Part shown: one piece after another, positions 1 to 64,000 of the stretch | Layout: each line of letters starts with the position of its first letter | How positions within the stretch are numbered: position 1 is the stretch's first letter | Source of the DNA: Chthonomonas calidirosea T49 | GTDB lineage: Bacteria; Armatimonadota; Chthonomonadetes; Chthonomonadales; Chthonomonadaceae | Assembly: GCF_000427095.1 (NCBI RefSeq) | Contig: NC_021487.1 | Coordinates: 3,023,241-3,087,240 of the forward strand | Length of the DNA: 64,000 nucleotides | Reading direction: 5' to 3' | The notes under the pieces: generated by a model | Told to the model about the DNA's origin: nothing | What the model saw: only the letters and a program-made list of their open reading frames with translations | Database searches by the model: none | Program-made: the position numbers and the translations under genes

Positions 1-140
1 GTGGCGGCAACCACGGCTTAATGTCGTTGTGCGTTTCCGAACACACGCTTGCCTTTAATAGAGGAAAGAAGCAAGAGGCGTTTCGTTGTGGCGTAGAACG
101 CCTGAGGCATGGTTTGTAGAATGGGAATGGAGGCGAACGG

Positions 141-932
141 TTGAGGCTAAGAAAGGAGAGACCACCCTCTTTGTTTCGACTCGATAACAAAGTAGCCGTG
201 ATCACGGGGGCTGGATCGGGCATTGGAGAGCAGATAGCCGTCCTCTTTGCGCAGCAGGGCGCACACGTTGTGGTGGCCGATCGGGATGAGACGAACGGCC
301 GTCGAGTTGTGGAACGCATAGGAGCCCAGGCGCTTTTCCTGCCGATGGACGTAACGGTCTCTCGAAGCGTGAAAACGGGTTTGGAGCAGATATTCGAGCG
401 CTTCGGCCAACTCGATATACTGGTTAACAACGCTGGTGTCGGGTTTGTGGGCAGCGTAGAGGAGACGCCTGAGGAGGAGTTTGCACACCTGATGGGGGTG
501 AATGTGGCAGGCGTCTTCCACGGTTGCAAGCATGCAGCTCCTTTAATGCTGCGGCAGGGCAAAGGAAACATCATTAACATCGCCTCGGTGGCAGGCCTGG
601 TGGGCATCCCTCGACGCTTCGCCTACTGCGCTACCAAAGGTGCCGTGATCGCCATGACACGCCAAATGGCCGTGGACTACGCCAAGAAGGGCCTTCGGGT
701 GAATGCGATTGCGCCCGGCACTGTGGAAACCCCCTTTGTGGAGAGCTACCTGCAGCGTTTCCATGCCGGGGAGATCGAGCAGACACGTGCCCAACTTCAT
801 GCGCGCCAACCCATTGGACGTATGGGACGCCCAGAGGAGATCGCCTTAATGGCGCTCTATCTAGCTGCCGACGAATCGGAGTTCGTAACCGGTTCGGTGC
901 TCGTTATTGATGGAGGCTGGACGGCGGCATAG
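141..932 (+). CDS. SDR family NAD(P)-dependent oxidoreductase
   Basis: A 263-residue classical short-chain dehydrogenase/reductase. The Rossmann cofactor motif TGAGSGIG lies at residues 22-29, NNAG at 96-99, the catalytic Ser at 149 and YCATK (Tyr162, Lys166) in the active-site helix. The C-terminal stretch ending in IDGGWTAA is typical of 3-oxoacyl-ACP-reductase-like or sugar/alcohol SDRs. The substrate cannot be told from sequence. The TTG start at 141 has GGAGG at 129-133, 7 bases upstream. An alternative TTG at 171, after AAAGGAG, would remove ten residues of non-conserved N-terminus. It stands alone, with no partner gene in the first kilobase. Confidence 0.9.
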   Translation: MRLRKERPPSLFRLDNKVAVITGAGSGIGEQIAVLFAQQGAHVVVADRDETNGRRVVERIGAQALFLPMDVTVSRSVKTGLEQIFERFGQLDILVNNAGVGFVGSVEETPEEEFAHLMGVNVAGVFHGCKHAAPLMLRQGKGNIINIASVAGLVGIPRRFAYCATKGAVIAMTRQMAVDYAKKGLRVNAIAPGTVETPFVESYLQRFHAGEIEQTRAQLHARQPIGRMGRPEEIALMALYLAADESEFVTGSVLVIDGGWTAA

Positions 933-1047
933 CTGCCCTAAAAACGAAACCACCCGGCAAAGTTCCTCGTCAACCACTGCAGAAGGAGATGAAAAAGACT
1001 CTCAAGAATTAACTACCTGAGAGAAACGTTATCGAGAGGGAACGGGT

Positions 1048-1293
1048 ATGGGGGCAGCATCCTTGTTACAGTGGCAAACACTGATTTTCCTTTTGCCCTT
1101 TTCGATTTCCGCTCTGCTGCTATTGCTGGCTTCTCTGAGGTTAGGGCATCATGGAGGGCATCATGCCGGTGGTCATGCAACATTAGGGCATGCTCATGAT
1201 GTTGGCACTGCGATGGGGCATCAGGCGGTAGGGCCTGATGCTGGTGGGCACACGGTCAGTCATCAAGCGGAAAAGACGGCCCATGCGCCCTAA
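1048..1293 (+). CDS. small single-pass membrane protein with His-rich tail
   Basis: An 81-residue protein I cannot assign. One hydrophobic segment (residues about 11-32) is followed by a Gly/His/Ala-rich tail with 11 histidines in about 50 residues. The start ATG has a GAGAGGGA ribosome site about 7 bases upstream, and the DNA of the tail repeats GGGCAT-like units. From memory, some NfeD/OB-fold membrane proteins open with a similar hydrophobic segment plus His-rich loop, so this could be a stand-alone or truncated relative. No downstream frame continues it. Metal binding by the tail is inference. A small hairpin (CTCTCA 999-1004 / TGAGAG 1018-1023) precedes it. Confidence 0.55.
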   Translation: MGAASLLQWQTLIFLLPFSISALLLLLASLRLGHHGGHHAGGHATLGHAHDVGTAMGHQAVGPDAGGHTVSHQAEKTAHAP

Positions 1294-1408
1294 AGACGGT
1301 CCGTCCCCTTAGGTTGCCGATCGGTTCGTCTATCTGATAGGCTTTCTCAAGAAACGAGGGTGGGTTAGAATTGCCTTCAAAGCGTTGAAAAACTCCTCCA
1401 AATGGGAG

Positions 1409-1437
1409 TTGCAATTTTCTGTAGATTGTGATACAAT
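1409..1437 (+). promoter_or_regulatory. sigma70-type promoter of tRNA-Ser
   Basis: TTGCAA at 1409-1414 and TACAAT at 1432-1437 are separated by exactly 17 bases. The expected start point falls about 7 bases before the mature 5' end of the tRNA. Confidence 0.7.
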
Positions 1438-1451
1438 AGAAAAGCACGTAC

Positions 1452-1543
1452 GGAGAGATGGCTGAGTGGTCGAAAGCGGCTGACTGCTAATCAGTTGTAG
1501 GGGCGTATTGCCCCTACCCCGGGTTCGAATCCCGGTCTCTCCG
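1452..1543 (+). tRNA. tRNA-Ser (anticodon GCT)
   Basis: A 92-base class II tRNA. The acceptor stem GGAGAGA (1452-1458) pairs with TCTCTCC (1536-1542), with discriminator G at 1543. The anticodon stem GCTGA/TCAGT encloses loop CTGCTAA with anticodon GCT at 1486-1488. The long variable arm folds GTAGGGGC against GCCCCTAC. The T stem CCGGG/CCCGG carries TTCGAAT. The long variable arm and the GCT anticodon identify a serine tRNA reading AGC/AGU. The 3' CCA is not encoded. Confidence 0.97.
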
Positions 1544-1621
1544 CTTTAGAACGGTTTCCGCGGCACAGTTTATCCGCTGTGCCGTTTCCCTTTTAAGGAA
1601 GCCTGCCCGGAACAACGGACG

Positions 1622-2779
1622 ATGCCACCAAGAAAAACGTTTCTCCTTGTGCTTCTATGGGTCGGCTGGAGCGGCCTTTTGAGCCTTCAAAGCGCCCAAG
1701 CCAGCGATGGAGCCCACTACCTGCTTTTGCGTGCTCGTGCCCACTACAATCCCTCGCTAAGCCCAAAACAGGTCGAAGCCGATCCTGCCCGCTATGAGGG
1801 CAGTGCACTGGAGGTGCAGGGCAAAGTAATGGGGTGGGCTGGCGGTGGCGATAACGTTACAGTGCTGCTTTTGCCAACAAACGATTTGAACGACCCCCTC
1901 TCGCTGAGTGTGCCTGCCACCGAGAGGAGTTTTTTTAACGCGCTACAAGATATGGGCGGTGCAGCCACCATTCGCGTGCTTTTGCGAGTGGAGGCTCTCG
2001 ATGCCGATTCCAATATCCCCAAATATAAGGTGCTCGCCGCCGCTTTGGAAGACGATATCGAGGCCGCCTTAGCCGATGCGAAAACGCGGGCCGAGGCGCA
2101 AAAACTGCAGAAGATGTGGGATAAAGTCCAATGGCTGCAGGCCTTCCGGCGTTCCCTGCCGCCCGATCTGCGAGGAAGTATGCCCGCTCGAGGAGGCGAA
2201 ATAAGGGCCCCTCTGGCCGTGGAGGGAGATGCTAGCGTGCAAACTGCCGTCTACACGGCTGCGATGCCGCCCGAACTTCGAACGATGTTCCTTCCCTATT
2301 TTCAGTATATCGCTTCTCGAAACCCCTCTTTGTCGGATCGGGAGGTTGGCCTGATTACCTACTGCTTGCTAACCGACTCGTATCAGTTGCAGGTGGACCC
2401 GCGGCTAACCGTCTCCATGATCATCGCCGAGTCGGATTTCGATCCGAAGTGCACCTCCAACAAAGGCGCCATGGGGCTCTGTCAGCTGATGCCTGACGAG
2501 GTACAGCGCTACGGTCTCACCGATGGCTACGACATCGCCCAGAATATTTGGGGAGGCGTGATGGAGCTGCGAGAGTGTCTTGACCGCTATCAGGCCTATG
2601 CCTCTCCGGATGGATCCCTCAGCGACGAGCAGATTCGACTGGCGATGGCGGCCTATAACGCCGGCCCGGGCGCTGTGAAGAAATATGGGGGGGTTCCGCC
2701 GTATAAAGAGACGCAGGAGTATGTTCGCAAGGTGTTGCGCTATTTCCACCAACTCTGCGGCACCAGTTCAACCCCATAA
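1622..2779 (+). CDS. exported lytic transglycosylase (SLT domain)
   Basis: A 385-residue protein with an N-terminal signal peptide (about residues 1-27, ending AQA). Residues 28-170 are unassigned and contain a beta-rich stretch followed by a charged helix. The C-terminal goose-lysozyme-like SLT domain is at about 255-380. The ES motif gives catalytic Glu270 (AESDFDP). GAMGLCQLMP follows and AYNAGPGAV marks the third motif. These enzymes cleave peptidoglycan glycan strands non-hydrolytically, leaving 1,6-anhydro-muropeptides, in the periplasm. The upstream ribosome site is weak. The trxB gene follows 18 bases downstream, so the two may be co-transcribed. Confidence 0.9.
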   Translation: MPPRKTFLLVLLWVGWSGLLSLQSAQASDGAHYLLLRARAHYNPSLSPKQVEADPARYEGSALEVQGKVMGWAGGGDNVTVLLLPTNDLNDPLSLSVPATERSFFNALQDMGGAATIRVLLRVEALDADSNIPKYKVLAAALEDDIEAALADAKTRAEAQKLQKMWDKVQWLQAFRRSLPPDLRGSMPARGGEIRAPLAVEGDASVQTAVYTAAMPPELRTMFLPYFQYIASRNPSLSDREVGLITYCLLTDSYQLQVDPRLTVSMIIAESDFDPKCTSNKGAMGLCQLMPDEVQRYGLTDGYDIAQNIWGGVMELRECLDRYQAYASPDGSLSDEQIRLAMAAYNAGPGAVKKYGGVPPYKETQEYVRKVLRYFHQLCGTSSTP

Positions 2780-2797
2780 CCTCCTTAGGAAGGAACC

Positions 2798-3790
2798 ATG
2801 TTGCATAAAGTGATCATTCTTGGCTCGGGGCCGGCAGGTTACACGGCGGCCATCTATGCCGGTCGAGCCAATCTCCGTCCTTTGCTGATTGATGGCGGCG
2901 TAGGGCGTGGACAAGAGCTGCCCGGCGCCGGCGGCCAGCTGATGATCACCACCGAAGTCGAAAACTACCCGGGCTTTGCTGAAGGCATTCAAGGGCCGGA
3001 GTTGATGATGAATATGCGCAAACAGGCGCTGCGTTTTAATATTGAGCTGGTAGAGGATTTGGCCACCAAAGTAGACCTCTCACAACGTCCCTTCAAAGTT
3101 TGGGTTGGCAACACGGTTTATGAAGGGAAAACGCTGATCATTGCTACGGGCGCTGTGGCAAAATGGCTTGGCTTGCCAGAGGAAAAACCCGTTTGGGAGG
3201 GCGGCCTCGGCGGAGCCGGCATCTCGGCGTGTGCCACCTGCGACGGCTTTTTCTTTCGAGGCAAGGAGGTGGCCGTGGTAGGAGGCGGTGACACGGCGAT
3301 GGAAGAGGCCATCTATCTCACAAACCATGCCACGAAGGTTACCGTTATCCATCGGCGAGACACGCTGCGTGCCTCCAAAATCATGCAGCAACGCGCCTTC
3401 AGCAACCCTAAAATCGAGTTCATCTGGGATTCCGTGGTGGAGCATGTGCACGACCCCGCTCTAAAGAGAGTAACCGGCCTCACCCTTCGAAATGTGAAGA
3501 CGGGGGAGCGGCGTGAGCTGCCCGTATCGGGGCTGTTTGTTGCCATCGGGCACAAACCGAATACCGACCTCTTCGTGGGGCAACTTGAGCTTGATGAAAA
3601 CGGCTACATACGAACGCATCACGACGTTCGTACGAGCGTCTATGGGGTTTTTGCTGCGGGCGATGTGCAGGACCACGAATATCGACAGGCGGTTACCGCT
3701 GCCGGGTCTGGCTGCATGGCGGCCATTCAAGCCGAGCGCCTTCTCGAACAAGAGGGCGACGCCATGCCTCAAACCAGCCCTGACTGGTGA
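2798..3790 (+). CDS. trxB: thioredoxin reductase
   Basis: A 330-residue flavoprotein that passes electrons from NADPH through FAD to thioredoxin. The N-terminal FAD-binding GSGPAGYTA, the redox-active CATC at residues 145-148, the NADPH-binding GGGDTAMEEA and the C-terminal FAD motif FAAGDVQD are all present in the expected order. Length is close to the family norm (about 310-330). The ATG start is preceded by AGGAAGG about 6 bases upstream. It lies 18 bases after the lytic transglycosylase gene and converges with the aldo/keto reductase gene on the other strand. Confidence 0.97.
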   Translation: MLHKVIILGSGPAGYTAAIYAGRANLRPLLIDGGVGRGQELPGAGGQLMITTEVENYPGFAEGIQGPELMMNMRKQALRFNIELVEDLATKVDLSQRPFKVWVGNTVYEGKTLIIATGAVAKWLGLPEEKPVWEGGLGGAGISACATCDGFFFRGKEVAVVGGGDTAMEEAIYLTNHATKVTVIHRRDTLRASKIMQQRAFSNPKIEFIWDSVVEHVHDPALKRVTGLTLRNVKTGERRELPVSGLFVAIGHKPNTDLFVGQLELDENGYIRTHHDVRTSVYGVFAAGDVQDHEYRQAVTAAGSGCMAAIQAERLLEQEGDAMPQTSPDW

Positions 3791-3806
3791 TCAGGAGGGC
3801 GCTTCC

Positions 3807-5003
3807 TCACTCGTGCTGGCTTAAACGTTTCTGCGCCTCGCCCTGAAGCATGGCGTGGGCCTCGCGCAGTATCTGTGGGATGCGATCGGCGAAGGGGCTC
3901 TGTGCCAGAGCCGAACGTAGCCGAGCTTCATCGAAAGAGGCGGCGTTGTTTCCCGGAAACCAGTGCCCCCCATTGCCCAAAAGGTTATAACGCATCCGCG
4001 CCCATTCCACCAGATCGAAGGCGCGTGCATAGGTCCAAAGGCGCAGTATCTCCATAACGTTGATCTCACCAGGAACCTCATGATACTCCGGAATCCCCTG
4101 CCACCATCCGTTTGCCCAGTCACGTCCCACTGCGCGCTCTAATTCCTCGCGAAGGCGCGCTTCGACTGGGGCGATAGCCTGCGGCAGCTGGTCGTAAAAA
4201 TTGAGGGCGGCCACGTGTTCGTCAAAGTCGGAGGGGCAAGCGGCTCCTACGCTGAGCGTGTGCACTTGGGGGCGAGCTAAGCAGAAGAGATCGTTGAACT
4301 GCATTGGGGTAAAGGGGGCACACAGAGCGATGAGTTTTGCTGGAGGCCGATAGAGCATTCCGCCTTTATCTGAGGGCGAGATGATAAACACGCCCATATC
4401 GTGGCGCGTAGCGGCCTCAATGGCCGGCCAGTTCTGCTTGTTAACAAAGTACCAATGGAGGTTCACATAGTCGAACTCACCGGTCTCGATGGCGCGTAGG
4501 ATGACGCGACAGGAGGCATGGGTGGAGAATCCGATAAAACGCACGCGCCCTTCGCGTTGCAACTGTCGCGCCGCCTCTAAACAGCCGCCCTTTCGGAGAA
4601 CCTGATCAAGCAGCTCATCGTTGTTGACACCGTGGAACGCCAACAGGTCTACATATTCGAGACGAAGATAGCTTAGGGAGCGCGCGAAGGTTTGGAGAAA
4701 GTCCGCTGGGTTTTCCGCAGGGGCCACTTTGGTCTGCACAATAAGCTTTTCACGAGGCAGCTTTGGAAGCACCCATCCGAGTTGCATCTCACTGGTGCCG
4801 TAGCCGCGTGCCGTCTCGATATGGTTGATGCCGAGTTCTAGGGCGCGATGGATGGTGGCCTCGAGGTTGGCCTGCCCTTCGCTTGGAATCTCTTCGGGTG
4901 GCACATCCTGCCATTTGTGTTGATAGCGCATGCCACCGCAGGAGAAGACGGACATCGAAAGCTCCGTACGGCCAAAACGTCGGTAACGCATAGTCTCTGT
5001 CAA
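3807..5003 (-). CDS. aldo/keto reductase
   Basis: A 398-residue protein with an aldo/keto reductase (beta/alpha)8 barrel in roughly residues 1-270. The opening [18 protein letters not shown], the Tyr of RGYGTSE, Lys of QTKVAP and His of LLAFHGV are the expected catalytic positions. About 120 extra C-terminal residues extend beyond a simple barrel and look alpha-helical. Substrate unknown. The TTG start at 5003 has AGGGAG about 10 bases upstream, while the in-frame ATG at 4991 has no good ribosome site, so I prefer TTG. It sits 30 bases downstream of the beta-lactamase-like gene on the same strand and may share its transcript. Confidence 0.85.
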
Positions 5004-5033
5004 CGCTTATCTCTCCCTCGGTCGAAATTCGGT

Positions 5034-6185
5034 CTATTTTGGAGCAGTGGGCGAACCCAAGTAAAAGCGAATGAGCGTGCTGGCGGCCGCATCGCAGGCT
5101 TCGGCAGCGCGATCGCCGCCGATATTGGTGGCGATGAGCACGGCGAAATCACGTTTTGGGGCAACCCACGCCACACAGAAGTTCATTGTGTTGCTGCCAG
5201 CATGGGTATAGACGCGTCCGCCACCCCAAGGACGGTCGGTAATAAGCCATCCGCCCGCATAGTTGCTGCCGGGGGAAGGGGCCAGTAGCCGCTGTAGGGT
5301 TGTGGCCTGCAAAAGTCCGTTGCGACCTTCCATCCCTCGCAAAACGCACTGAATGAACTTGGCCCAATCTTCCACGGAGCAGTGGACTTTTCCTGCGGGG
5401 GCAATGACGTCGGGGTTATCGCTGAGGGGGCCTGGCGGAATGGGATCCGGTTTCCCATCGGAGCCGAACACATGTTGCCATGGGGCATCTATTTTCCCCA
5501 CAGTGCCCATAGCGCCAAAGCCGGCGGTCGTCATATGGAGGGGATGAAATAGCTTATCGGTAATAAGCTTTTCCCAAGGTGTGTGGGTTAACTGTTCAAG
5601 GATAACGCCTAACAGCGCATAGTTGCGATTGGAGTAGAGAAAGGTTGTGTCAGGAGGATTCACGGGCGGATCGGCCAGGATCATGCGGGCGTAGGCAAGC
5701 CGTTGCTTCATAGGCGTGCCGGGGAGGTGATGTAGGCTTTGAAATGTTTGGCCGGGGGGCCAGCTTTCCGCAGAAAACCCGCTCCGATGTTCCAAGAGCA
5801 TGCGGATGGTAACACGACGATAGTCCGGTTGCATTTGGGCGGCGAGTTGAGGAAGCGCTTTCGAAAGCGGGGTATCCCACTGCAGCTTTCCTTGTTCAAC
5901 CAGGAGGGCAACGAGGAAGGCGGTCATCGCCTTCGTGTCGGAGCCGAGATGGAAGGGGTCGTTTAGGGTAACGGGCACGTCACTGCCAAATTTGCGCATG
6001 CCCACAGCTCCTACAGCGATAAGGCCTTTCGAAGTGACGATACAGCCGGCCAGGGCCGGGAGGTTGTATTGTGTCTGAATGGGGGTTAGGAGGCTGTTGA
6101 GAGAGGATGGAGGTGAGACGGCCATGATAGTTTGATTCAAGAGGAGCGTTCCTATGAACACAAAACAAGGGCAGAGTGATTTCAT
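5034..6185 (-). CDS. exported serine beta-lactamase-fold hydrolase
   Basis: A 383-residue member of the class C beta-lactamase / EstB / penicillin-binding-protein-like family. A signal peptide covers about residues 1-22. The nucleophile motif is SDTK (Ser82, Lys85), the second motif YSN occurs in LYSNRNYALLG, and the third is HAG in YTHAGSNTMN. Such proteins are often esterases or D-peptidases, and true beta-lactamase activity cannot be claimed. The ATG is at 6185. The aldo/keto reductase gene follows 30 bases downstream. Confidence 0.88.
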   Translation of the reverse strand: MKSLCPCFVFIGTLLLNQTIMAVSPPSSLNSLLTPIQTQYNLPALAGCIVTSKGLIAVGAVGMRKFGSDVPVTLNDPFHLGSDTKAMTAFLVALLVEQGKLQWDTPLSKALPQLAAQMQPDYRRVTIRMLLEHRSGFSAESWPPGQTFQSLHHLPGTPMKQRLAYARMILADPPVNPPDTTFLYSNRNYALLGVILEQLTHTPWEKLITDKLFHPLHMTTAGFGAMGTVGKIDAPWQHVFGSDGKPDPIPPGPLSDNPDVIAPAGKVHCSVEDWAKFIQCVLRGMEGRNGLLQATTLQRLLAPSPGSNYAGGWLITDRPWGGGRVYTHAGSNTMNFCVAWVAPKRDFAVLIATNIGGDRAAEACDAAASTLIRFYLGSPTAPK

Positions 6186-6404
6186 GTTATTTGATTTGCG
6201 AGTAAGGAGTGCTGAGTTTCGATTTCATTATACTTGATCCTTGTGTTATGCGCGGCATATGGGAGGAAAGTTCTAAGGGAGGCGAGACAGCGGAAGTGCG
6301 CTAGAGATGGGAGAAGGTTCTAAGAGTCAGGTTTCTCATTCGCTCTTGCAAGGAGCTGCTCCAAATTATGAATGCAGGAGCAGTCTGTTGCGTAGGAAAT
6401 GGGC

Positions 6405-6433
6405 TTGACAACGCGGAAAAAATACTCTATAAT
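6405..6433 (+). promoter_or_regulatory. perfect consensus sigma70 promoter
   Basis: TTGACA at 6405-6410, a 17-base spacer and TATAAT at 6428-6433 match both consensus hexamers exactly. This is the only strong feature in the first part of the 445-base gap before the prepilin gene. It implies a leader of about 190 bases and strong basal transcription of the prepilin/lipoprotein/TPR/CRTAC1 cluster. Confidence 0.85.
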
Positions 6434-6514
6434 GATTATAGAACAGAATATAATAGGCTCACATCCTGTTTTAATAGGATTTTCAGTTCAGATAGCGAAT
6501 CTTCATGTCAATGG

Positions 6515-6526
6515 AAGGAGGTGATC
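6515..6526 (+). promoter_or_regulatory. extended anti-Shine-Dalgarno match in leader, no gene attached
   Basis: AAGGAGGTGATC is complementary over 12 bases to the usual 16S rRNA 3' tail. No start codon for a real reading frame follows at a suitable distance: a GTG inside the motif reads only GTG-ATC-TAG. The prepilin has its own separate ribosome site at 6615-6622. A ribosome standby or regulatory role is inference. Confidence 0.4.
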
Positions 6527-6630
6527 TAGCGCTCTTAAAAGAACAGAAAAGATCAGTAAGTTCATCCTTGATCGAATGACCTAACACGTTGTGAATCCGT
6601 GTAAAAAACGTCGTGAGGAGGAACACGAAA

Positions 6631-7479
6631 ATGTTTAAGAAAAAGGGTTTTACCCTAATCGAATTGCTCGTGGTTATCGCTATAATAGCGATACTTGCTG
6701 CGATCCTGTTCCCCGTTTTCGCTCAGGCTCGTGAGCGGGCACGGTCCGCTGTATGTATCAGCAACATGAAGCAGATCGGGTTGGCATTGGCCATGTACGT
6801 TCAGGACTATGATGAGCTTATGCCCACCGCCTTTGCCAACATACCGCCGATCAACGGAGGAGGAGGCTGGAGCCCCTTCCCCATCCCCTTCGAAATGCAG
6901 CTGATGCCCTACGTTAAAAACGATTATCTATGGCACTGCCCTAGCGATGATGCCCCGCGTGACAACAACTGGATCGGTTCTTTCTGGGACGGGAGTTATG
7001 CCGCTCGACAGATTCCGCGATCCTACGGTTATGTGGGGAATCTGAATACTTATCAGCACGATGCCATTGACCCAAATAGCCCTGACCCGAACACCGGCAT
7101 GAGCGCATGGGGACAAGGCTACTCTTTAGCCGGAATCGATAGGCCGGCGGAGACGATAGCCATTGTAGAATCGTGGGGACTTTTCTCCAACGGAGCTGAC
7201 GATGCTATGGTGGGAAGTCCATGGGGAGATCTGTTTACCAACTGCGATACCTCTAAGTTGGCAGGAAGACAGTTTCCTCCTGTAGCACCGGTCGACTCCT
7301 ATGTGAACGAGCCCTGTAAGGACTGGTATACTAGCGTACGGCCATGCAGAGGCCACTTCAACCAAGGCAACTACATCTTCGCCGATGGCCACGCTAAGGT
7401 AACCCGTTGGCCAGATGTACGCCACGATGACTTCTGGCTGTTCAAACGGAGTAAGCCAACTCAAACCTTCAGCCCATAG
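6631..7479 (+). CDS. type IV-pilin-like DUF1559 protein (prepilin, H-X9-DG)
   Basis: A 282-residue prepilin-like protein. A short basic leader MFKKKG precedes [16 protein letters not shown], the classic prepilin peptidase site (cut after Gly, Glu at +5) with its hydrophobic helix. After the helix come [12 protein letters not shown] and a Cys-containing motif, then a globular domain. Near the C-terminus [14 protein letters not shown] is the His...Asp-Gly signature of the DUF1559 family known from Planctomycetes, Verrucomicrobia and Armatimonadetes. It is probably exported as a pseudopilin. I chose ATG 6631 over an upstream GTG at 6613 because GAGGAGGA (6615-6622) sits 8 bases before it. A second copy lies at 13749. 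Confidence 0.93.
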
Positions 7480-7500
7480 AAGTTCTTGCATCAGCATGAG

Positions 7501-7530
7501 AGAGGCGGTGTGAGGGATCACACCGCCTCT
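7501..7530 (+). terminator. strong hairpin after prepilin gene
   Basis: AGAGGCGGTGTG (7501-7512) pairs perfectly over 12 bases with CACACCGCCTCT (7519-7530) around a 6-base loop, followed by TTAAATAACTT. The tail is only moderately T-rich. It may attenuate or stabilise the 3' end of the prepilin message, giving more pilin than downstream products. Confidence 0.75.
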
Positions 7531-7590
7531 TAAATAACTTAAATAAAAAAAATAATATCGGCTAATTCATTCAAGGAGGTTCATTCAAAT

Positions 7591-7839
7591 ATGGGAAATA
7601 GAAGTGGCTTCGTGCTAGGGCTCTTTATTCTATTCAACGCACTTATGGGTTGCGGAGGGCCTCCAAAGGCGAAGGTCAATATGGACAAGTCTCACATCCC
7701 ACCGAGCGCGATGCGCTATCTAAATATGGCTCCTCCTGCCTATCGCGCTCAAGTAGAGCAGCAGTTGCAACAAAAAGGGCAGGCGCCTCCGCCGAGCACA
7801 ACGGCGCCTAGCTCAAAGCCTACGACCACGAAGCCCTAA
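7591..7839 (+). CDS. small lipoprotein paired with prepilin
   Basis: An 82-residue protein with a lipoprotein signal: a hydrophobic segment ends in the lipobox LMGC, so the mature protein would start at Cys21 followed by Gly-Gly. The rest is short and Pro/Gln/Thr-rich (AYRAQVEQQLQQKGQAPPP). AAGGAGGT at 7573-7580 is a strong ribosome site 10 bases before the ATG. It resembles the lipoprotein at 14611-14832, which also directly follows a DUF1559 prepilin. Function unknown. The pairing suggests a part of the pseudopilus or its envelope anchor. Confidence 0.75.
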   Translation: MGNRSGFVLGLFILFNALMGCGGPPKAKVNMDKSHIPPSAMRYLNMAPPAYRAQVEQQLQQKGQAPPPSTTAPSSKPTTTKP

Positions 7840-7862
7840 ATACCTCCGCTCTGCACCAAAGA

Positions 7863-9569
7863 ATGAGTCATTCGAAGACGGCGGTGAAAGAAGGAAGTAC
7901 AAGTTCCTGTAGAGTAACCGTGCAAAGCAGTATAGGGTCTCGATGTAACGTTCGTCGTCTTGTTGGGCTCCTCTCTTTAGCGGTGCTCATCGGCTTCGGC
8001 GCTCTCTGCCTACGCGCTTGGCACCAAACCTGGCTTTCCGAAGCTTACTTGCCCGCTCTTCAACAAGCAGCACGCGAAAGACCTTACGACGCATCCCTGA
8101 TGGCTTTACTAGGTGCCCGACTTGCCCAAGCACGACGTTATAACGAGGCAGCGCGTAGTTTAGAACGCGCCGTCGCCCTCGGCGAGGACAATCCCGAGCT
8201 GTGGCTTACCTGGGCGGCTACGGAGGCAGTGCGCGATGAACGCAATTTTGCGTGGGCTATCCTTATGGCGGGGATGCAACATCCTCAAGACGCACCACTG
8301 CTGCAGGCTGCTCTACAAAGATGCCATGCGCTGCCTCCAAATACCACCCCACTTGCCCTAGCCACAGCCATCTCTCCCTTAGGTCCGCAAAGCCTTGTGG
8401 CGCACTATGCAAGGGGAAGTTTTCTGAACTTTCTAGCGGACTGGTATGGGCATCTGTTTCCGGAACGCAGCGGCTATGCGACGCGAAAAGCATGGGCGTT
8501 GAAACGGCCTGGCGATCCGACAGTCCAGCGTCTATGGGGAGAGGCCTTGTTAAGAGATGGGCGTTATGCGGAGGCGGTATTGGTGCTTCAGAGAGCCTAT
8601 CGGTTGGCCCCAAAATCGTTGCGTATCCACCGCGACCTCGCCGATGCTCTGTATCATGAGGGCGATGTCGGAAAAGCCGGCCTAGAATATGAGGCCTGTT
8701 TAAAGGAACACCCAAACGATCTAGCTTCACTATTGGGGTTAGGCCGGGTGGCCTTAGATAAGCACATTCTGCAAATGGCCATAGATGTTTTTCGAAGAGC
8801 CACTACCCTGGCCCCTCATAATCCGGATGCCTGGATCGGGCTTGGGAGAGCCTATTTCAATCAGCAGCTCGATTTAGGCCGTTCCCTTCAAGCGTACCAA
8901 CAAGCGGTAAGGCTCGCTCCTGATCGTACTGACTTCTACCCTTACTATGCCGACACGCTTCGGGCAACCTACCACTATCGTGAGGCCGAGCAGGTGTTAC
9001 GACGTCGCCTGCAAGAAGCACCCTATGAGGCACGCACCTACTTTCTGTTGGCGGTAACCCTTCAGGAGGTTAATGTGACCCCGGCACGCCTTCAAGAGGC
9101 CGAGGGCGATCTGAGGGTCGCTGTGGAGCTGGAGCCGCAGAATGCGGCCATGCTTTCAGCTTTAGGACGCTTGCTTCAGGAGGAAGGGAAGGCCGAGCAG
9201 GCTATCCCGTTTTTAGAAACGGCCTTGAAGCTCGACGTGCACGATGTCGCTGCCACCATCGCGCTAGCTCGTGCGTGTAGGACTGCAGGGCGTATGCGGG
9301 AGGCACAAGCGGCTGAGAAAAGCGCTGCCGATCTGACCCGCTATCTCGCACAAGTAAAATCGCTGCAAGATGCCATCCAACAACACCCTGAAGAGAGTAT
9401 TCTTTATCGCAGGCTGGCTGATCTCTATCTGAGTGGGGGTGAGCCTGATAAAGCTCAGAACTACTTGCAGGCAGCCGAACTGCTCGAACACAATCAAGCA
9501 AGAGCATTGCAAGGATTACGTGCCTTACAGAACGCCACATTTAACACCCAAACACTGAATAGACGCTAG
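7863..9569 (+). CDS. membrane-anchored TPR protein
   Basis: A 568-residue protein. After a polar N-terminus of about 40 residues comes one transmembrane segment (about 37-57), followed almost to the end by tandem tetratricopeptide repeats (TPR). Typical units include AARSLERAVALGEDNPELW, YAEAVLVLQRAYRLAPKSL and MAIDVFRRATTLAPHNPDAW. TPR arrays are protein-binding scaffolds, so this one probably displays its repeats in the periplasm. It begins 24 bases after the small lipoprotein and ends 46 bases before a CRTAC1-like FG-GAP gene. TPR/CRTAC1 neighbours recur in many bacteria. The ribosome site is weak, so translation may be coupled. Confidence 0.85.
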   Translation: MSHSKTAVKEGSTSSCRVTVQSSIGSRCNVRRLVGLLSLAVLIGFGALCLRAWHQTWLSEAYLPALQQAARERPYDASLMALLGARLAQARRYNEAARSLERAVALGEDNPELWLTWAATEAVRDERNFAWAILMAGMQHPQDAPLLQAALQRCHALPPNTTPLALATAISPLGPQSLVAHYARGSFLNFLADWYGHLFPERSGYATRKAWALKRPGDPTVQRLWGEALLRDGRYAEAVLVLQRAYRLAPKSLRIHRDLADALYHEGDVGKAGLEYEACLKEHPNDLASLLGLGRVALDKHILQMAIDVFRRATTLAPHNPDAWIGLGRAYFNQQLDLGRSLQAYQQAVRLAPDRTDFYPYYADTLRATYHYREAEQVLRRRLQEAPYEARTYFLLAVTLQEVNVTPARLQEAEGDLRVAVELEPQNAAMLSALGRLLQEEGKAEQAIPFLETALKLDVHDVAATIALARACRTAGRMREAQAAEKSAADLTRYLAQVKSLQDAIQQHPEESILYRRLADLYLSGGEPDKAQNYLQAAELLEHNQARALQGLRALQNATFNTQTLNRR

Positions 9570-9614
9570 AGCGTACTTAATTTTGAACAACATCGAGGCA
9601 ATTGAGCTATCCTG

Positions 9615-11255
9615 ATGCGACAATTCAAACTTTCGCGCCGCGAGCTTTTTCTGTGGCTGGGAAGTGCATTCGGGTTAGGGGGCTGCTCCCCGTCATCCCG
9701 CCACATGGTTTCTGTTAACCCTGTTGATCCTGAGAAGATGGCCTCTCCTTTTCAGTATGAGGAGGTAACTCAAAGCGCAGGTATCCGATATCGTTGGACT
9801 GTGCCCGGCCCGCGTCCACTCAACATTTTACAGACCATAGGCAACGGCTGCGCCTTTCTGGATTTTGATAACGACGGCAATCTCGATATTCTCCTAGTTG
9901 GGCCTCAGTTAGCCCTCTATAGAGGGGATGGAAAAGGGGGGTTCTCGGAGGTTACTCGAGATGTCGGCCTGCATAAGCTACAGGGAGATTTTCGAGGGTG
10001 TGCCGTAGGAGATTTCGACAACGATGGCTATCCCGATCTCTACCTATCGGCCTACCGGGGAGGCGTGCTCCTACATAATGAGAGCGGCAAAAGCTTCCGC
10101 GATGTCAGCGCGGATATGGGGGTTTCGCCTCAGCCCTGGGGAAGCTCTGCTGCATTTGTGCAGTTGACAAACGACGGCCGCCTCGACCTGGTAGTTGGGA
10201 ACTATGTGCGGTTCGGTCCGCATGTCAACCCACAACTGTGCAACTTCAACGGTGTTATGGGAGCTTGCGGCCCCCGCTACTATCGCCCCGAATATCCTGT
10301 CTTCTTCAAAAATGAAGGGAACCGCTTTCGTAATATCACCCCGCCGGTGGGTGTTACTTCTGGGAAGGCGCTCGGTATTGCATGTGCGGACTACGATAGA
10401 TCGGGACATCAAAGCATTGCGATCGCTAACGATGAAATGCCTGGAGATCTGCTGAGCTTTTCGGGGGGAGTTTTCCACAACGTGGCCTCGATTGCAGGGG
10501 TGGCTCTCGATTCCGAAGGTCATGTTCACGCTGGAATGGGTCTTGATTGGGGCGATTATGACAATGATGGGCTTCTTGATCTCGTCGTAGCCACCTTCGA
10601 GCGTGAGGTAAAGAATATCTATCATAACGAGGGCAACGGCCTGTTCGTGGATAAGTCGGCGATTCTTGGAGTTGCTCCAAACACTATGCGATATGTTGCC
10701 TTCGCTGCGAAGTGGCTCGATGCGGATAACGATGGATGGCTCGATCTTATCTTCACGAATGGCCATGTGCAAGACACGATTGCGCAAGTAGATAGAACTG
10801 CTTCCTACCGGCAACCATGCGCGGTATTTCACAACGAGCAAGGACAGCACTTCACGGAGATCACCGGCTTGGCCTGTCCCGCTTTTGAGCGCCCCATCGT
10901 GGGAAGGGGGCTTGCAGTAGGCGACTATGATAACGATGGAAAGGTAGATATCCTTATTGTAGATAGTGAAGGTTTTCCCATGCTTATGCACAATATAACC
11001 ACCAATGCGAACCATTGGCTTGGGGTTATTTTGGAGGGAACACGGAGCAATCGGGATGGTTTGGGAGCCTTGCTCACGATAGAAACGCCGAAAGGAAAGC
11101 TATTGCGCCATTGCCATACGGATGGGTCCTATCAATCGGCTTCAGATAAACGGGTACATGTTGGTTTAGGAGATACAGGTACACCGGTAAACCTGACCGT
11201 AAAATGGCCGAGTGGCCACCAGGACACTTTCACTCAAATTCCTGTAGACAGATAG
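9615..11255 (+). CDS. CRTAC1-like FG-GAP/VCBS repeat lipoprotein with ASPIC/UnbV domain
   Basis: A 546-residue exported protein. The N-terminus has a twin-Arg-like SRRELFLWLGS segment and a possible lipobox LGGC at about residues 23-26. At least six calcium-binding blade motifs of DxDxDG type follow (DFDNDGNLD, DFDNDGYPD, DYDNDGLLD, DADNDGWLD, DYDNDGKVD), indicating a beta-propeller. The C-terminal 90 residues (from NHWLGVILEG through SASDKRVHVGLG to VKWPSG) form an ASPIC/UnbV domain. This architecture is the bacterial CRTAC1 family, thought to act in adhesion or binding, with no defined reaction. It is the last gene of the prepilin-TPR cluster and converges with the ankyrin gene. Confidence 0.9.
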   Translation: MRQFKLSRRELFLWLGSAFGLGGCSPSSRHMVSVNPVDPEKMASPFQYEEVTQSAGIRYRWTVPGPRPLNILQTIGNGCAFLDFDNDGNLDILLVGPQLALYRGDGKGGFSEVTRDVGLHKLQGDFRGCAVGDFDNDGYPDLYLSAYRGGVLLHNESGKSFRDVSADMGVSPQPWGSSAAFVQLTNDGRLDLVVGNYVRFGPHVNPQLCNFNGVMGACGPRYYRPEYPVFFKNEGNRFRNITPPVGVTSGKALGIACADYDRSGHQSIAIANDEMPGDLLSFSGGVFHNVASIAGVALDSEGHVHAGMGLDWGDYDNDGLLDLVVATFEREVKNIYHNEGNGLFVDKSAILGVAPNTMRYVAFAAKWLDADNDGWLDLIFTNGHVQDTIAQVDRTASYRQPCAVFHNEQGQHFTEITGLACPAFERPIVGRGLAVGDYDNDGKVDILIVDSEGFPMLMHNITTNANHWLGVILEGTRSNRDGLGALLTIETPKGKLLRHCHTDGSYQSASDKRVHVGLGDTGTPVNLTVKWPSGHQDTFTQIPVDR

Positions 11256-11305
11256 GTGACTTTGCAAGAGGGCGGAAGGCGAATAGCCTAATCTCCAGAG
11301 AGAAA

Positions 11306-12376
11306 CTATTTGCCTCCGTGTTGAGCTAGAAAGGACACAACAGTCGTATTGCCCTGTTGGCGTGCCATCGCCAGTGGCGTTTGATTAAGGTTGTTTAAAG
11401 TGTTGATGTTGGCACCGTGTGCTAAAAGCCAGCGAACCATTGGAAGATGACCTTCATAAGCGGCGCGATGGAGTGGCGTATCCCCTTCGCCATCCCTGAC
11501 ATGTAAGGAGGCTCCGTGGCTTAGCAGTAGCTCTGCCATTGCAACATCGCCTACAGAGGCAGCATGGAGTATAGGAGTGGCCATTGCGTTATCCTGCACA
11601 TTGACGTTCGCACCTTTCTCGATAAGGAGTTGGGCAACCTCACGGTGATCGCTCTGTACGGCAACGGTGAGGGGGGTAAAGCCCTGTTTGTCTTTTGCCT
11701 CGATGTTGGCGCCGTGTGCGATCAAGAGTGCCGCCATCGTTGTGTGTCCGTGTGCAGCGGCGCGATGAAGTGGGGTGGTAGCATAGTTATCCGCCGCATT
11801 GACGTTAGCCCCATGTTCCAAAAGCGTTGCGGCGATGGCGGTATAGCCCATATCGGCGGCGAGATGAAGCGGAGTCTCACCGATGTGGTCGGCCGCGTTG
11901 GGGTTAGCTCCGGCCTTTAATAGCGCTTCAACGGCCTGTAGACCAGCAAGCGCTGCCATGTGAAGAGGTGTTCTCCCTGTTTTATCAGGCGCGTCTACCA
12001 CGGCACCAGAGGAAATAAGGAGGGGGATGAGATCGGCTGCATCGGTGGAAGCGGCCGCATGAAGCGGCGTTCTGCCTTCATAATCGGCGGCTTGCACGTT
12101 CGCACCGGCAGCAAGCAACTTTTCGGCAATAGTATTGCGTCCATCAAGGATCGCTTGCAAAAGCGGGGTACGTAGGCGAAAGTCGGGCGCGTTTAAGAGC
12201 AAGGGATTCGCGTGTATGGCACGGATAACGCCGTTGACGTTGTTAATATAGATAAGCTCCACGATGTTGGCAGGAGCTTTTCGCGGATAGAGCGTGTAGA
12301 GCAGCGCGATGACAACGAAGAGCAGAGCGGCGATCCCGAAATTCCTTGCTACCTTTTGGCGCGGCGTGAGGTTCAT
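11306..12376 (-). CDS. membrane-anchored ankyrin repeat protein
   Basis: A 356-residue protein. A transmembrane helix (about residues 13-30, FGIAALLFVVIALLYTLY) is followed by about nine ankyrin repeats from residue 45 to the end, each with the GxTPLHxAA core and GANVNAAD-type turns. Ankyrin repeats bind proteins. The helix predicts anchoring with repeats outside the cytoplasm, though orientation is uncertain. The repeats are regular and uninterrupted, so this is not a decayed gene. It converges with the CRTAC1-like gene and is divergent from the LacI regulator at 12693, across a 316-base gap. Confidence 0.92.
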   Translation of the reverse strand: MNLTPRQKVARNFGIAALLFVVIALLYTLYPRKAPANIVELIYINNVNGVIRAIHANPLLLNAPDFRLRTPLLQAILDGRNTIAEKLLAAGANVQAADYEGRTPLHAAASTDAADLIPLLISSGAVVDAPDKTGRTPLHMAALAGLQAVEALLKAGANPNAADHIGETPLHLAADMGYTAIAATLLEHGANVNAADNYATTPLHRAAAHGHTTMAALLIAHGANIEAKDKQGFTPLTVAVQSDHREVAQLLIEKGANVNVQDNAMATPILHAASVGDVAMAELLLSHGASLHVRDGEGDTPLHRAAYEGHLPMVRWLLAHGANINTLNNLNQTPLAMARQQGNTTVVSFLAQHGGK

Positions 12377-12600
12377 GTGTTCGTTTTCCGTTCTTGTTCT
12401 ATCCTATACTACCAGAAATATTTTGGCGGTGAAAAGAGGAGATGGCCTGCCGATAGGTCGGCGATGTTTTGTAGGGCTTTTGACGAGCGGAGCGTATTTC
12501 CGAAGGAAAGATGGCACCAGGGGATGGAGGAGCATGCTTGTGCCGTTTTTTCTGAGTGAGGAAATAATAATCTTTCCTCGGAGGTAGGGTAATTCTGGAG

Positions 12601-12629
12601 TTGACAATGGACAAGATATATGTTACAAT
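12601..12629 (+). promoter_or_regulatory. sigma70 promoter of lacI-type gene
   Basis: TTGACA (12601-12606), a 17-base spacer and TACAAT (12624-12629) form a near-perfect promoter pointing at the LacI-family gene. The rest of the 316-base gap between the ankyrin and LacI genes holds nothing I can support apart from the operator below. Confidence 0.8.
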
Positions 12630-12636
12630 GAGAGAT

Positions 12637-12648
12637 GAAAACGTTTTC
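12637..12648 (+). promoter_or_regulatory. LacI-family operator (palindrome)
   Basis: GAAAACGTTTTC is a perfect 12-base palindrome with the central CG typical of LacI/GalR operators. It starts 8 bases after the -10 box, on or just after the transcription start, where bound repressor would block initiation. It implies autoregulation by the LacI protein at 12693 and control of the prepilin behind it. Confidence 0.75.
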
Positions 12649-12692
12649 GGAAAGAAATTTCAAGCAAAGAGATGCTTCACGGAGTGCTATAG

Positions 12693-13730
12693 TTGCCTGT
12701 ATCTATTCGCGAAGTGGCCGCAGCTGCTGGGGTCTCTATAAGTACCGTCTCTAAAGTGTTGAATGGGGGCGGCTATACCGATATTGCTCCCGCTACACAA
12801 GAGCGTGTGCGTCAGGTTGCTCAGGAACTGGGCTACCATCCTCGGGCTGTGGCGAGAGGACTGGTAGGCAAACGCATGAACTCGATCGGCATTGTCATTT
12901 GCCATAATCTTCCCTCCGTTACCTCCGACCCGTATGTCGGCCCCGTGCTAGACGGCATCCTCGATAGGAATAAGCACTATCATCAAAAAACCGTGATCTT
13001 TGCCGAGGATACTTGGAACGACGCCTTCTCCAAAATTCCCCTCTACTGCGATGGATCGTGCGATGGCCTCATCGTGTTTATTCCCCTCGTTGAAAGCCCC
13101 TTTCTTGAAAGACTCCAAAAGCAGGAGATCCCGTTCTTGCTGGTGGGAGATAGTCGAGAACAGGAGCACATCTCTACAGTGGATATAGACAATATTGCTG
13201 TCGCTCGTTTGGCGGTAGCACACCTTTTGCAGCTAGGGCATCGTCGTATCGCCATGTTCTGCGGCAATTCGGCCTTTCTCAGCAGTGCCCAACGTGCCGA
13301 AGGCTATCGGCAAGAGTTAGCAGCTTGGGGCGTTCCCTATGACCCCTCACTTGTATGGAAAGGTCAATATTGGGAGTGGGCTGGTGCCGAAAATGCGGAG
13401 AAGCTGCTGCAAATGCCTCCCTCCTGTCGGCCAACCGCCATCTTCTGTCAAGACGACCGCCTTGCCGCCGGCGCTTACGACCGTCTTCGTGCGGCCGGGC
13501 TGCAGATCCCACGCGATATCTCCATCATCGGTCTAAGCGACTATGCGGAGGCCCAGGAACGTGGGATCACCACCGTGCGGTTCCCGTTGCGGCAAATCGG
13601 CGCTGAAGCCGTAAACCTTCTCCTTGCACTTATCCAACAGCAGCTGCCTCGTGGCACTGCAAAACGACTCTCTGGCGAACTGGTGGTACGCAACTCAACC
13701 GCACCGCCTTTGCATAAAAACAACGAATAA
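12693..13730 (+). CDS. LacI family transcriptional regulator
   Basis: A 345-residue regulator. The N-terminal helix-turn-helix and hinge helix (SIREVAAAAGVSISTVSKVL, then YHPRAVARGL) bind DNA. Residues 62-340 form a periplasmic-binding-protein-like sugar sensor (GIVICHN, DNIAVARLAVAHLLQLGHRRIAMF, IIGLSDYAEA). The TTG start has GGAG about 8 bases upstream. A consensus promoter and a palindromic operator lie just before it. The next gene, 18 bases later, is a prepilin rather than a sugar-use gene, which is unusual for this family. The effector is unknown. Confidence 0.93.
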   Translation: MPVSIREVAAAAGVSISTVSKVLNGGGYTDIAPATQERVRQVAQELGYHPRAVARGLVGKRMNSIGIVICHNLPSVTSDPYVGPVLDGILDRNKHYHQKTVIFAEDTWNDAFSKIPLYCDGSCDGLIVFIPLVESPFLERLQKQEIPFLLVGDSREQEHISTVDIDNIAVARLAVAHLLQLGHRRIAMFCGNSAFLSSAQRAEGYRQELAAWGVPYDPSLVWKGQYWEWAGAENAEKLLQMPPSCRPTAIFCQDDRLAAGAYDRLRAAGLQIPRDISIIGLSDYAEAQERGITTVRFPLRQIGAEAVNLLLALIQQQLPRGTAKRLSGELVVRNSTAPPLHKNNE

Positions 13731-13748
13731 ACGTTTGGGAGAACAGCT

Positions 13749-14606
13749 ATGAAAAAGCAAGCATTTACACTCATTGAATTGCTCGTAGTAATCGCAATAA
13801 TTGCGATACTTGCGGCTATTCTGTTCCCTGTCTTTGCCCAAGCGCGCGCTAAGGCACGACAGATCGCCTGCATCTCCAATGAGAAGCAGATCGGGCTGGC
13901 CATGATGATGTACTTCCAAGACTACGATGAGCGCGCTCCGCTCGTTCGTGTTGTGGATAACAACCACCCGATCTTCACGCCCAAAGAACTGATCTGGAAA
14001 GACCTCATCTACCCTTACATCAAAAATGGTGGTCGTAACTATAACAATGGCCAAACCTACAACACCTCCGGCGATGGCGGCGCTTTCCAATGCCCAGATA
14101 ACACCACCGCCTGGGCCTCCTCAAAAGCTTGGGGCTTAGGCCCTGGCCAACCGGGTGACGAAACCACGCGCTATCCGCGCTCCTATGCCGTTAACGACGA
14201 TGCAGGCGTTAACGAAACCGGCCCGAACGTGCAGTTCTGGCCCGCAAGCTACAACAGCGCGTCTGGCGCTATCGCGCTGTTACAGCAGCCCGCAAGTACC
14301 ATCATGATCGGAGAGACACGCATTATCTTTCCGGATATTCATGCGGAATATACGGCCTATGAGGTGCGCTCCGATGGGACGCCTTGGGGTGGTCAACCTT
14401 GGTCGGTTATTAAAGGCCACATGGGTGGAATGGTGGACTTCATCTTCTTCGACGGCCATGTCAAGGCCGTTCAGGCCCTTCAAGCGCTGCGTAACGACTA
14501 TTGGGACTGCTACGGGCCAAACGGCTACGGCACAGGGACGAAGTGGCCTGGGCAAGCCGCGGTGCTGCAGGCTGCTAGCCAAGTGCCAGAATGGAGCGGT
14601 CACTAG
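13749..14606 (+). CDS. type IV-pilin-like DUF1559 protein (second copy)
   Basis: A 285-residue prepilin-like protein, paralogous to the one at 6631. MKKQA precedes [16 protein letters not shown], so the residue before the cleavage point is Ala instead of the usual Gly, which prepilin peptidases often tolerate. [24 protein letters not shown] follows in two adjoining motifs, and the C-terminal [15 protein letters not shown] is the His...Asp-Gly signature. It starts 18 bases after the LacI gene and ends 4 bases before a small lipoprotein gene, so all three probably form one transcript under LacI control. Confidence 0.92.
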
Positions 14607-14610
14607 AGCG

Positions 14611-14832
14611 ATGGCAGCGTTAGGAAAACGAAGGGAGCGTAGTGTTTTGCTCGTGGTGCTAGCTGGGCTAGCTCTTACCGGATGCCATTCGACCCCGCCG
14701 CAGCAACCACCAGGCTCACCCACAGCTATCAATTCAAACGGTATCCCTAATGCCGCTCAGGGCAGTGGAAAGATGCCTGCAGTGCTGCAAAGAGACCTGC
14801 AAGGAGGCCAGCGCGCGCCCTCTAGCCCCTAA
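14611..14832 (+). CDS. small lipoprotein paired with second prepilin
   Basis: A 73-residue protein. A basic N-terminus (MAALGKRRERS) leads into a hydrophobic stretch and the lipobox LTGC, after which the mature chain is Pro/Gln/Ser-rich. The segment AVLQRDLQGGQRAPSS recalls QVEQQLQQKGQAPPPS of the lipoprotein at 7591. It begins 4 bases after the prepilin stop and is followed by a strong terminator. A longer open frame begins upstream at 14341 but overlaps the pilin, so I start at ATG 14611, where the signal peptide begins. Confidence 0.7.
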   Translation: MAALGKRRERSVLLVVLAGLALTGCHSTPPQQPPGSPTAINSNGIPNAAQGSGKMPAVLQRDLQGGQRAPSSP

Positions 14833-14892
14833 ATGAGCGCCGACTTACCTGCGCTACTGGCAGGTCGGCACATCTTAATAACATGGGTTCAG

Positions 14893-14919
14893 GGAGCCTC
14901 GGTAGAGGCTCCTTTTCTT
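14893..14919 (+). terminator. rho-independent terminator
   Basis: GGAGCCTC (14893-14900), a GGTA tetraloop and GAGGCTCC (14905-14912) form a perfect 8-bp stem followed by TTTTCTT. It closes the lacI-prepilin-lipoprotein unit. An imperfect hairpin (GCCGA...CCTGC / GCAGGTCGGC) lies just upstream. Confidence 0.88.
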
Positions 14920-14969
14920 ATCTGGCCTAGAAAGCCGTTCCTTAGGGTAGAATGAAAGTCTGACTTTCA

Positions 14970-16343
14970 ATGCGAGAGAGAAGGATGCTGTTAGGAACTC
15001 AGCGCATCAATGCGCAAGGACATTTAGAGATCGGTGGATGTGACACCGTACAACTGGCAAAGGAGTTCGGGACGCCACTTTATGTGATAGATGAGACGGC
15101 GTTGCGAGCAAACTGTCGCGCCTATCGGGCGGCTTTCGAGAGCCGCTACCCTAAAAATGAGATCTATTTTGCTAGCAAAGCCTTACTAACCCTGGCCATC
15201 GCCGCCCTCATAGACCAGGAGGGCCTTGGAATGGATGTGGCCTCTTTCGGGGAGCTTTATACCGCGCTGCAGGCCGGCTTTCCCGCCGAGCGCATCTCTC
15301 TCCATGGTAACAACAAGTCAAAAGAGGAGCTGGAAACCGCCTTGGAAGCCAAGGTAGGGCTCATCATTTTGGATAACTTCTATGAGCTTGAACTTCTCTC
15401 CCAACTCCTTGAAATGCATAAGACCGAAGCTGCCGTGCTGGTGCGGGCCACTCCAGGAGTCGATCCAAAAACACATCGCCTTATTCGCACCGGCCAGGCA
15501 GATACGAAGTTCGGCTTTAACATCTCCGATGGCTCTGCTCTCGAAGCCGTGCGACGGGTGCTACGCACGCCTAAATTACGCTTCCGAGGCCTTCATTGCC
15601 ATGTCGGCTCGCAACTGCTCGATGTCGAAACCCATGTAGAGGCCGTACAGATCATGGTGCAAACCATGCAGAGCGTGGTTCGCGAGACCGGTGCGGAGGT
15701 GGAAATCCTCAACATCGGTGGAGGACTTGGGGTCCGTTATCTAGAAGAACAGCGCCCACCAACCTATGATGAGTTCGCCGAGGCCGTTGTCTCTACGCTA
15801 AAATCCGCTCTTGATGCCGCCGATCTGCCGTACCCCATTCTTCAACAAGAGCCAGGGCGTTCTCTCGTTGGCGAGGCCGGCATCACGCTCTATACCGTAG
15901 GCGCTATGAAAACCGTACCGATTTCAGAACCTCCAGGCACACGCACCTATGTGTCTGTTGATGGTGGACTTTCAGACAATCCGCGCCCGCAAATGTACGA
16001 CGCGCTCTATGAGTGTCTGTTGGCCAACCGAGCCGATGAGCCGGCGGAGGCGGTTGTTACCATTGCCGGCAAGCACTGCGAGACCGATACGCTGATTCCC
16101 TCCACCAAACTGCCGCAGCCGCGCCCAGGAGATATCCTTGCGGTGCAGACCACCGGCGCCTATAATTTCGTAATGGCAAGTAACTATAACCGTTTCCTGC
16201 GCCCGGCGATGGTGTTGGTGCATGAAGGTAACGCAGAGCTGATCGTGGAGCGCCAGCGCCTCGAAGACCTCCTTCGGCATGAGCGGATACCAGAGCGATT
16301 GTGCCGACATCGGCCGGTATTTGCGCAAAAGTTAGCGGAGTGA
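14970..16343 (+). CDS. lysA: diaminopimelate decarboxylase
   Basis: A 457-residue fold-type III PLP enzyme converting meso-diaminopimelate to L-lysine and CO2, the last step of lysine synthesis. YFASKALLT carries the PLP lysine (Lys70). HGNNKS, HCHVGSQ, NIGGGLGVRY and QEPGRSLVGEAG are the expected barrel motifs, and the C-terminal CETDTLI contributes the active-site Cys from the dimer partner. Length is slightly above the usual 420 because of extra C-terminal residues. The start is uncertain between ATG 14970 and ATG 14985, and neither has a good ribosome site. It is followed 15 bases later by an M50 peptidase gene. Confidence 0.95.
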   Translation: MRERRMLLGTQRINAQGHLEIGGCDTVQLAKEFGTPLYVIDETALRANCRAYRAAFESRYPKNEIYFASKALLTLAIAALIDQEGLGMDVASFGELYTALQAGFPAERISLHGNNKSKEELETALEAKVGLIILDNFYELELLSQLLEMHKTEAAVLVRATPGVDPKTHRLIRTGQADTKFGFNISDGSALEAVRRVLRTPKLRFRGLHCHVGSQLLDVETHVEAVQIMVQTMQSVVRETGAEVEILNIGGGLGVRYLEEQRPPTYDEFAEAVVSTLKSALDAADLPYPILQQEPGRSLVGEAGITLYTVGAMKTVPISEPPGTRTYVSVDGGLSDNPRPQMYDALYECLLANRADEPAEAVVTIAGKHCETDTLIPSTKLPQPRPGDILAVQTTGAYNFVMASNYNRFLRPAMVLVHEGNAELIVERQRLEDLLRHERIPERLCRHRPVFAQKLAE

Positions 16344-16358
16344 AGTTAGGACAAAACG

Positions 16359-17018
16359 ATGCTGGCCGAGTGGCTTCTTTTTCAAAACCCCAAACAGTTC
16401 TTCATCGAGCTAGTGGTGATTCTTCTCAGCATCACGCTGCATGAGTTCGGGCATGCGCTGGCCGCAGACCGTTTGGGAGATGATACACCACGACGCCAAG
16501 GCCGTCTCTCGCTACGCCCCGATAAACATTTCGACCCTCTCGGCCTGCTGATGATCTTTATTGTGCTGAATGCGGGCATTGGGTTAGGATGGGGAAAACC
16601 GGTTCAAGTGGATTCGAGAAACTTTCGTAACCCACGGCGAGATATGCTGATTGTGGCGATCTGCGGGCCGTTGATGAACCTGCTCTTAGGTGTGGTTGGA
16701 GGCCTCGGTCTGCGCTTTGCCCTTGCTTCACGAGCTGAAGATTGGCTTACAACCGGCGGTGGGCGTTTTCTATTGACCCTTGTGCTGGTCAACTTTAGCC
16801 TCCTGTTTTTCAACCTCATTCCGCTGCCGCCGTTGGATGGGTCCAAAATCTTGGGGGCGCTTCTGCCACCTCAACTTGCTTGGCGCTATACCTCAGCCAT
16901 GAGCCGCTACGGTATGATGATTCTGCTGCTCATCGCTTTTATGGCGCCGCAGGTTATCTTTTGGATCGTTGGCCCGCCAACACAGTGGCTGGTGAAAGTC
17001 GTGGTCGGCCTGAGCTAG
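16359..17018 (+). CDS. site-2 protease family (M50) membrane metallopeptidase
   Basis: A 219-residue polytopic membrane protein of the compact M50 type. The zinc motif HEFGH (His28, Glu29, His32) lies in the first transmembrane region. The second motif NLIPLPPLDGSKIL supplies the third zinc ligand (Asp). About five to six hydrophobic segments are visible. These intramembrane proteases cut transmembrane substrates, and this short class lacks a PDZ domain. It lies between lysA and trpS, a common housekeeping neighbourhood, and its substrate is unknown. Confidence 0.92.
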   Translation: MLAEWLLFQNPKQFFIELVVILLSITLHEFGHALAADRLGDDTPRRQGRLSLRPDKHFDPLGLLMIFIVLNAGIGLGWGKPVQVDSRNFRNPRRDMLIVAICGPLMNLLLGVVGGLGLRFALASRAEDWLTTGGGRFLLTLVLVNFSLLFFNLIPLPPLDGSKILGALLPPQLAWRYTSAMSRYGMMILLLIAFMAPQVIFWIVGPPTQWLVKVVVGLS

Positions 17019-17099
17019 GCGCACCTCAAGCAGGGGTGCAAGCGTAAAAATTGTAATGAAAGGTTTATTCCAACATCGTTAAGAAGGAGATCGGTTCGC

Positions 17100-18152
17100 G
17101 TGGAAATAGAGCACTCCGGCGTGTCCGCACAGCCGACGACAAAAACAGAAGCAAGAAAACGCATTCTTAGCGGGATGCAGCCTACCGGCACCGGAGCCCT
17201 TCATCTGGGTAACCTCGAAGGGGCGTTGCGAACGTGGGTGCGTCTGCAGGATGAATACGATATGTTCTGTTTTGTCGCCGACTGGCATGCCCTCACCACC
17301 CGCTATCACGAACCGGAGCAGATTCGCAAAGCATGCCTACAGGTGGCAGCGGACTATATTGCCGCAGGGATAGACCCAAAGAAGACGACGATCTTCCTGC
17401 AGAGCCAGGTCAAACAGCATGCCGAACTGCATCTGCTGCTTTCGATGATTACCCCTTTAGGTTGGCTCGAGCGCGTACCTAGCTTTAAAGAGAAGCGAGA
17501 GCTTATGCAGGAAAAGGGAGAAGGGGATGAGTCGATCTCCTATGGGCTATTGGGCTACCCGGTGTTGATGACAGCAGATATTCTGCTATATCGTGCCCAC
17601 GCGGTGCCCGTTGGAAAGGATCAAGCAGCCCATTTGGAGATATGCCGAGAGATAGCGCGAAGGTTTAATCGGCTTTATGGTGAGGTGTTTCCGGAGCCGC
17701 AAGCCCTCATTGGAGAGGAGACAGGGGTGGTGCCAGGCCTCGATGGGCGTAAAATGAGCAAGTCGTACGATAACTGCATCTATATTGCTGACGACGCCGA
17801 CACAGTGGCTCGAAAGATTATGAACGCCTTTACAACGCCTACGAAAATTCGAAAAACCGACCCCGGCGTGCCAGAGCAGTGCGCGGTGTGTCAGTTGCGA
17901 AAACTTTACGATCCGGAGGGCTATCGCGTCTCTTGGGAGGAGGATCGGGCCGGCAGAAGGGGATGTGTGCAGAACAAACGGGAGCTTATTGACATCCTCA
18001 ACGCCTACCTGGAGCCGATGCGCGCTCGTAGACAGGAGCTGTTGGCCGACCCCGGCGCGCTCGAACGCATTTTGGCGGACGGCGCAGAGCGCGCGCGAGA
18101 TTTCGCCGAGCAGACGATGCGGCTTGTGCGTGCTGCCCTCCATTTTTCGTAG
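17100..18152 (+). CDS. trpS: tryptophanyl-tRNA synthetase
   Basis: A 350-residue class I synthetase that charges tRNA-Trp. The HIGH-like signature appears within TGALHLGNLEGAL after GMQPTG, and the second signature is KMSKS in GRKMSKSYDN. The internal helix-rich part and the C-terminal anticodon-binding region fit family length (about 330-350). The start is GTG at 17100 with GAAGGAG upstream. Residues 1-18 ahead of RILSGMQ are an unconserved extension. I see no T-box leader upstream. Confidence 0.97.
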   Translation: MEIEHSGVSAQPTTKTEARKRILSGMQPTGTGALHLGNLEGALRTWVRLQDEYDMFCFVADWHALTTRYHEPEQIRKACLQVAADYIAAGIDPKKTTIFLQSQVKQHAELHLLLSMITPLGWLERVPSFKEKRELMQEKGEGDESISYGLLGYPVLMTADILLYRAHAVPVGKDQAAHLEICREIARRFNRLYGEVFPEPQALIGEETGVVPGLDGRKMSKSYDNCIYIADDADTVARKIMNAFTTPTKIRKTDPGVPEQCAVCQLRKLYDPEGYRVSWEEDRAGRRGCVQNKRELIDILNAYLEPMRARRQELLADPGALERILADGAERARDFAEQTMRLVRAALHFS

Positions 18153-18169
18153 TGAGGTAGAGAGGGCAA

Positions 18170-19258
18170 ATGGAAGTGTGTCCGACGTCCAAAACGCTCA
18201 AAACCAACCAGAGTAAAACGCTCTGGTTGGTGGCTCTGTTCCTTGGCCTCATTCTCGGACTCGTCGGCCTCTTCTTTTTTGCCTTTCAACAGGAACAACA
18301 GGCCATACAGTCGCAAGAAGACCCTGGGTTCGTTCATGCGTGGATAGAGGGGGTACGCTACGGCCCCAATTTAACCCTGAGTACCGGTGACCCTCTAACG
18401 AAGTGGCTTGCACGTTACCATCTGCCTTGGTTTCAAAAACCACATCTTTTTGTGAGTCGCTATCAGGCCAACCCAGGAAGCCTTGAACTTTGGTTAGGTT
18501 ATCAAAGCGAACTACCTAATCATCCCGACCTCGTATGCCATCGGGTGGGAAGAACGGCTTTTATAGATAATTTTGGCCAAGCCTATCATGGTTTTCTGGA
18601 TGTGTTACCCCATGCGATCGGCATCTACCTACCTGGCTACGATCATTCGGCTAGCGAGTTGATATGCACCTTGCATTGGATGCCTAGTCCGCCCGATCCG
18701 CCGTTTCCTGTTTCCGAGCCGATGCGTTTTTTTATCTCTTTGCCGCACTATGTCCGTAAGCTTCCACCGGCTAAGGAGATACCTAATGGCCCCGTTGTCC
18801 AAACGCGTCGGGGCGTCACGGTAACGCTCAGCCATGTCTATCTCAGCGATCCTCAGTTCTCCGATCCGGATACAGCCCGCAATGAGATCACTTTTCACTT
18901 GAAAATCGAGGGCGGCACGCTGGCCGCTTCCAACGTGCTGACCACGGCCATTGCTGACCCGTTCTCCCTACACCGAAGTCCTTCTGCGTGGCCTCCAGCG
19001 CGTCAACCGCTCTCTATTTCAGACCCTTATGGCTTTCCACTGATCTCCCCCGATCGCAGCATTACTCCCATGTACTCGCTCGGCTCTTTCGGAGGGCCTC
19101 TGCAAGAGCCGGATGGGGCTGTTTGGGTGGCTCCGGTAGACGGCGCGGGTCGCTCTACGGATGTGGTGCGCTTCCGCTTCGATGTGCGCCCTAGGGGTGG
19201 AGGGGCTCTGATCCCCTTCGATATGGTGGTTCGAGTTCATCACGACGCTTCCGTGTAG
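18170..19258 (+). CDS. membrane-anchored protein of unknown function
   Basis: A 362-residue protein I do not recognise. Residues about 19-42 form one transmembrane helix after a short polar N-terminus, and the remainder is predicted extracytoplasmic and beta-rich, with many Pro and aromatic residues. The central part (RRGVTVTLSHVYLSDPQ) resembles the beta-sandwich style of DUF-type exported domains, but no family motif is convincing. AGAGGG precedes the ATG at 18170 by about 5 bases. It starts 18 bases after trpS, so co-transcription is likely. Codon use looks like its neighbours. Confidence 0.75.
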   Translation: MEVCPTSKTLKTNQSKTLWLVALFLGLILGLVGLFFFAFQQEQQAIQSQEDPGFVHAWIEGVRYGPNLTLSTGDPLTKWLARYHLPWFQKPHLFVSRYQANPGSLELWLGYQSELPNHPDLVCHRVGRTAFIDNFGQAYHGFLDVLPHAIGIYLPGYDHSASELICTLHWMPSPPDPPFPVSEPMRFFISLPHYVRKLPPAKEIPNGPVVQTRRGVTVTLSHVYLSDPQFSDPDTARNEITFHLKIEGGTLAASNVLTTAIADPFSLHRSPSAWPPARQPLSISDPYGFPLISPDRSITPMYSLGSFGGPLQEPDGAVWVAPVDGAGRSTDVVRFRFDVRPRGGGALIPFDMVVRVHHDASV

Positions 19259-19404
19259 AAGCCTCTACGGTAAGTGGCTCCTCGCATGTCATCCACTCGA
19301 CGCTTTTTTGACTTTCCCCTCTAAATAAAAAGCCGAATCCTGGCAATATTTCTGTGGGCATCTATGGGCGCATTCCAAATCGTTCATCGGGAAGGGAATC
19401 GGCG

Positions 19405-20415
19405 TTGAAAGGATTCGCATGGGCGGCGAGAGTTTTCTGGTCGGTCTGCCTCTGCTGTTGTCTCTGTGCGCAATGCATGGCTACGGACTACGAAGACAGT
19501 CCCGAACCCATCCCTATTTTACTGATTCGAAGTAGCAATAACGCCTTCTACGACCCAACTCAAAAAGGGTTTTTGCAAAGTTTGAAACGGCAGGAACAGA
19601 TGTTGAATATAAGTGCGAAGGTCAACATCATCTCCCTGTCCGGCTCGCAGGATACCGACCAAAAGATGATCGAACAGGCGCTAAACCAGCATCCACAACT
19701 TATCGTTACATTAGGCACAGATGCAACAATTGAAACATCTGCAGTGCATCCAGACGTTCCGGTGCTGTTTACTTTGGTGCTGAATCCTGTAGCGCTCGGA
19801 GTGGTTAAATCGCTTGATGCACCGGGCACGAACTTTAGCGGAACAACCCTGTTAGTGAGCCCTGGCAAGCAACTAGAGGCCCTTTTGCAGGTAGATCCTC
19901 AGGTGAGTCGCGTTGGGGCGATCTATACTCAGGGCGATCCGGTTTCACAAGCGTTTCTTGAGGCGGCTCAGTCGGATGCACAACAGCTTCATATCACTTT
20001 GGTAACGATCGCTGTAAAGAGCGGTGATCCGCCTAGTACCGCCCTGCAGTCGCTTGACGGCAAGGTGGACGCTTTGTGGACAATTGCCGACCCAGCTTCG
20101 AGCGGACCTCAAGCGTTGCAAGCCACCTTAGCCTATGCACATGCTCACAATTTACCGGTACTTGGGCTTTCCGGCGCAACAGTGCACGAGGGGGCCCTAT
20201 TAGCTCTTTTTCCTGACCTGGAAGACGAGGGGGCGCTAACCGCAGAAATGGCCGGCTATCTGTTGAGCGGGTCTCAGAAAATCGAACAACTCCGAGTGCG
20301 TGGGCCACGAAAGGTGCTGCTTTGTATCAATTTAGACGTGGCCCGCGCGTTGAAAATAAAAGTGCCTAACGACGTACTTCACCTCGCCGATGAGGTGGTG
20401 GATTCGGAAAGATAG
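19405..20415 (+). CDS. ABC-type periplasmic substrate-binding protein (PF04392-like)
   Basis: A protein of 336 residues from the TTG at 19405, or 353 from the ATG at 19354. I prefer TTG because GAAGGGA sits about 7 bases upstream and the signal peptide (LKGFAWAARVFWSVCLCC region, cut near MA-TDYED) then starts at once. The body matches the COG2984/TrpX-like binding fold: PILLIRSSNNAFYDPT, LIVTLGTDATIET, VPVLFTLVLNPVALGVV and LPVLGLSGATVHEGALLALFPD. No permease or ATPase gene is nearby. Its 3' end lies 10 bases before the histidine kinase start, which suggests it is a ligand receptor for that kinase. The ligand is unknown. Confidence 0.85.
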   Translation: MKGFAWAARVFWSVCLCCCLCAQCMATDYEDSPEPIPILLIRSSNNAFYDPTQKGFLQSLKRQEQMLNISAKVNIISLSGSQDTDQKMIEQALNQHPQLIVTLGTDATIETSAVHPDVPVLFTLVLNPVALGVVKSLDAPGTNFSGTTLLVSPGKQLEALLQVDPQVSRVGAIYTQGDPVSQAFLEAAQSDAQQLHITLVTIAVKSGDPPSTALQSLDGKVDALWTIADPASSGPQALQATLAYAHAHNLPVLGLSGATVHEGALLALFPDLEDEGALTAEMAGYLLSGSQKIEQLRVRGPRKVLLCINLDVARALKIKVPNDVLHLADEVVDSER

Positions 20416-20425
20416 GAGGAAGAGT

Positions 20426-22849
20426 ATGCACAGTAAAATGGCGCGAAGGCTGATGCGACAATACATCACGCTTACCGCGCTACCTTTGATCATAACGGTG
20501 CTAACGCTTCAACATCTTGGCCATGAGCAGATTCTCTGGACAGGCGATACCATGCGCCGTATCAACCAGGAGATGCTAAACCAAGCCGGAGAGCAGTTTG
20601 AGGAGCTCGGCAGCCGGGCGGTACAAGAGGCTAGCAATAGGGCACAGGCAACTTCTACAGCGACCATCGAGGCTATCAGTCAGCAGCTTCTGAAGCTGCA
20701 GAGCGACACTATGCAACAGGCCGCGAAGGAGTATGCAAACGCGAGTTCCAGGGCGCTATTGACGGCACTTGACCAGTCGGTGAAGAGGCAAAGAGCCGTG
20801 TTATTGAATGTGGGGGACAAAACGAAGGCGTTAATCCATCAGTCCGCCATAGAATCTCAAAAGCGTGCTGGCGGCAACGTGGAGAGCGCTATGATGGCGC
20901 TCAATCGCGAGATCATCCAAGCGCGCGCCTTGGACATTATCAATCAGATACAAGACGTGCTGCATGCGGCTCCGCAGTTTCTGCGTCTCACATCGCAAAT
21001 GATCGATATGTCACCGGAAAGCGACCGAGATAGAGAAGTCAAACTCGATGCGCTTACCCGTCGGATACCAGGATTTCTGCGCGTTAGCGTGATTAATCCC
21101 CAGGGTCAAGAGATCACGGCCTCTGCAGCCGATAGACTCATTACCAGCGACGATCTAAAAAACTATGCCAAGGCCTCTTGGTTTATTGCTGCACTAGGAG
21201 GTCACACATTCATTGGAAGAGCCGAAGCGGATGCTGAACCAGGCGTCCCAGACCTACGTATCGCTGTCCCCATTGAAACCTATCCGGGGCATGTCGTGGG
21301 TGTACTCGCTGCTCGCTACTCTTTAGAGGATGTCTGGAACCAAATTCGCAGCACACGCATAGGCGACACAGGCTTCGCCTGTGTGTTTGATGAACAGGAG
21401 CGACCGCTCCTTCAGCCGCGGCCGATACCTGCCGATGCCCTCATTGCAGAGGCCACTTTGCCCGAGCTCAATTGGCATATTGTTACGGTAGTGCCAAGAT
21501 CTGAGGCGATCAAACCCATTGCAGCGCTCAAATCAGACCTCGAGCAGGCCGCTCATAGTGTTGACAAGCAGACCCAGTTACTGTTGGTTGAGGTAGCTAA
21601 AAGAGCCACGAAAGATCTGGAAGCAAAGTTGACCCATATCAGTTTTGATGCGGGTCGCACGATGCAGCATAACGCACAAATAGCACTTCGAACAACTTCT
21701 CAGCAAGCTCGGATGCAGGCAAGACTTCACCTCGCAACGCTCCAAAGGGCAATTCGGCAACAAACGGAGTGGGCGATGCAACAGAGCCGTCAAAAGATGA
21801 GCCAGGCGGTAGCCGTGACTGCACGGCATATGGCGACTAAGGCACGTGCTTTAACGGTACAAGCTCAGAAACGTGCTGATGGACGCCTCTCTTTGTTGGC
21901 ACTTCTCTTCACCACGCTCTCTTGCTTGATCACCGGCTTCGCTGCCGTTGTAACAGCCAACCGAATCGTGAGGCCGGTTGTTCGGCTATCCCAAGCGGCC
22001 GCGGCTATCGCAGAAGGAGACCTCGATAAGCGGGTAGAAGAGGACGGGCCAGACGAGATTGGAGAGCTGGCTATAGCTTTCAATACGATGACGGCCTCCT
22101 TGCAACAAAGCCGTAACGAACTGCAAGAGACCCAAGGGCAGCTTGTTCAGTCAGCCAAGCTGGCCTCTTTAGGAACGCTGTCAGCAGGTGTGGCCCATGA
22201 GCTGAACCAGCCACTAGCAATTATTCGCGGTATCGCCCAACAGATCATCGCAGATGATAGCCTCCCTGAAGAGATAAGAGCCGACCTTGAGATCATTGAA
22301 GGGCAAACAGGGCGCATGGTAAAGATCATCCGCCATCTACGTACCTTCTGCCGTATGGGTACCACCGATTTTAGCCTTGTGGATGTAAACGAGGTCATAC
22401 GCAACTGTTTCATTTTGGTGGGGGCACAGCTGAAAGCGCACAATGTGGAGGTGGATCTACAGCTTTCTGAAGGCTTGCCTTCCGTGCTAGGCGACGCCAA
22501 TGAGCTGGAACAGGTGTTCTTAAACCTCATTACGAATGCGCGCGATGCCCTGGAGGACAGAGCCAACGCGCTGATCACGATCGTTTCAAAAGTGCAGAAT
22601 AACAAAGTGGTCGTTGAATTTCGGGATAACGGGCCTGGAATACCGGACGACGTGCGCCCCCACATTTTTGATCCCTTCTTTACCACCAAAGAGGCGGGGA
22701 AGGGAACCGGCTTGGGGCTTTCAATTAGCCACAGCATCATCAAAAGACATCAGGGCGCCATAGATGTTCGCAACGATGGAGGGGCGGTATTTACGGTCAC
22801 CCTGCCCATACCCGAACAGGCTCGTATGGAAATGCAAGAGGCGGCTTAG
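20426..22849 (+). CDS. Cache/HAMP sensor histidine kinase with coiled-coil ectodomain
   Basis: A 807-residue membrane histidine kinase. The first transmembrane helix is at about residues 10-27. A long Ala/Gln-rich coiled coil (about 40-165) is followed by a Cache-like sensor domain (about 170-370), a second coiled coil (about 375-485) and a second transmembrane helix (about 490-515). HAMP follows ([19 protein letters not shown]), then the HisKA box GVAHELNQP with His591, N box [11 protein letters not shown]1 DNGPGIPDD and G2 [14 protein letters not shown] 20426 has TAGGAGGA 5 bases before it, so I reject an upstream ATG at 20390. The response regulator follows 120 bases later. Confidence 0.93.
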
Positions 22850-22969
22850 AATGGTATAAACCTCTCTCGCAAAAAAACCGATAATTCTACACGCTCAACG
22901 CATCGAGCAGAGGATTGGTGATTCTTAAGTCATTGAAAATAGAAATGAGACAAATTAGAGGAATAGGCG

Positions 22970-24529
22970 ATGGCAAAAATACTTCTAGCAGATGATGAAG
23001 AGGGTCTGCGCATGTTGCTCAGCAGACAGCTAAAACGAGCAGGCCATGAGGTTACTTTAGCGGAAGATGGCTTGGTGGCTTTAGAGCATTTGCAAAAAGA
23101 AAAGTTCGACTTAGTCGTTTCCGATATGAAAATGCCGCGCCTTGACGGTATGGGGCTCTTGGCAAAAGCCGCTGAAGTCGCGCCAGATACAGACTTTATT
23201 ATCCTAACCGGCCATGGCAACCTAGAGAACGCCGTAGAGGCCTTCAAAACGGGCAATGTGTATGACTATCTTTTGAAACCCTTAGACGACATCAACGAGC
23301 TCAATGCGGTTGTAGACCGTGCCTTAGAACGCAAGTACCTGCGCGCCGAAAACTCTCGCTTGGTGGCCGAACTCCAACAGCGTATTGCCGAGCTAGAGGA
23401 GGCCCACAAAGAGTTAGCGCGGATGGCACAGACCGACGGACTTACCGGTCTACTAAATCATCGCACCATTCATGGCAAACTGCAGGAGCTGCTGGAGCGA
23501 CAGAAACCTTTGAGTGTGATCCTTGTGGATACCGACGACTTTAAGCGACTTAACGATACCTATGGACATCTTATGGGGGATATCGCTCTCAGGCATATTG
23601 CAGACATTCTTCAAAACTACTGTCCGCGCGAGGCGTTTCTCGGCCGTTGCGGTGGAGACGAGTTTATGGTGATATTGCCCGGCCTCACGGCGGCGCAGGC
23701 TATGGAGGTAGCCGAAGGCATTCGGCATCAGATCATCGAAAATCCTCTACATACTGCAGAGGGTAATCGCCTGCCTATGCGTCTCTGTTTTGGCATCGCC
23801 GACACGGCCACCGTTGGCTTTGGCCCTGCTGGGCTGATCACAGCGGCGGATGCAGCTCTCTATGAAAGCAAGCGCGATGGAGGTGACCGCGTCAGCCTGT
23901 ACGTGTTAGACGATGATCCGAGCCGTGATGACCTCGGACGAACCGCTTACTCGGTTTTAGATGGTCTGGTAACAGCGGTGGATCGAAAAGACCGCTACAC
24001 GCGTGCCCATTCCGAGCATATGACTCAATATGCGCTGACGCTGGCAAAGGCCATGAACATGTCGGAGAACGTTTGTGAGATCGTCCGTGTGGCAGGCCTG
24101 CTACACGATGTGGGTAAGATCGGGGTTCCGGACTCGGTTCTGCGCAAACCAGGCAAGCTTACCGATGAAGAGTACGAGATCATGAAGACCCATGTCTCAC
24201 TTTCTGCTGCCATCATTCACGGTCTACCTAACCTGTCCGACATCCTCGATGCCGTGGCCCATCATCATGAACGATGGGATGGTAAGGGTTACCCCTATGG
24301 CAAGAAGGGGGAGGAGATACCGCTGCTTGGGCGCATTATGGCCATTGCCGATGCCTTTTCTGCGATGACGATGGATCGACCTTATCGTGCAGGGTTGGAC
24401 ATAGAAACGGCTCTACAGGAGATAGAGCGCGGTGCTGGCACACAGTTCGATCCCAATCTTGTGCCCATCTTCGTAAGGGCTGTGCGCGAACAACTCAAAG
24501 AGCAGGAGGCTCAACAGCTCGCTGCCTAA
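22970..24529 (+). CDS. response regulator with GGDEF and HD-GYP domains
   Basis: A 519-residue signalling protein. The receiver domain (1-120) has the phospho-acceptor Asp52 (VVSDMKMP) and the conserved Lys in YLLKPLDD. A short coiled coil leads to a GGDEF domain (about 145-305) with intact GGDEF at 228-232, the diguanylate cyclase active site. The HD-GYP domain (about 320-500) has HSEHM, the LLHDVGKIG metal motif (His379, Asp380), HHERWDGKGYP (GYP at 440-442) and IADAFSAMT, the cyclic-di-GMP phosphodiesterase signature. Both opposing activities look intact. Its likely partner is the kinase just upstream. Confidence 0.95.
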   Translation: MAKILLADDEEGLRMLLSRQLKRAGHEVTLAEDGLVALEHLQKEKFDLVVSDMKMPRLDGMGLLAKAAEVAPDTDFIILTGHGNLENAVEAFKTGNVYDYLLKPLDDINELNAVVDRALERKYLRAENSRLVAELQQRIAELEEAHKELARMAQTDGLTGLLNHRTIHGKLQELLERQKPLSVILVDTDDFKRLNDTYGHLMGDIALRHIADILQNYCPREAFLGRCGGDEFMVILPGLTAAQAMEVAEGIRHQIIENPLHTAEGNRLPMRLCFGIADTATVGFGPAGLITAADAALYESKRDGGDRVSLYVLDDDPSRDDLGRTAYSVLDGLVTAVDRKDRYTRAHSEHMTQYALTLAKAMNMSENVCEIVRVAGLLHDVGKIGVPDSVLRKPGKLTDEEYEIMKTHVSLSAAIIHGLPNLSDILDAVAHHHERWDGKGYPYGKKGEEIPLLGRIMAIADAFSAMTMDRPYRAGLDIETALQEIERGAGTQFDPNLVPIFVRAVREQLKEQEAQQLAA

Positions 24530-24576
24530 GTAGGCATTCTCCTGAGCCTCTTTGTGCTCTTTTCAAGGATGGAACC

Positions 24577-26559
24577 TTGCGTAAATCATGGAAGAGCCTT
24601 TCGAGTGGTGTGCTGGCCCTTGTGCTAAACCTCACTGTGAGGTCGGGGCATTGCCTCGAAGCCAAATTAGGACCGGCAAATTCTCAAGAGAACGAGCTGC
24701 TCTTTGCAGGTAAGCTCGATGTTGTCAGCGCTTCTCGAACGAAGCAGCCTCTCGATCAAGCACCTGCGGACGTCACCGTTATCACTGCCGATCAGATAGA
24801 ACGCTCCGGTGCCGTAACGCTGCTCGATGTGCTGCGCTATGTGCCAGGACTGAACGTTTCCGAGAGCAACGCCACGGTAGCAAGCGTATCGTTAAGAGGT
24901 CTAAACTCTCTGCTCACAAACACCCTGCTGGTCATGATTGATGGACGGCCGGTCAACCAGGACGTTAGCGGTGGGGTCACTTGGGACTTTTTGCCGCTGG
25001 CACTGTTGCAGATTCAGCGGATCGAGATCGTCCGAGGTCCCGGCTCCACGCTCTATGGTGCGAACGCCTTCAATGGCGTTATCAACATTATTACCAAGAC
25101 ACCTCAAGAGCAGCTAGAGGGTGCAAGAAACCGCCTCCAATTTCGTACGGTTGTAGGAGGTTATAAGAGCGATTATGATGAACTGTTAGCCTCAGCCGCC
25201 GATCGACATGGCAGCGCGATCTCCTTAAGTTTTGCCTATAACCATTCTGGCGGATATGGGTCAGCGGGAAAGATGGGCGTATGGGATAGCTACGCAACCC
25301 CCCTGATCAACCTGGATTTCAATCATCAAAATCGGCATGCGGAATATCGGCTTCAAGCGGGCACCGTTGCGTCAAGTGAGAATGTCTACCAGAATATTTT
25401 TCTCCAAGGGGCGCATTTCTACCAGTCCTATATAACGTTTCATTATGGAGAGCCTAGGGCTCAAGATCCCTTAACCGTTCGAGGGAGCTATAACAACTAT
25501 AGTGAAACCGCGCAGAATGTAGACTATACCCGGCATTATGTGTTTGAAGGCGAGATACAAAAACAGAATACCTTCAATGGACGAAATACTCTGGTCTACG
25601 GTATGAGTCTACGCCATGTCTACTTTCATTCGGGCATCGCCACACCAGGACGCCACAATCAGAATCTGTTTGGGTTTTATGCGCAGGATGAGGCAAAGCT
25701 TGGTAAGGGATGGATAGCCTATGCCGGACTACGTTATGACGACGATTCGCTGGTAGGATCTCGCATTTCGCCACGCCTGACGGTGATAAAAGATTTGGGC
25801 GCTCGGCAGACGCTGCGTCTTACGTATGGCACTTCCTACCAAATCCCAAGCCTGATAACCTCCTATGCGAGTTTTGCTGTTCCCATTGCACCCATGGTAA
25901 ACGAAGGCGTTGTTGGAAATACGCATCTTGCTTCTATTCGGTTGCAGGGGGGAGAAATAGATTGGCGCAAAGGGTTTTCCAATGGATTTGTTGGGATAGA
26001 TATCTACTACAACAACATCCGTAAGCTTATTGGCCCGGCTCCTCTCACTTTCTTCCCCTCACCTCCGTTTCCGCCTGGCACACCATCCTCCGTGACGTTT
26101 GCCAATAATGGTGGGGCACGCACCTACGGTTTTGAGGTCGAAAGCGAGCTGCAACTCGCAAAACATATGCATGCCCTATTCAACTACTCGTTTGCCAACC
26201 AGCATTTTGACGATAGTTCTGTGGCAGGTTTTTTTCAACCAAACCATATGTTGAATATAGGCCTAGATATGGGGCCTATAAGGCGTTGGGAGGTGTTTTT
26301 GGGAACGCATTTGGTGGGGGCTGTAAGCGCCATTATCGGGGATGGAGGTTTTTACACCGCGCCGGCCTATATACGAACCGACTTAAGAATCGGCTATCGG
26401 CTACGGGAGGGCAAGGAGCCGCTGACGATTGCATTTATCGTGCATAATCTCTTTGATGACCATCACATCGAGTTCCCTTTTGATGACGATAGCCCATTGC
26501 CAGCACAGGTCGCTCCCCAAAGGACGAACCTCTATTTAGAGATTTCCGGCAAGTTCTAA
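24577..26559 (+). CDS. TonB-dependent outer-membrane receptor
   Basis: A 660-residue outer-membrane receptor. The signal peptide is followed by the plug domain (about 45-175): VVSASRTKQPLDQAPADVTV, LLDVLRYVPGLNV and VRGPGSTLYGANAFNGVINI are typical plug motifs. The remaining residues form a TonB-type beta barrel, ending in the terminal strand YLEISGKF with the C-terminal Phe. The ligand cannot be told. The start is TTG at 24577 with AAGGATGG upstream. It lies 47 bases after the REC-GGDEF-HD-GYP gene, and the shared direction with the binding protein and kinase suggests uptake and sensing of one compound. The last codons are duplicated downstream (see the 33-bp repeat). Confidence 0.93.
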   Translation: MRKSWKSLSSGVLALVLNLTVRSGHCLEAKLGPANSQENELLFAGKLDVVSASRTKQPLDQAPADVTVITADQIERSGAVTLLDVLRYVPGLNVSESNATVASVSLRGLNSLLTNTLLVMIDGRPVNQDVSGGVTWDFLPLALLQIQRIEIVRGPGSTLYGANAFNGVINIITKTPQEQLEGARNRLQFRTVVGGYKSDYDELLASAADRHGSAISLSFAYNHSGGYGSAGKMGVWDSYATPLINLDFNHQNRHAEYRLQAGTVASSENVYQNIFLQGAHFYQSYITFHYGEPRAQDPLTVRGSYNNYSETAQNVDYTRHYVFEGEIQKQNTFNGRNTLVYGMSLRHVYFHSGIATPGRHNQNLFGFYAQDEAKLGKGWIAYAGLRYDDDSLVGSRISPRLTVIKDLGARQTLRLTYGTSYQIPSLITSYASFAVPIAPMVNEGVVGNTHLASIRLQGGEIDWRKGFSNGFVGIDIYYNNIRKLIGPAPLTFFPSPPFPPGTPSSVTFANNGGARTYGFEVESELQLAKHMHALFNYSFANQHFDDSSVAGFFQPNHMLNIGLDMGPIRRWEVFLGTHLVGAVSAIIGDGGFYTAPAYIRTDLRIGYRLREGKEPLTIAFIVHNLFDDHHIEFPFDDDSPLPAQVAPQRTNLYLEISGKF

Positions 26560-26598
26560 AAAATTTATTTAGAGATTTCCGGCAAGTTCTAAAAAATT
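26533..26598 (+). repeat. perfect 33-bp tandem duplication across a stop codon
   Basis: Positions 26533-26565 and 26566-26598 are identical 33-base units that begin TATTTAGAG and end CTAAAAAATT. The first copy holds the last eight codons and stop of the TonB receptor gene. The second is an untranslated copy that repeats the stop. It looks like a recent slip or unequal exchange. Confidence 0.95.
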
Positions 26599-26668
26599 TT
26601 GATGCGAAGAAACAAAGATATCATGCCCACAGCGGAAGAACGTGGCTTTTCATCGAGCTTATAAAATG

Positions 26669-26695
26669 GGAAGGCGGTCTCACAGACCGCCTTCC
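26669..26695. terminator. bidirectional terminator between TonB receptor and flagellin
   Basis: GGAAGGCGGTCT (26669-26680) pairs perfectly over 12 bp with AGACCGCCTTCC (26684-26695) around CAC. On the minus strand the stem is followed by CATTTTATAAG, on the plus strand by GCTGTTTGCC. It lies between convergent genes and probably serves the flagellin gene best. Confidence 0.85.
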
Positions 26696-26727
26696 GCTGT
26701 TTGCCGCTCTCTGTTTCATTAGCCGCT

Positions 26728-28170
26728 TTAAGGGAGCAGCTTGAGGTAGAGCGCACCTAAGTTGTTGGCCGTATAGAGGGCGTTGATTCCACTTTGTTGC
26801 AGCAACTGCAGGTTCGCAAGGTTTACGCTCTCTTGGGCGACGTTCACGTCCATAATGTTGGAAACGGAGGCGCTAAGATTGGTTACCGCGTTCGACAGAT
26901 AGTTTTGGGTGGCCTGTAGGGTATTCTTCTGAAAGTTACCTAGCTCTGCCGCATAGGTGGTGACCTGACTGAGGGCCGCGTTTGCTATCTGCACAGCATT
27001 GGCAGCTCCGGTGGGCGTGGTGACGTTAATGCTTTGAAGCGACTGGCCTGGAATAGCCGTGGTGCCGAGTTGGGAGGCCTGCATGTTTTGAAAGGCGAAG
27101 CTCACCGTCTGTCCTACATTGGCACCGATCTGGAATTGGGCCGGATTGGAAGAGATATTAGCCACTGCGACATTGCTTGTGCTTGTGGAGTTGCCAGATG
27201 CCGTGAGAAGAATTTTATTGCCGCTGGAATCGCTGAGGAGCAGCCCAGAATCGGTTGGGTTGACACCGCCGGTAAAATTGACGGTTTGGGCGACCGTGCT
27301 GCCGTTGATCTGAGTCATGGCAGTAACAGTTGCCAGAGCGTTCTGGCCTACTGCGGTGGTTGCGTTGCCGGCGGCGATGATGGCGCCGGCGCTGTCGCTC
27401 TCCGAGATGGAGTAGTTGCCGCCGTAGTTGGTTTGGGTCAGAACGATTTTACCTCCGCTGAAGCCAGCGGACACGCCTGTTTGACTCGATATCTGGTTGA
27501 TGCTATCTATGAGCGATTGCACCGTTTCACCGGAGCTAACGGTTATGCTCTGCCCATTGATAGTAACCGTGCCAGAGTTGGCAATAGTTGCATTCGCACT
27601 AGCGTAGTTTACTGTGCCGGTAATAGTGGCCATTGTGGCGGCTTGCGTCACCGTGATCGTGACGTTGCCCGACTGGGTTACCCCGTTGGCAAAGGTGCCA
27701 CCAAAGCTGGCCGACGCAATGAGGTTGCTATTGGTAACGGAGGCGCTTGTGCCGGCTGTGCCGTTGAGCAAGCCAATGCCGTTGAACGTGGTATTATTCG
27801 CGATGTTGTTGATGGCGGCTATGGCCGACTGAATGGCCTGCTGGTCGGCAGCGGCATTGCTGGGGTTGCTTTGCGCATCCAGCGCGCTGGCCTGAATATT
27901 TTGCACAAGGGTGACGATCTGTTGTACCGCCCCAGAGGCGGTTTTTACCTCGTTGACGTCGTTCTGTATATTGGAAAGGGCTTGGTTCATGCCATTCACT
28001 TGGGTTTGTAAGTTGGTGGCGATGAGAAAGCCAGAGGGGTCATCTGCCGGACTGTTGATGCGAAGACCTGAGCTAAGGCGAAGCAGCGACTGCTGAATCG
28101 CCGAGTTCGTCTGATTAAGGTAGTAACTGGCCGCAAGCGCGTTCAGGTTGGTGACGAAAGAGAAATCCAT
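26728..28170 (-). CDS. flagellin
   Basis: A 480-residue flagellar filament protein. The conserved N-terminal D0/D1 helices (NLNALAASYYLNQTN, LLRLSSGLRINSPADDPSG, NIQNDVNEVKTASGAVQQI) and C-terminal helices (NYLSNAVTNLSASVSNIMDV, LQLLQQSGINALYTANNL) are both present. Between about 145 and 345 lies a Ser/Thr/Gly-rich variable surface domain. There is no signal peptide, as expected for type III export. AGGAG precedes the ATG by about 10 bases. It is the only flagellar gene in the window. I found no clear sigma28 or sigma54 promoter upstream. Hag or fliC would be the usual name. Confidence 0.95.
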   Translation of the reverse strand: MDFSFVTNLNALAASYYLNQTNSAIQQSLLRLSSGLRINSPADDPSGFLIATNLQTQVNGMNQALSNIQNDVNEVKTASGAVQQIVTLVQNIQASALDAQSNPSNAAADQQAIQSAIAAINNIANNTTFNGIGLLNGTAGTSASVTNSNLIASASFGGTFANGVTQSGNVTITVTQAATMATITGTVNYASANATIANSGTVTINGQSITVSSGETVQSLIDSINQISSQTGVSAGFSGGKIVLTQTNYGGNYSISESDSAGAIIAAGNATTAVGQNALATVTAMTQINGSTVAQTVNFTGGVNPTDSGLLLSDSSGNKILLTASGNSTSTSNVAVANISSNPAQFQIGANVGQTVSFAFQNMQASQLGTTAIPGQSLQSINVTTPTGAANAVQIANAALSQVTTYAAELGNFQKNTLQATQNYLSNAVTNLSASVSNIMDVNVAQESVNLANLQLLQQSGINALYTANNLGALYLKLLP

Positions 28171-28522
28171 CGTCTGTAGTTCTCCTCCATGGATGTTATT
28201 TGAGCGCTTAAGAAAACAAGCTAAATGCTCTCATGCGTACCCCCCTGTTTCGCGGAACGACAGAAAAAGCGTATCGACTTCAGAGGGAGTCAGCGCTCTC
28301 TAAGGAGGTAGTGCCCGATTATCGCTTCATGAAATGTCAGCAAACCTACGAGGTTTCCTGTTAAAGAGAAGAGGTTTGAATAAAAACTGTTAAAAGTAGG
28401 AGGGAATGAGGTGCTCCACAGAAAAGCAGGTAGTCTTTTCAGCCCAGATGAACAAGCGAGCACGGCATAACTTAGATCGGTGTTGATCTCCCATTTTGAA
28501 ACGGTGTCTCTCCTTGATGGAC

Positions 28523-28561
28523 GGGCCAGAGCTCTTGACAGAGAGCTTTGGCCCATTTTTT
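28523..28561 (+). terminator. orphan rho-independent terminator-like hairpin
   Basis: A 13-bp stem (28523-28535 with 28542-28554, one G-T pair, outer arms GGGCCA/TGGCCC) with a 6-base loop is followed by ATTTTTT. It is a textbook terminator on the plus strand, but the nearest upstream gene, flagellin, runs the other way. Confidence 0.7.
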
Positions 28562-28581
28562 CTGCAAAGCGGATGAGGTAA

Positions 28582-28611
28582 TATAATGCAACCGAAACTA
28601 AACAAGTTTAG
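28582..28611 (+). promoter_or_regulatory. -10 box and inverted-repeat operator before GH30 gene
   Basis: TATAAT at 28582-28587 has no good -35 partner. Eleven bases on, CTAAAC (28598-28603), AA and GTTTAG (28606-28611) form a 14-base inverted repeat between the -10 box and the ATG at 28627. An operator here would suit control by a LacI-type repressor such as the one at 30189, but that link is inference. Confidence 0.5.
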
Positions 28612-28626
28612 CAGAGAGTATCCTCT

Positions 28627-30081
28627 ATGCCGACATCCGCTCCTATGCTCCTCCATCTCTCTATCGATCCAACCATTCGCTACCAGACGATCGATCACTT
28701 TGGTGCTTCAGACTGTTGGTGGGCTGCCCACATCGGCTCTGAATGGAGCCATGCCCAGAAGACACGCTTAGCAGACCTCCTTTTCTCAGTAGAAAAGGGA
28801 ATAGGGCTGAGCTGTTGGCGCTTTAACCTAACCGGTGGCTACAACCACAGCACCATTCACGACCCTTGGCGCACAGGTGATACTTTTGAAGTGCGTCCTG
28901 GAGTCTACGACTGGCAGCGGCTGCCGGGGCAACGCTGGTTTCTAAAAGCGGCCAAAGCCCGCGGGGTTCCCAAGTTTTTGGCCTTTGTTAACAGCCCACC
29001 GGCGCGGATGACGCGCAATGGCTTGACAAACTGTACGGATGGGCTCGGCACAACCAATTTGCGCCCTGCGATGATCGGGGCATTCGCTCGCTACTTGGCC
29101 GACATTCTGCATCACTTCTTAAATAATCCCTTCGAGGACGAACGAATCGTTTTTAACTACATTAGCCCGGTTAACGAGCCGCAATGGGAGTGGAATCAGG
29201 GCTGCAATCAGGAGGGCAACAGGGCGAGCAATGAGGATATTAAAGCTATAACCATGGCGCTCTACCAAGAACTACAGCGACAGAAACTGCCCACGCAGAT
29301 CGCCTTGGTAGAGTCGGGCAACTTCCAAAGCCTCACCCACTATGTAGACTGGATGGAGGCGAAGTATAAGGCCCGTTACGGAAACTATTTGGAAGAACTT
29401 TTAGGAGATCCTACCATTCAACCCTTGCTCGGCAGACATCTTGGTGCTCATGGGTACGGCTCTGACCATCCAAGCGGGTATCTGTTGTCGGTTTGTGAAC
29501 AGGTGGCAAAGGCATTTGCGAACTATCCGGGCTGGGCTTTTTGGCAAACGGAGTACTGCGTTATGGAGTGGAAAAGAGATCTCTCGATGGAGACGGCGCT
29601 GCGTGTGGCCCAGGTGATCCACGCCGATTTAGCTTATGCCAATGCGGCGGCATGGAACTGGTGGACGGCGGTTTCTCACTACGACTATAAGGATGGGTTG
29701 ATCTACACGGACTATCAGAAACCGGGAGACCCGGAGACTATCTATCCATCGAAGACCTTGTGGGTGTTAGGCAACTATAGTCGTTTTCTACGTCCGGGAT
29801 GGAGTCGAGTGGATATCGAGAGGGATGCTGACTTAGAGGGGGTTCTTGCTTCGGCCTATGTTTCACCAAAAGGTGAGCAAGTCGCTGTTGTGCTTACTAA
29901 CACAACAGATCAAGCGGTATCTCTATCGGTTCAGGCAAAAAATGCGCACCTAGAGGAACTAACGCCCTATGTCACAAGTGCGACGGACGAGCTTAAATCT
30001 TATTCACCTGTCGCTTCGACCAAACCGTACGTTCTTGCGCCTCGCTCGGTTACGACGCTGATAGGGATATTAAAACAATAG
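28627..30081 (+). CDS. glycoside hydrolase family 30 (endo-beta-1,6-galactanase-like)
   Basis: A 484-residue clan A (beta/alpha)8 glycosidase with a C-terminal beta-sandwich (about 400-484, LTNTTDQAVSLSV). The acid/base Glu184 is in SPVNEPQWEW and the nucleophile Glu309 in WQTEYCVMEW. QTIDHFGASDCWW and LSCWRFNLTGGYN at the N-terminus are typical of the GH30 endo-beta-1,6-galactanase group. There is no signal peptide, so it would act in the cytoplasm unless exported otherwise. Substrate is inferred from family only. A LacI-type regulator gene converges on it, which is a usual arrangement for sugar use. Confidence 0.88.
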   Translation: MPTSAPMLLHLSIDPTIRYQTIDHFGASDCWWAAHIGSEWSHAQKTRLADLLFSVEKGIGLSCWRFNLTGGYNHSTIHDPWRTGDTFEVRPGVYDWQRLPGQRWFLKAAKARGVPKFLAFVNSPPARMTRNGLTNCTDGLGTTNLRPAMIGAFARYLADILHHFLNNPFEDERIVFNYISPVNEPQWEWNQGCNQEGNRASNEDIKAITMALYQELQRQKLPTQIALVESGNFQSLTHYVDWMEAKYKARYGNYLEELLGDPTIQPLLGRHLGAHGYGSDHPSGYLLSVCEQVAKAFANYPGWAFWQTEYCVMEWKRDLSMETALRVAQVIHADLAYANAAAWNWWTAVSHYDYKDGLIYTDYQKPGDPETIYPSKTLWVLGNYSRFLRPGWSRVDIERDADLEGVLASAYVSPKGEQVAVVLTNTTDQAVSLSVQAKNAHLEELTPYVTSATDELKSYSPVASTKPYVLAPRSVTTLIGILKQ

Positions 30082-30111
30082 CACTTTTAACTTGTAGAGC
30101 TCTTTTGAAAA

Positions 30112-30153
30112 AACAAAGCGCGCCGCTTAGCGCGAGTGGGAGTGTGCTTTGTT
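30112..30153 (-). terminator. possible terminator for minus-strand LacI gene
   Basis: GCTTTGTT (30146-30153) pairs with AACAAAGC (30112-30119), enclosing a smaller GCGCG/CGCGC hairpin. On the minus strand it runs into a T-tract at 30108-30113. It lies between the convergent GH30 and LacI genes. Confidence 0.45.
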
Positions 30154-30188
30154 AGGCATCCGTAGAGTGGTCAAAATAGAGGTATCCG

Positions 30189-31265
30189 TCAACGCCGAAA
30201 TACGGTTTTTGCTGTTAGGGGCGCCGGTCCTAACGTTGTTCCTTCGAGAATCGTAACGGGTATTACTTTCTGATGGGTATCGACTTCACGTCCCTCCACG
30301 TAATCCACAAGGAGGGCAACAGATGCGTCGGCCAGCGCGTTCAGGTCTACTTTCACCGAGGTCACACGATGGCGTGTTGCGGCCGGCCAGTAGAGGCCGT
30401 CGTAGCCCACAACCGATAGCTGCTCAGGAATTTTTACGCCCAAGCTTTCACAGATTTCAACGACCCAGTAGGCAAGACGATCACGCCAACAGAAGAGGGC
30501 GGTTGGCGGACAGGAGCTGCAGAGAAGTTGCCGTAGAGGGCCTGTCATATCACCGTGATAGTCTATAATGCGCTCAGGAAGAACCTCAACGCCATGGGTG
30601 CGCAGCGCCGTTTGCATCTTCTCGATGCGCTCCTCCGTTTCATAGAGTCTGCCACTGAGCTCGGCTAAAATAGCCACATCGCGATGTCCCAGCCGATAGA
30701 GCCGTTCAGCCAGCTGCTGAATGCCCGAATCCATGTCGTCGCATACTCCGGGAAGAACGCCTTCTGGATCAAAACGCGAGACAAGAACGGTGGGCAGGCG
30801 TGAACGGCGTAGATAGGGTAACAGCGGATCATGCCGGCGAGGCGCCCACAACAGCACTCCATCCACAACTCCGCCGTTAAGATGACGATACTCCTCGATA
30901 GGCGTGCGGCTAAAATCGCAGTGGATGAGGATATCATAGCCTCGCTTGCCTGCCGCTCGTTCAATAGCGGAGGTGAAGATATCAAGGTAGAGGTCGTCGG
31001 CAGAGCGATTGCGAAAGCCGTTATAAAAGGAGAGGATGCGCGTGGTGCCTCGACGTAGGGAGTGCACAAGCCGGTTGGGCACGTAGTCTAGTTCGATAGC
31101 CGCCTGCCGCACACGCATGAGCACCTCTTCGGATATACGGTGTTGATCGGCCTTGCCGGTAAGCACAAAAGAGGCGGTTGTTTTGGAGACCCCTGCACGC
31201 TTTGCCACTTGTGCCAGTGTGGCTCTCCTCGCTCTCGGCCGATTCGGTTCTTGAGGCTGCGACAT
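30189..31265 (-). CDS. LacI family transcriptional regulator
   Basis: A 358-residue repressor-type protein. After a basic N-terminus of 14 residues, the helix-turn-helix reads TLAQVAKRAGVSKTTASFVL and the hinge helix YVPNRLVHSLRRG. The effector-binding domain follows (GVLLWAPRRHDPLLPYLR, LAERLYRLGHRDVAILAEL, LSVVGYDGLYWPA). It converges with the GH30 glycosidase gene and is divergent from the helical protein at 31530. Control of the GH30 gene, and possibly of the oxidoreductase operon beyond 32.6 kb, is a reasonable guess. Confidence 0.93.
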   Translation of the reverse strand: MSQPQEPNRPRARRATLAQVAKRAGVSKTTASFVLTGKADQHRISEEVLMRVRQAAIELDYVPNRLVHSLRRGTTRILSFYNGFRNRSADDLYLDIFTSAIERAAGKRGYDILIHCDFSRTPIEEYRHLNGGVVDGVLLWAPRRHDPLLPYLRRSRLPTVLVSRFDPEGVLPGVCDDMDSGIQQLAERLYRLGHRDVAILAELSGRLYETEERIEKMQTALRTHGVEVLPERIIDYHGDMTGPLRQLLCSSCPPTALFCWRDRLAYWVVEICESLGVKIPEQLSVVGYDGLYWPAATRHRVTSVKVDLNALADASVALLVDYVEGREVDTHQKVIPVTILEGTTLGPAPLTAKTVFRR

Positions 31266-31293
31266 ATTTGGCTATAGCCCTCTTATGGAGACT

Positions 31294-31317
31294 TGTGTTA
31301 AAACAAAATAAAACACA
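31294..31317. promoter_or_regulatory. inverted repeat upstream of LacI gene
   Basis: TGTGTT (31294-31299) and AACACA (31312-31317) are inverted copies 12 bases apart in an A-rich stretch about 30-50 bases upstream of the minus-strand LacI start. It may be an autoregulatory site, but the spacing is unusual for LacI operators. Confidence 0.3.
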
Positions 31318-31529
31318 TCAGAACACAAAAACCTGCTCCTAACCTCGAACCAAAAGCTACCATACGACATAAGTATACCCCTTGTAGCAAGGGAACGTAA
31401 GCGATTTAGAACGTGTTTATCTAGGCTAAATGTCTCTTTTAGCTGGCAGATGGCGGCTTGTAGCAACTCTATAAAAAATCTGTCAAAATATCGTGGGCGT
31501 AGGGAAGTTTTTGGTGGGAGAAGCCCAAT

Positions 31530-32441
31530 ATGCGCGCAAACGCTCCATCCGACCCTGTAAGGCGATACCTCCCTCTGTTATGGGAGAGAGAAGAAAGGGC
31601 ATTTGCTGTTGCTCAGAATCTCTATAGAGCTCCGAACGAGATTCCTTTTGCGGTGCAGCAGGAGCAGGACTGGGCCGTACACACGTTTCTGGATACGTTG
31701 TTCCAACGGAACCCGCAAAAGCCTAAATATCCTCGCTATCAGCGACAGGCCGTTATCACAGCCGTTATCCATACTATCCTGCTAGTAGGCAACCGACCCA
31801 ACTTAACCTATATGATGGTGACTCTTTTCCCTGCCATGTATGTTGCCGACTCGCAGTTGGCTGAAGCGCTCTGTCGAACTTTGGTGATGTTGTATCACAA
31901 AGAAGCCCTCTTCCTCTCCCCAAAACCACAGATCTACTGGTTTGAGTGGACGTTTCAGCGAGCGTTGCAAACCCAACACCCCCAAGACCTCATCGTCCTT
32001 TGGCAGATGCTTGGCGCCGATGATCCCATTACCCGCCAAGCCGCTCACTGTGCCCTGCAGTGGCTACGTACCGTTCACGCTACAGCGCATCTGCTGTTTG
32101 GGTTGCACTATGTAAAAGATCATGCGCTTCGCATGAACTTGGTGAACATGCTGGAAGAGATCGCTGAACCACAGGTGCTGATCACTTTAGCTCGACTACA
32201 TCGTGAAACGGCAGAGACCGATTGGCCACTCTCACGGCGTATCGCACGTGCCGTGCATACTATTGCGCAACAGAACGCGGCCCCAAACCCGCTTACTTTG
32301 CTGCGGCCGGCCGACCCCCCTGCCTCTTTTGCCGATCTGCTACAGCCAGCTATTGCCGTCAATACTGCCGTCACGGAGGCAAGCCGAACAGAGTTGCTGC
32401 GCTCTGCGGGCGAACCATCCAATAGAAAGAGAGGCCTCTGA
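31530..32441 (+). CDS. helical-repeat protein of unknown function
   Basis: A 303-residue protein I do not recognise. It has no signal peptide or transmembrane segment and is almost entirely alpha-helical. Paired helices such as RQAVITAVIHTILLVG, RQAAHCALQWLRTVH and LRMNLVNMLEEIAEPQVLI resemble HEAT-like repeats, which usually bind proteins. The last 50 residues are Pro/Ala-rich and probably disordered. The ATG at 31530 has GGGAG about 10 bases upstream. It is divergent from the LacI gene and upstream of the Gfo/Idh/MocA operon. Confidence 0.65.
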   Translation: MRANAPSDPVRRYLPLLWEREERAFAVAQNLYRAPNEIPFAVQQEQDWAVHTFLDTLFQRNPQKPKYPRYQRQAVITAVIHTILLVGNRPNLTYMMVTLFPAMYVADSQLAEALCRTLVMLYHKEALFLSPKPQIYWFEWTFQRALQTQHPQDLIVLWQMLGADDPITRQAAHCALQWLRTVHATAHLLFGLHYVKDHALRMNLVNMLEEIAEPQVLITLARLHRETAETDWPLSRRIARAVHTIAQQNAAPNPLTLLRPADPPASFADLLQPAIAVNTAVTEASRTELLRSAGEPSNRKRGL

Positions 32442-32620
32442 GTCCGTTTCGTCAGCTGTTAGGATGCTTTCAAAAGGGCTAAGTCGGTTACAGATAAAAC
32501 TCCTGCAGCTCTATTTTGCTTCACAAACCTTCCTCTGCATCAACCCATTTGGCAGGAGAAAGCCATAGAGGCATCGAATTGAACAACGCCTTGAAACTTT
32601 TTGAACGAGGAGAGGAGACA

Positions 32621-33649
32621 TTGGCAGAAGACGGCAAGATTGGAGTGGCGATGCTTTCCTTTGCGCATGTCCATGCGCGCGACTATGCTTCCCAAATTGA
32701 ATCGAACCCCCACCTCAAGCTGGTGGCCGTGTGGGATGAAGACCCAGCCCGTGGGCGTATGGAGGCGGAGCGCCGAGGAGTGCCCTTCTATGCGGAGCTG
32801 GATCAGGTTCTGAACCTTGCCGAAGTGGAAGCGGTTGTGGTGAACGCGCCAACGTTCATGCATCGTGATATTCTGGTGGCTGCTGCGCAGGCTAAGAAAC
32901 ATATCTTTACCGAGAAGGCGCTCACCATTACCGTGCAAGAGGCTACTGAGGTAATGCGCGCCGTGGAGGACGCTGGCATCCGGTTCATGATCTCGCTTCC
33001 ATCGCGCACTCGCCCGGAAATCCTGTTCGCTAAAAAGCTGATAGATGAGAACTACCTGGGCGACATCACTCTCATGCGGGCACGTGTGGCGCATATGGCC
33101 GCCCTCGATCGCTGGTTCTCCGGTGGTTCTGCCTGGTTTGGCGAGGAGAGCAAAGCGGGCGGGGGAGCCTTCTTTGACTTAGGATGCCATCGAGTGGATA
33201 TCATGCGCTGGTTCTTAGGTGAGCCGGCCTCGGTGGTCGCTCAGATGACGAACTTCAGCGGCGCCTACGAGGTGGATGATAACATGGTGGCCACCGTTAC
33301 CTTTCGGAGTGGGGCCATCGGTATTCTAGATGTCTCTTGGGTGCATCGCTATGGTCCCAATCCGCTGGAGATCTACGGAACCCAAGGATACCTTGGCATT
33401 GACCAAGGGCCGGCAGGACCTCGTATTCAGCTCATCAGCCAGCGCGTGACTTCTGGAGAGATTCAAGGGTGTGTAACGCCGTCACCATCGTCCTTGCCAA
33501 AAGCGCTGCCATCGCCTATGGAGCAGTGGGTAAACGCCATTCGAGAGGGCACCACGCCAACCATCAATATCTACGATGCCTGGGCGCTAACGCAGATGCT
33601 GGAAAACTGCTACAAGGCAGCCCGAGAGCATCGGGAGGTCGTTTTCTAG
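32621..33649 (+). CDS. Gfo/Idh/MocA family oxidoreductase
   Basis: A 342-residue NAD(P)-dependent sugar oxidoreductase by family. The N-terminal Rossmann half (IGVAMLSFAHVHARDY, VAVWDEDPARG, VNAPTFMHRDILVAAAQAKK) and EKALT, the variant of the EKP catalytic motif, lead to a C-terminal alpha/beta domain with the active-site FFDLGCHRVDIMRW. I start at TTG 32621 because GAGGAGAGGAG lies just upstream. A longer frame from 32516 would add 35 unconserved residues. It opens an operon: the next start is 2 bases after its stop and the following genes overlap. Its substrate may be a sugar of the same pathway, but this is unproven. Confidence 0.9.
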   Translation: MAEDGKIGVAMLSFAHVHARDYASQIESNPHLKLVAVWDEDPARGRMEAERRGVPFYAELDQVLNLAEVEAVVVNAPTFMHRDILVAAAQAKKHIFTEKALTITVQEATEVMRAVEDAGIRFMISLPSRTRPEILFAKKLIDENYLGDITLMRARVAHMAALDRWFSGGSAWFGEESKAGGGAFFDLGCHRVDIMRWFLGEPASVVAQMTNFSGAYEVDDNMVATVTFRSGAIGILDVSWVHRYGPNPLEIYGTQGYLGIDQGPAGPRIQLISQRVTSGEIQGCVTPSPSSLPKALPSPMEQWVNAIREGTTPTINIYDAWALTQMLENCYKAAREHREVVF

Positions 33650-33651
33650 AG

Positions 33652-34029
33652 ATGGCACGGGTTCTCGAAGCGCCGGAGGGGAGCGACTTCTACGAGGCCG
33701 TCTATGCCTTCGTACGCCGCGTGCCGCCGGGGAAGGTGGTGACGTATGGACAGGTGGCCGATATGGTGGAGGGGATGCGGCTTACGGCGCGCCAGGTGGG
33801 AGTAGCGATGCGCTATGCACCTCCCGATGTTCCTTGGCAGCGGGTGGTTGGAGCAGGAGGCTACTTTCCTATTGCAAAGAGGGCGCCAGAGGCAATGCAA
33901 CGGCAGATAGCGTTGCTCCGGGCCGAAGGGGTGCCTTTTCACCAAGACGACCCACACCGAGTGGATATGGCCAAAGCACAATGGTTCCCCGGCCCCTCCC
34001 TGTTTGAACCCACGGAAGAGGCACAATGA
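33652..34029 (+). CDS. alkyltransferase-like (ATL) protein, MGMT fold
   Basis: A 125-residue protein matching the DNA-binding domain of O6-methylguanine-DNA methyltransferase. FYEAVYAFVRRVPPGKVVTY and GQVADM are the helix-turn-helix part. The active-site motif PCHRV is replaced by PWQRV, with Trp62 at the Cys position, so it cannot accept alkyl groups. ATL proteins with this change bind O6-alkylguanine and hand it to nucleotide excision repair. It starts 2 bases after the Gfo/Idh stop and overlaps the next start by ATGA, an odd home for a repair protein. Confidence 0.9.
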   Translation: MARVLEAPEGSDFYEAVYAFVRRVPPGKVVTYGQVADMVEGMRLTARQVGVAMRYAPPDVPWQRVVGAGGYFPIAKRAPEAMQRQIALLRAEGVPFHQDDPHRVDMAKAQWFPGPSLFEPTEEAQ

Positions 34030-34958
34030 TCTATCGAGAGCTAGGCGCGACCGGTTTACGAGTCTCTATCCTCGGCTACGGAGCCTCTCCTTTAGGAGGC
34101 GAGTTCGGCCCGATTGACGAAGAAGAGGGGGTTCGCACGGTTCACGCAGCTCTCGACTCTGGCATTAACTACTTCGATGTGGCGCCCTACTATGGACGTA
34201 CCCGGGCGGAAAGCGTTCTTGGGCGCGCCTTACGAACCATCCCGCGCGAATCCTATATCTTGGCCACTAAAGTAGGGCGCTACGACAGAGATCAGTTCGA
34301 TTTTTCTGCGGATAGGGTCACTAGGAGCGTGGAGGAGAGCCTACAGCGGCTCGGTGTGGAGACAGTTGACGTTATTCAATGTCATGACATCGAGTTTGGC
34401 TCCCTAAACCAGATTATTGAGGAGACGTTGCCGTCCTTGGAGCGGTTGCGTCAGCAGGGCAAGGTGCGCTTTATCGGTATCACTGGCTACCCACTTCATA
34501 TCTTTCGCTATGTGCTGCCTCGCGCTAGGGTAGATGCTGTGCTCTCCTACTGTCGCTACACGCTTTGCAACACCGATTTGGAAAACTTACTTCCCTGGTT
34601 TCAGCAGCAGAAGCTCGGCGTCGTTAACGCCTCGCCGCTAGCTATGGGACTGTTAACGGATGCAGGTCCGCCGCCTTGGCATCCCGCTCCGGCGGCGCTC
34701 AAGATGGCTGCCGCGCGGGCGGCCGCCTTTTGTCATGAACAGGGCAAAGACCTGTCAGAACTGGCGTTGCAGTTTGCATTGGCTAATCCTGCCATCCATG
34801 TAACGTTGGTGGGGATGGCCGATCGTAAAACGTTGGAGAAGAACCTCCGCTGTGTTGGGGTGATGCCCGATCTGCAACTGCTCGGTAAGGTCCGTGGGTT
34901 TTTTCAAACTGTCGTCACAACCTGGCCTAGCGGGAGACCGGAGAATCAGGATAGATGA
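34026..34958 (+). CDS. L-galactose dehydrogenase-like aldo/keto reductase
   Basis: A 310-residue aldo/keto reductase. Motifs match the plant and bacterial L-galactose 1-dehydrogenase group closely: LGYGASPLGGEFGPIDE, NYFDVAPYYGRT, QCHDIEFGSLNQI, RFIGITGYPLHIF, and SPLAMGLLTDAGPPPWHPA. These enzymes oxidise L-galactose (some also L-fucose) with NAD to the aldonolactone. Catalytic Asp, Tyr, Lys and His are all in place. It overlaps the previous gene and the next one by ATGA, so translation is coupled. Together with the next two genes it fits an L-galactose to D-altronate route. Confidence 0.88.
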   Translation: MIYRELGATGLRVSILGYGASPLGGEFGPIDEEEGVRTVHAALDSGINYFDVAPYYGRTRAESVLGRALRTIPRESYILATKVGRYDRDQFDFSADRVTRSVEESLQRLGVETVDVIQCHDIEFGSLNQIIEETLPSLERLRQQGKVRFIGITGYPLHIFRYVLPRARVDAVLSYCRYTLCNTDLENLLPWFQQQKLGVVNASPLAMGLLTDAGPPPWHPAPAALKMAAARAAAFCHEQGKDLSELALQFALANPAIHVTLVGMADRKTLEKNLRCVGVMPDLQLLGKVRGFFQTVVTTWPSGRPENQDR

Positions 34959-36082
34959 GCGAAGAGACGATACTGCAGTTTGGTGGGGGGCGCTTTCTGC
35001 GCGCTTTCACCGATCTGTTCGTACAGCAGGCCAACGAAGCTGGCCAGGAAATCGGGCAGGTGGTGGTACTACAATCCACCGACTCTGGCTATGCTGAGAA
35101 GCTGAATGCACAGCAGGGGCGCTTCCATGTGGCCGTTCGAGGAATCGATCGGGGAGAGAGGGTAGATACCATTCAGGAGGTTACCTGTGTGCAGCGTGCG
35201 CTGATCATCCAACGTCAATGGGAGGAGATCGTGGCGCTGGCCTGCTCCCCTCATTTGCGCTTTGTTATCTCTAATACCACCGAAGCCGGTCTAACTCTTG
35301 CGGCGGACGACGCGCGAGATGCCCGCCCACCTGCCTCTTTTCCCGCGCGTCTGCTTACTCTTTTACGAGCGCGTTTTGAAGCTGGGCTCCGCGGAGTGGC
35401 CATCATTCCCTGCGAATTGCGCGAGCGTAATGCCGATCTGTTGCTTTCTCTAGTTCTTTCTCAAGCAAAAGCGTGGCAGGAGAGGGAGGCGTTACTTCGC
35501 TGGCTGCAGGAGGAGTGTGTTTGGATCAATACCTTAGTGGACCGAATCGTAACCGATCGTCCGCCCAATTACACCCTATTTCCTGAAGATCTGCTGCTAG
35601 CTGTCGCCGAGCCTTACGCACTTTGGGCTTTGGAAAACAAGCCTTTACCAGGACCATTCCCCGATCTGCCTCCTATTCTGCGGGTGCCCAACGTGGAACC
35701 CTACTTTTTGCGAAAGGTGCGCATTCTCAATGGAGCTCATACAGCTCTGCTGAGTCAGGCCATGCCGCGTGGCTACCAAACGGTGCAAGAGGCTCTAGCC
35801 GACTCCGAGGTTCTCACGTGGCTGAAACGACTGCTATTCGAGGAGATCGTGCCGACTCTCGAAGGGCGTGTAGAAGACCCAAAGACCTTTGCAGAGCAGG
35901 TTCTCGAGCGCTTCGCAAACCCCTTCTTGCACCATCGCCTAACCGATATCGCTAAAAACCATCGCCAAAAAGTACAGGTGCGCCTGCTTCCTACGTACGA
36001 AGAGTATAAGGCCCGTTTTGGCAAAACCCCTCCTCTCCTGGAGCAGGCGATCGCGTTTCATCCAGAAGGAGCATTCTCATGA
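34955..36082 (+). CDS. uxaB: tagaturonate reductase / altronate oxidoreductase-like
   Basis: A 375-residue member of the mannitol dehydrogenase family. ILQFGGGRFLRAF at the N-terminus is the cofactor-binding motif of UxaB-type enzymes. VISNTTEAGL, VAIIPCELRERNADLL and YFLRKVRILNGAHTAL (Lys/Asn/His active-site block) follow in order. UxaB reduces D-tagaturonate to D-altronate with NADH. It is somewhat shorter than the E. coli enzyme (about 480). It overlaps both neighbours by ATGA. The substrate fits the product of the LgoD-like enzyme encoded next. Confidence 0.87.
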   Translation: MSEETILQFGGGRFLRAFTDLFVQQANEAGQEIGQVVVLQSTDSGYAEKLNAQQGRFHVAVRGIDRGERVDTIQEVTCVQRALIIQRQWEEIVALACSPHLRFVISNTTEAGLTLAADDARDARPPASFPARLLTLLRARFEAGLRGVAIIPCELRERNADLLLSLVLSQAKAWQEREALLRWLQEECVWINTLVDRIVTDRPPNYTLFPEDLLLAVAEPYALWALENKPLPGPFPDLPPILRVPNVEPYFLRKVRILNGAHTALLSQAMPRGYQTVQEALADSEVLTWLKRLLFEEIVPTLEGRVEDPKTFAEQVLERFANPFLHHRLTDIAKNHRQKVQVRLLPTYEEYKARFGKTPPLLEQAIAFHPEGAFS

Positions 36083-37098
36083 AAACCATCATCTTAGAGC
36101 AGCCAGGTCGCCTGGTTTTGGCGGATACGCCGCAACCTTCTTTCGACCCGCAAAAGGAGGCCTTAGTGCGTGTGCATCGCGTGGGCGTTTGCGGCACCGA
36201 TCTCCACGCCTTTCACGGACGTCAGCCGTTCTTTTCTTACCCCCGCATCTTAGGACATGAGCTAGGCGTTGAGATCGTTGAGGTCGGCTCTAACGAGCAG
36301 GGACTAAGGCCAGGCGATCGCTGTGCAGTTGAGCCTTATCTTCATTGTGGGCAATGCATAGCTTGTCGGCGCGGGGCACCCAACTGCTGCTTGAACCTAA
36401 AAGTAATGGGGGTGGGCATAGATGGGGGCATGCGAGAGTTCATCGCCGTGCCTCTTGCGAAGCTTCATCGCGCCAACGGCCTTTCCTGGGAACAGCTTGC
36501 TTTAGTAGAGACACTCTGCATCGGCGCCCATGCGGTCTATCGTGCCGACCCCAAGCCGGGCGAGCTAGCGCTTGTGATAGGGGCCGGGCCCATAGGGTTA
36601 AGCGTATTGGAGTTTGTGCAGCTTGCCGGCTGTACACCTATTGTGATGGATACCAACCCAAAACGGCTTGCCTTTTGCCGTGAGAAGCTGCACATAGCCC
36701 ACACGATAGATGCGACACAGAGCCCCTTAGAGAATTTGCTTGAAATTAGTAAAGGTGAGCTGGCTACCGTGGTTTTTGATGCGACGGGCAATCCGAGCTC
36801 CATGATGCAGGCCTTCCGCTATGTGGCCCATAGTGGGAAGCTGGTTTTTGTTGGACTATTTCAAGGAGATATCACTTTTAATGACCCGGATTTTCATCGG
36901 CGTGAAACGACCCTTTTGGCCACACGTAACGCACGCCCTGAGGAGTTTATACGCGTCATTCGCCTTTTTGAGGCTGGAAAGATCGCCATAGAACCTTGGG
37001 TGGGCGAACGTGCTAAGTTTGAGGAGGTACCGGATCGCTTCCTGCTGTGGACGGCACCTGATCGCGCCATTATCAAGCCGATGATCGTATTTGATTAG
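36079..37098 (+). CDS. lgoD: L-galactonate 5-dehydrogenase-like zinc alcohol dehydrogenase
   Basis: A 339-residue medium-chain dehydrogenase. The catalytic zinc site is CGTD...GHE, and the structural zinc site is the CxxCxxCxxxxxxxC group in HCGQCIACRRGAPNC. The Rossmann motif is VIGAGPIGLSVL. GRQPFFSYPRILGHE and FVGLFQGDITFNDPDFHRRE match, by my recall, the E. coli LgoD (YjjN) sequence closely, an enzyme that oxidises L-galactonate to D-tagaturonate. It is the last gene of the ATGA-coupled operon. The deoB gene follows 42 bases later. The symbol rests on motif likeness and context. Confidence 0.85.
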   Translation: MKTIILEQPGRLVLADTPQPSFDPQKEALVRVHRVGVCGTDLHAFHGRQPFFSYPRILGHELGVEIVEVGSNEQGLRPGDRCAVEPYLHCGQCIACRRGAPNCCLNLKVMGVGIDGGMREFIAVPLAKLHRANGLSWEQLALVETLCIGAHAVYRADPKPGELALVIGAGPIGLSVLEFVQLAGCTPIVMDTNPKRLAFCREKLHIAHTIDATQSPLENLLEISKGELATVVFDATGNPSSMMQAFRYVAHSGKLVFVGLFQGDITFNDPDFHRRETTLLATRNARPEEFIRVIRLFEAGKIAIEPWVGERAKFEEVPDRFLLWTAPDRAIIKPMIVFD

Positions 37099-37140
37099 GA
37101 GCGGTTGTTGACAGCAAGAGTACAGAGGAGACGCTGAGCC

Positions 37141-38322
37141 GTGGGGCAAAAACGAAATCGCATCCTTATCGCTGTCTTAGATGGTGTAGGGGCTGGCGAG
37201 CTGCCAGACGCTGCCGCCTACGGAGATGAGGGCAGCAACACGTTAGCTCATACAGCCGAAGCTGTGGGAGGCCTAAAACTGCCCACGATGGGGCAGCTTG
37301 GCCTCGGCAATGTGACCTCTATAAAGGGAGTTCCTCCAGACCCGAATGCACTTGGAGGTTGGGGCAAGATGCGCGAGGCCTCTGCAGGGAAGGACACGAT
37401 GACGGGGCACTGGGAGATGGCTGGATTGATACAAACGCGTCCTTTCCCCACCTATCCGCATGGCTTTCCAAAAGAGGTCATTCAGGCTTTCGAGAAGGCC
37501 ATTGGCACAAAGACGCTCGGCAATGTTCCGGCGTCGGGCACCGTCATTATTCAACAACTTGGCGAAGAGCACCTGCGCACAGGCTATCCCATCGTCTACA
37601 CCTCTGCAGATAGCGTCTTTCAAGTGGCGATGCACGAGGCGATCTATCCCATTGAGCGCCAATATGCTATCTGTCAGACCGCTCGCGATCTCCTAAAAGG
37701 GGAAAATGCGGTGGGACGGGTGATATGCCGGCCCTTTGCGGGGGAGCCGGGGCATTTTTATCGCACGGAACGCCGTAAAGATTTTCCCCTAACGCCGCCG
37801 CCAACCGTTTTGGATGCGTTGCAGGCAGCAGGACACAAGGTACACGCCATCGGCAAAATCTACGAGATTTTCAACGGACGCGGCATTGACACTTGGGATC
37901 ATACTACCAACAACGCCGACCATACGGCCGCCTTGTTGCAGGCTGCCAAAGAGAACCGATCCTCGCTGATCTTTGCCAATTTAGAGGATTTTGATATGCT
38001 CTACGGTCATCGCAACGATCCCCGAGGAATGGCGAAGGCCCTTGAGGCTTGGGATGCGGCGCTTCCTGCCATCCTAGAGGCTTTGAAACCTGGCGACTTA
38101 CTGCTGATCACAGCAGATCACGGCAACGATCCCACGACGCCATCCACCGATCATTCACGCGAGTATCCCTTCCTTTTAGCTTACGGCCCCGATTTGCGGA
38201 AGGGGGTGGCGCTAGGAGTACGCCAAACCTATGCCGATATCGCGGCAACTATTCGCGAGGCCTTCCAGTTGCCTTCAGGCGAGCATGGCACGAGCTTTTT
38301 GTCGGAACTACTCGCTTCCTAG
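37141..38322 (+). CDS. deoB: phosphopentomutase
   Basis: A 393-residue alkaline-phosphatase-superfamily mutase that interconverts ribose/deoxyribose 1- and 5-phosphates in nucleoside salvage. The metal sites are visible in [32 protein letters not shown] (phospho-acceptor Thr) and [19 protein letters not shown]. Length matches the family (about 390-405). The start is GTG at 37141 with AGGAGACG about 6 bases upstream. It lies 42 bases after the sugar operon and might be read from it. Confidence 0.96.
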
Positions 38323-38337
38323 CGAGCAGAGCGCGGC

Positions 38338-38365
38338 TTGACATAGGGGGTAGGTACGGGATAAT
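38338..38365 (+). promoter_or_regulatory. sigma70-type promoter for secDF
   Basis: TTGACA (38338-38343) and GATAAT (38360-38365) are 16 bases apart, upstream of the secDF start at 38480. They sit right after the deoB stop codon. Confidence 0.6.
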
Positions 38366-38479
38366 ATATCTCCTGCAATTTGAGGAAAACAGGCAGCGGA
38401 TCGTAGAGCACGATACGATCCGCCCTTTGGTGTGCCTCAAAACCGCTATCGTTGTAAATTTCGGGACGGAGGGGTTGTC

Positions 38480-41053
38480 TTGACCACATCGCAAAATCGG
38501 AGAATGCTTCTCCTCATTTTAGTGCTTGCCATCTTTTCGATTTTTGTCTCGGTTACAAAGCGAGATTGGCACATAGGGCCTTTTCACCTCGATACTAGGC
38601 CGCGCTATGGACTCGACATCCGTGGAGGGTTGCGCGTTGTCCTCCATCCCGATGTAGACCTTTATAACAAGGAGCATCCAGGGCATCCTTGGGGGCCTGA
38701 GCAGCTTTCGCTCGTTCGTCATATCATTGAAAATCGCGTTAACTTCTCTGGCGTCACCGAACCCCTGATCATCACCCGTCCCGAAACGAACCAGATCATT
38801 GTGGAACTGCCCGGCGTGCGCGACCGGCAGGCGGCCATTAACGAATTAAAAGCAACTGCCGACCTCCGGTTCTACCTGCTGCCGCAACTCGGTAGCCACG
38901 ATAACTCGCGGCCCGCTATATGGCATCAGGAGATACAAAAAGATCCAAAAACCGGCGCCGAAGTGGATGTGCTAATTGACAACCAAACGGGGAAGCCGGT
39001 GACACCGCAAGAGTTGCAAGAGCAGGTCTTCGACAACCCTAACCTTTTAGTGGCCACAGGGGCCGATCTGCTACCTAACTGTGAGGCTCGCTTAGACCCC
39101 ATCACCAACAAGCCCATTCTCACATTCCAGTTTAATGATAAAGGCTCGGCGGCTTTTGAACAGGCAACTAGGGCCAACATCGGGCGTTATTTGGGAATTT
39201 TCTTGGATAACCGCTTGCTCACAGCACCTTACATCGAGAGCGTGATCTCCGGCCAGGGGCAAATTGAAGGCATTGCGACACTCAAAGAGGCAAAGGCGCT
39301 TGCTGATGAGTTGAACGCTGGAGCGTTGCCTGTGCCTCTGCAACTGCAGGAGGTGCGGAGCCTTGAGGCGACCTTGGGCCAGGAAGCCGTCCACACGACA
39401 ACGATCGCGGGTGTTTGGGGGCTTGTTTTGGTTTTATTGTTCATGCTCATTTGGTATCGTTTGCCAGGATTACTGGCGGATGTAGCCCTCATTCTCTATG
39501 CGTTCTTCTCCATCGCCATTTTTAAGCTGATCCCTGTTACCTTTACTCTGCCGGGCATTGCGGGGTTCATCTTATCTATCGGGATGGCGGTGGATGCCAA
39601 TATCCTTATTTTCGAGCGCTTCAAAGAGGAGTTACGAGCGGGACAACCGCTACGAGCTGCTATTGACGCCGGTTTCAATCGTGCCTTCTCCGCCATCTTC
39701 GACTCGAACGTTTGTACGGTCATAACCTGTTGTGTCCTCTACTACTTCGGCACAGGGCCCATTCGCGGTTTTGCGTTGACGCTCGGGTTTGGCGTGGCCG
39801 TAAGTATGTTTACGGCCATCACCGTTACACGCACTTTCCTCTTTGCCCTCGTTAACTTCGATTTCGCCCGTAACGAAAAGATGTACGGGCTCAGCGACCG
39901 TGCTTGGAACCTCCATGTTATGCGATTGCCCTGGCTCTGGTTGGGCATCTCTGCGTTGGTGATTGTGCCGGGCATGATCGCTTGGGGGATGGGGGGCATC
40001 AAACCTTCCATAGATTTTAAGGGGGGTACCGAGATAACGCTCTCCTACAAAACGCCGCATACCGCTGCCGAAATCGAGCGTATTTTGATACAAAACGGTT
40101 ATAAAGACAGCCGTGTTGTGATTTCTGAGGAGCCAAACGCCCCGATAGACAAGCACCTGGCGATTGTTACCACACGGAGGCTTACCAACGATCAGCGCAT
40201 TCAGTTGATAGACGCACTAACCCATAACGGAGCCGATCTTGTTCCCGGGACGAGTCCCGCCACGGTCCCCTACGCTGACGTTAGCGGCACGGTCAGCCGT
40301 CAGCTTACCGAGGATGCCGTGAAAGCGGTGATTATCGCTGAACTGCTGATTGTGTTCTACCTTGCCTTCCGCTTCGCCATCGGAGGGTTCCTCGAAGGCC
40401 TCCAGTACGGGATTTGTGCGGTGTTGGCCCTAATCCATGATGTGGCCGTGCTCTGGGGCAGCTTCGCGATTTTAGGCCTGCTCTATAATTGGCAGATAGA
40501 TAGTCTCTTCGTAACGGCCATGCTTACGGTCATTGGGTTCTCCGTGCATGACACGATCATCATCTTTGATCGCATTCGGGAAAATCTGCTGCATCGAGCG
40601 CGTGGTGAGACGTTCTCCTCTTTGGTGGATCGCTCAATCAATCAAACCTTCTCACGGTCTATAAAAACCTCATTCACCGTTATTCTGGTCTTGCTTGCCC
40701 TTTTCATTTTTGGAAGCAGTGAGATACATCAGTTTGCCGCAGCGCTACTGATAGGGATCATCAGCGGAACCTACTCTTCGATCTTCAATGCCAGCGTTCT
40801 GTTGGTGCTTTGGAAGCGCTTCCGAGGTCAAGATAAAGCGGTGGCCCCTATTCTCGCTACGCCCTCTACCAGCGTCTCCACAAAGTCGGTGCTCAGCGTG
40901 CCAGGGGATAGGCCCATCGTTACCCCCAAAGCCGAGCCAGAGGTGGCAACAACACCGGCCTCAACCAGTGGCACCGAATCGGGCACGACCGGCTCTACAG
41001 AGAACAAAGCAGGGGCACGCCGCCGGCGCCCGGTTCGCCGACGAAGAATGTAA
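38480..41053 (+). CDS. secDF: fused protein translocase subunits SecD-SecF
   Basis: A 857-residue inner-membrane protein driving late steps of Sec export by the proton gradient. The SecD half has RYGLDIRGGLRVVL, the P1 periplasmic domain and six transmembrane helices with GFILSIGMAVDANILIFER. The SecF half repeats the pattern: IKPSIDFKGGTEI, then helices with TVIGFSVHDTIIIFDR. Twelve helices in total fit the fused type. I chose TTG 38480 because GGAGGGG ends 5 bases before it. The GTG at 38432 adds 16 unlikely residues. The last 60 residues are a Ser/Thr/Pro-rich tail ending in a run of arginines, outside the family core. Confidence 0.95.
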   Translation: MTTSQNRRMLLLILVLAIFSIFVSVTKRDWHIGPFHLDTRPRYGLDIRGGLRVVLHPDVDLYNKEHPGHPWGPEQLSLVRHIIENRVNFSGVTEPLIITRPETNQIIVELPGVRDRQAAINELKATADLRFYLLPQLGSHDNSRPAIWHQEIQKDPKTGAEVDVLIDNQTGKPVTPQELQEQVFDNPNLLVATGADLLPNCEARLDPITNKPILTFQFNDKGSAAFEQATRANIGRYLGIFLDNRLLTAPYIESVISGQGQIEGIATLKEAKALADELNAGALPVPLQLQEVRSLEATLGQEAVHTTTIAGVWGLVLVLLFMLIWYRLPGLLADVALILYAFFSIAIFKLIPVTFTLPGIAGFILSIGMAVDANILIFERFKEELRAGQPLRAAIDAGFNRAFSAIFDSNVCTVITCCVLYYFGTGPIRGFALTLGFGVAVSMFTAITVTRTFLFALVNFDFARNEKMYGLSDRAWNLHVMRLPWLWLGISALVIVPGMIAWGMGGIKPSIDFKGGTEITLSYKTPHTAAEIERILIQNGYKDSRVVISEEPNAPIDKHLAIVTTRRLTNDQRIQLIDALTHNGADLVPGTSPATVPYADVSGTVSRQLTEDAVKAVIIAELLIVFYLAFRFAIGGFLEGLQYGICAVLALIHDVAVLWGSFAILGLLYNWQIDSLFVTAMLTVIGFSVHDTIIIFDRIRENLLHRARGETFSSLVDRSINQTFSRSIKTSFTVILVLLALFIFGSSEIHQFAAALLIGIISGTYSSIFNASVLLVLWKRFRGQDKAVAPILATPSTSVSTKSVLSVPGDRPIVTPKAEPEVATTPASTSGTESGTTGSTENKAGARRRRPVRRRRM

Positions 41054-41274
41054 TCTTTTGTTTAGAAAAAAGCTTGCCTGCTTTTCTTGCACAGCGGTTT
41101 GGTGCTAGCGTAGAGCCGTTAAGAAGGAAGGTATTTTGTGCGCGATACGAGAGAGTTCGGGTTAGAAAAAGAAGGAATCGCGCCATAAAAAGACGAATAA
41201 ACCTACCGTATTGGGTACAGTGCCAGCCTTTACCTAAAGCTTTGGTGCTGTGCCGAGAGGAGTAAAGCGAGAAT

Positions 41275-42825
41275 ATGTCGGATGAGACGGTTCAGGAGCG
41301 AACGTTAGAGGTTCATGCCCAAAGTGAATCTGAAGAGCAGCCCCCTACGCAGGAAGGTTCCCTAAGCGAATCCTCTGCCCAAGAGGCGTTGACGTCGGCT
41401 GTTGTCTCTTCAGAAACCACGCGGGCTGAGGAGGGAAAAGAGACCACTTCGCAGCCTCCTGAACCACCTGCTTCTCCTGCGACGGAGGTAAGTTCTCCTA
41501 CCGAGGATATTGGAACCGACTATGCGAGCTCGTTTCGGGAGCTACGCAAGGGGGATATTATTCAAGGGGTGGTCATGCGGATAGACCGCGAGGAAGTGCT
41601 CGTTGATGTGGGAGCCAAGTCGGAGGGAATTATTCCGCTGAATGAGCTATCGCGCCAGAGCCATGTGCCGCCTGAAACCGTTGTTTCCGTGGGTGAGCGG
41701 ATATGGGTCTATGTGCTGGAGCCGGAAAACGATTTTGGAAACCCCATCCTGTCGAAACGACGGGCCGATCTGGAAAGAACCTGGGTCGAACTGAAACAGG
41801 CGCAGGCAACGGGCACAAACGTTGAGGGCAAAGTGGTCGCTCATGTAAAGGGAGGACTTCAGGTAACCGTTGGCTTGCAGGGCGTGGTCGGTTTTGTTCC
41901 GGCCTCGCATGTGGGGCTTGAAGGGCCACGAGTGAACTTGGAGCGCTATGTAGGAAAAACCATTCCCCTAAAGGTTTTAGAGGTAGATCGTGCGCATAAA
42001 AAGGTTATTCTGTCGAACCGCCTCGTAGTGGAGGAAGAGCGGCGTCGCAGGCTTGAAGAGGCGAAGGCCAGCATCCAGCCAGGGCAGATTCGGCGTGGTG
42101 TGGTGCGTCGCCTTACCAATTATGGCGCCTTCGTTGACTTAGGGGGTATTGATGGGTTGCTGCATATCTCCGAGATGTCTTGGAGCCGCCTTAATCATCC
42201 TAGAGACGTTCTGCGCGAAGGACAAGAGATTGACGTCTTTATCATCAAGGTGGATTTCGATCAAGAACGGGTCTCGCTAAGTCTACGACGGACGCAACCT
42301 GACCCCTGGGAAAAGGTGGCGACTATTTATCGAGAAGGCGATGTGCTGACAGGCACGGTCACTCGCGTGATCGATTCTGGCGCCTTTGTGCAACTTGAGG
42401 AGGGAATCGAGGGGTATTTGCCGAATTCTGAGATGGTACGCAACAGTTCGGGGCGTATTACACCCCCCGCCGTCGGCGAAGAGATTACCGTGAAGCTGTT
42501 GAAGCTGCGCCTCGATGAGCGTAAAATGACACTGTCGCAACGGGCCGCGGTGCCTGTAGAACCGGTGATTGAGGAGCCACCGCCACCCCCGCCGGCCGAG
42601 CCCGCGGCCGGCAAGCGAAAACGAAGTAAAAAACGCGGCCGGCGTTCAGAGGAGGATGAGGATTACGGGCCTTATGCGGGTGAGCTTGAGGAGCAGCCTC
42701 TCAACACGCTGCGGGATGCCTTTAAAGCCGCGAGACGACGTGCTCGTAAAGAAGAGAGTGGGGAAGAGGAGATCCTCCTGGATGAGGAGATTGACGATGT
42801 CTCCTCAGAAGAGGAGGAGAGCTGA
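41275..42825 (+). CDS. rpsA: 30S ribosomal protein S1
   Basis: A 516-residue S1 protein that helps load mRNA on the 30S subunit. Four S1 OB-fold domains are visible: from about 94 (GDIIQGVVMRIDREEVLVDVG), 180 (EGKVVAHVKGGLQVTVG), 267 (IRRGVVRRLTNYGAFVDLGG) and 352 (LTGTVTRVIDSGAFVQLEEG). The first 85 residues are an acidic Ser/Thr/Glu-rich tail and the last 100 are acidic and Lys/Arg-rich. Both flanks look disordered. E. coli S1 has six domains, and four-domain forms are common elsewhere. It lies 221 bases after secDF and 30 bases before coaE. Confidence 0.94.
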   Translation: MSDETVQERTLEVHAQSESEEQPPTQEGSLSESSAQEALTSAVVSSETTRAEEGKETTSQPPEPPASPATEVSSPTEDIGTDYASSFRELRKGDIIQGVVMRIDREEVLVDVGAKSEGIIPLNELSRQSHVPPETVVSVGERIWVYVLEPENDFGNPILSKRRADLERTWVELKQAQATGTNVEGKVVAHVKGGLQVTVGLQGVVGFVPASHVGLEGPRVNLERYVGKTIPLKVLEVDRAHKKVILSNRLVVEEERRRRLEEAKASIQPGQIRRGVVRRLTNYGAFVDLGGIDGLLHISEMSWSRLNHPRDVLREGQEIDVFIIKVDFDQERVSLSLRRTQPDPWEKVATIYREGDVLTGTVTRVIDSGAFVQLEEGIEGYLPNSEMVRNSSGRITPPAVGEEITVKLLKLRLDERKMTLSQRAAVPVEPVIEEPPPPPPAEPAAGKRKRSKKRGRRSEEDEDYGPYAGELEEQPLNTLRDAFKAARRRARKEESGEEEILLDEEIDDVSSEEEES

Positions 42826-42855
42826 AGGGAGCGTCTTAAAGGCGCCTGCGATAAT

Positions 42856-43509
42856 GTGTTTGCTGTAGGGCTGACAGGAGGGATAGCGTCGGGCAAAAGC
42901 CTTGCGGCTCGCATTCTAGAAAATCTGGGCGCGATCCGCTTCAGCGCCGACGAGGCTTCGCGTGCTGTAACTGGGGTGAACAGCCCGCTTGTTTTAGAGA
43001 TCGCGCGCATCTTCGGACCGCAAGCGCTTTTGCCTTCCGGAGCACTCAATAGGGTCTACCTAGCCAAGCTCATCTTCACCGATGGGCAGGCCCGCCAGAG
43101 ATTGGAGCATCTGCTTCATCCAGCGATATTGAGACTCCTCTGGGCACAGATGGAAGCCTGTCGCTATGATTTTGCGGCGGATAAGATCGTGGTCGTGGAA
43201 GTTCCGCTGCTGTTTGAGGTTCACATGGAAGAGTGGTTTCATCGAACGGTGGCCGTGTTTGCCCCAGAGTCTCTGCTCCTGGAACGAATACGGGCACGAG
43301 AGATGTTATCTAAAGAGGAGGCCAAACTCCGCCTCGCGGCACAATGGCCTGTGGAACAAAAGGCAGCGCATGCCGACTACGTTCTGAAAAATGAGGGGGA
43401 CATTAAAGAGTTTCATCACGCTGTTCTTCGTCTGTGGGACATCCTCCGCCAAGAGGCGCAAGGCCAAGGAAGATCCTTCCAAACACACCGACCGCAATTT
43501 ATCGAATAA
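42856..43509 (+). CDS. coaE: dephospho-CoA kinase
   Basis: A 217-residue P-loop kinase catalysing the last step of coenzyme A synthesis, phosphorylation of the ribose 3'-OH of dephospho-CoA. The Walker A motif GGIASGKS is at 8-15, SADEASRAV follows as the substrate-binding Asp motif, and VVEVPLLFE is the CoA-binding region. The start is GTG at 42856, which places GLTGGIASGKS in the family position. No strong ribosome site is seen, so coupling to S1 (30 bases upstream) is possible. Confidence 0.94.
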   Translation: MFAVGLTGGIASGKSLAARILENLGAIRFSADEASRAVTGVNSPLVLEIARIFGPQALLPSGALNRVYLAKLIFTDGQARQRLEHLLHPAILRLLWAQMEACRYDFAADKIVVVEVPLLFEVHMEEWFHRTVAVFAPESLLLERIRAREMLSKEEAKLRLAAQWPVEQKAAHADYVLKNEGDIKEFHHAVLRLWDILRQEAQGQGRSFQTHRPQFIE

Positions 43510-43549
43510 CGGCTCTACATAAAGAATGCCTTTCACACAAAAAAAGTAC

Positions 43550-43578
43550 TTGCAATTTGCACGGCGCTGTGATATAAT
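43550..43578 (+). promoter_or_regulatory. sigma70-type promoter for surface-protein cluster
   Basis: TTGCAA (43550-43555), a 17-base spacer and TATAAT (43573-43578) form a strong promoter about 160 bases before the first large exported protein. It probably drives the five-gene cluster to 60.7 kb. Confidence 0.75.
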
Positions 43579-43738
43579 GCAGATGACACAGCTCTTATGC
43601 CGTGTCGGGCACTCCCTCCCGACTCGTTTTCCCCCCTTTTTAAGGGCCGATGTGCGGTCTGTTCATGCGAACCGAATAGTGTGTACACCACCCCCAATAG
43701 AAAAGCTGTTACCAGCAGCTTAAAAGGAAGTGTGTAAC

Positions 43739-46700
43739 ATGTGTCCAGAATTAGGAGGTAGACTAGCATTGAAGCGCGCTCGTAGCCGTTTTTATGGCCT
43801 TCATCTGCTTCTGTTCGTCCTGATAGTGGCCTTGTATCCGTTGAATGCACAAGCCCAAAGCCGGGCGCGTAGCCCAAAAAGTACGAGACCACAAGATATC
43901 CTACAGTCGCTTCGCTCTGTGGGGCCACGACCTCCTCATGTGTTCTATCCGCCGAACATGTCGAAACTTCCCGATTGGGTTCTGAAAACACGCTGGACAG
44001 GCGAGGGCCGAGCGCCTGGTGATCAAAATGTGGTAAGACAGACCATCCTGCTTACGAAAGCCAATCCCAATCTTCCTTTCTCTAATGTGCCAGCTACCTC
44101 CTCAAACGAACACCCTTTCTGGACCTCAGATGAAAAGTATATCTACTTCGATAGCAACCGAAATAGTAGTACCGACTCGACCCCAAATGCCACCAATACC
44201 TACAACATCTTTCGTATGTTTCCTGATGGCACCGGGGTAACCCAGGTGATACCAGCAAATATCAACCAAATTGAGCCTGCTGTTTCCAGGGATGGAAGTC
44301 AGCTCGCTTTTGTTGGTGGAGGTACTTTTGTATCGGGGGCGGGCACCGCACATCCGGTAACCACGGGTTTCAACCTTTATCTTTATAATCTGAACCAGGG
44401 TGGGGCCGCAACCCCGGTTACGAACACAACCGCCGGTTTTACTTTTGCAGATGTTCGCCATCCTACTTGGTCACCGGGGGGCGATGCGATCGCCTTCGCG
44501 GGACAGCTGCAAGGTCAAAATGTCTACCATATCTTCCTTTACACTTTGGCAAATGGGGTGATAACGCAGTTAACCACGGGCGCCTCAAACGATACGAGCC
44601 CCGCATGGTCGCCAGATGGGCACTTTATTGCTTTTTCCACAAATGCTTCCGGCTTTGCATCAGGCGCCGCTCCAGTAGTTGCCGCCGGTACGGTAAGCAA
44701 CTACGATATTTGGGTTATCACGACGAACCTCAACGCTCTTCAGGCTACCCGCATTACCAATTTTGCAGTAGGAGGGCAACAAAGCAATAACTATAACCCA
44801 GCCTGGAGTTCTCTTAATATTGATCCCCTTGGTATAATCCCAATCCAGCCAAATCCTTCGAATAATGGGTTGACTCAATCGGAGCTCATGATCGCTTTTG
44901 CTAGCGATCGCGAAGATACGAATAACGACGGTATTGCGAATGCGATCAATCCAAACCATTCTACCGATATCTACTGGGTGCAGACGCCGGAACAGTCGCC
45001 TTCGACGGGCGTTTTTACGATAGCTGGAGAGAGCAGCGGCAATCCTGCTCATAAGCTACAAACGAGCCAGCCGGATACCGCAATGGACCCCAGTGAGCCA
45101 AGTTATAATTTTGATAAATCCCATGTTTCCAATGAGGATTTCCCAACATGGCCACAGTATAAAAACTCATATCGTATCGTGTTCCAAAGCGATCGAGGTG
45201 GAACCTTAGAGATTTGGGGTTCCACGATCATAGATATAGATGCCCCGGCGCTTCTGAAGTACGATGCTTCGACCAACGAGATAGTGCACCTCGAAAAAGA
45301 GGTCGGAACGCATACAGGTATCTCACAAAGGCAGTTTAATCCTGGGGATACGGTGCGTATTTGTGTGCGGGCTGTTGATTACGAGAGTGGGGTGAACTCT
45401 GTTTATGTACAGATCAAATGCCCTAACGCCATGCAACAAAGTCCGGACAATGTGGAGCATCGTATCTTTAATATCGGTGGTGGAGCTGTAGGGGGATCTG
45501 GGACAAGTGTACAGTCCATTTTTAATGCGGGTAGTGGCGGTTTCCCGATTGAAGAGGACTACCAGGCGGTTAACGCAAATGGCCCCATGACGGGTGGGGT
45601 ACCTCAATTCCGTCCTTTCAACACCCCTAATCTCTACACTCCAGGAGTTGACGACCTTGATGCCTTTAGCGGTGCCGCGCATCCACCCGATCGATTCTGG
45701 CTGCAACTCTATGATGATGGGCCGACAACTCAAGGGGGGCATGAACCTCCTGGTGAGGTGGCTGGAGATGGCGTTTACACGGCGGACTGGACAACCCCTG
45801 TTAACTTCCCAAGTGACTGGGTGATTGACGTTATCATCTACAACAACGCAGTAGATCCCTTTAACCCGCAAAAGCGGTCTGATTGGCGCATCTATGACAA
45901 TGTATGGGGCTTTACCACTCAGCCTTTCCAAGCTCTTCACAATGTGCTCTATGTAGATGACTACGATAGCGGGCAAAAGTTCTTCTCCAACCGGTTTGGA
46001 TCAGGCAACTTCCAAGCGAGCAACACAGCAGGCTTCAACGGTATTCCTACGGAAAGTTATATGACTGAGTTTACTCCAGCGCTTTTCCCAGATACCTACC
46101 AGGCAGGAACAGGCCAACCGTCTCCACTCTTAGATTTTATGAACACTCTTGGTCCTCAATCCTATGGAGCTAATGTAGGAGATGGCGCATATTACGACCC
46201 ACTCGATGACGATGGCTCTGGGGTACCCCCAACACAAAGCTATGATATTTGGCGTATTCAGTGTCGCGGGCCTATACCCCAATCCGTGCTCAACGCCTAT
46301 CTGCCTTACTATGAGAACATTCCGCCAGATCCGTCCAATAAGAATTTACCGACAAAAGTTCTTGTGGCAGAAAAGTGTGTGCTCTGGCATTCGCCCTATT
46401 CTGGGGATCTGTTCGTAGGGCCAGGTACCATCCTCGATCAACAGACTCAGACGATGCTGGCCAACTTTGTGCAAGCCGGTGGAAGACTGTTTATCAATGG
46501 GCAAGATATCGCCTGGGGGCTTACACTAGGTGGTACGCAGCAAAACTCGTTCCTATCCAATGTGCTCTACTGCAACTACGTTGCAGATGCAGCAAATACC
46601 GATCAGATCAATCTTCAAGGGGCACGCGGCTCTGCTCCAATCGCCTGGGAGACTTGGTATGGCGGAATACACCGCTATCCACCCTATCCGCCAATGGATA

Positions 46701-49633
46701 CGCCAAACAATCCTCCAGGAAATAACAGCCCTATTTATATCGGGCCCATACTCAACCAAGCCTATACCGCGGCTGCCCATGATACTTGGGACGACACGAC
46801 AGTGCCTGTACTGATTGGCTTTAACGACGTCGTGACGTTTAATCCGCCCAGCACCGTACAGTCAGGCGTTGATGGAGTTTATAGCAACGGCGCAGGTCCA
46901 GCGATTATGTGGTATGCCAACCCCACCACAGGGGGACGTGTGGTCTATTCACCCTTTGGATGGGAAGGCATCGTTCCGAAGACGATTGCGCTGCAGGGTA
47001 CGCCAACTCCTTACCTGTGCATTAATCTACGCATGGAGCTTATTCACAATGTGCTCGACTTTTTGCGCACAGGCTATATCTACGGTTCCGTGCGTGCATA
47101 CAACGGGGGAGCCGCTGTACCACTGGCTAATGTGCTGGTTCGGGCTTTTGATGCACAAGGTAACGAAGTTTCGACGGCTCTGACTCAAGCAGATGGCTCC
47201 TATATTCTTCGGGGGCTTTATCCGAATGGCATCTACGCGCTAGATGCCATTGCACCAGGCTATGTCACACAGCATGCAACGGGTATTGAGTTTCATGGAG
47301 GTTATGGTGTTCGTAACGACTTCTTCATGAGCCAAGCCCAGCCCGGCGTGATCTCGGGTAAAATCACCGATGCCGTCACGGGACTACCTGTTCCGAATAT
47401 TACAGTTGAGGCACTCGATATCTCCGGTGCCGCACCGGCAAACACCTTCTTTACCGGCGTGTCGGCTCCTGACGGCACCTACTTCATTAAAAATGTGCCA
47501 GCGAGCTCCTACGAGGTATTTCCGATTTTGCCGGCTCAAGGCTATGTATCGAGCAATCCGGCCAACTACGGCGCACCTCCCGGTCAGCCGGTTGTGGTGG
47601 CTCCGAGCCAAACCGTTAGCGGCAAAGATTTTCAGTTGATCCAGGCTCCCGGCACCATCACTGGCAAGGTAGACATCGCGGACGCCAACGGAAACGACAC
47701 CGGTCAGCCTTTGCCTGGTGCGACCATTACGGCAACATCAACCTCCAATTCACAGACACAGTTTGTTTCTGCACCGCCTACCGGTGGCTCGCAGAGCGAC
47801 GGAACCTTTACTATTCCCAATGTGTCACCTGGGCAGTATTCGGTTACCGCAACCGCTCCAGGCTATAATCTCGTTAAAAGCGTTACCGTAACGGTAACTA
47901 CGCAGCAGACGACCTCTGGGGTTTTGCTGCTCATGTCGCCGGTACCACCAGGAAGCATCTCTGGATTGGTCGCTACCTCCCTAGGTATTCCAGTGGGTGG
48001 TGCCACCATTACGGTAACAAACAGCGCAGGCACAGTTGTTGCAACGGGAACTTCCGGTGCGGTTCAAACCACCACGATTAACGGACAAACCTACACTTAC
48101 AACTATAAGATTACAAATGTTCCAGCGGGCGCCACGGTAACCGTGTCGGCAAGTAAAGCTGGCTATACGACGAAGACGTCCGCTCAAACCGTGACGGTTA
48201 CCTCGAACCAAGAGACCCAAAACGTCAACTTCACGCTCGATCCGTTGGCGGCTTTTGGGTCAAATCTCGCTCTAGTTTCCTCTCCTTACTACTTCACCAC
48301 GGATGGGAACCCGGCTAGCCCGCCGTTGGATGTGGCAACGTTACTGGGAGTGCCCTCTTCCGACGTCAGCAGCGGGGCCTTCCAATTCACTTACTGGAAC
48401 GCTTCCACCCAATCTTATGTAAACTATCCGACGCCGCCGGCAAATGCTTTCCGGCTTGGCCTCGGCTACTTCCTGCGTGATACCGACACGGCTACCGTGA
48501 TGGCCATTACGAATCCAAACGGAATTACGGCTCCAAAGGATGCCAACGGTAACTTTCTGCCCTTCAACATTCCGCTGCAGCAGGGCTGGAATATGATCGG
48601 GGATCCTTTCACCTCCTCGGTCAACTTCAACGGCCTTCAGGTACAGCTCCAAAACGGTACCCTTATTAACGTAACGGCCGCTCAGGCCGGCCCGAACCCA
48701 GTGCTGGGGGCTGCCCTGTGGACTTATCAGAATGGGAACTACGCGGTCGTCTATACGCTAGACCCATTCCGCGGCTACTGGCTCTACGCTTTTCAGCCCT
48801 GCACGCTCGTTGTGACACCAAGTGCTCAGCAAGGGCGTGGAGCCTTCTCGGCAGCAGGACGCGCTTTGGAGTTCACTTCCGGTGGAAATGGGAACTGGAA
48901 ACTCGACATTGTGGCAGCCACCGATCAATCGAATTCAAAAGCGACAATAGGGGTTTGTAATGGGGCAACCGATCAGTACGATCGTTACAAGATGTTAACG
49001 CCACCAGCTCTCGGCAGAAATGCCGTAGTGCTTGGCATCGATCATAGCGATTGGGGCCGACAAGCAGGGCTGTACAGTGTGGACGTGCGCTCTGCAGCTG
49101 CAACGACATGGAAGTTCGTGCTTCAGGCAAATACCGGTGGGCAACCCGTTACGCTCACGTGGCCAAACCTCGCTATGGCGGGTAAGCACGACTTTATCTT
49201 CACCGATCTCGATAATGGCACCAGCTTTGAACTACACGATCGCTCAAGTTACACTGTTACCATCGGACAGGGGACGACAACGCATCATTTCGAGATAGAT
49301 GTCCTCCGTGCAACACGCAGTCCCTTGCAGATACTGAACGTGACGGCTCTGATGAATACCAATAGGGCTACAGGACAGTCCGACTCGGCGACGATCAGCT
49401 ATACCCTGACCACTGCCGCTAAGATGGTTGTACGAATCTTAAATAACGGCCGTGTGGTGCGCACCTTAGAGGCGAACACAACACGAGCGGCAGGGACAAA
49501 TCAGGTTGTTTGGGATCTGAAGTCGGATAGTGGTATTCGCGTGCCGACGGGGGTCTATCAAGCCCAGGTCATTGCCACGGATGCCAATGGACATCAGGTT
49601 CCACGGGTGGTGCCCTTGGTGATCACACGGTAA
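43739..49633 (+). CDS. giant exported PD40/TolB-propeller, Ig-like and FlgD-like tail protein
   Basis: A 1964-residue exported protein. After a signal peptide (hydrophobic stretch then NAQAQS), residues about 120-500 hold TolB/PD40 beta-propeller blades (HPFWTSDEKYIYFDSNRN, SPAWSPDGHFIAFSTN). About 720-1100 include a GATase/ThuA-like domain (VQAGGRLFINGQDIAW). About 1110-1500 hold four carboxypeptidase-regulatory-like sandwiches. From about 1505 the C-terminal module shared with two later genes begins: GWNMIGDPF, then NWKLDIVAATD, then a FlgD-like Ig domain ending VPLVITR. Starts are ambiguous: ATG 43739 has AAAAGGAAG 8 bases before it, and TTG 43769 has AGGAGG and gives a cleaner signal peptide. 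It is probably a cell-surface or secreted structural protein. Confidence 0.85.
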   Translation: MCPELGGRLALKRARSRFYGLHLLLFVLIVALYPLNAQAQSRARSPKSTRPQDILQSLRSVGPRPPHVFYPPNMSKLPDWVLKTRWTGEGRAPGDQNVVRQTILLTKANPNLPFSNVPATSSNEHPFWTSDEKYIYFDSNRNSSTDSTPNATNTYNIFRMFPDGTGVTQVIPANINQIEPAVSRDGSQLAFVGGGTFVSGAGTAHPVTTGFNLYLYNLNQGGAATPVTNTTAGFTFADVRHPTWSPGGDAIAFAGQLQGQNVYHIFLYTLANGVITQLTTGASNDTSPAWSPDGHFIAFSTNASGFASGAAPVVAAGTVSNYDIWVITTNLNALQATRITNFAVGGQQSNNYNPAWSSLNIDPLGIIPIQPNPSNNGLTQSELMIAFASDREDTNNDGIANAINPNHSTDIYWVQTPEQSPSTGVFTIAGESSGNPAHKLQTSQPDTAMDPSEPSYNFDKSHVSNEDFPTWPQYKNSYRIVFQSDRGGTLEIWGSTIIDIDAPALLKYDASTNEIVHLEKEVGTHTGISQRQFNPGDTVRICVRAVDYESGVNSVYVQIKCPNAMQQSPDNVEHRIFNIGGGAVGGSGTSVQSIFNAGSGGFPIEEDYQAVNANGPMTGGVPQFRPFNTPNLYTPGVDDLDAFSGAAHPPDRFWLQLYDDGPTTQGGHEPPGEVAGDGVYTADWTTPVNFPSDWVIDVIIYNNAVDPFNPQKRSDWRIYDNVWGFTTQPFQALHNVLYVDDYDSGQKFFSNRFGSGNFQASNTAGFNGIPTESYMTEFTPALFPDTYQAGTGQPSPLLDFMNTLGPQSYGANVGDGAYYDPLDDDGSGVPPTQSYDIWRIQCRGPIPQSVLNAYLPYYENIPPDPSNKNLPTKVLVAEKCVLWHSPYSGDLFVGPGTILDQQTQTMLANFVQAGGRLFINGQDIAWGLTLGGTQQNSFLSNVLYCNYVADAANTDQINLQGARGSAPIAWETWYGGIHRYPPYPPMDTPNNPPGNNSPIYIGPILNQAYTAAAHDTWDDTTVPVLIGFNDVVTFNPPSTVQSGVDGVYSNGAGPAIMWYANPTTGGRVVYSPFGWEGIVPKTIALQGTPTPYLCINLRMELIHNVLDFLRTGYIYGSVRAYNGGAAVPLANVLVRAFDAQGNEVSTALTQADGSYILRGLYPNGIYALDAIAPGYVTQHATGIEFHGGYGVRNDFFMSQAQPGVISGKITDAVTGLPVPNITVEALDISGAAPANTFFTGVSAPDGTYFIKNVPASSYEVFPILPAQGYVSSNPANYGAPPGQPVVVAPSQTVSGKDFQLIQAPGTITGKVDIADANGNDTGQPLPGATITATSTSNSQTQFVSAPPTGGSQSDGTFTIPNVSPGQYSVTATAPGYNLVKSVTVTVTTQQTTSGVLLLMSPVPPGSISGLVATSLGIPVGGATITVTNSAGTVVATGTSGAVQTTTINGQTYTYNYKITNVPAGATVTVSASKAGYTTKTSAQTVTVTSNQETQNVNFTLDPLAAFGSNLALVSSPYYFTTDGNPASPPLDVATLLGVPSSDVSSGAFQFTYWNASTQSYVNYPTPPANAFRLGLGYFLRDTDTATVMAITNPNGITAPKDANGNFLPFNIPLQQGWNMIGDPFTSSVNFNGLQVQLQNGTLINVTAAQAGPNPVLGAALWTYQNGNYAVVYTLDPFRGYWLYAFQPCTLVVTPSAQQGRGAFSAAGRALEFTSGGNGNWKLDIVAATDQSNSKATIGVCNGATDQYDRYKMLTPPALGRNAVVLGIDHSDWGRQAGLYSVDVRSAAATTWKFVLQANTGGQPVTLTWPNLAMAGKHDFIFTDLDNGTSFELHDRSSYTVTIGQGTTTHHFEIDVLRATRSPLQILNVTALMNTNRATGQSDSATISYTLTTAAKMVVRILNNGRVVRTLEANTTRAAGTNQVVWDLKSDSGIRVPTGVYQAQVIATDANGHQVPRVVPLVITR

Positions 49634-49651
49634 AGGTTTAGGAGATACTTT

Positions 49652-52078
49652 ATGTATAGGGGTCTCGATCGACCGCTACAAAGCGGGCAACTCGAAGAAG
49701 GAGATAAAAGGGTGAACGCTTTTGGCAGAAATATTCTATCTCGCATCGGCACATGGCTGTTCGCAACGGCTTTTCTAGGAGCCGGCTTGCTGGGAGCCGT
49801 GAAAGCGCACGCGCAAACGCAGCAACTGCGTGTAATGGTAGGCGACTTTGTGGACGAGCGTGCCCATTCCGCCGGTAGTCAGCTCGCCATCGCTGCCAAG
49901 AAAGACATGTATAACGAACTGGTCAGCGTAGGAGCCTCTAAGTTCGCTCCGATAGATCCAGACGAGCTAATGGCACAGGCGAAATCTTTAACGCCACCGC
50001 TTCCCACGCCGAGCGACCCCTACGGCCCGTACGGTTACAGTCTTTTTGACTACACGCGACTTGGGGAAGCCGTGGGCGCATCCGCTGTCTTGTCCGGGCG
50101 TGTTCTCGTAACAAGTGGAGCGGGAGCCTCGGGAAAACTGGTGCTTGAGGCCACGCTAACCAACCTTGTTGCGCAAGCACCGATTAATGGGGCTCAAGTA
50201 GAGGTGGCAATAGCAAATGAGCCCGGCGAAAACGCCGGCTCTCAGGAGGCCGTTCTAAAGGCGGTGGACGATGCAGCCCTCTCAGCGGTCACACAGATGG
50301 TCGCAAGACAACTGCTTACAGCTACCGTGCTGCAGATCAGTCGTGGGCTTGTGGTGATCAATAAGGGAACGCGCGATGGCTTCCACGATGGCGATGATAT
50401 CGCCGTGTTGCGGGAGCTGGCCGGTGGGCGCCTTGTAAAGGTAGGAGTTATCCGTATTATGCGCGCCTATGCGGATAATTCAGAGTGCGAAATTCGTGAA
50501 AATACCGGTGGCATCAGTCCCGAAGATATCGGATTAGTACTCTATCGTCCGCAATATGTGTATACCCTAACAGGTGGCAAAAGCATTAATCGGGTGAATA
50601 CCCGTATTAATCTCAGCGCCATTGGCAGCACGTTGGCCGCCTTGGGTCTAGGGGTTCTGCTTGTATCGGCTTCGAAAGGAGGACAGGCGACCACGACCAA
50701 TGTAGTGGCTGAAGCCACCTCGCTAAATGGAGCGCCAGAGGTTCGCGTTACCTGGGGCGATAATATCTTTGGTCAAGCCGGGGTCCTGCAATATCATGTT
50801 TACCGCCTGCCAGATTTCCCACCAGGCTCTCCAGGGATATCCACAAACAACGGGAATGGTAACGGTACAGGTACTGGTGGTGGCACAGGGACCGGTGGTG
50901 GAACAGGTACTGGTGGCACAGGTACCGGAGTTGTTGCTGCTTCAGGTGTTCCTGTGGCGGTCGTGCCTCCCTCTTCGCATGTCTACCTTGATCAGCCCAC
51001 ACCTTTCGATAGCTATGCAACTATTGGGGGGTTCATGACAGGCTTTAACGGCTCTGCCGCAACAGGTAGTTTAACAAGTGGAACTACTGGTACAGGCACT
51101 GGCACAGGTACATCTACAAGCGGAGGATGTGGCTTCACAAGCATCAGCGGCTTTCTAGATACAGGCTTTACACCGGGTAAGTCCTACCAATATGAGGTGA
51201 CTGCTATTCTGGCTCGCCAACAACCTATTGTTAGCAGTGGTGGCAATACGGGGGGAGTTGGAGGAATTGGTACTGGCACCGGTGGAATCGGTACGGGTAC
51301 CGGCGGAATTGGTACAGGTACTGGTATTGGAACAGGTACTGGTATTGGAACAGGTACCGGTATTGGTAATGGAACTGGTACCGGCACAGGGACTGGTTCC
51401 AATGTGCTCTGCATCGAGACGGACCCCGTGCCGTCCAACTTTGCGACGCCCATCACCCCTGTCAATCCCACAGCGCCAGCTGCGGGTGCCTCTGTAGATA
51501 TTCGCTCGTTTAACCCCACGTGGACGAGCCGGGTAGGTGCCGACCTCTTCGTAGTGGAAGTGTCTACCGATCGCACCTTTAAGAACCCAAAAATCATCTA
51601 CCAGGTACAGGTCTTCTCAACGGCACCTACCCAGGATGGCGTTGCACAAACGTTGCCCGCGCCAGTGGACCTTACCAAAGCGCCCCAACTGCTGGCTGAC
51701 CCAACGTTTGCGGCCTTTGTGAGCGGTTCCGGAGGTTCGGGAAGCACTCCAACCACGCCTACGCTCTACTACCGGATCGGCGCACGGCACGATGAGGATA
51801 TCCCAGGCCCTGTGAACTGGATCAGTCAGGCTGCTAATGATCCCAACCGTAATTTCCGCTTTGTCTACAGCGATCCCGTTCAGTTCACTCCCACCCCGCT
51901 GCCGCCACCGCCTCCAGGCAAAAAGGCGAGCTTGGCTGCTGCTGTGCTGAACGCAAATGGCAGCCGGGCGGCCGTGTTACATCCGGTGATGCCTCGATCG
52001 GTGGGTATTATCCCGGGTGTAAGCCATCCGACGACACCTCAACAGGTGCTAAACGGGCGAGGGCGTGAACGGCACTAA
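49652..52078 (+). CDS. exported CsgG/FlgT-like protein with Gly-Thr repeat linkers
   Basis: A 808-residue protein. The signal peptide ends KAHAQ. About 50-210 resemble a CsgG/TolB-N-type domain (RVMVGDFVDERAHS, LGEAVGASAVLSGRVLV). About 230-300 resemble the FlgT C-terminal type (GLVVINKGTRDGFHDGDDIAVL). A hydrophobic helix lies near 322-345 (AIGSTLAALGLGVLLVSAS), then fibronectin-like segments broken by three Gly-Thr-rich linkers. It lacks the C-terminal module of its neighbours. CsgG-like folds often form outer-membrane export parts, so an envelope role in this cluster is plausible. Starts at ATG 49652 (AGGAG, 7 bases) and GTG 49712 (GAAGGAG) are both good. Confidence 0.7.
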   Translation: MYRGLDRPLQSGQLEEGDKRVNAFGRNILSRIGTWLFATAFLGAGLLGAVKAHAQTQQLRVMVGDFVDERAHSAGSQLAIAAKKDMYNELVSVGASKFAPIDPDELMAQAKSLTPPLPTPSDPYGPYGYSLFDYTRLGEAVGASAVLSGRVLVTSGAGASGKLVLEATLTNLVAQAPINGAQVEVAIANEPGENAGSQEAVLKAVDDAALSAVTQMVARQLLTATVLQISRGLVVINKGTRDGFHDGDDIAVLRELAGGRLVKVGVIRIMRAYADNSECEIRENTGGISPEDIGLVLYRPQYVYTLTGGKSINRVNTRINLSAIGSTLAALGLGVLLVSASKGGQATTTNVVAEATSLNGAPEVRVTWGDNIFGQAGVLQYHVYRLPDFPPGSPGISTNNGNGNGTGTGGGTGTGGGTGTGGTGTGVVAASGVPVAVVPPSSHVYLDQPTPFDSYATIGGFMTGFNGSAATGSLTSGTTGTGTGTGTSTSGGCGFTSISGFLDTGFTPGKSYQYEVTAILARQQPIVSSGGNTGGVGGIGTGTGGIGTGTGGIGTGTGIGTGTGIGTGTGIGNGTGTGTGTGSNVLCIETDPVPSNFATPITPVNPTAPAAGASVDIRSFNPTWTSRVGADLFVVEVSTDRTFKNPKIIYQVQVFSTAPTQDGVAQTLPAPVDLTKAPQLLADPTFAAFVSGSGGSGSTPTTPTLYYRIGARHDEDIPGPVNWISQAANDPNRNFRFVYSDPVQFTPTPLPPPPPGKKASLAAAVLNANGSRAAVLHPVMPRSVGIIPGVSHPTTPQQVLNGRGRERH
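50851..50928 (+). repeat. Gly-Thr coding low-complexity repeat 1
   Basis: Repeated GGTACAGGT/GGTGGCACA units encode alternating Gly and Thr as a flexible linker. Third-base variation shows selection on protein rather than recent DNA slippage. Confidence 0.85.
51267..51399 (+). repeat. Gly-Thr/Ile coding tandem repeat
   Basis: Short units encoding GTGTGI or GTGTGG repeat for about 130 bases. An 18-base unit (GGAACAGGTACTGGTATT) is nearly identical in three tandem copies, so copy number may vary. A shorter stretch of the same kind lies at about 51076-51118. Confidence 0.85.
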
Positions 52079-52088
52079 AATGCCGTCA

Positions 52089-52128
52089 GGAGAGATAGAG
52101 GCTCTGCAGGCAAATCCTCTATCTCTCC
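52089..52128 (+). terminator. 13-bp hairpin after CsgG-like gene, no T-tract
   Basis: GGAGAGATAGAGG (52089-52101) pairs perfectly with CCTCTATCTCTCC (52116-52128) around a 14-base loop. It starts about 10 bases after the stop codon. The tail AGCGGAC lacks Ts, so it may stabilise mRNA or pause rather than terminate. Confidence 0.6.
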
Positions 52129-52287
52129 AGCGGACAATCTATGTCAGGATATAGATATAGGTAAAAGCCAAACAGTGTGCTGCCTTTATAGGCTTTATCG
52201 GCGCTCCACGCCAACTCTGCGCTACCCCTCCTATCGTGGGTGGCGGGGCAGTGTCAACGACAACCGTCTGAACAAGGAGTTTGGGCT

Positions 52288-55200
52288 ATGGTGAAAAAAT
52301 TCGGACTTCTTATTCCTGTTTTAGCTTTGCTGCTCCTAACGAGTAACGCTGTAAGGAGCAGGGCAGATGGTTTGCCCGGGGCGCAAGCTGCCTTTGTGGA
52401 TGGACAAGTTGTTCTCTATTGCCAGCCCGGCACGTCGCAAAACGACGTGAACGCATTGGCCGCCAAAGTAAACGCGCAACAGGTCATTCCTCTGCTATTG
52501 AAGGATTGCTATGAGCTCATTTTGCCTGCCTCCAGTGCTACAGACGCTGGGACGTTAAATGCTGTTGCCACCTTGAAAGGAGACCCGCGCGTTCGTTGGG
52601 TGGGCCCTAACAAAATCTTTCATCTAATGGCATCGCCTCCAACAGCTACCCCTAACGATCCGTACTATACAAACGGAGATCAATGGCCGTTGCCTCAAAT
52701 TAACATGCCGGCCGCTTGGGCTATTGAAAAGGGCACGGCGAACGTCGCCGATATTGATACAGGATTCGATAATACCCATCCCGATCTCGCGGGGCAGTAC
52801 ATTTTGCCTGGTTATAACTCGGTGGATGGTTCAACCAACAACACGCCTAGCGGTACTGACGCTGCGAACCAGCATGGGGTAAGTACAAGTAGCATTATGG
52901 TTGCGATAACGAATAACGCCATTGGAATGGCCTCTATCTGTGGTTGGGGCACGACAAAATGCTTGGGAATTAAAGCTGGAGATGCAAATGGATTCACCGA
53001 AGCTGCACTGGTAAATGCCTCCCAGTACGTGTTGAATGTAGCACAACAAGACAATATTGTGGTGGTTAATGAAAGTTTAGGGGCACCCGGAGACCCTACA
53101 GATACGAGCGATCCTTATTATCAGGCGACCAAGGCTCTGAGCGATGCGGGGATCATTGTTGTGGTGGCTGCCGGTAACGATAGTTCCGACAATCATCAAA
53201 CAACACCCGCAGGATTTACTTTTCCCAATCTTCTCACGGTTTCCGCTCTAAATAGAAACTCGCAGCTTGCCTTTTACTCTAGTTTTGGAAAAGTGGATAT
53301 CTCTGCTCCTGGTGGCGAGCAAACATCGGCTACCGATCCAAATGGATTCTTGGTGGCTGTAAATGGCTCTTATGGTTTTGAACAGGGAACCTCTATGGCG
53401 GCTCCGGTGGTTAGCGGTGTTATTGCGCTACTACGCTCCATTCCCGCGGTAACACCAACAGCTGCTATTCAGGCGATCGAGCAGTCCGCAAACCATGTTA
53501 TTACCGGACAACAACAGGTTCCTGACCCCAAGTACGGTTATGGTGAGGTGGACGCCTATCAGGCTCTCTTGCGGGTGATAGGGCATGTTGAGGTGGATAG
53601 TCCTATAGGCATTGACAACGCTACGGGGCTTTCGACCGATCCTTCTGGCAATCCACCGCCTCCGGTAGAGACGCTGAAACCCACCTTTACCTTCGGGGTA
53701 CGCAATATCCCCCTTTCTAACATCAATATCGTTATCATGAACCCCGATGGAACAACTACTCCGTTGGTAACCAACGGGACTCCTGCGGCGGGGGTAACCA
53801 ACTTTTCCGTGAGTGGGGATACGACGAGCTCCTATCCTGTCTACTCTATCTCCTTCCGATATGCCTTTAACACAGTGCTCGCCTCCTCACAGATAACCGT
53901 TCAGATTACCGGCACTCCGACCAATCCGAATATCCCGACGCCCCAGCAGACGGTGACCTTCAATCTACAGCCACACCGATTCCCCGCTGGTCTATCGCTG
54001 ATCTCAATCCCCATCTATGAGAGCGCAACCGACTCGCCGTCGGGCTCCTTCCGCAACGATATTCGCCAGATACTGAGCGATCCGACCGCTGTGCTCTATA
54101 GTTGGGGAATACAACCTACTCTGAATAGTGCCGGTCAAGCGACCGCACAGGGCGTTTATACACCGACCCCTGGCACTGTAGGTGCCTCCGCCTCCTTCAC
54201 AGTGAGCGGCATACCGGCTTCCTCTACGCCAGCAACCAATCCGCCGCTAGGTCTAGGTTTCTTCTTAAAGACCACAGCCTCCGATATCTATCGGACTTAC
54301 GGCAACTACATTGCAAGTCAGTTCGTAAACATTCCACTCCATGAGGGATGGAACTTGGTTGGCGATCCGTTTCCATTTGCTGTAAGTTTTAACATCTGCT
54401 CCTTCCAGACCCCTGGAGGGAATCTCTATTCTGCTCAACAAGCCGCCGATGCCCATCTGATACTGCCTTTTATCTACCGCTATGTCGGTGGCAGCTATCA
54501 GTTCGACACGCTGCCGCAAGGGCTTTTGAGACCATGGGAAGGAAGCTGGATCTATGTGATTCCGGCTAACCCAAATAGTTTAAGCACAAACTATGTGCTT
54601 ACGTTGGTGGTGCCACCCACGGGAAGTATTTCGGATACATTAGGAAGATCAACAACCGCTAATACGCCCTCGGCGGGTGGGCCAAACAACTGGCGCCTGC
54701 AGCTCGTGGCGACCTCCGGCAGCGCTGTAGACGGGCATAATTATATCGGAGTGTCGGCTCAACAGACCGATCCGAGTTTCACACGCGCACCAAAGCCGCC
54801 TCAGTTAATGAATGATATATCGTTAAGCATTCTGGAACAAGGCCGAGGTGTTCAGAAAGAGCCTTATGCCATGTCACTTCATGCTCCTGCGGCTACGCAG
54901 ACGTGGCAAGTGCTTGTGCAGTTTGCCAATAAAGGCACGCCCGTTACCGTATCTTGGCCCAACGTCGCGCAGATTCCCCATAACATCAAGCTTGTACTAA
55001 CCGACCAAACAACCGGGCAGCAGATAGATATGCGCACGCGAAGCGCCTATCAATTCATGCCGGCTGCCCAGGAGACAGCACGGCAGTTCCAAATTACCGC
55101 TTCTACGGTTTCAACAAGTGGGCGCGCACTGATCACCGATCTGTTTGTAGACCCGGTGAACTCCAACCGTGCTGCAGGTGCGGCGGGCTTTGATATCCGC

Positions 55201-55437
55201 TATAATATCTCCCGTGACGCCAATGTGGATATCGAGATACTGGCCTCTAACGGACGAGTCATCGGTAGGGCACAGCCGTCAAGAGCGGTAACAGCGGGTA
55301 CGAATCGTGCTTTCTGGAATGGGCGCGACCTTGCTGGAAATCCGGTTCCAACCGGTGTCTATATGGTGCAGTTGCGGGCCGTCACAGCCTCGGGCGATGT
55401 GACACGGCAGACCGTCCCGCTAACCATCACTCGTTAA
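52288..55437 (+). CDS. exported subtilisin-like serine protease with shared C-terminal module
   Basis: A 1049-residue S8 family protease. The signal peptide is followed by a fervidolysin-like pro-region (VDGQVVLYCQPGTSQNDVNA). The catalytic triad is Asp157 (IDTGFD), His196 (QHGVSTSS, a variant of the usual HGTHVAG) and Ser369 (GTSMAAP), with oxyanion Asn in VVAAGND. An Ig-like linker follows. The C-terminal module then runs from about 590: GWNLVGDPF near 685, NWRLQLVATSG near 801, and a FlgD-like domain from about 954 ending VPLTITR. ATG 52288 has AAGGAG 8 bases upstream, so I reject the GTG at 52240. It may process the other exported proteins of the cluster, which is inference. Confidence 0.93.
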   Translation: MVKKFGLLIPVLALLLLTSNAVRSRADGLPGAQAAFVDGQVVLYCQPGTSQNDVNALAAKVNAQQVIPLLLKDCYELILPASSATDAGTLNAVATLKGDPRVRWVGPNKIFHLMASPPTATPNDPYYTNGDQWPLPQINMPAAWAIEKGTANVADIDTGFDNTHPDLAGQYILPGYNSVDGSTNNTPSGTDAANQHGVSTSSIMVAITNNAIGMASICGWGTTKCLGIKAGDANGFTEAALVNASQYVLNVAQQDNIVVVNESLGAPGDPTDTSDPYYQATKALSDAGIIVVVAAGNDSSDNHQTTPAGFTFPNLLTVSALNRNSQLAFYSSFGKVDISAPGGEQTSATDPNGFLVAVNGSYGFEQGTSMAAPVVSGVIALLRSIPAVTPTAAIQAIEQSANHVITGQQQVPDPKYGYGEVDAYQALLRVIGHVEVDSPIGIDNATGLSTDPSGNPPPPVETLKPTFTFGVRNIPLSNINIVIMNPDGTTTPLVTNGTPAAGVTNFSVSGDTTSSYPVYSISFRYAFNTVLASSQITVQITGTPTNPNIPTPQQTVTFNLQPHRFPAGLSLISIPIYESATDSPSGSFRNDIRQILSDPTAVLYSWGIQPTLNSAGQATAQGVYTPTPGTVGASASFTVSGIPASSTPATNPPLGLGFFLKTTASDIYRTYGNYIASQFVNIPLHEGWNLVGDPFPFAVSFNICSFQTPGGNLYSAQQAADAHLILPFIYRYVGGSYQFDTLPQGLLRPWEGSWIYVIPANPNSLSTNYVLTLVVPPTGSISDTLGRSTTANTPSAGGPNNWRLQLVATSGSAVDGHNYIGVSAQQTDPSFTRAPKPPQLMNDISLSILEQGRGVQKEPYAMSLHAPAATQTWQVLVQFANKGTPVTVSWPNVAQIPHNIKLVLTDQTTGQQIDMRTRSAYQFMPAAQETARQFQITASTVSTSGRALITDLFVDPVNSNRAAGAAGFDIRYNISRDANVDIEILASNGRVIGRAQPSRAVTAGTNRAFWNGRDLAGNPVPTGVYMVQLRAVTASGDVTRQTVPLTITR

Positions 55438-55611
55438 GAAGAAAGCGGTGCTTGAGTGTCTTTGGAGTTAGCAAGGACACCCAACGTGAAAATTTTAAGT
55501 GTCCCCCTCGCTGAGCGATGAAAATATACATGAGAACTGTCCTACCTGCTCGGGCGGAATCGCTCCCCCACCGCTCGGCAAAATAAAGGGGTTCAGGGAG
55601 GTTATTTCTGG

Positions 55612-58600
55612 ATGCGGAGAAAAACATCCTTATTTGGACGTCTGACAACTACAGGCATCCTACTTTGCGCCGTCATCGGTTTGGGCATAGTGCAAAAAGC
55701 ATGTGCGCAAGGATTGGGTGATCCTTTCCCGCCTGGGTATGGATACTACACCGGTAACAACGCAAACGACCTGCTCTATACCTTTACGGCCAATGGGATG
55801 GCGCTGACAATCGGAATTGGGCAGAATCAGGGGGGCGCTTTGGGCCTCTATACCGCCTCTAGCAACGACCCTGTGTTCGACCCAAGCGACACGATCGCGC
55901 CTTATTTTCCATTAAACGCGGTTCAAATTACAGACCCAGCAACGGGACAACAGTTTACCGCCTATCTGGGAACCCATATTTTCGTGCGGATTGATGGTGG
56001 TTTTTCAACACTGACTCCTCTGGGCTACGATGCCATCTTTGGTGATCAGAAGTTAGGGCAGTGGATTGAGGCACCGCAACAGGTGGGGAATCATATCGAG
56101 GCAAAATGGCTTTCGCAACCAGTGATCACGAACACTGGCGGCGGCACCGGTGGTGGTACAGGCGGCGGCACTGGTGGCGGTACTGGAGGTGGTACAGGGG
56201 GCGGTACCACAACCGTTCTTCCACCAGCAATCGAGGTAGACCTTGTTGCCTCTTTCGTGCATACGCAGTGCCGTCTGCAGATAACCGTTAAAAACGTGGA
56301 TACAAAAGCCCATACGGTAAGCATTGGCCTATTGGAGGAGCTTTCCGGCAACCCTCAATCGTCGTTTCTTAACTTTGGAACACCGCTCTACCTGTATCCA
56401 AATACCTATGCCATTCACCACGAAACAGCGCTTTATGGAGCGCAGATCCCCAGCTACTTCTACTCCGCCGCTAGAAATACTTTCACGGGCGTGACAAATG
56501 CCTTGGTATATCGAACGATCAAGGGAACCGTGTCAAACTCCCCTTATGGACAAGACCCAACCTTCGCGCAAGCTTTGCCGCCTTCCCGTATGATCGTGGG
56601 CAACTTGATATCCATGGAGGGAAACTTAGGAGGAACGGCACCTAATCCTCGTATTTACAATGAGTTCTGGCTCTACGATAGCGCGACACCCATACCTCTA
56701 CTGGGCATTACGTTGCTCGACCCAACCCAACGCATTGATCAGCCCAACTCTGAGAGTATGGGGTTGGGGCTCTATTGGGATAATATTCAGGTTCAGCCTA
56801 CCGTCTCTAAGACGATCGTGACCTACTTAGGCGATAACAGCTGCAACTTCGCTTTTGGCCAGCCGCTTGCGCTTGCGGTAAGCGCTCCACAGGCTCTACA
56901 GATCTCTACATCGGCCAATCAGTCGGTATTTGCTGCCCCAGGAGCATCAGGAACAAGCCCGCAGTTTAAGATTAGCGCCTATGTGGATAATACAACGGAT
57001 CTGATCAATCCTAATGCCATTGCCCTTAGCCCTGTGACGGTCAGCATTAACCTACCACCGGGATTGCAGTTGGTGACTCCTCCATCTGGTGGTTTTCAAG
57101 ATAGTGTAAACAACCCAAACAATGCTGCCACGGTTACCCTCCCCTCGTTAGCGTCAGGACAGGAACAAGAGGTGCAGTGGGTGGTTACCCCAACCGGAAC
57201 AGTCTCAGGGCCGCAGGATGTGCTGGTGTCGGCCCAGCCAGGAAACTTTGGAAACGGCGTGGTCGTGCGGCGTACCATAGATATACCAGCGCCTGCTACG
57301 TTTACTCTTCGAGGTAACGTTACAACCCAAAATCACTATGTAATGCTAAGCATACCTCTACAAACCGGCCCAACACCGCCTTCCCAGGTGCTCTTCCCAA
57401 CACTGCCATCTCAACAGGTGGCTCCCGATCTGGCACAGTGGGACCCTGTGAATCTCATCTACAACTCTATCTCTCAATTCTCGCTCGGGAAGGCCTTCTG
57501 GATTCTTAATCGCCTCGCTAGCGATCAGCAGATCACGCTGAACACCGCGGCCTATCCGCCTCTGCTAACCAATCAGCAGTTCACTGTGAACTACCCGCAA
57601 GGTTGGAACCAGATCGGCGATCCCTATATCTACCCGGTCAACTTTGGAGAGGTTCAAGTATTTGACCCGAGTACCGGACAGACGTTCTCTATGCAGGATG
57701 CGGCCTCTCCGCAAAACCATCTCATTCTGCCCATTGCGTTCTACTACGATACCTCCAATCCAGATCCAACGCAGTGGCAATATGTGATATTGCCAAGTCT
57801 CGGCTTCACCATGCAGCCCTACCAAGGCTACTGGATCTACGTGCTCAAGAAGAACCTATCGTTCATCTATTCTGGGGTGACTCTACCAGGTAGTAATGTT
57901 ACCAAAGCGGCCGCGGTCTCGACGCTTCAGAGCCGAGCTGCCACCGATGATTGGAAACTTCAACTCTCTGCCGCTGCGGCAGATGGGGTAGATAACACGA
58001 CGATCATTGGGGTCGCGCCGCAAGCTACCGATAGGGCGGACTTCTTCAAGTATCCAAAACCGCCTTATATCAATAAACAGCTGACGATGGAGATCACCCA
58101 CCCAGAGTGGAATGGAGCTGTCTATAGTGTTGACCTGCGATCGCCAAGCCTCACTCAGAAAACATGGAATGTGGTGATCCAGTCCGTTAAACCTTCTGAG
58201 GCCGTCACTCTCCAGTGGTCTAACCTAAGCCGCAGTGTGCCACGAACGTGGAAGCTCACTTTGACGGATCCAGCCACTGGAACACAGTTCGATATGCGCA
58301 CACGCTCCGGCTATGTGGTTCATACCGATGCCACAGGGCGCGCCACGGTGCAGATTACGGCTAGCCCCGCTAACCCAACGCCAAGCGTGCGCATCCTCTC
58401 CTTCGTTGTCAATGCGCCTACCCGTGCTGCAAGCGGTACAACAGCACCCGTGGAGCTGGATTACAGTATAGCCGGTACCGGCGATACCCACGTGCTGGTG
58501 CGCAACTCACATGGCCAGGTCATTCGCAACCTTACCCCGGTAGCCACACGCAACACGGCAAACGGTGTAGAGGGGAAAGCCGTGTGGGATATGAAGACTC

Positions 58601-58707
58601 AATCGGGCACCGTGGTTTCAACCGGGGTCTATACCATGGATCTAGTGGTAGTAGCACCTGATGGTACTCAGACCCATCAGACACGTGTGTGCGTTATCAC
58701 ACGCTAA
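55612..58707 (+). CDS. exported Gly-rich linker protein with shared C-terminal module
   Basis: A 1031-residue exported protein. The signal peptide (about 1-32, ending CAQG) precedes a beta-rich N-terminal domain. A perfect GGGT repeat linker follows at about 175-200, then another sandwich domain (about 200-450), a DUF11-like segment (VSINLPPGLQLVTPPSGG) and the shared tail: GWNQIGDPYIYPVNF near 663, DWKLQLSAAAADG near 780, and the FlgD-like Ig domain from about 933 ending VCVITR. No catalytic motif is seen, so a structural or adhesive role is likely. GGGAGG lies 10 bases before the ATG. It is flanked by the protease and the LptD-like gene. Confidence 0.82.
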   Translation: MRRKTSLFGRLTTTGILLCAVIGLGIVQKACAQGLGDPFPPGYGYYTGNNANDLLYTFTANGMALTIGIGQNQGGALGLYTASSNDPVFDPSDTIAPYFPLNAVQITDPATGQQFTAYLGTHIFVRIDGGFSTLTPLGYDAIFGDQKLGQWIEAPQQVGNHIEAKWLSQPVITNTGGGTGGGTGGGTGGGTGGGTGGGTTTVLPPAIEVDLVASFVHTQCRLQITVKNVDTKAHTVSIGLLEELSGNPQSSFLNFGTPLYLYPNTYAIHHETALYGAQIPSYFYSAARNTFTGVTNALVYRTIKGTVSNSPYGQDPTFAQALPPSRMIVGNLISMEGNLGGTAPNPRIYNEFWLYDSATPIPLLGITLLDPTQRIDQPNSESMGLGLYWDNIQVQPTVSKTIVTYLGDNSCNFAFGQPLALAVSAPQALQISTSANQSVFAAPGASGTSPQFKISAYVDNTTDLINPNAIALSPVTVSINLPPGLQLVTPPSGGFQDSVNNPNNAATVTLPSLASGQEQEVQWVVTPTGTVSGPQDVLVSAQPGNFGNGVVVRRTIDIPAPATFTLRGNVTTQNHYVMLSIPLQTGPTPPSQVLFPTLPSQQVAPDLAQWDPVNLIYNSISQFSLGKAFWILNRLASDQQITLNTAAYPPLLTNQQFTVNYPQGWNQIGDPYIYPVNFGEVQVFDPSTGQTFSMQDAASPQNHLILPIAFYYDTSNPDPTQWQYVILPSLGFTMQPYQGYWIYVLKKNLSFIYSGVTLPGSNVTKAAAVSTLQSRAATDDWKLQLSAAAADGVDNTTIIGVAPQATDRADFFKYPKPPYINKQLTMEITHPEWNGAVYSVDLRSPSLTQKTWNVVIQSVKPSEAVTLQWSNLSRSVPRTWKLTLTDPATGTQFDMRTRSGYVVHTDATGRATVQITASPANPTPSVRILSFVVNAPTRAASGTTAPVELDYSIAGTGDTHVLVRNSHGQVIRNLTPVATRNTANGVEGKAVWDMKTQSGTVVSTGVYTMDLVVVAPDGTQTHQTRVCVITR
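56135..56208 (+). repeat. 12-base tandem repeat coding GGGT linker
   Basis: About six copies of GGCGGCACTGGT-like units encode Gly-Gly-Gly-Thr. Third-base changes separate the copies. The complementary strand encodes a Pro-rich open frame that I regard as a shadow. Confidence 0.88.
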
Positions 58708-58718
58708 TCCCTATAGGA

Positions 58719-58749
58719 ATGGCAAGAGGGCTTTATCCCCTCTTGCCAT
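58719..58749 (+). terminator. 12-bp hairpin between last two cluster genes, weak tail
   Basis: ATGGCAAGAGGG (58719-58730) pairs perfectly with CCCTCTTGCCAT (58738-58749) around a 7-base loop. The tail AGCACTTTATC is poorly T-rich. It starts 12 bases after the previous stop and may lower expression of the LptD-like gene. Confidence 0.6.
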
Positions 58750-58765
58750 AGCACTTTATCTGTCT

Positions 58766-60754
58766 ATGTGTTCGGCTCGAAAAAAGACTCTTTTTGCCTG
58801 TATTTTGATGACCATAGGCCTCTGTGGTCTTGCCCACCTAGCATTGGCCCAGCGGTCTATGGTCACTCTTTCCGCCACACGTGACGTGATTTTAGCTGAT
58901 GGAAAACAGCAGACGCTGATTATTGCCGATGTTCGTGATCAGAATGGGAACCCTCTGAATGGCGCAACGGTCCTTTTTCAAACCACTGCCGGAACGCTCA
59001 CCCAGACGCGAGTAACGGCCGTCGGCGGAATCGCGCAGACGCGACTTATCAGTGCGCCCTTCCCCACGGTGGCACAGGTTACGGCGATCGCCGAAGGGGC
59101 CGGGGTAGGGGCCTCGAATGCGCTTCAGATCGAGTTTACCAACGACCCGGAAGCGACCGTAGAGGGCAACAACTATGTGCTCTTTACCGGTAAGTATGTT
59201 GCCTATAGTGCGACCGATCGCATCATCGAGGCCTTCAGCGTCAATGGTGGCTCGGAGCTATCCTACCGCAACTTCGATATAAAAGCCGACCGCATTCAGT
59301 TTCATTGCGACGATAACGCTGTGGTTCGGGCAGCAGATAACATTACCCTGCGTCGAGGCAAACATGTCATTCACGCCATTCGCCTTTACTACAGCTTAGG
59401 TACGGGAATGGGCTATGCCATCGCAAAGTGGAACGGCAGCCTGCAACAGGTAGAGATAACAGGGGTTGATCTGCAGATGCAGAAACCTCACGGCATCGTG
59501 CCTCCAGCCTATTTTACAATGCCGCAAATGCAGGTGAAACTGGTGGTTGTGGCGCGCTCTATCGCCTATTTCCCGGGAGATAAACTTCAGTTCACCCGTC
59601 CGCGTTTTTTCCAAGATAATTTGCAGATCTTAAGCCTACCTTACTATGAGATGAGTCTCAACTCCGATCAGCTCTTCTCGGATCACTTCATTAGCGTGGG
59701 CTCACGAGGCTTTGGGCTTGAGCTTCCATTCTACTACGATCTCACACCGCGTAGTTCCGGTATTATCTACCTTCGCCATGACCAACAGCTGGGAAGAGGT
59801 TATTTTAGCACCGACCCCGGATGGTCTATTGATCTCATGCAGAGCTACTCGGGCACAGGAGAAATGCGCTACGAGGGGTCTTATGGCTTTACGGACTTAA
59901 CGCGTGGAGGGTGGGGGTTCCAGTGGACCCATACGCAGGAGTTTTCGGATAGCACGCAGGGAGCTTTCGCTTTAGATTTTCCTCATCATACAGGCCTTAT
60001 TGGAAGCCTCGACCTAAGTACCCACGGCAAACTCGGACGCTTGGGCATAGATTTTAATGGGGGACAGACGTGGGTTTCTCCTACGGAGACCTCATTGGAG
60101 GGCGACCTCTATCTTGAGACCAATCCAAGCTCCTACGGGTTTGCAAAAGGATGGCGCTATGTGTTTGGTACCCGCTACTCCTCAAACTACTTCCGCTCTT
60201 CTGGTAGTCTTGCCTCGTTGTCAAACGCCTCCTCGGAAGAGATAACTTGGCGAACTTTTCCGGCAATGCCGATGCTGTTAGATCGGCGGACAACCCTTAA
60301 CGTCTCGTTCACCCTGGGCCATATGTGGACAACAAACCATCTGACTGGCTTCACATCCCAAATCTCTTTGGGGCTGGATCGTACCCTTCCAAATGGTGGA
60401 GACATTAACTTTGGCTACGACTTTCTGTCTACGCCAAACCCGGCCTACAACGAGGACGGCAAGCATCGGGTTAGCATCACCTATCAGGTGGGGCGATCGA
60501 AGCACTTTGCTCTGGGGCTTTCCGGAACAGCGTTTTTGGATAGCCCGAGCGCCAGCTTCCTAGCCGATGCGGTCTATCGCCTCGATTCGCGATGGCGTCT
60601 GCTTGCCTCCGCCACGCTGCAACATGGCAATTTCCTAAATTATCAAGATTTTGAGCTCACTATTGGACGACGTATTGGGGCCCGCGAGTTGCAACTTACT
60701 TACTCTACCTACACAAAACGCATCTATATAGATCTAACGAGCACAAATTGGTGA
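58766..60754 (+). CDS. LptD/OstA-like outer-membrane barrel with N-terminal Ig-like domain
   Basis: A 662-residue exported protein. The signal peptide ends LALAQ. About 35-125 is an invasin-like Ig domain (VTLSATRDVILADGKQQTLI, GNPLNGATVLFQTTAGTL). About 140-270 resembles the OstA/LptA beta-jellyroll (NFDIKADRIQFHCDDNAVVR, ITLRRGKHVIHA). The rest is a beta barrel rich in aromatic strands (LELPFYYDLTPRSSGIIYL, GEMRYEGSYGF), as in LptD C-termini. LptD inserts lipopolysaccharide, but this gene sits among secreted proteins and carries an Ig domain that LptD lacks, so it may have another cargo. The ATG at 58766 fits the signal peptide. No ribosome site is clear. Confidence 0.72.
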   Translation: MCSARKKTLFACILMTIGLCGLAHLALAQRSMVTLSATRDVILADGKQQTLIIADVRDQNGNPLNGATVLFQTTAGTLTQTRVTAVGGIAQTRLISAPFPTVAQVTAIAEGAGVGASNALQIEFTNDPEATVEGNNYVLFTGKYVAYSATDRIIEAFSVNGGSELSYRNFDIKADRIQFHCDDNAVVRAADNITLRRGKHVIHAIRLYYSLGTGMGYAIAKWNGSLQQVEITGVDLQMQKPHGIVPPAYFTMPQMQVKLVVVARSIAYFPGDKLQFTRPRFFQDNLQILSLPYYEMSLNSDQLFSDHFISVGSRGFGLELPFYYDLTPRSSGIIYLRHDQQLGRGYFSTDPGWSIDLMQSYSGTGEMRYEGSYGFTDLTRGGWGFQWTHTQEFSDSTQGAFALDFPHHTGLIGSLDLSTHGKLGRLGIDFNGGQTWVSPTETSLEGDLYLETNPSSYGFAKGWRYVFGTRYSSNYFRSSGSLASLSNASSEEITWRTFPAMPMLLDRRTTLNVSFTLGHMWTTNHLTGFTSQISLGLDRTLPNGGDINFGYDFLSTPNPAYNEDGKHRVSITYQVGRSKHFALGLSGTAFLDSPSASFLADAVYRLDSRWRLLASATLQHGNFLNYQDFELTIGRRIGARELQLTYSTYTKRIYIDLTSTNW

Positions 60755-60760
60755 GGTCTC

Positions 60761-61342
60761 TTAGATAAATTGACACGGTAATTCTAACGCTTTTTGTAGC
60801 CGTTGCAGATAGACCTGATGAGGTATTTCAATGGCCCCGAGCCGTTGTAAATGAGGAGTTAGGTACTGCACATCCAGCAACACGAAGTTGCGCTCTTTAA
60901 GGCGTTGCACTAGAGCAGCTAGGGCTACTTTGGAGGCGTCTGTTTCTCGATGGAACATGCTCTCGGCCATGAAAGCCCCTCCCAATGCCACTCCATAGGT
61001 CCCGCCCACAAGGCGCCCTTCGCGCCATGTTTCCACGCTATGCGCCAAGCCGCGTCGGTGAAGTTCGGTATAGACCTGAATGAACTCCTCCGTTATCCAA
61101 GTTCCTTCGGGTCTATCGGCACAACCGCGCATAACCTCCTCAAAGGCAGTGTTAATACGTACTTCAAAACGCCCTTTACGAATCGTTTTGGCTAGCGAAC
61201 GCGAGATGTGAAAACCGTCGAGCGGAATGATCGCTCGCCTTTCGGGTCGAAACCATAAAATCGCTTTTTCCTCCTCGACATACATAGGGAAGATCCCCAT
61301 GCTGTAGGCCCAAACCACCTTTTCTGGCGTAAAAGGAATCAT
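60761..61342 (-). CDS. aat: leucyl/phenylalanyl-tRNA-protein transferase
   Basis: A 193-residue enzyme that adds Leu or Phe from aminoacyl-tRNA to N-terminal Arg/Lys of proteins, marking them for ClpAP. VVWAYSMGIFPMYVEE, ILWFRPERRAIIPLD, THE SVETWREGRLVGGTYGVALG segment and FMAESMFHRETDASKVAL are the family motifs. I start at ATG 61342 because AAGGA lies about 11 bases upstream and family homology begins there. The frame is open to 61465 but the extra 41 residues look unrelated. It is convergent with the LptD-like gene and divergent from cmk. Confidence 0.93.
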   Translation of the reverse strand: MIPFTPEKVVWAYSMGIFPMYVEEEKAILWFRPERRAIIPLDGFHISRSLAKTIRKGRFEVRINTAFEEVMRGCADRPEGTWITEEFIQVYTELHRRGLAHSVETWREGRLVGGTYGVALGGAFMAESMFHRETDASKVALAALVQRLKERNFVLLDVQYLTPHLQRLGAIEIPHQVYLQRLQKALELPCQFI

Positions 61343-61721
61343 GCAGGTTGTCCTTATCGAATCGGCTCTTCTTATTAGAATACGGGTCGGGAAAACCTCT
61401 ATGGCTTGTTCTACGGTCCTGAATGGCCTGTTCCGTGGCCGACTTTGGCTACAGTGAAACCACATTCTACTTTTGACCTACGAAAAGCACAGGTCTTTCA
61501 TTTTTCGCTCAGGTATACTTCCTCCTTGCTACCGAACCGATAAACCTGAAGTGCCAACTCGCATCTAGCAAACCTGCCATAACTGTAGTACCGTTTCTGC
61601 TAGGGTAAGCTGTTTCCAAGGAAGTCAGAAATCACATGGCTTGTCCATGGGAAAGTTCACACACAATACTCTTTCAGCTTTGGGGGTAGACTGTGTTAAC
61701 GAAAGGAGGTTCTTGACAAGT
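61343..61721. other. intergenic region between aat and cmk
   Basis: A 379-base divergent gap. It must hold promoters for both genes, but I see no pair of hexamers close enough to consensus to call, and no RNA gene or repeat. Confidence 0.5.
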
Positions 61722-62435
61722 TTGATAGTAACCATTGATGGCCCTGCGGGTGCTGGCAAAAGCTCGGTCGCACGGAAATTAGCACAGGCGCTTGGCTATA
61801 CTTATCTAGATACGGGAGCAATGTATCGCGCTGTAGCTTGGATGGCTCTAAGACAGAACATAGCTCTGTCGGATGCCGAAACATTGGCTGAGTTAGCTCG
61901 TACGCTGCCTATTCGCTTCGGTCCGCTCTCTCCCGACGGGATACAGCAGGTATGGATAGGGGAGGGGGATGATGCCGAGGAGGTTACAAATGCTATTCGT
62001 ACACCAGAGGTGTCGCAAGCCGCCTCCATTATCTCCACTCACTCACCGGTACGCAAGGCCCTAGTCAAGCGGCAACGCCAGATGGCGCTGGCCGCAGAAA
62101 ACGGTGTGGTGCTCGAAGGTCGTGATACAGGAACAGTGGTCGTTCCAGAAGCAGAGCTGAAGATATTTCTAACGGCTTCGCCTCAGGAGCGTGCTCGGCG
62201 ACGCGCTGCCGAGCTAAGAGCGCAAGGCTTAGAGGTCTCTGAAGAGGCGATGTTAAAGGAGCAAGAAGAGCGCGACGTGCGTGATAGCCAAAGGACCGAT
62301 TCGCCGCTGCGGCGAGCACCCGATGCGATCCTCCTCAATACCGATGGTCTCGACCTCGATGCGGTAGTACAGCAAATACTACGTCTCCATGAAGAGCGTT
62401 GTGGTCAGAGTCAATGTGGAGTATCAGAGGCATGA
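61722..62435 (+). CDS. cmk: cytidylate kinase
   Basis: A 237-residue NMP kinase that phosphorylates CMP/dCMP with ATP. The P-loop DGPAGAGKSS comes at residue 6, followed by YLDTGAMYRAVAW, EGRDTGTVVVPEAELKIFL and RERDVRDSQR-type lid residues (EERDVRDSQRTDSPL). I start at TTG 61722 because AAAGGAGG (61702-61709) lies 12 bases before it and Cmk proteins begin within a few residues of this point. TTG 61713 is also possible, while an upstream ATG at 61641 adds 27 unrelated residues. It overlaps plsC by ATGA. Confidence 0.95.
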   Translation: MIVTIDGPAGAGKSSVARKLAQALGYTYLDTGAMYRAVAWMALRQNIALSDAETLAELARTLPIRFGPLSPDGIQQVWIGEGDDAEEVTNAIRTPEVSQAASIISTHSPVRKALVKRQRQMALAAENGVVLEGRDTGTVVVPEAELKIFLTASPQERARRRAAELRAQGLEVSEEAMLKEQEERDVRDSQRTDSPLRRAPDAILLNTDGLDLDAVVQQILRLHEERCGQSQCGVSEA

Positions 62436-63148
62436 AAGCGGGGCAAGCTTGGAAAGAGGTAGGGCTCCCATGTTGGTATCATCGTCTTTGCCGATATCCG
62501 CTCGCATGGATATTTCGGCTCTTTTTTCATCTCTACGGGCGACTACAGGTGGTAGGTTTGGAAAATATCCCCAAGACCGGTGCCTTGCTCATTGCGGCTA
62601 ACCATGCTAGCGACCTCGATCCTCCGCTGGGATGGGCCGTTATCGCGCAACGGCGCTGGATATGGGGCGTTGCTAAGATCGAGCTCTGGAATCATCCCGT
62701 TACTCGGTTTATAACGCGCACAATGCACGGCATTCCTGTGCGACGTGGTAAAGCCGATCTGCGTATGTTCCATCTTGTTCTAGAGCTGTTGGAGAGGGGA
62801 GAGGCGATAGGCTTTTTCCCGGAGGGTAGTCGCAGCCGAGACGGAAACCTACAACCTGCGCAGCCGGGTTTGGCGCTATTGGTGCAGAAAAGCGGCGTCC
62901 CTGTGGTCCCTGTAGGCGTTGTAGGGACATTCGATATGCTGCCGCCGGGTGCAAAAAAGTTACGGCGGGCACGCCTGGCCATCTGTTTTGGGCCTCCTAT
63001 CCATTTTTCACCCGATGCCTCTCGCGAGCAGATTCTCGAAACGGTTATGACAGCCATTGCCCAGCAGATAGAGGTAGGGAAACGGCAGGTTAGCGAAAAA
63101 AAGCGCGATTTTCCGGGTGAACAGCAGGATGTCCGCAATGGGCTCTAG
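62432..63148 (+). CDS. plsC: 1-acyl-sn-glycerol-3-phosphate acyltransferase
   Basis: A 238-residue membrane-associated acyltransferase making phosphatidic acid from lysophosphatidic acid. The HX4D motif is NHASDLD (His58, Asp63), GIPVRRGKAD is the second block, FFPEGSRSRDG the third and VVPVGVVGT the fourth. A hydrophobic stretch near residues 20-40 anchors it. Its ATG overlaps the cmk stop (ATGA), a pairing seen in many bacteria. The C-terminus is Lys/Glu-rich. Confidence 0.93.
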   Translation: MKAGQAWKEVGLPCWYHRLCRYPLAWIFRLFFHLYGRLQVVGLENIPKTGALLIAANHASDLDPPLGWAVIAQRRWIWGVAKIELWNHPVTRFITRTMHGIPVRRGKADLRMFHLVLELLERGEAIGFFPEGSRSRDGNLQPAQPGLALLVQKSGVPVVPVGVVGTFDMLPPGAKKLRRARLAICFGPPIHFSPDASREQILETVMTAIAQQIEVGKRQVSEKKRDFPGEQQDVRNGL

Positions 63149-63213
63149 CAAAAGATGGCTCATTTTGGGTATTTCACTATATCTGTAAAACAGGAGGAAG
63201 GCTGGGGAGAGAG

Positions 63214-63834
63214 ATGCCGCTAACCGTCCTGAACCACGCTCTCGCCGATCACATTGTAACGCGCCTGCGCGATGAAAACACGCCTCCCGAGCAGTTTCGC
63301 CCGCTCACGAGAGCCTTAACGCACATTCTCATTGCGGAGGCCACGAAAAGCCTGCCCACACGCCCCCGTGTCATTCGCACTCCGCTGGAGGAGATGGAAG
63401 GCCGTGAGCTCGATGTGGAGATCGTGGCTGTTCCCGTATTGCGGGCTGGCCTTGGGATGCTGGAACCCACTCTAGAGATGCTCCCCGGTGCGGCCGTTGG
63501 CTATGTGGGTTTAGAGCGTGATGAGGTCACTGCAGAAGCCCATTCTTACTACTGTAAACTGCCGAACATGGCCGGCAAGACAGCATTTTTATTAGATCCC
63601 ATGCTCGCCACTGGCGGGTCCGCCTACCGGGCAGCTAAAAGCCTCTATGAGGCCGGCGCCGAAAAAGTTATCTTACTCTGTGTGGTTGCAGCTCCGCAGG
63701 GCATCGCCCGGTTGGAGGAGGCTTTTCCTTCACTACAGATCGTGGCGGCCGCACGCGATAGAGACTTAAACGCAAAAAGCTTTATATTGCCCGGCCTTGG
63801 CGATTTCGGCGACAGACTTTATGGAACCTTCTAA
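63214..63834 (+). CDS. upp: uracil phosphoribosyltransferase
   Basis: A 206-residue salvage enzyme that makes UMP from uracil and PRPP. The PRPP-binding loop is LLDPMLATGGSA, and the uracil-binding C-terminal motif is LPGLGDFGDRLYGT. LRAGLGMLEP is also typical. Length matches the family. The ATG at 63214 is preceded by a GGGGAGAGAG purine run. It follows plsC by 65 bases. Confidence 0.96.
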   Translation: MPLTVLNHALADHIVTRLRDENTPPEQFRPLTRALTHILIAEATKSLPTRPRVIRTPLEEMEGRELDVEIVAVPVLRAGLGMLEPTLEMLPGAAVGYVGLERDEVTAEAHSYYCKLPNMAGKTAFLLDPMLATGGSAYRAAKSLYEAGAEKVILLCVVAAPQGIARLEEAFPSLQIVAAARDRDLNAKSFILPGLGDFGDRLYGTF

Positions 63835-63945
63835 GCTCTGTGCCATAATACCACTGTACACGTTAGGACCTGCGCAAAAAGGAGAGGAGCAACCCTGTTA
63901 GTCCCGGCTTGCCGTTCGGGTGATGGGTAAAGCAAATAGCGCACT

Positions 63946-64000
63946 ATGAGCGTATTTGACGGCAAACGCTTGCCTGTAAGCACGTTTAAACTCGACGTGG
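63946..64000 (+). CDS. start of a gene cut by the window end
   Basis: ATG at 63946 opens a frame (MSVFDGKRLPVSTFKLDV) that runs off the window. Eighteen residues are too few for a firm call. The LP-S-F-L-V pattern and its place after upp would suit a nicotinate phosphoribosyltransferase, but that is a guess. No strong ribosome site is visible. Confidence 0.4.
   Translation, partial: MSVFDGKRLPVSTFKLDV

Follow-up and report, generated by a model that had tools for sequence, protein, structure and literature searches.

A binding protein, a stalked histidine kinase, a response regulator and a TonB-dependent receptor as a probable envelope sensing set in Chthonomonas calidirosea

We analysed a stretch of 64,000 nucleotides from Chthonomonas calidirosea T49 (contig NC_021487.1, positions 3,023,241 to 3,087,240; hereafter the window), in which four genes follow one another on the forward strand: a PF04392-type binding protein (SBP, 19405..20415), a dCache/HAMP histidine kinase of 807 residues (20426..22849), a REC-GGDEF-HD-GYP response regulator (22970..24529) and a TonB-dependent receptor (24577..26559), separated by gaps of 10, 120 and 47 bases. 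The Pfam scan and the coordinates confirmed the sequence-only reading of this locus, which had described an SBP without nearby ABC partners located 10 bases from a Cache/HAMP kinase, with a REC-GGDEF-HD-GYP protein and a TonB receptor on the same strand. The ten genes scanned with Pfam between 17100 and 32438 included no ABC permease or ATPase, and separate ABC profiles, applied to the SBP neighbourhood, did not detect a partner adjoining the SBP either. The promoter scan of the locus gave a count not above that of the shuffles, and terminator-like sites numbered 16 versus 11.5 expected. At the distal end, a 33-base stretch around the receptor stop codon occurs twice in tandem (26535-26600), and a strong terminator-like hairpin is present at 26669-26695, together with a flagellin gene (26728-28170) on the opposite strand, running towards the receptor gene.

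The SBP reading frame was listed from a GTG at 19354 to 20415; the TTG at 19405, preceded by GGGAAGGGAAT, is a better start, and the resulting N-terminus resembles a signal peptide. The protein matched PF04392 with 107.7 bits (cut-off 25.9) and was the sole match to this family in a profile search of the genome. Its AF2 model had a pLDDT of 92.3, and the nearest solved folds were 3lkv, 3lft and 6hnj; 6hni was a further fold match. In the alignment with three solved relatives, the window SBP has TDATI in the place of TPSAQ, TPTAQ and TPAAQ. The assignment as an ABC-transporter binding protein such as TrpX was rejected, as permease and ATPase genes are absent beside the SBP and the score against the TrpX model NF041285 (117.2 bits) was below the cut-off of 390.

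The regulator matched Response_reg, GGDEF and HD_5 in Pfam, and the alignment indicated that its motifs GGDEF, HDVGK and HHERWDGKGYP are intact, with no RxxD I-site seen. With a receiver domain and both catalytic motifs in place, it has by sequence the composition of a dual c-di-GMP response regulator; no DNA-binding domain was detected in it by Pfam. The receptor has the plug and the barrel of a TonB-dependent receptor, and the genome contains three plug loci in all, this one included. Two successive TonB-dependent receptor loci are located elsewhere (C1:1591298-1593719), and the first of them looks broken, its plug match being in two pieces in different frames. Neither an STN domain in the window receptor nor a FecR or sigma factor partner among the scanned neighbours was found by Pfam, and cell-surface signalling of the FecA type was rejected on this basis.

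In the kinase, dCache_1, HAMP, HisKA and HATPase_c all scored above the Pfam cut-off, and the dCache_1 match was the only one in the genome; the ATG start was supported by the ribosome-binding site and its spacing. The dCache sensor domain (residues 154-360, 20885..21505) is placed between two long arms on the forward strand, the first from TM1 to dCache (residues 33-153, 20522..20884) and the second from dCache to TM2 (residues 361-480, 21506..21865). Among 22 aligned kinases the first arm was gap-free and of a single length, and the second had 120 residues in 21 kinases and was slightly shorter, at 118, in the remaining one, with a mean identity between kinases of genome families f1/f9 and those of family f16 of 12% in the first arm and 13% in the second. 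The DHp and CA domains of the same kinases were much more similar, yet gapped. Mean hydrophobicity along the arms showed a peak period of 3.74 residues and autocorrelation peaks at 15, 30 and 45; both arms peaked at 3.73-3.76 in each of the 22 kinases (3.75 for both arms of the window kinase), and 0 of 300 shuffles reached the observed power. Proline was found once among the 2706 residues of the first arm and 15 times among the 2594 of the second. Sampled chemoreceptors peaked at 3.50. The AF2 model of the kinase, run as a monomer with nine sequences in the alignment (mean pLDDT 75.5, pTM 0.44), consisted of a helix at 4-190, a globular part and a helix at 358-529. In the fold search, which covered mainly residues 149-370 (pdb_via), the globular part matched the sensor domains of KinD and DctB with Z of 17-18 over 190-200 residues.

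Given the hydrophobic period of 3.75 repeated many times over, the most plausible reading of the arms is a right-handed 15/4 coiled coil with about eight units of 15 residues each, and since the arms are located between the two membrane helices of the kinase, they must run antiparallel. The arms are predicted in the model to be unbroken helices forming a stalk of about 18 nm (120 residues x 0.15 nm), which would lift the dCache sensor towards the outer membrane. At typical periplasm widths a stalk of this length would span the periplasm, and from these typical values we infer that it could reach across to the outer membrane. When 903 genes of the fetched loci were examined in a windowed test for a period of 3.72-3.78, all 28 stalked kinases passed, as did 16 other genes. 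Only two of the latter were comparably strong. These are further kinases from the phylum, with 15/4 arms and about 1026 residues (L236, 3589-6672; L237, 4470-7550), and they suggest that stalks could be more widespread among its kinases. The stalk as a mark of linkage to the SBP or the receptor was rejected, as 15/4 arms are present in these two kinases and in those of two genomes discussed below (G032 and G033), and neither an SBP nor a receptor was detected beside any of the four within the fetched stretch. The stalk was not seen in SBP-adjoining kinases of other phyla, which are shorter (498-705 residues; L083, L085-L087).

Relatives of the SBP were present in 40 of the 291 genomes of the phylum at E <= 0.001. 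The close group, drawn from families f1, f9 and f16, numbered 27 genomes; G167 entered it through a fragment of 112 residues at the end of a contig. With the kinase arms and dCache as a profile, the same 27 genomes matched with E of 1.1e-59 or better, and the next genome gave a partial kinase match at 1.1e-19. The genes are thus not scattered in relatives; such scattering was the outcome that the sequence-only reading had named as speaking against it. The order SBP, kinase, regulator, receptor was shared by the window and seven other genomes (L053-L057, L059, L062), with the kinase split into two ORFs in L059 and two receptors in L062. A different arrangement is found in family f16, which supplies 17 of the 27 genomes: the regulator is replaced by a lone receiver domain, the order is REC, receptor, SBP, kinase where the contig extends far enough, and neither GGDEF nor HD-GYP genes were detected adjoining these sets. 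One f16 locus (L035) had no upstream REC match and a REC-kinase downstream. The c-di-GMP output is therefore one variant of the set: the proposed c-di-GMP regulator holds for the window and is replaced in f16 by the lone receiver. A plug match was present in 25 of the 27 genomes; in the other two the sets are cut by contig ends, with a barrel end adjoining the SBP in G165 and the contig starting just before the SBP in G166. No second plug match occurred in any of the 15 f16 genomes that have one. We rejected the four genes as a fixed unit, because of the lone REC and different order in f16 and because G032 and G033 keep the kinase and regulator only.

The SBP and kinase genes are adjacent and co-inherited, and we consider it fairly probable that receptor, SBP, stalked kinase and regulator form a dedicated sensing set leading from the envelope to the cytoplasm. 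The receptor would be the outer-membrane entry or detection point for a ligand, and the SBP its periplasmic carrier or presenter. The raised dCache domain of the stalked kinase would bind and read the loaded SBP (or read the receptor), and the change could be relayed to the kinase core by way of the right-handed coiled coil, TM2 and HAMP. The kinase would then phosphorylate the adjacent regulator, which in the window may make or break c-di-GMP and elsewhere is a lone receiver. We hold more tentatively, as a rather doubtful extension, that the fixed-length stalk of 15-residue repeats crosses the periplasm and reads the receptor and the SBP at the outer membrane, providing a direct line from there to c-di-GMP that may be independent of TonB.

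The window genome has one TonB_C match. Among ten set-bearing genomes examined, that of the window included, a search with this single Pfam family gave no match in five (G053, G163, G173, G174 and G175) despite their receptor, and these include all four of the f16 genomes examined. The five were counted against the ligand-import step; a search with one Pfam family is a thin test, but on its result the receptor may act in signalling instead of import. In G032 and G033, TonB_C is present and a plug match is absent. TonB_C therefore did not track the receptor in any simple pattern, given these two genomes and the five receptor genomes above. An E-x-L-F motif preceding the TonB box was considered as a special contact site and set aside, since receptors from other phyla contain comparable stretches.

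Sensor domains of the dCache type usually bind small ligands directly, and the nearest solved folds of the kinase's dCache are mostly ligand-bound sensors. Alternatively, then, the dCache domain could itself be the direct sensor of a small molecule, with the kinase doing no more than regulating the SBP-receptor pair for uptake or scavenging, so that the genes would be neighbours by regulation and not by contact. In G032 and G033, which belong to the same order as the window, the kinase adjoins a REC-GGDEF-HD-GYP regulator, and genome profile searches revealed neither an SBP match nor a plug match. The kinase, the stalk (arm lengths unchanged, 121 and 120) and the regulator are thus kept without the SBP and the receptor, indicating that the kinase can serve without them, as direct sensing would allow. 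However, the dCache domain has diverged where the pair is missing: its identity to the window is 17% in G032/G033 versus 36% in the full sets of f9, whereas the DHp identity is 64% versus 66%. The arms have 14% and 10% versus 27% and 20%. This divergence fits, at the level of sequence, a sensor surface freed from its partners, with the qualification that the two genomes are close relatives representing one event and that their arms diverged too. Further points against direct sensing are the absence of an inner-membrane transporter beside the SBP, and a regulator that, having no DNA-binding domain, cannot itself switch transcription of the SBP-receptor pair. We therefore regard it as possible but unlikely.

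A scan by the SBP sequence alone yielded 17 loci, eight of them from other phyla and labelled Zixiibacteriota, Methylomirabilota, Deltaproteobacteria, Proteobacteria, Omnitrophota or, in one case, Candidatus Gygaella. The kinase was immediately downstream of the SBP in seven of the eight and a receptor was within two genes in four; the arrangement receptor, SBP, kinase, REC-GGDEF was found in two of the eight. Twenty PF04392 loci were also sampled by hand-stepping from the phylum of genome G293, some of them on short contigs; they gave seven same-strand kinase neighbours, four receptors within two genes and two ABC neighbours. In a tree of 92 PF04392 domains the window SBP was placed within a supported clade of 24, of which 22 carried the label kinase-linked, while the remaining two (L052, L058) come from cut contigs with the first part of the kinase; ABC-linked rows clustered in a separate clade. 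Together, the outside loci, the sample and the tree indicate that sensor-serving PF04392 proteins, often with a TonB-type receptor, are widespread and not specific to the window.

PF04392 relatives beside an ABC permease and ATPase do exist, and the ABC negatives reported here have the scope of a neighbourhood, so the SBP could be shared with a distant ABC transporter, its link to the kinase being secondary. This we find quite improbable, as the genome has a single PF04392 protein and that protein is in the kinase-linked clade, apart from the ABC-linked rows. Chance proximity of genes without shared function, for which the gaps of 120 and 47 bases would permit separate transcripts, is strongly disfavoured by the co-occurrence of the genes, seen in an identical set of 27 among 291 genomes, and with the same parts found in other phyla we see hardly any room for it. 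Co-occurrence, tree and neighbourhoods thus support the initial proposal in part, as regards one sensing unit, here found to be co-inherited, with the SBP tied to the kinase and not to an ABC transporter; its further steps, ligand import by the receptor and a phosphorylation-driven change in the balance of c-di-GMP synthesis and breakdown, are putative.

Signalling by SBP-coupled kinases is already known, and the stalk, absent from the sequence-only reading, is the new and surprising part. LuxP-LuxQ and TorT-TorS are SBP-stimulated sensor kinases. BctC-BctE is another, and about ten SBP-kinase pairs have been characterised (PMC9602780). As in the window, in these three systems the gene of a periplasmic SBP adjoins that of a transmembrane kinase whose sensor domain is periplasmic; the window set differs in its PF04392-type SBP, its outer-membrane receptor and its arms of about 120 residues, and here the SBP-kinase contact is a presumed one. 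In NspS-MbaA of Vibrio cholerae a binding protein is coupled to c-di-GMP turnover and the membrane protein is itself the c-di-GMP enzyme; the window SBP would be similarly coupled, but through a kinase and a separate regulator. FecA-FecR-FecI likewise has an outer-membrane TonB-type receptor upstream of the signal, whereas the window receptor lacks STN, and FecR and a sigma factor are absent from the scanned neighbours. The stalks of YadA-like trimeric adhesins are parallel right-handed 15/4 (pentadecad) coiled coils outside the cell; the kinase arms share the hydrophobic period of 3.75, but lie inside and antiparallel. The dCache fold is shared with KinD and DctB, which have no 120-residue arms in their solved structures (sensor domains only). 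In the open-access literature searched, we recognised no description of a TonB receptor-PF04392-kinase set or of a 15/4-stalked kinase. The set adds many more SBP-kinase pairs, from several phyla and with a built-in outer-membrane receptor, and a length-constrained right-handed kinase stalk, if true, would represent a new means of signal transfer across the periplasm.

In two genomes (G191, G192) a related SBP adjoins a chemoreceptor instead of a kinase, and PF04392 proteins at L036, L037, L177 and L189 adjoin or are near chemoreceptor (MCP) genes, which is another sign that the family often serves sensing. Multidomain forms were also observed, with three tandem PF04392 domains in a protein of 978 residues (L184, 4265-7201) and two PF04392 domains together with a STAS domain in one of 1077 residues (L046, 8168-11401).

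Follow-up and report, generated by a model that had tools for sequence, protein, structure and literature searches.

A C-terminal tail related to T9SS sorting domains on unrelated exported proteins of Chthonomonas calidirosea and other Armatimonadota

Three neighbouring genes of Chthonomonas calidirosea (phylum Armatimonadota, kingdom Bacillati) encode exported proteins with unrelated N-terminal parts and a common C-terminal tail of three domains. The comparisons described below support the view that this tail and the type A sorting tail of T9SS are related but have diverged. We favour, with limited confidence, the reading that the Armatimonadota tail directs Sec-exported proteins to the outer membrane surface or attaches them there, probably via an outer-membrane assembly that is different from the one known from T9SS. 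Distribution and anatomy provide good support for the reading as a predicted cargo tail; tail recognition, surface location and the identity of the machine are what we infer from them. No account of a tail of this kind in Armatimonadota turned up in the literature. A T9SS-related tail thus occurs throughout Armatimonadota, far across the bacterial tree from the FCB group, with no detectable SprA channel. This leaves two options: either the tail predates or outlived the known machine, or a second outer-membrane export system exists.

Anatomy of the shared tail

The window, i.e. the whole stretch of DNA that was analysed, comprises 64,000 nucleotides (positions 3023241-3087240 of contig G000:C1, one contig of 3,437,861 bases or 3.44 Mb). 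Protein 1 is encoded on the + strand at 43769..49633 of the window; read from the TTG at 43769 it has 1954 aa, and longer starts are possible at 43730 and 43739. It consists of a Sec-type N-terminus, a PD40 propeller, CarboxypepD_reg repeats and then the shared tail (Pfam). Domain A of this tail, with the motif GWNMIGDPF, occupies approximately 48239..48889 (+ strand) according to an alignment with the tail model of protein 2. It is followed by domain B (NWKLDIV...PP...RSSY; approximately 48890..49309, +; BLASTP and tail alignment) and by domain C, a FlgD-like Ig domain ending in ITR (49310..49630, +; PF13860, 34.9 bits).

Protein 2 (52288..55437, +; 1049 aa) combines a Peptidase_S8 (S8) subtilase, in which the motif GTSMAAP is intact, with the same tail. 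An AlphaFold2 model of this tail, which is confident (mean pLDDT 87, pTM 0.79), places domain A at approximately 53962..54621 and domain B at approximately 54682..55116, both on the + strand. The FlgD-like domain C, again with an ITR end, spans 55117..55434 (+; PF13860, 35 bits). In a structure search with this model FlgD was the nearest fold for domain C (3osv, TM(target) 0.54), and a fold search with the whole A-B-C module returned only single-domain or generic multi-Ig matches. Protein 3 (55612..58707, +; 1031 aa, exported) has an N-terminal part for which a Pfam search gave no family match, a Gly linker and the shared tail. BLASTP and the tail alignment locate its domain A, with GWNQIGDPY, at approximately 57298..57945 (+) and its domain B at approximately 57946..58380 (+). 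Domain C with its ITR end (58381..58704, +) was identified by a profile match; its PF13860 score of 20.6 bits is below the cut-off, which is exceeded at the other two C-termini.

The original prediction that the three genes end alike was borne out: all are present as open reading frames that close with ITR and a stop. When the full-length proteins were compared by BLASTP, each pair gave one strong match, confined to the C-terminal parts, with E values of 4e-41, 1e-35 and 5e-42 and 29-32% identity; because of these values the likeness is not a matter of chance. The tails as cut have 464, 491 and 469 residues in proteins 1, 2 and 3. They share the order A (GWNxxGDP(F/Y)), B ((N/D)W(K/R)L...PP...RS-Y) and C, the FlgD-like Ig domain with ITR before the stop; GWN..GDP, W.L, GV, PP, RS.Y and the final ITR are invariant across the alignment. 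The motifs had been predicted correctly in their general pattern, but GLG(Y/F)FL and GDPF do not hold for protein 3, which has LGKAFWIL and GDPY, and the late motif reads DRSSY in protein 1. The N-terminal parts are indeed unrelated: PD40 with CarboxypepD_reg in one protein, Peptidase_S8 in another and no Pfam family in the third.

Distribution of the tail and its cargo

A profile built from the three tails found four copies in the whole C. calidirosea genome, three of them adjacent. The fourth (C1:1858180-1859352) lies in a protein of 1131 aa that ends in TIIR. Four copies are too few for one to infer general sorting from the C. calidirosea genome by itself. As a side observation, a gene at 9615-11255 of the window resembles an FG-GAP/UnbV_ASPIC-type gene (L019 391-2088) located immediately upstream of the gene with the fourth tail.

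Across the phylum the same profile matched 272 of 291 Armatimonadota genomes, in 146 of 156 genera; by our own count from the match table, about 234 of the 291 match with an E value below 1e-25. In some families, f9 and f35 among them, all matches were weak, and those in genome G021 cover domain A alone. Profile A2 was built from 50 members and was too diverse for a scan of the collection, for which A1 was used. Searched with A2, single genomes gave 61 (G246), 44 (G275), 29 (G007), 16 (G290), 15 (G216) and 14 (G183) matches, some of which are fragments; the f22 genomes G194 and G195 gave none. The G183 copy of the third tail gene is divided within the tail into two overlapping open reading frames that lie in different frames (L062 12872-14737 and 14724-15548).

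The tail proteins, most of them from G246, carry S8 subtilase, M6 peptidase, right-handed beta-helix or polysaccharide deacetylase domains, NHL and LVIVD propellers, CarboxypepD_reg repeats, or nothing known, and a BLAST grouping divided their N-terminal parts into several unconnected groups. The profile search that the original prediction had proposed found relatives in which the tail is joined to many different, unrelated N-terminal parts. These matches exclude the case of a tail confined to three adjacent genes with similar N-termini. A hydrophobic stretch near the N-terminus occurs in 86 of 108 tail proteins and in 92 of 221 other open reading frames of the same loci, a rough comparison that takes start codons as called. 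The tail would provide a ready list of likely surface proteins in a phylum with few cultured members.

The position of the tail is strict. All 104 complete tails end no more than 5 residues from the end of the match, and 99 of them have a final Arg. In an enlarged set the last residue is Arg in 113 of 119 distinct tails, while Arg makes up 9% of the domain residues; at each of the other positions among the last 12, the commonest residue reaches about 53% at most. The final Arg could serve the stability of the fold rather than be read.

The subtilase of the cluster was also considered as a general processing enzyme and rejected: GTS(M/L) is present in only 7 of 18 orthologues of protein 2, a lower bound obtained with a strict pattern. 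The orthologues without it are those in L054, L055, L056, L059, L064, L065 and L067-L071. Judging from this motif, the subtilase-type member of the locus may often be an inactive protease.

Relation to T9SS sorting domains and FlgD

The tail profile matches solved FlgD chains and residues 1083-1153 of the 1156 residues of P. gingivalis PorU, which are the PorU CTD. Among 50 tails, 49 match PF13860, 28 the PorU model and 6 TIGR04183 at E<=0.01. The TIGR04183 cut-off of 23 bits is not reached in the window; the tail of protein 2 scores 17.6 bits and those of proteins 1 and 3 give no match. Outside the phylum, sequences from Calditrichota (L169) and Cyclobacteriaceae (L171) are matched by the profile across A and B and on into a classic T9SS type A CTD of the YPNPF type; SprA is present in both of these genomes. 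In an Electryoneota sequence (L172), A-B is present, and the T9SS CTD that closes the protein is separate from it. In a profile-profile comparison the outgroup CTDs match domain C with 98% probability.

The tail thus resembles the T9SS type A tail in its FlgD-like Ig beta-sandwich at the extreme C-terminus, in the A-B-C order, in its unrelated Sec-exported cargo and in the basic residue of the last strand. It differs from it in that the window tails lack YPNPF, have Arg for Lys, and belong to a phylum outside the FCB group. A conserved Lys in the last strand of the T9SS CTD has been described in P. gingivalis, where RgpB without its last two residues stays in the periplasm, so that the C-terminal end is needed for export (PMC11285876).

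Domain C is also similar in fold and sequence to the Ig-like domain of FlgD (PF13860; PDB 3osv, 7eh9). FlgD, the flagellar hook cap, is a hook-assembly scaffold, whereas in the window the domain closes large exported proteins, and FlgD models match the Ig part only, far below their cut-offs of at least 230 bits. FlgD-like domains are common outside secretion signals. On another reading the tail would be a structural or adhesive surface module, either a stalk or a part that binds the envelope or matrix of its own cell; it would have been spread by duplication and would play no part in crossing the outer membrane, export taking another route such as T2SS. We consider this less probable than a sorting signal, but it carries appreciable weight. 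FlgD-like Ig domains, like other beta-sandwich domains, are typical of stalks; A and B are also found internally or with no C domain after them (L172, L170), as is domain A on its own in G021; the C. calidirosea genome has just four copies; and another route out exists, since T2SS genes are reported in the relative Fimbriimonas (PMC4072686). However, the C-terminal position without exception and the final Arg in 95% of tails across unrelated cargo fit a signal that is read better than a stalk, because a stalk could sit anywhere.

Returning to the sorting tail, the cargo would cross the inner membrane via Sec. Domain C, with its FlgD-like Ig sandwich and the Arg that closes the last strand, would then be recognised at the outer membrane, with domains A and B as folded spacers, and the cargo would be displayed at the surface or released.

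Search for a T9SS machine

SprA (TIGR04189) was not found over its cut-off in any of the 291 Armatimonadota genomes; as a positive control, the same model scored above it in each of the five outgroup genomes G291-G295, but not in G296, G297 or G298. Because SprA is undetectable in the whole phylum sample, the known T9SS translocon is probably not the machine. T9SS genes have been described as confined to the FCB group (PMC11285876). The original prediction had also called for PorU and PorV homologues, and neither was found in the C. calidirosea genome: the PorU model detected only the tails' own CTD and a weak match of 30 residues, and PorV was over the cut-off in just one of the 291 Armatimonadota genomes. 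The predicted sorting signal is supported as a cargo-type signal, by its unrelated N-termini, its C-terminal position and its kinship with the T9SS CTD, but not as part of a secretion system with SprA, PorU and PorV. The tail itself supports a relation to T9SS; for the translocon such a relation is contradicted, as far as the models are sensitive enough to tell.

It is improbable, but worth stating, that the machine is a true T9SS with a short SprA-like barrel translocon and PorV-like barrel shuttles, which have diverged too far for the family models. C. calidirosea has an exported protein of 1109 aa (L023 2696-6025, - strand; G000:C1 about 2092695-2096024) with a SprA motif of about 95 residues, GSVQVRVDNKPMTLGKDYTLDTDTGELQFL, at positions about 593-690. 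Relatives of 900-1100 aa, putatively in the outer membrane, are present in 151 of the 291 genomes, and the copy in G191 adjoins a tail gene. Against this, the motif covers only about 95 of the 2319 SprA positions (4%), on which ground the protein was rejected as SprA, and it also occurs in the outgroup genome G296, which has no SprA over the cut-off. PorV-like proteins are found, patchily, in 156 of 291 genomes. In favour of a role as shuttles, the barrels adjoin the Big_1 barrel described below in five of these genomes: L183 3982-4857 (G246), L184 16328-17416 (G216), L187 219-1076 (G206), L188 8895-9749 (G205) and L197 10074-11009 (G214). They are absent from C. calidirosea and from 16 of the 17 genomes of its family, and were rejected as general receptors there; the lack of PorU in C. 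calidirosea also speaks against a diverged T9SS.

The locus and its conserved neighbours

The order of the genes is kept across many families: an S1-like gene, coaE, propeller with tail, FlgT/CsgG-like gene, subtilase type with tail, third type with tail, often a second small FlgT/CsgG-like gene, and then the Big_1 barrel. In the four Fimbriimonadaceae-like genomes examined, only the third tail type is left at the locus, adjoining the barrel. A tree of 50 tails requires 2 label changes for the three types, the minimum possible; tails with the same type of cargo fall together, whichever organism they come from, and three of the four C. calidirosea copies are ancient syntenic paralogues. Because of this minimum the triplication is older than the spread of these families, and the phylogeny points to an ancient three-gene locus. 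A recent and simple duplication that produced three neighbours, with no further significance, would account for the adjacency of three of the four genome copies, but it is very improbable given that tails cluster by cargo type across families, that a one-genome grouping was not found and that relatives hold dozens of unlinked copies.

This compact conserved locus is a place to look for the machine, and its first candidates would be two neighbours of the tail genes. Between the tail genes lies an exported protein of 808 aa (49652..52078, +), conserved phylum-wide, with a FlgT/PelC/CsgG/LpoB-like N-terminal half, a Gly-Thr linker and an FN3-like part. Its fold was taken from a relative in L060 of 591 aa, whose model (pLDDT 81, pTM 0.47) matches FlgT (E 1e-10), PelC, CsgG and LpoB in a fold search. 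Like these outer-membrane-associated rings and regulators it has the predicted N-terminal-half fold; unlike them it has extra FN3-like domains, and no lipobox was noticed. The second neighbour (58766..60754, +; listed ORF start 58661) is a conserved outer-membrane-type protein with an N-terminal Big_1 domain. It is LptD/OstA-like in part, being barrel-like with an aromatic last residue, and 1 of 14 members matches OstA_2; in contrast to LptD/OstA-type barrels it has the Big_1 domain and no LptD family match.

Both proteins are candidates by position only, because they are near-universal in the phylum and occur in the tail-less families f22 and f23; the Big_1 barrel is present in 278 of 291 genomes. 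A role of the barrel as a tail-specific translocon, and of the FlgT/CsgG-like gene as a tail-specific component, is weakened accordingly by this distribution. The nine genomes without a tail match in these families (G193-G201) keep the Big_1 barrel, and eight of the nine keep the FlgT/CsgG-like gene, which makes them helpful in a search for the partner of the tail. We regard it as rather doubtful, though conceivable, that Armatimonadota have a separate outer-membrane system for protein export or display, which reads a T9SS-type tail with its near-obligatory C-terminal Arg but has a translocon of another kind; this might be a ring of the FlgT/PelC/CsgG fold together with the Big_1 barrel, both from the same ancestral locus.

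A second, smaller FlgT/CsgG-like gene precedes the Big_1 barrel directly in L058 (16103-16774), L059 (15094-15852), L067 (4457-5662) and others; none was found at this place in the window. Elsewhere in the window there is a flagellin gene (26728-28170, - strand; PF00669 and PF00700), beside which no other flagellar genes were noticed. Two pilin-like proteins (6613-7479 and 13749-14606) have near-identical starts with a leader of the type IV pilin/T2SS type.
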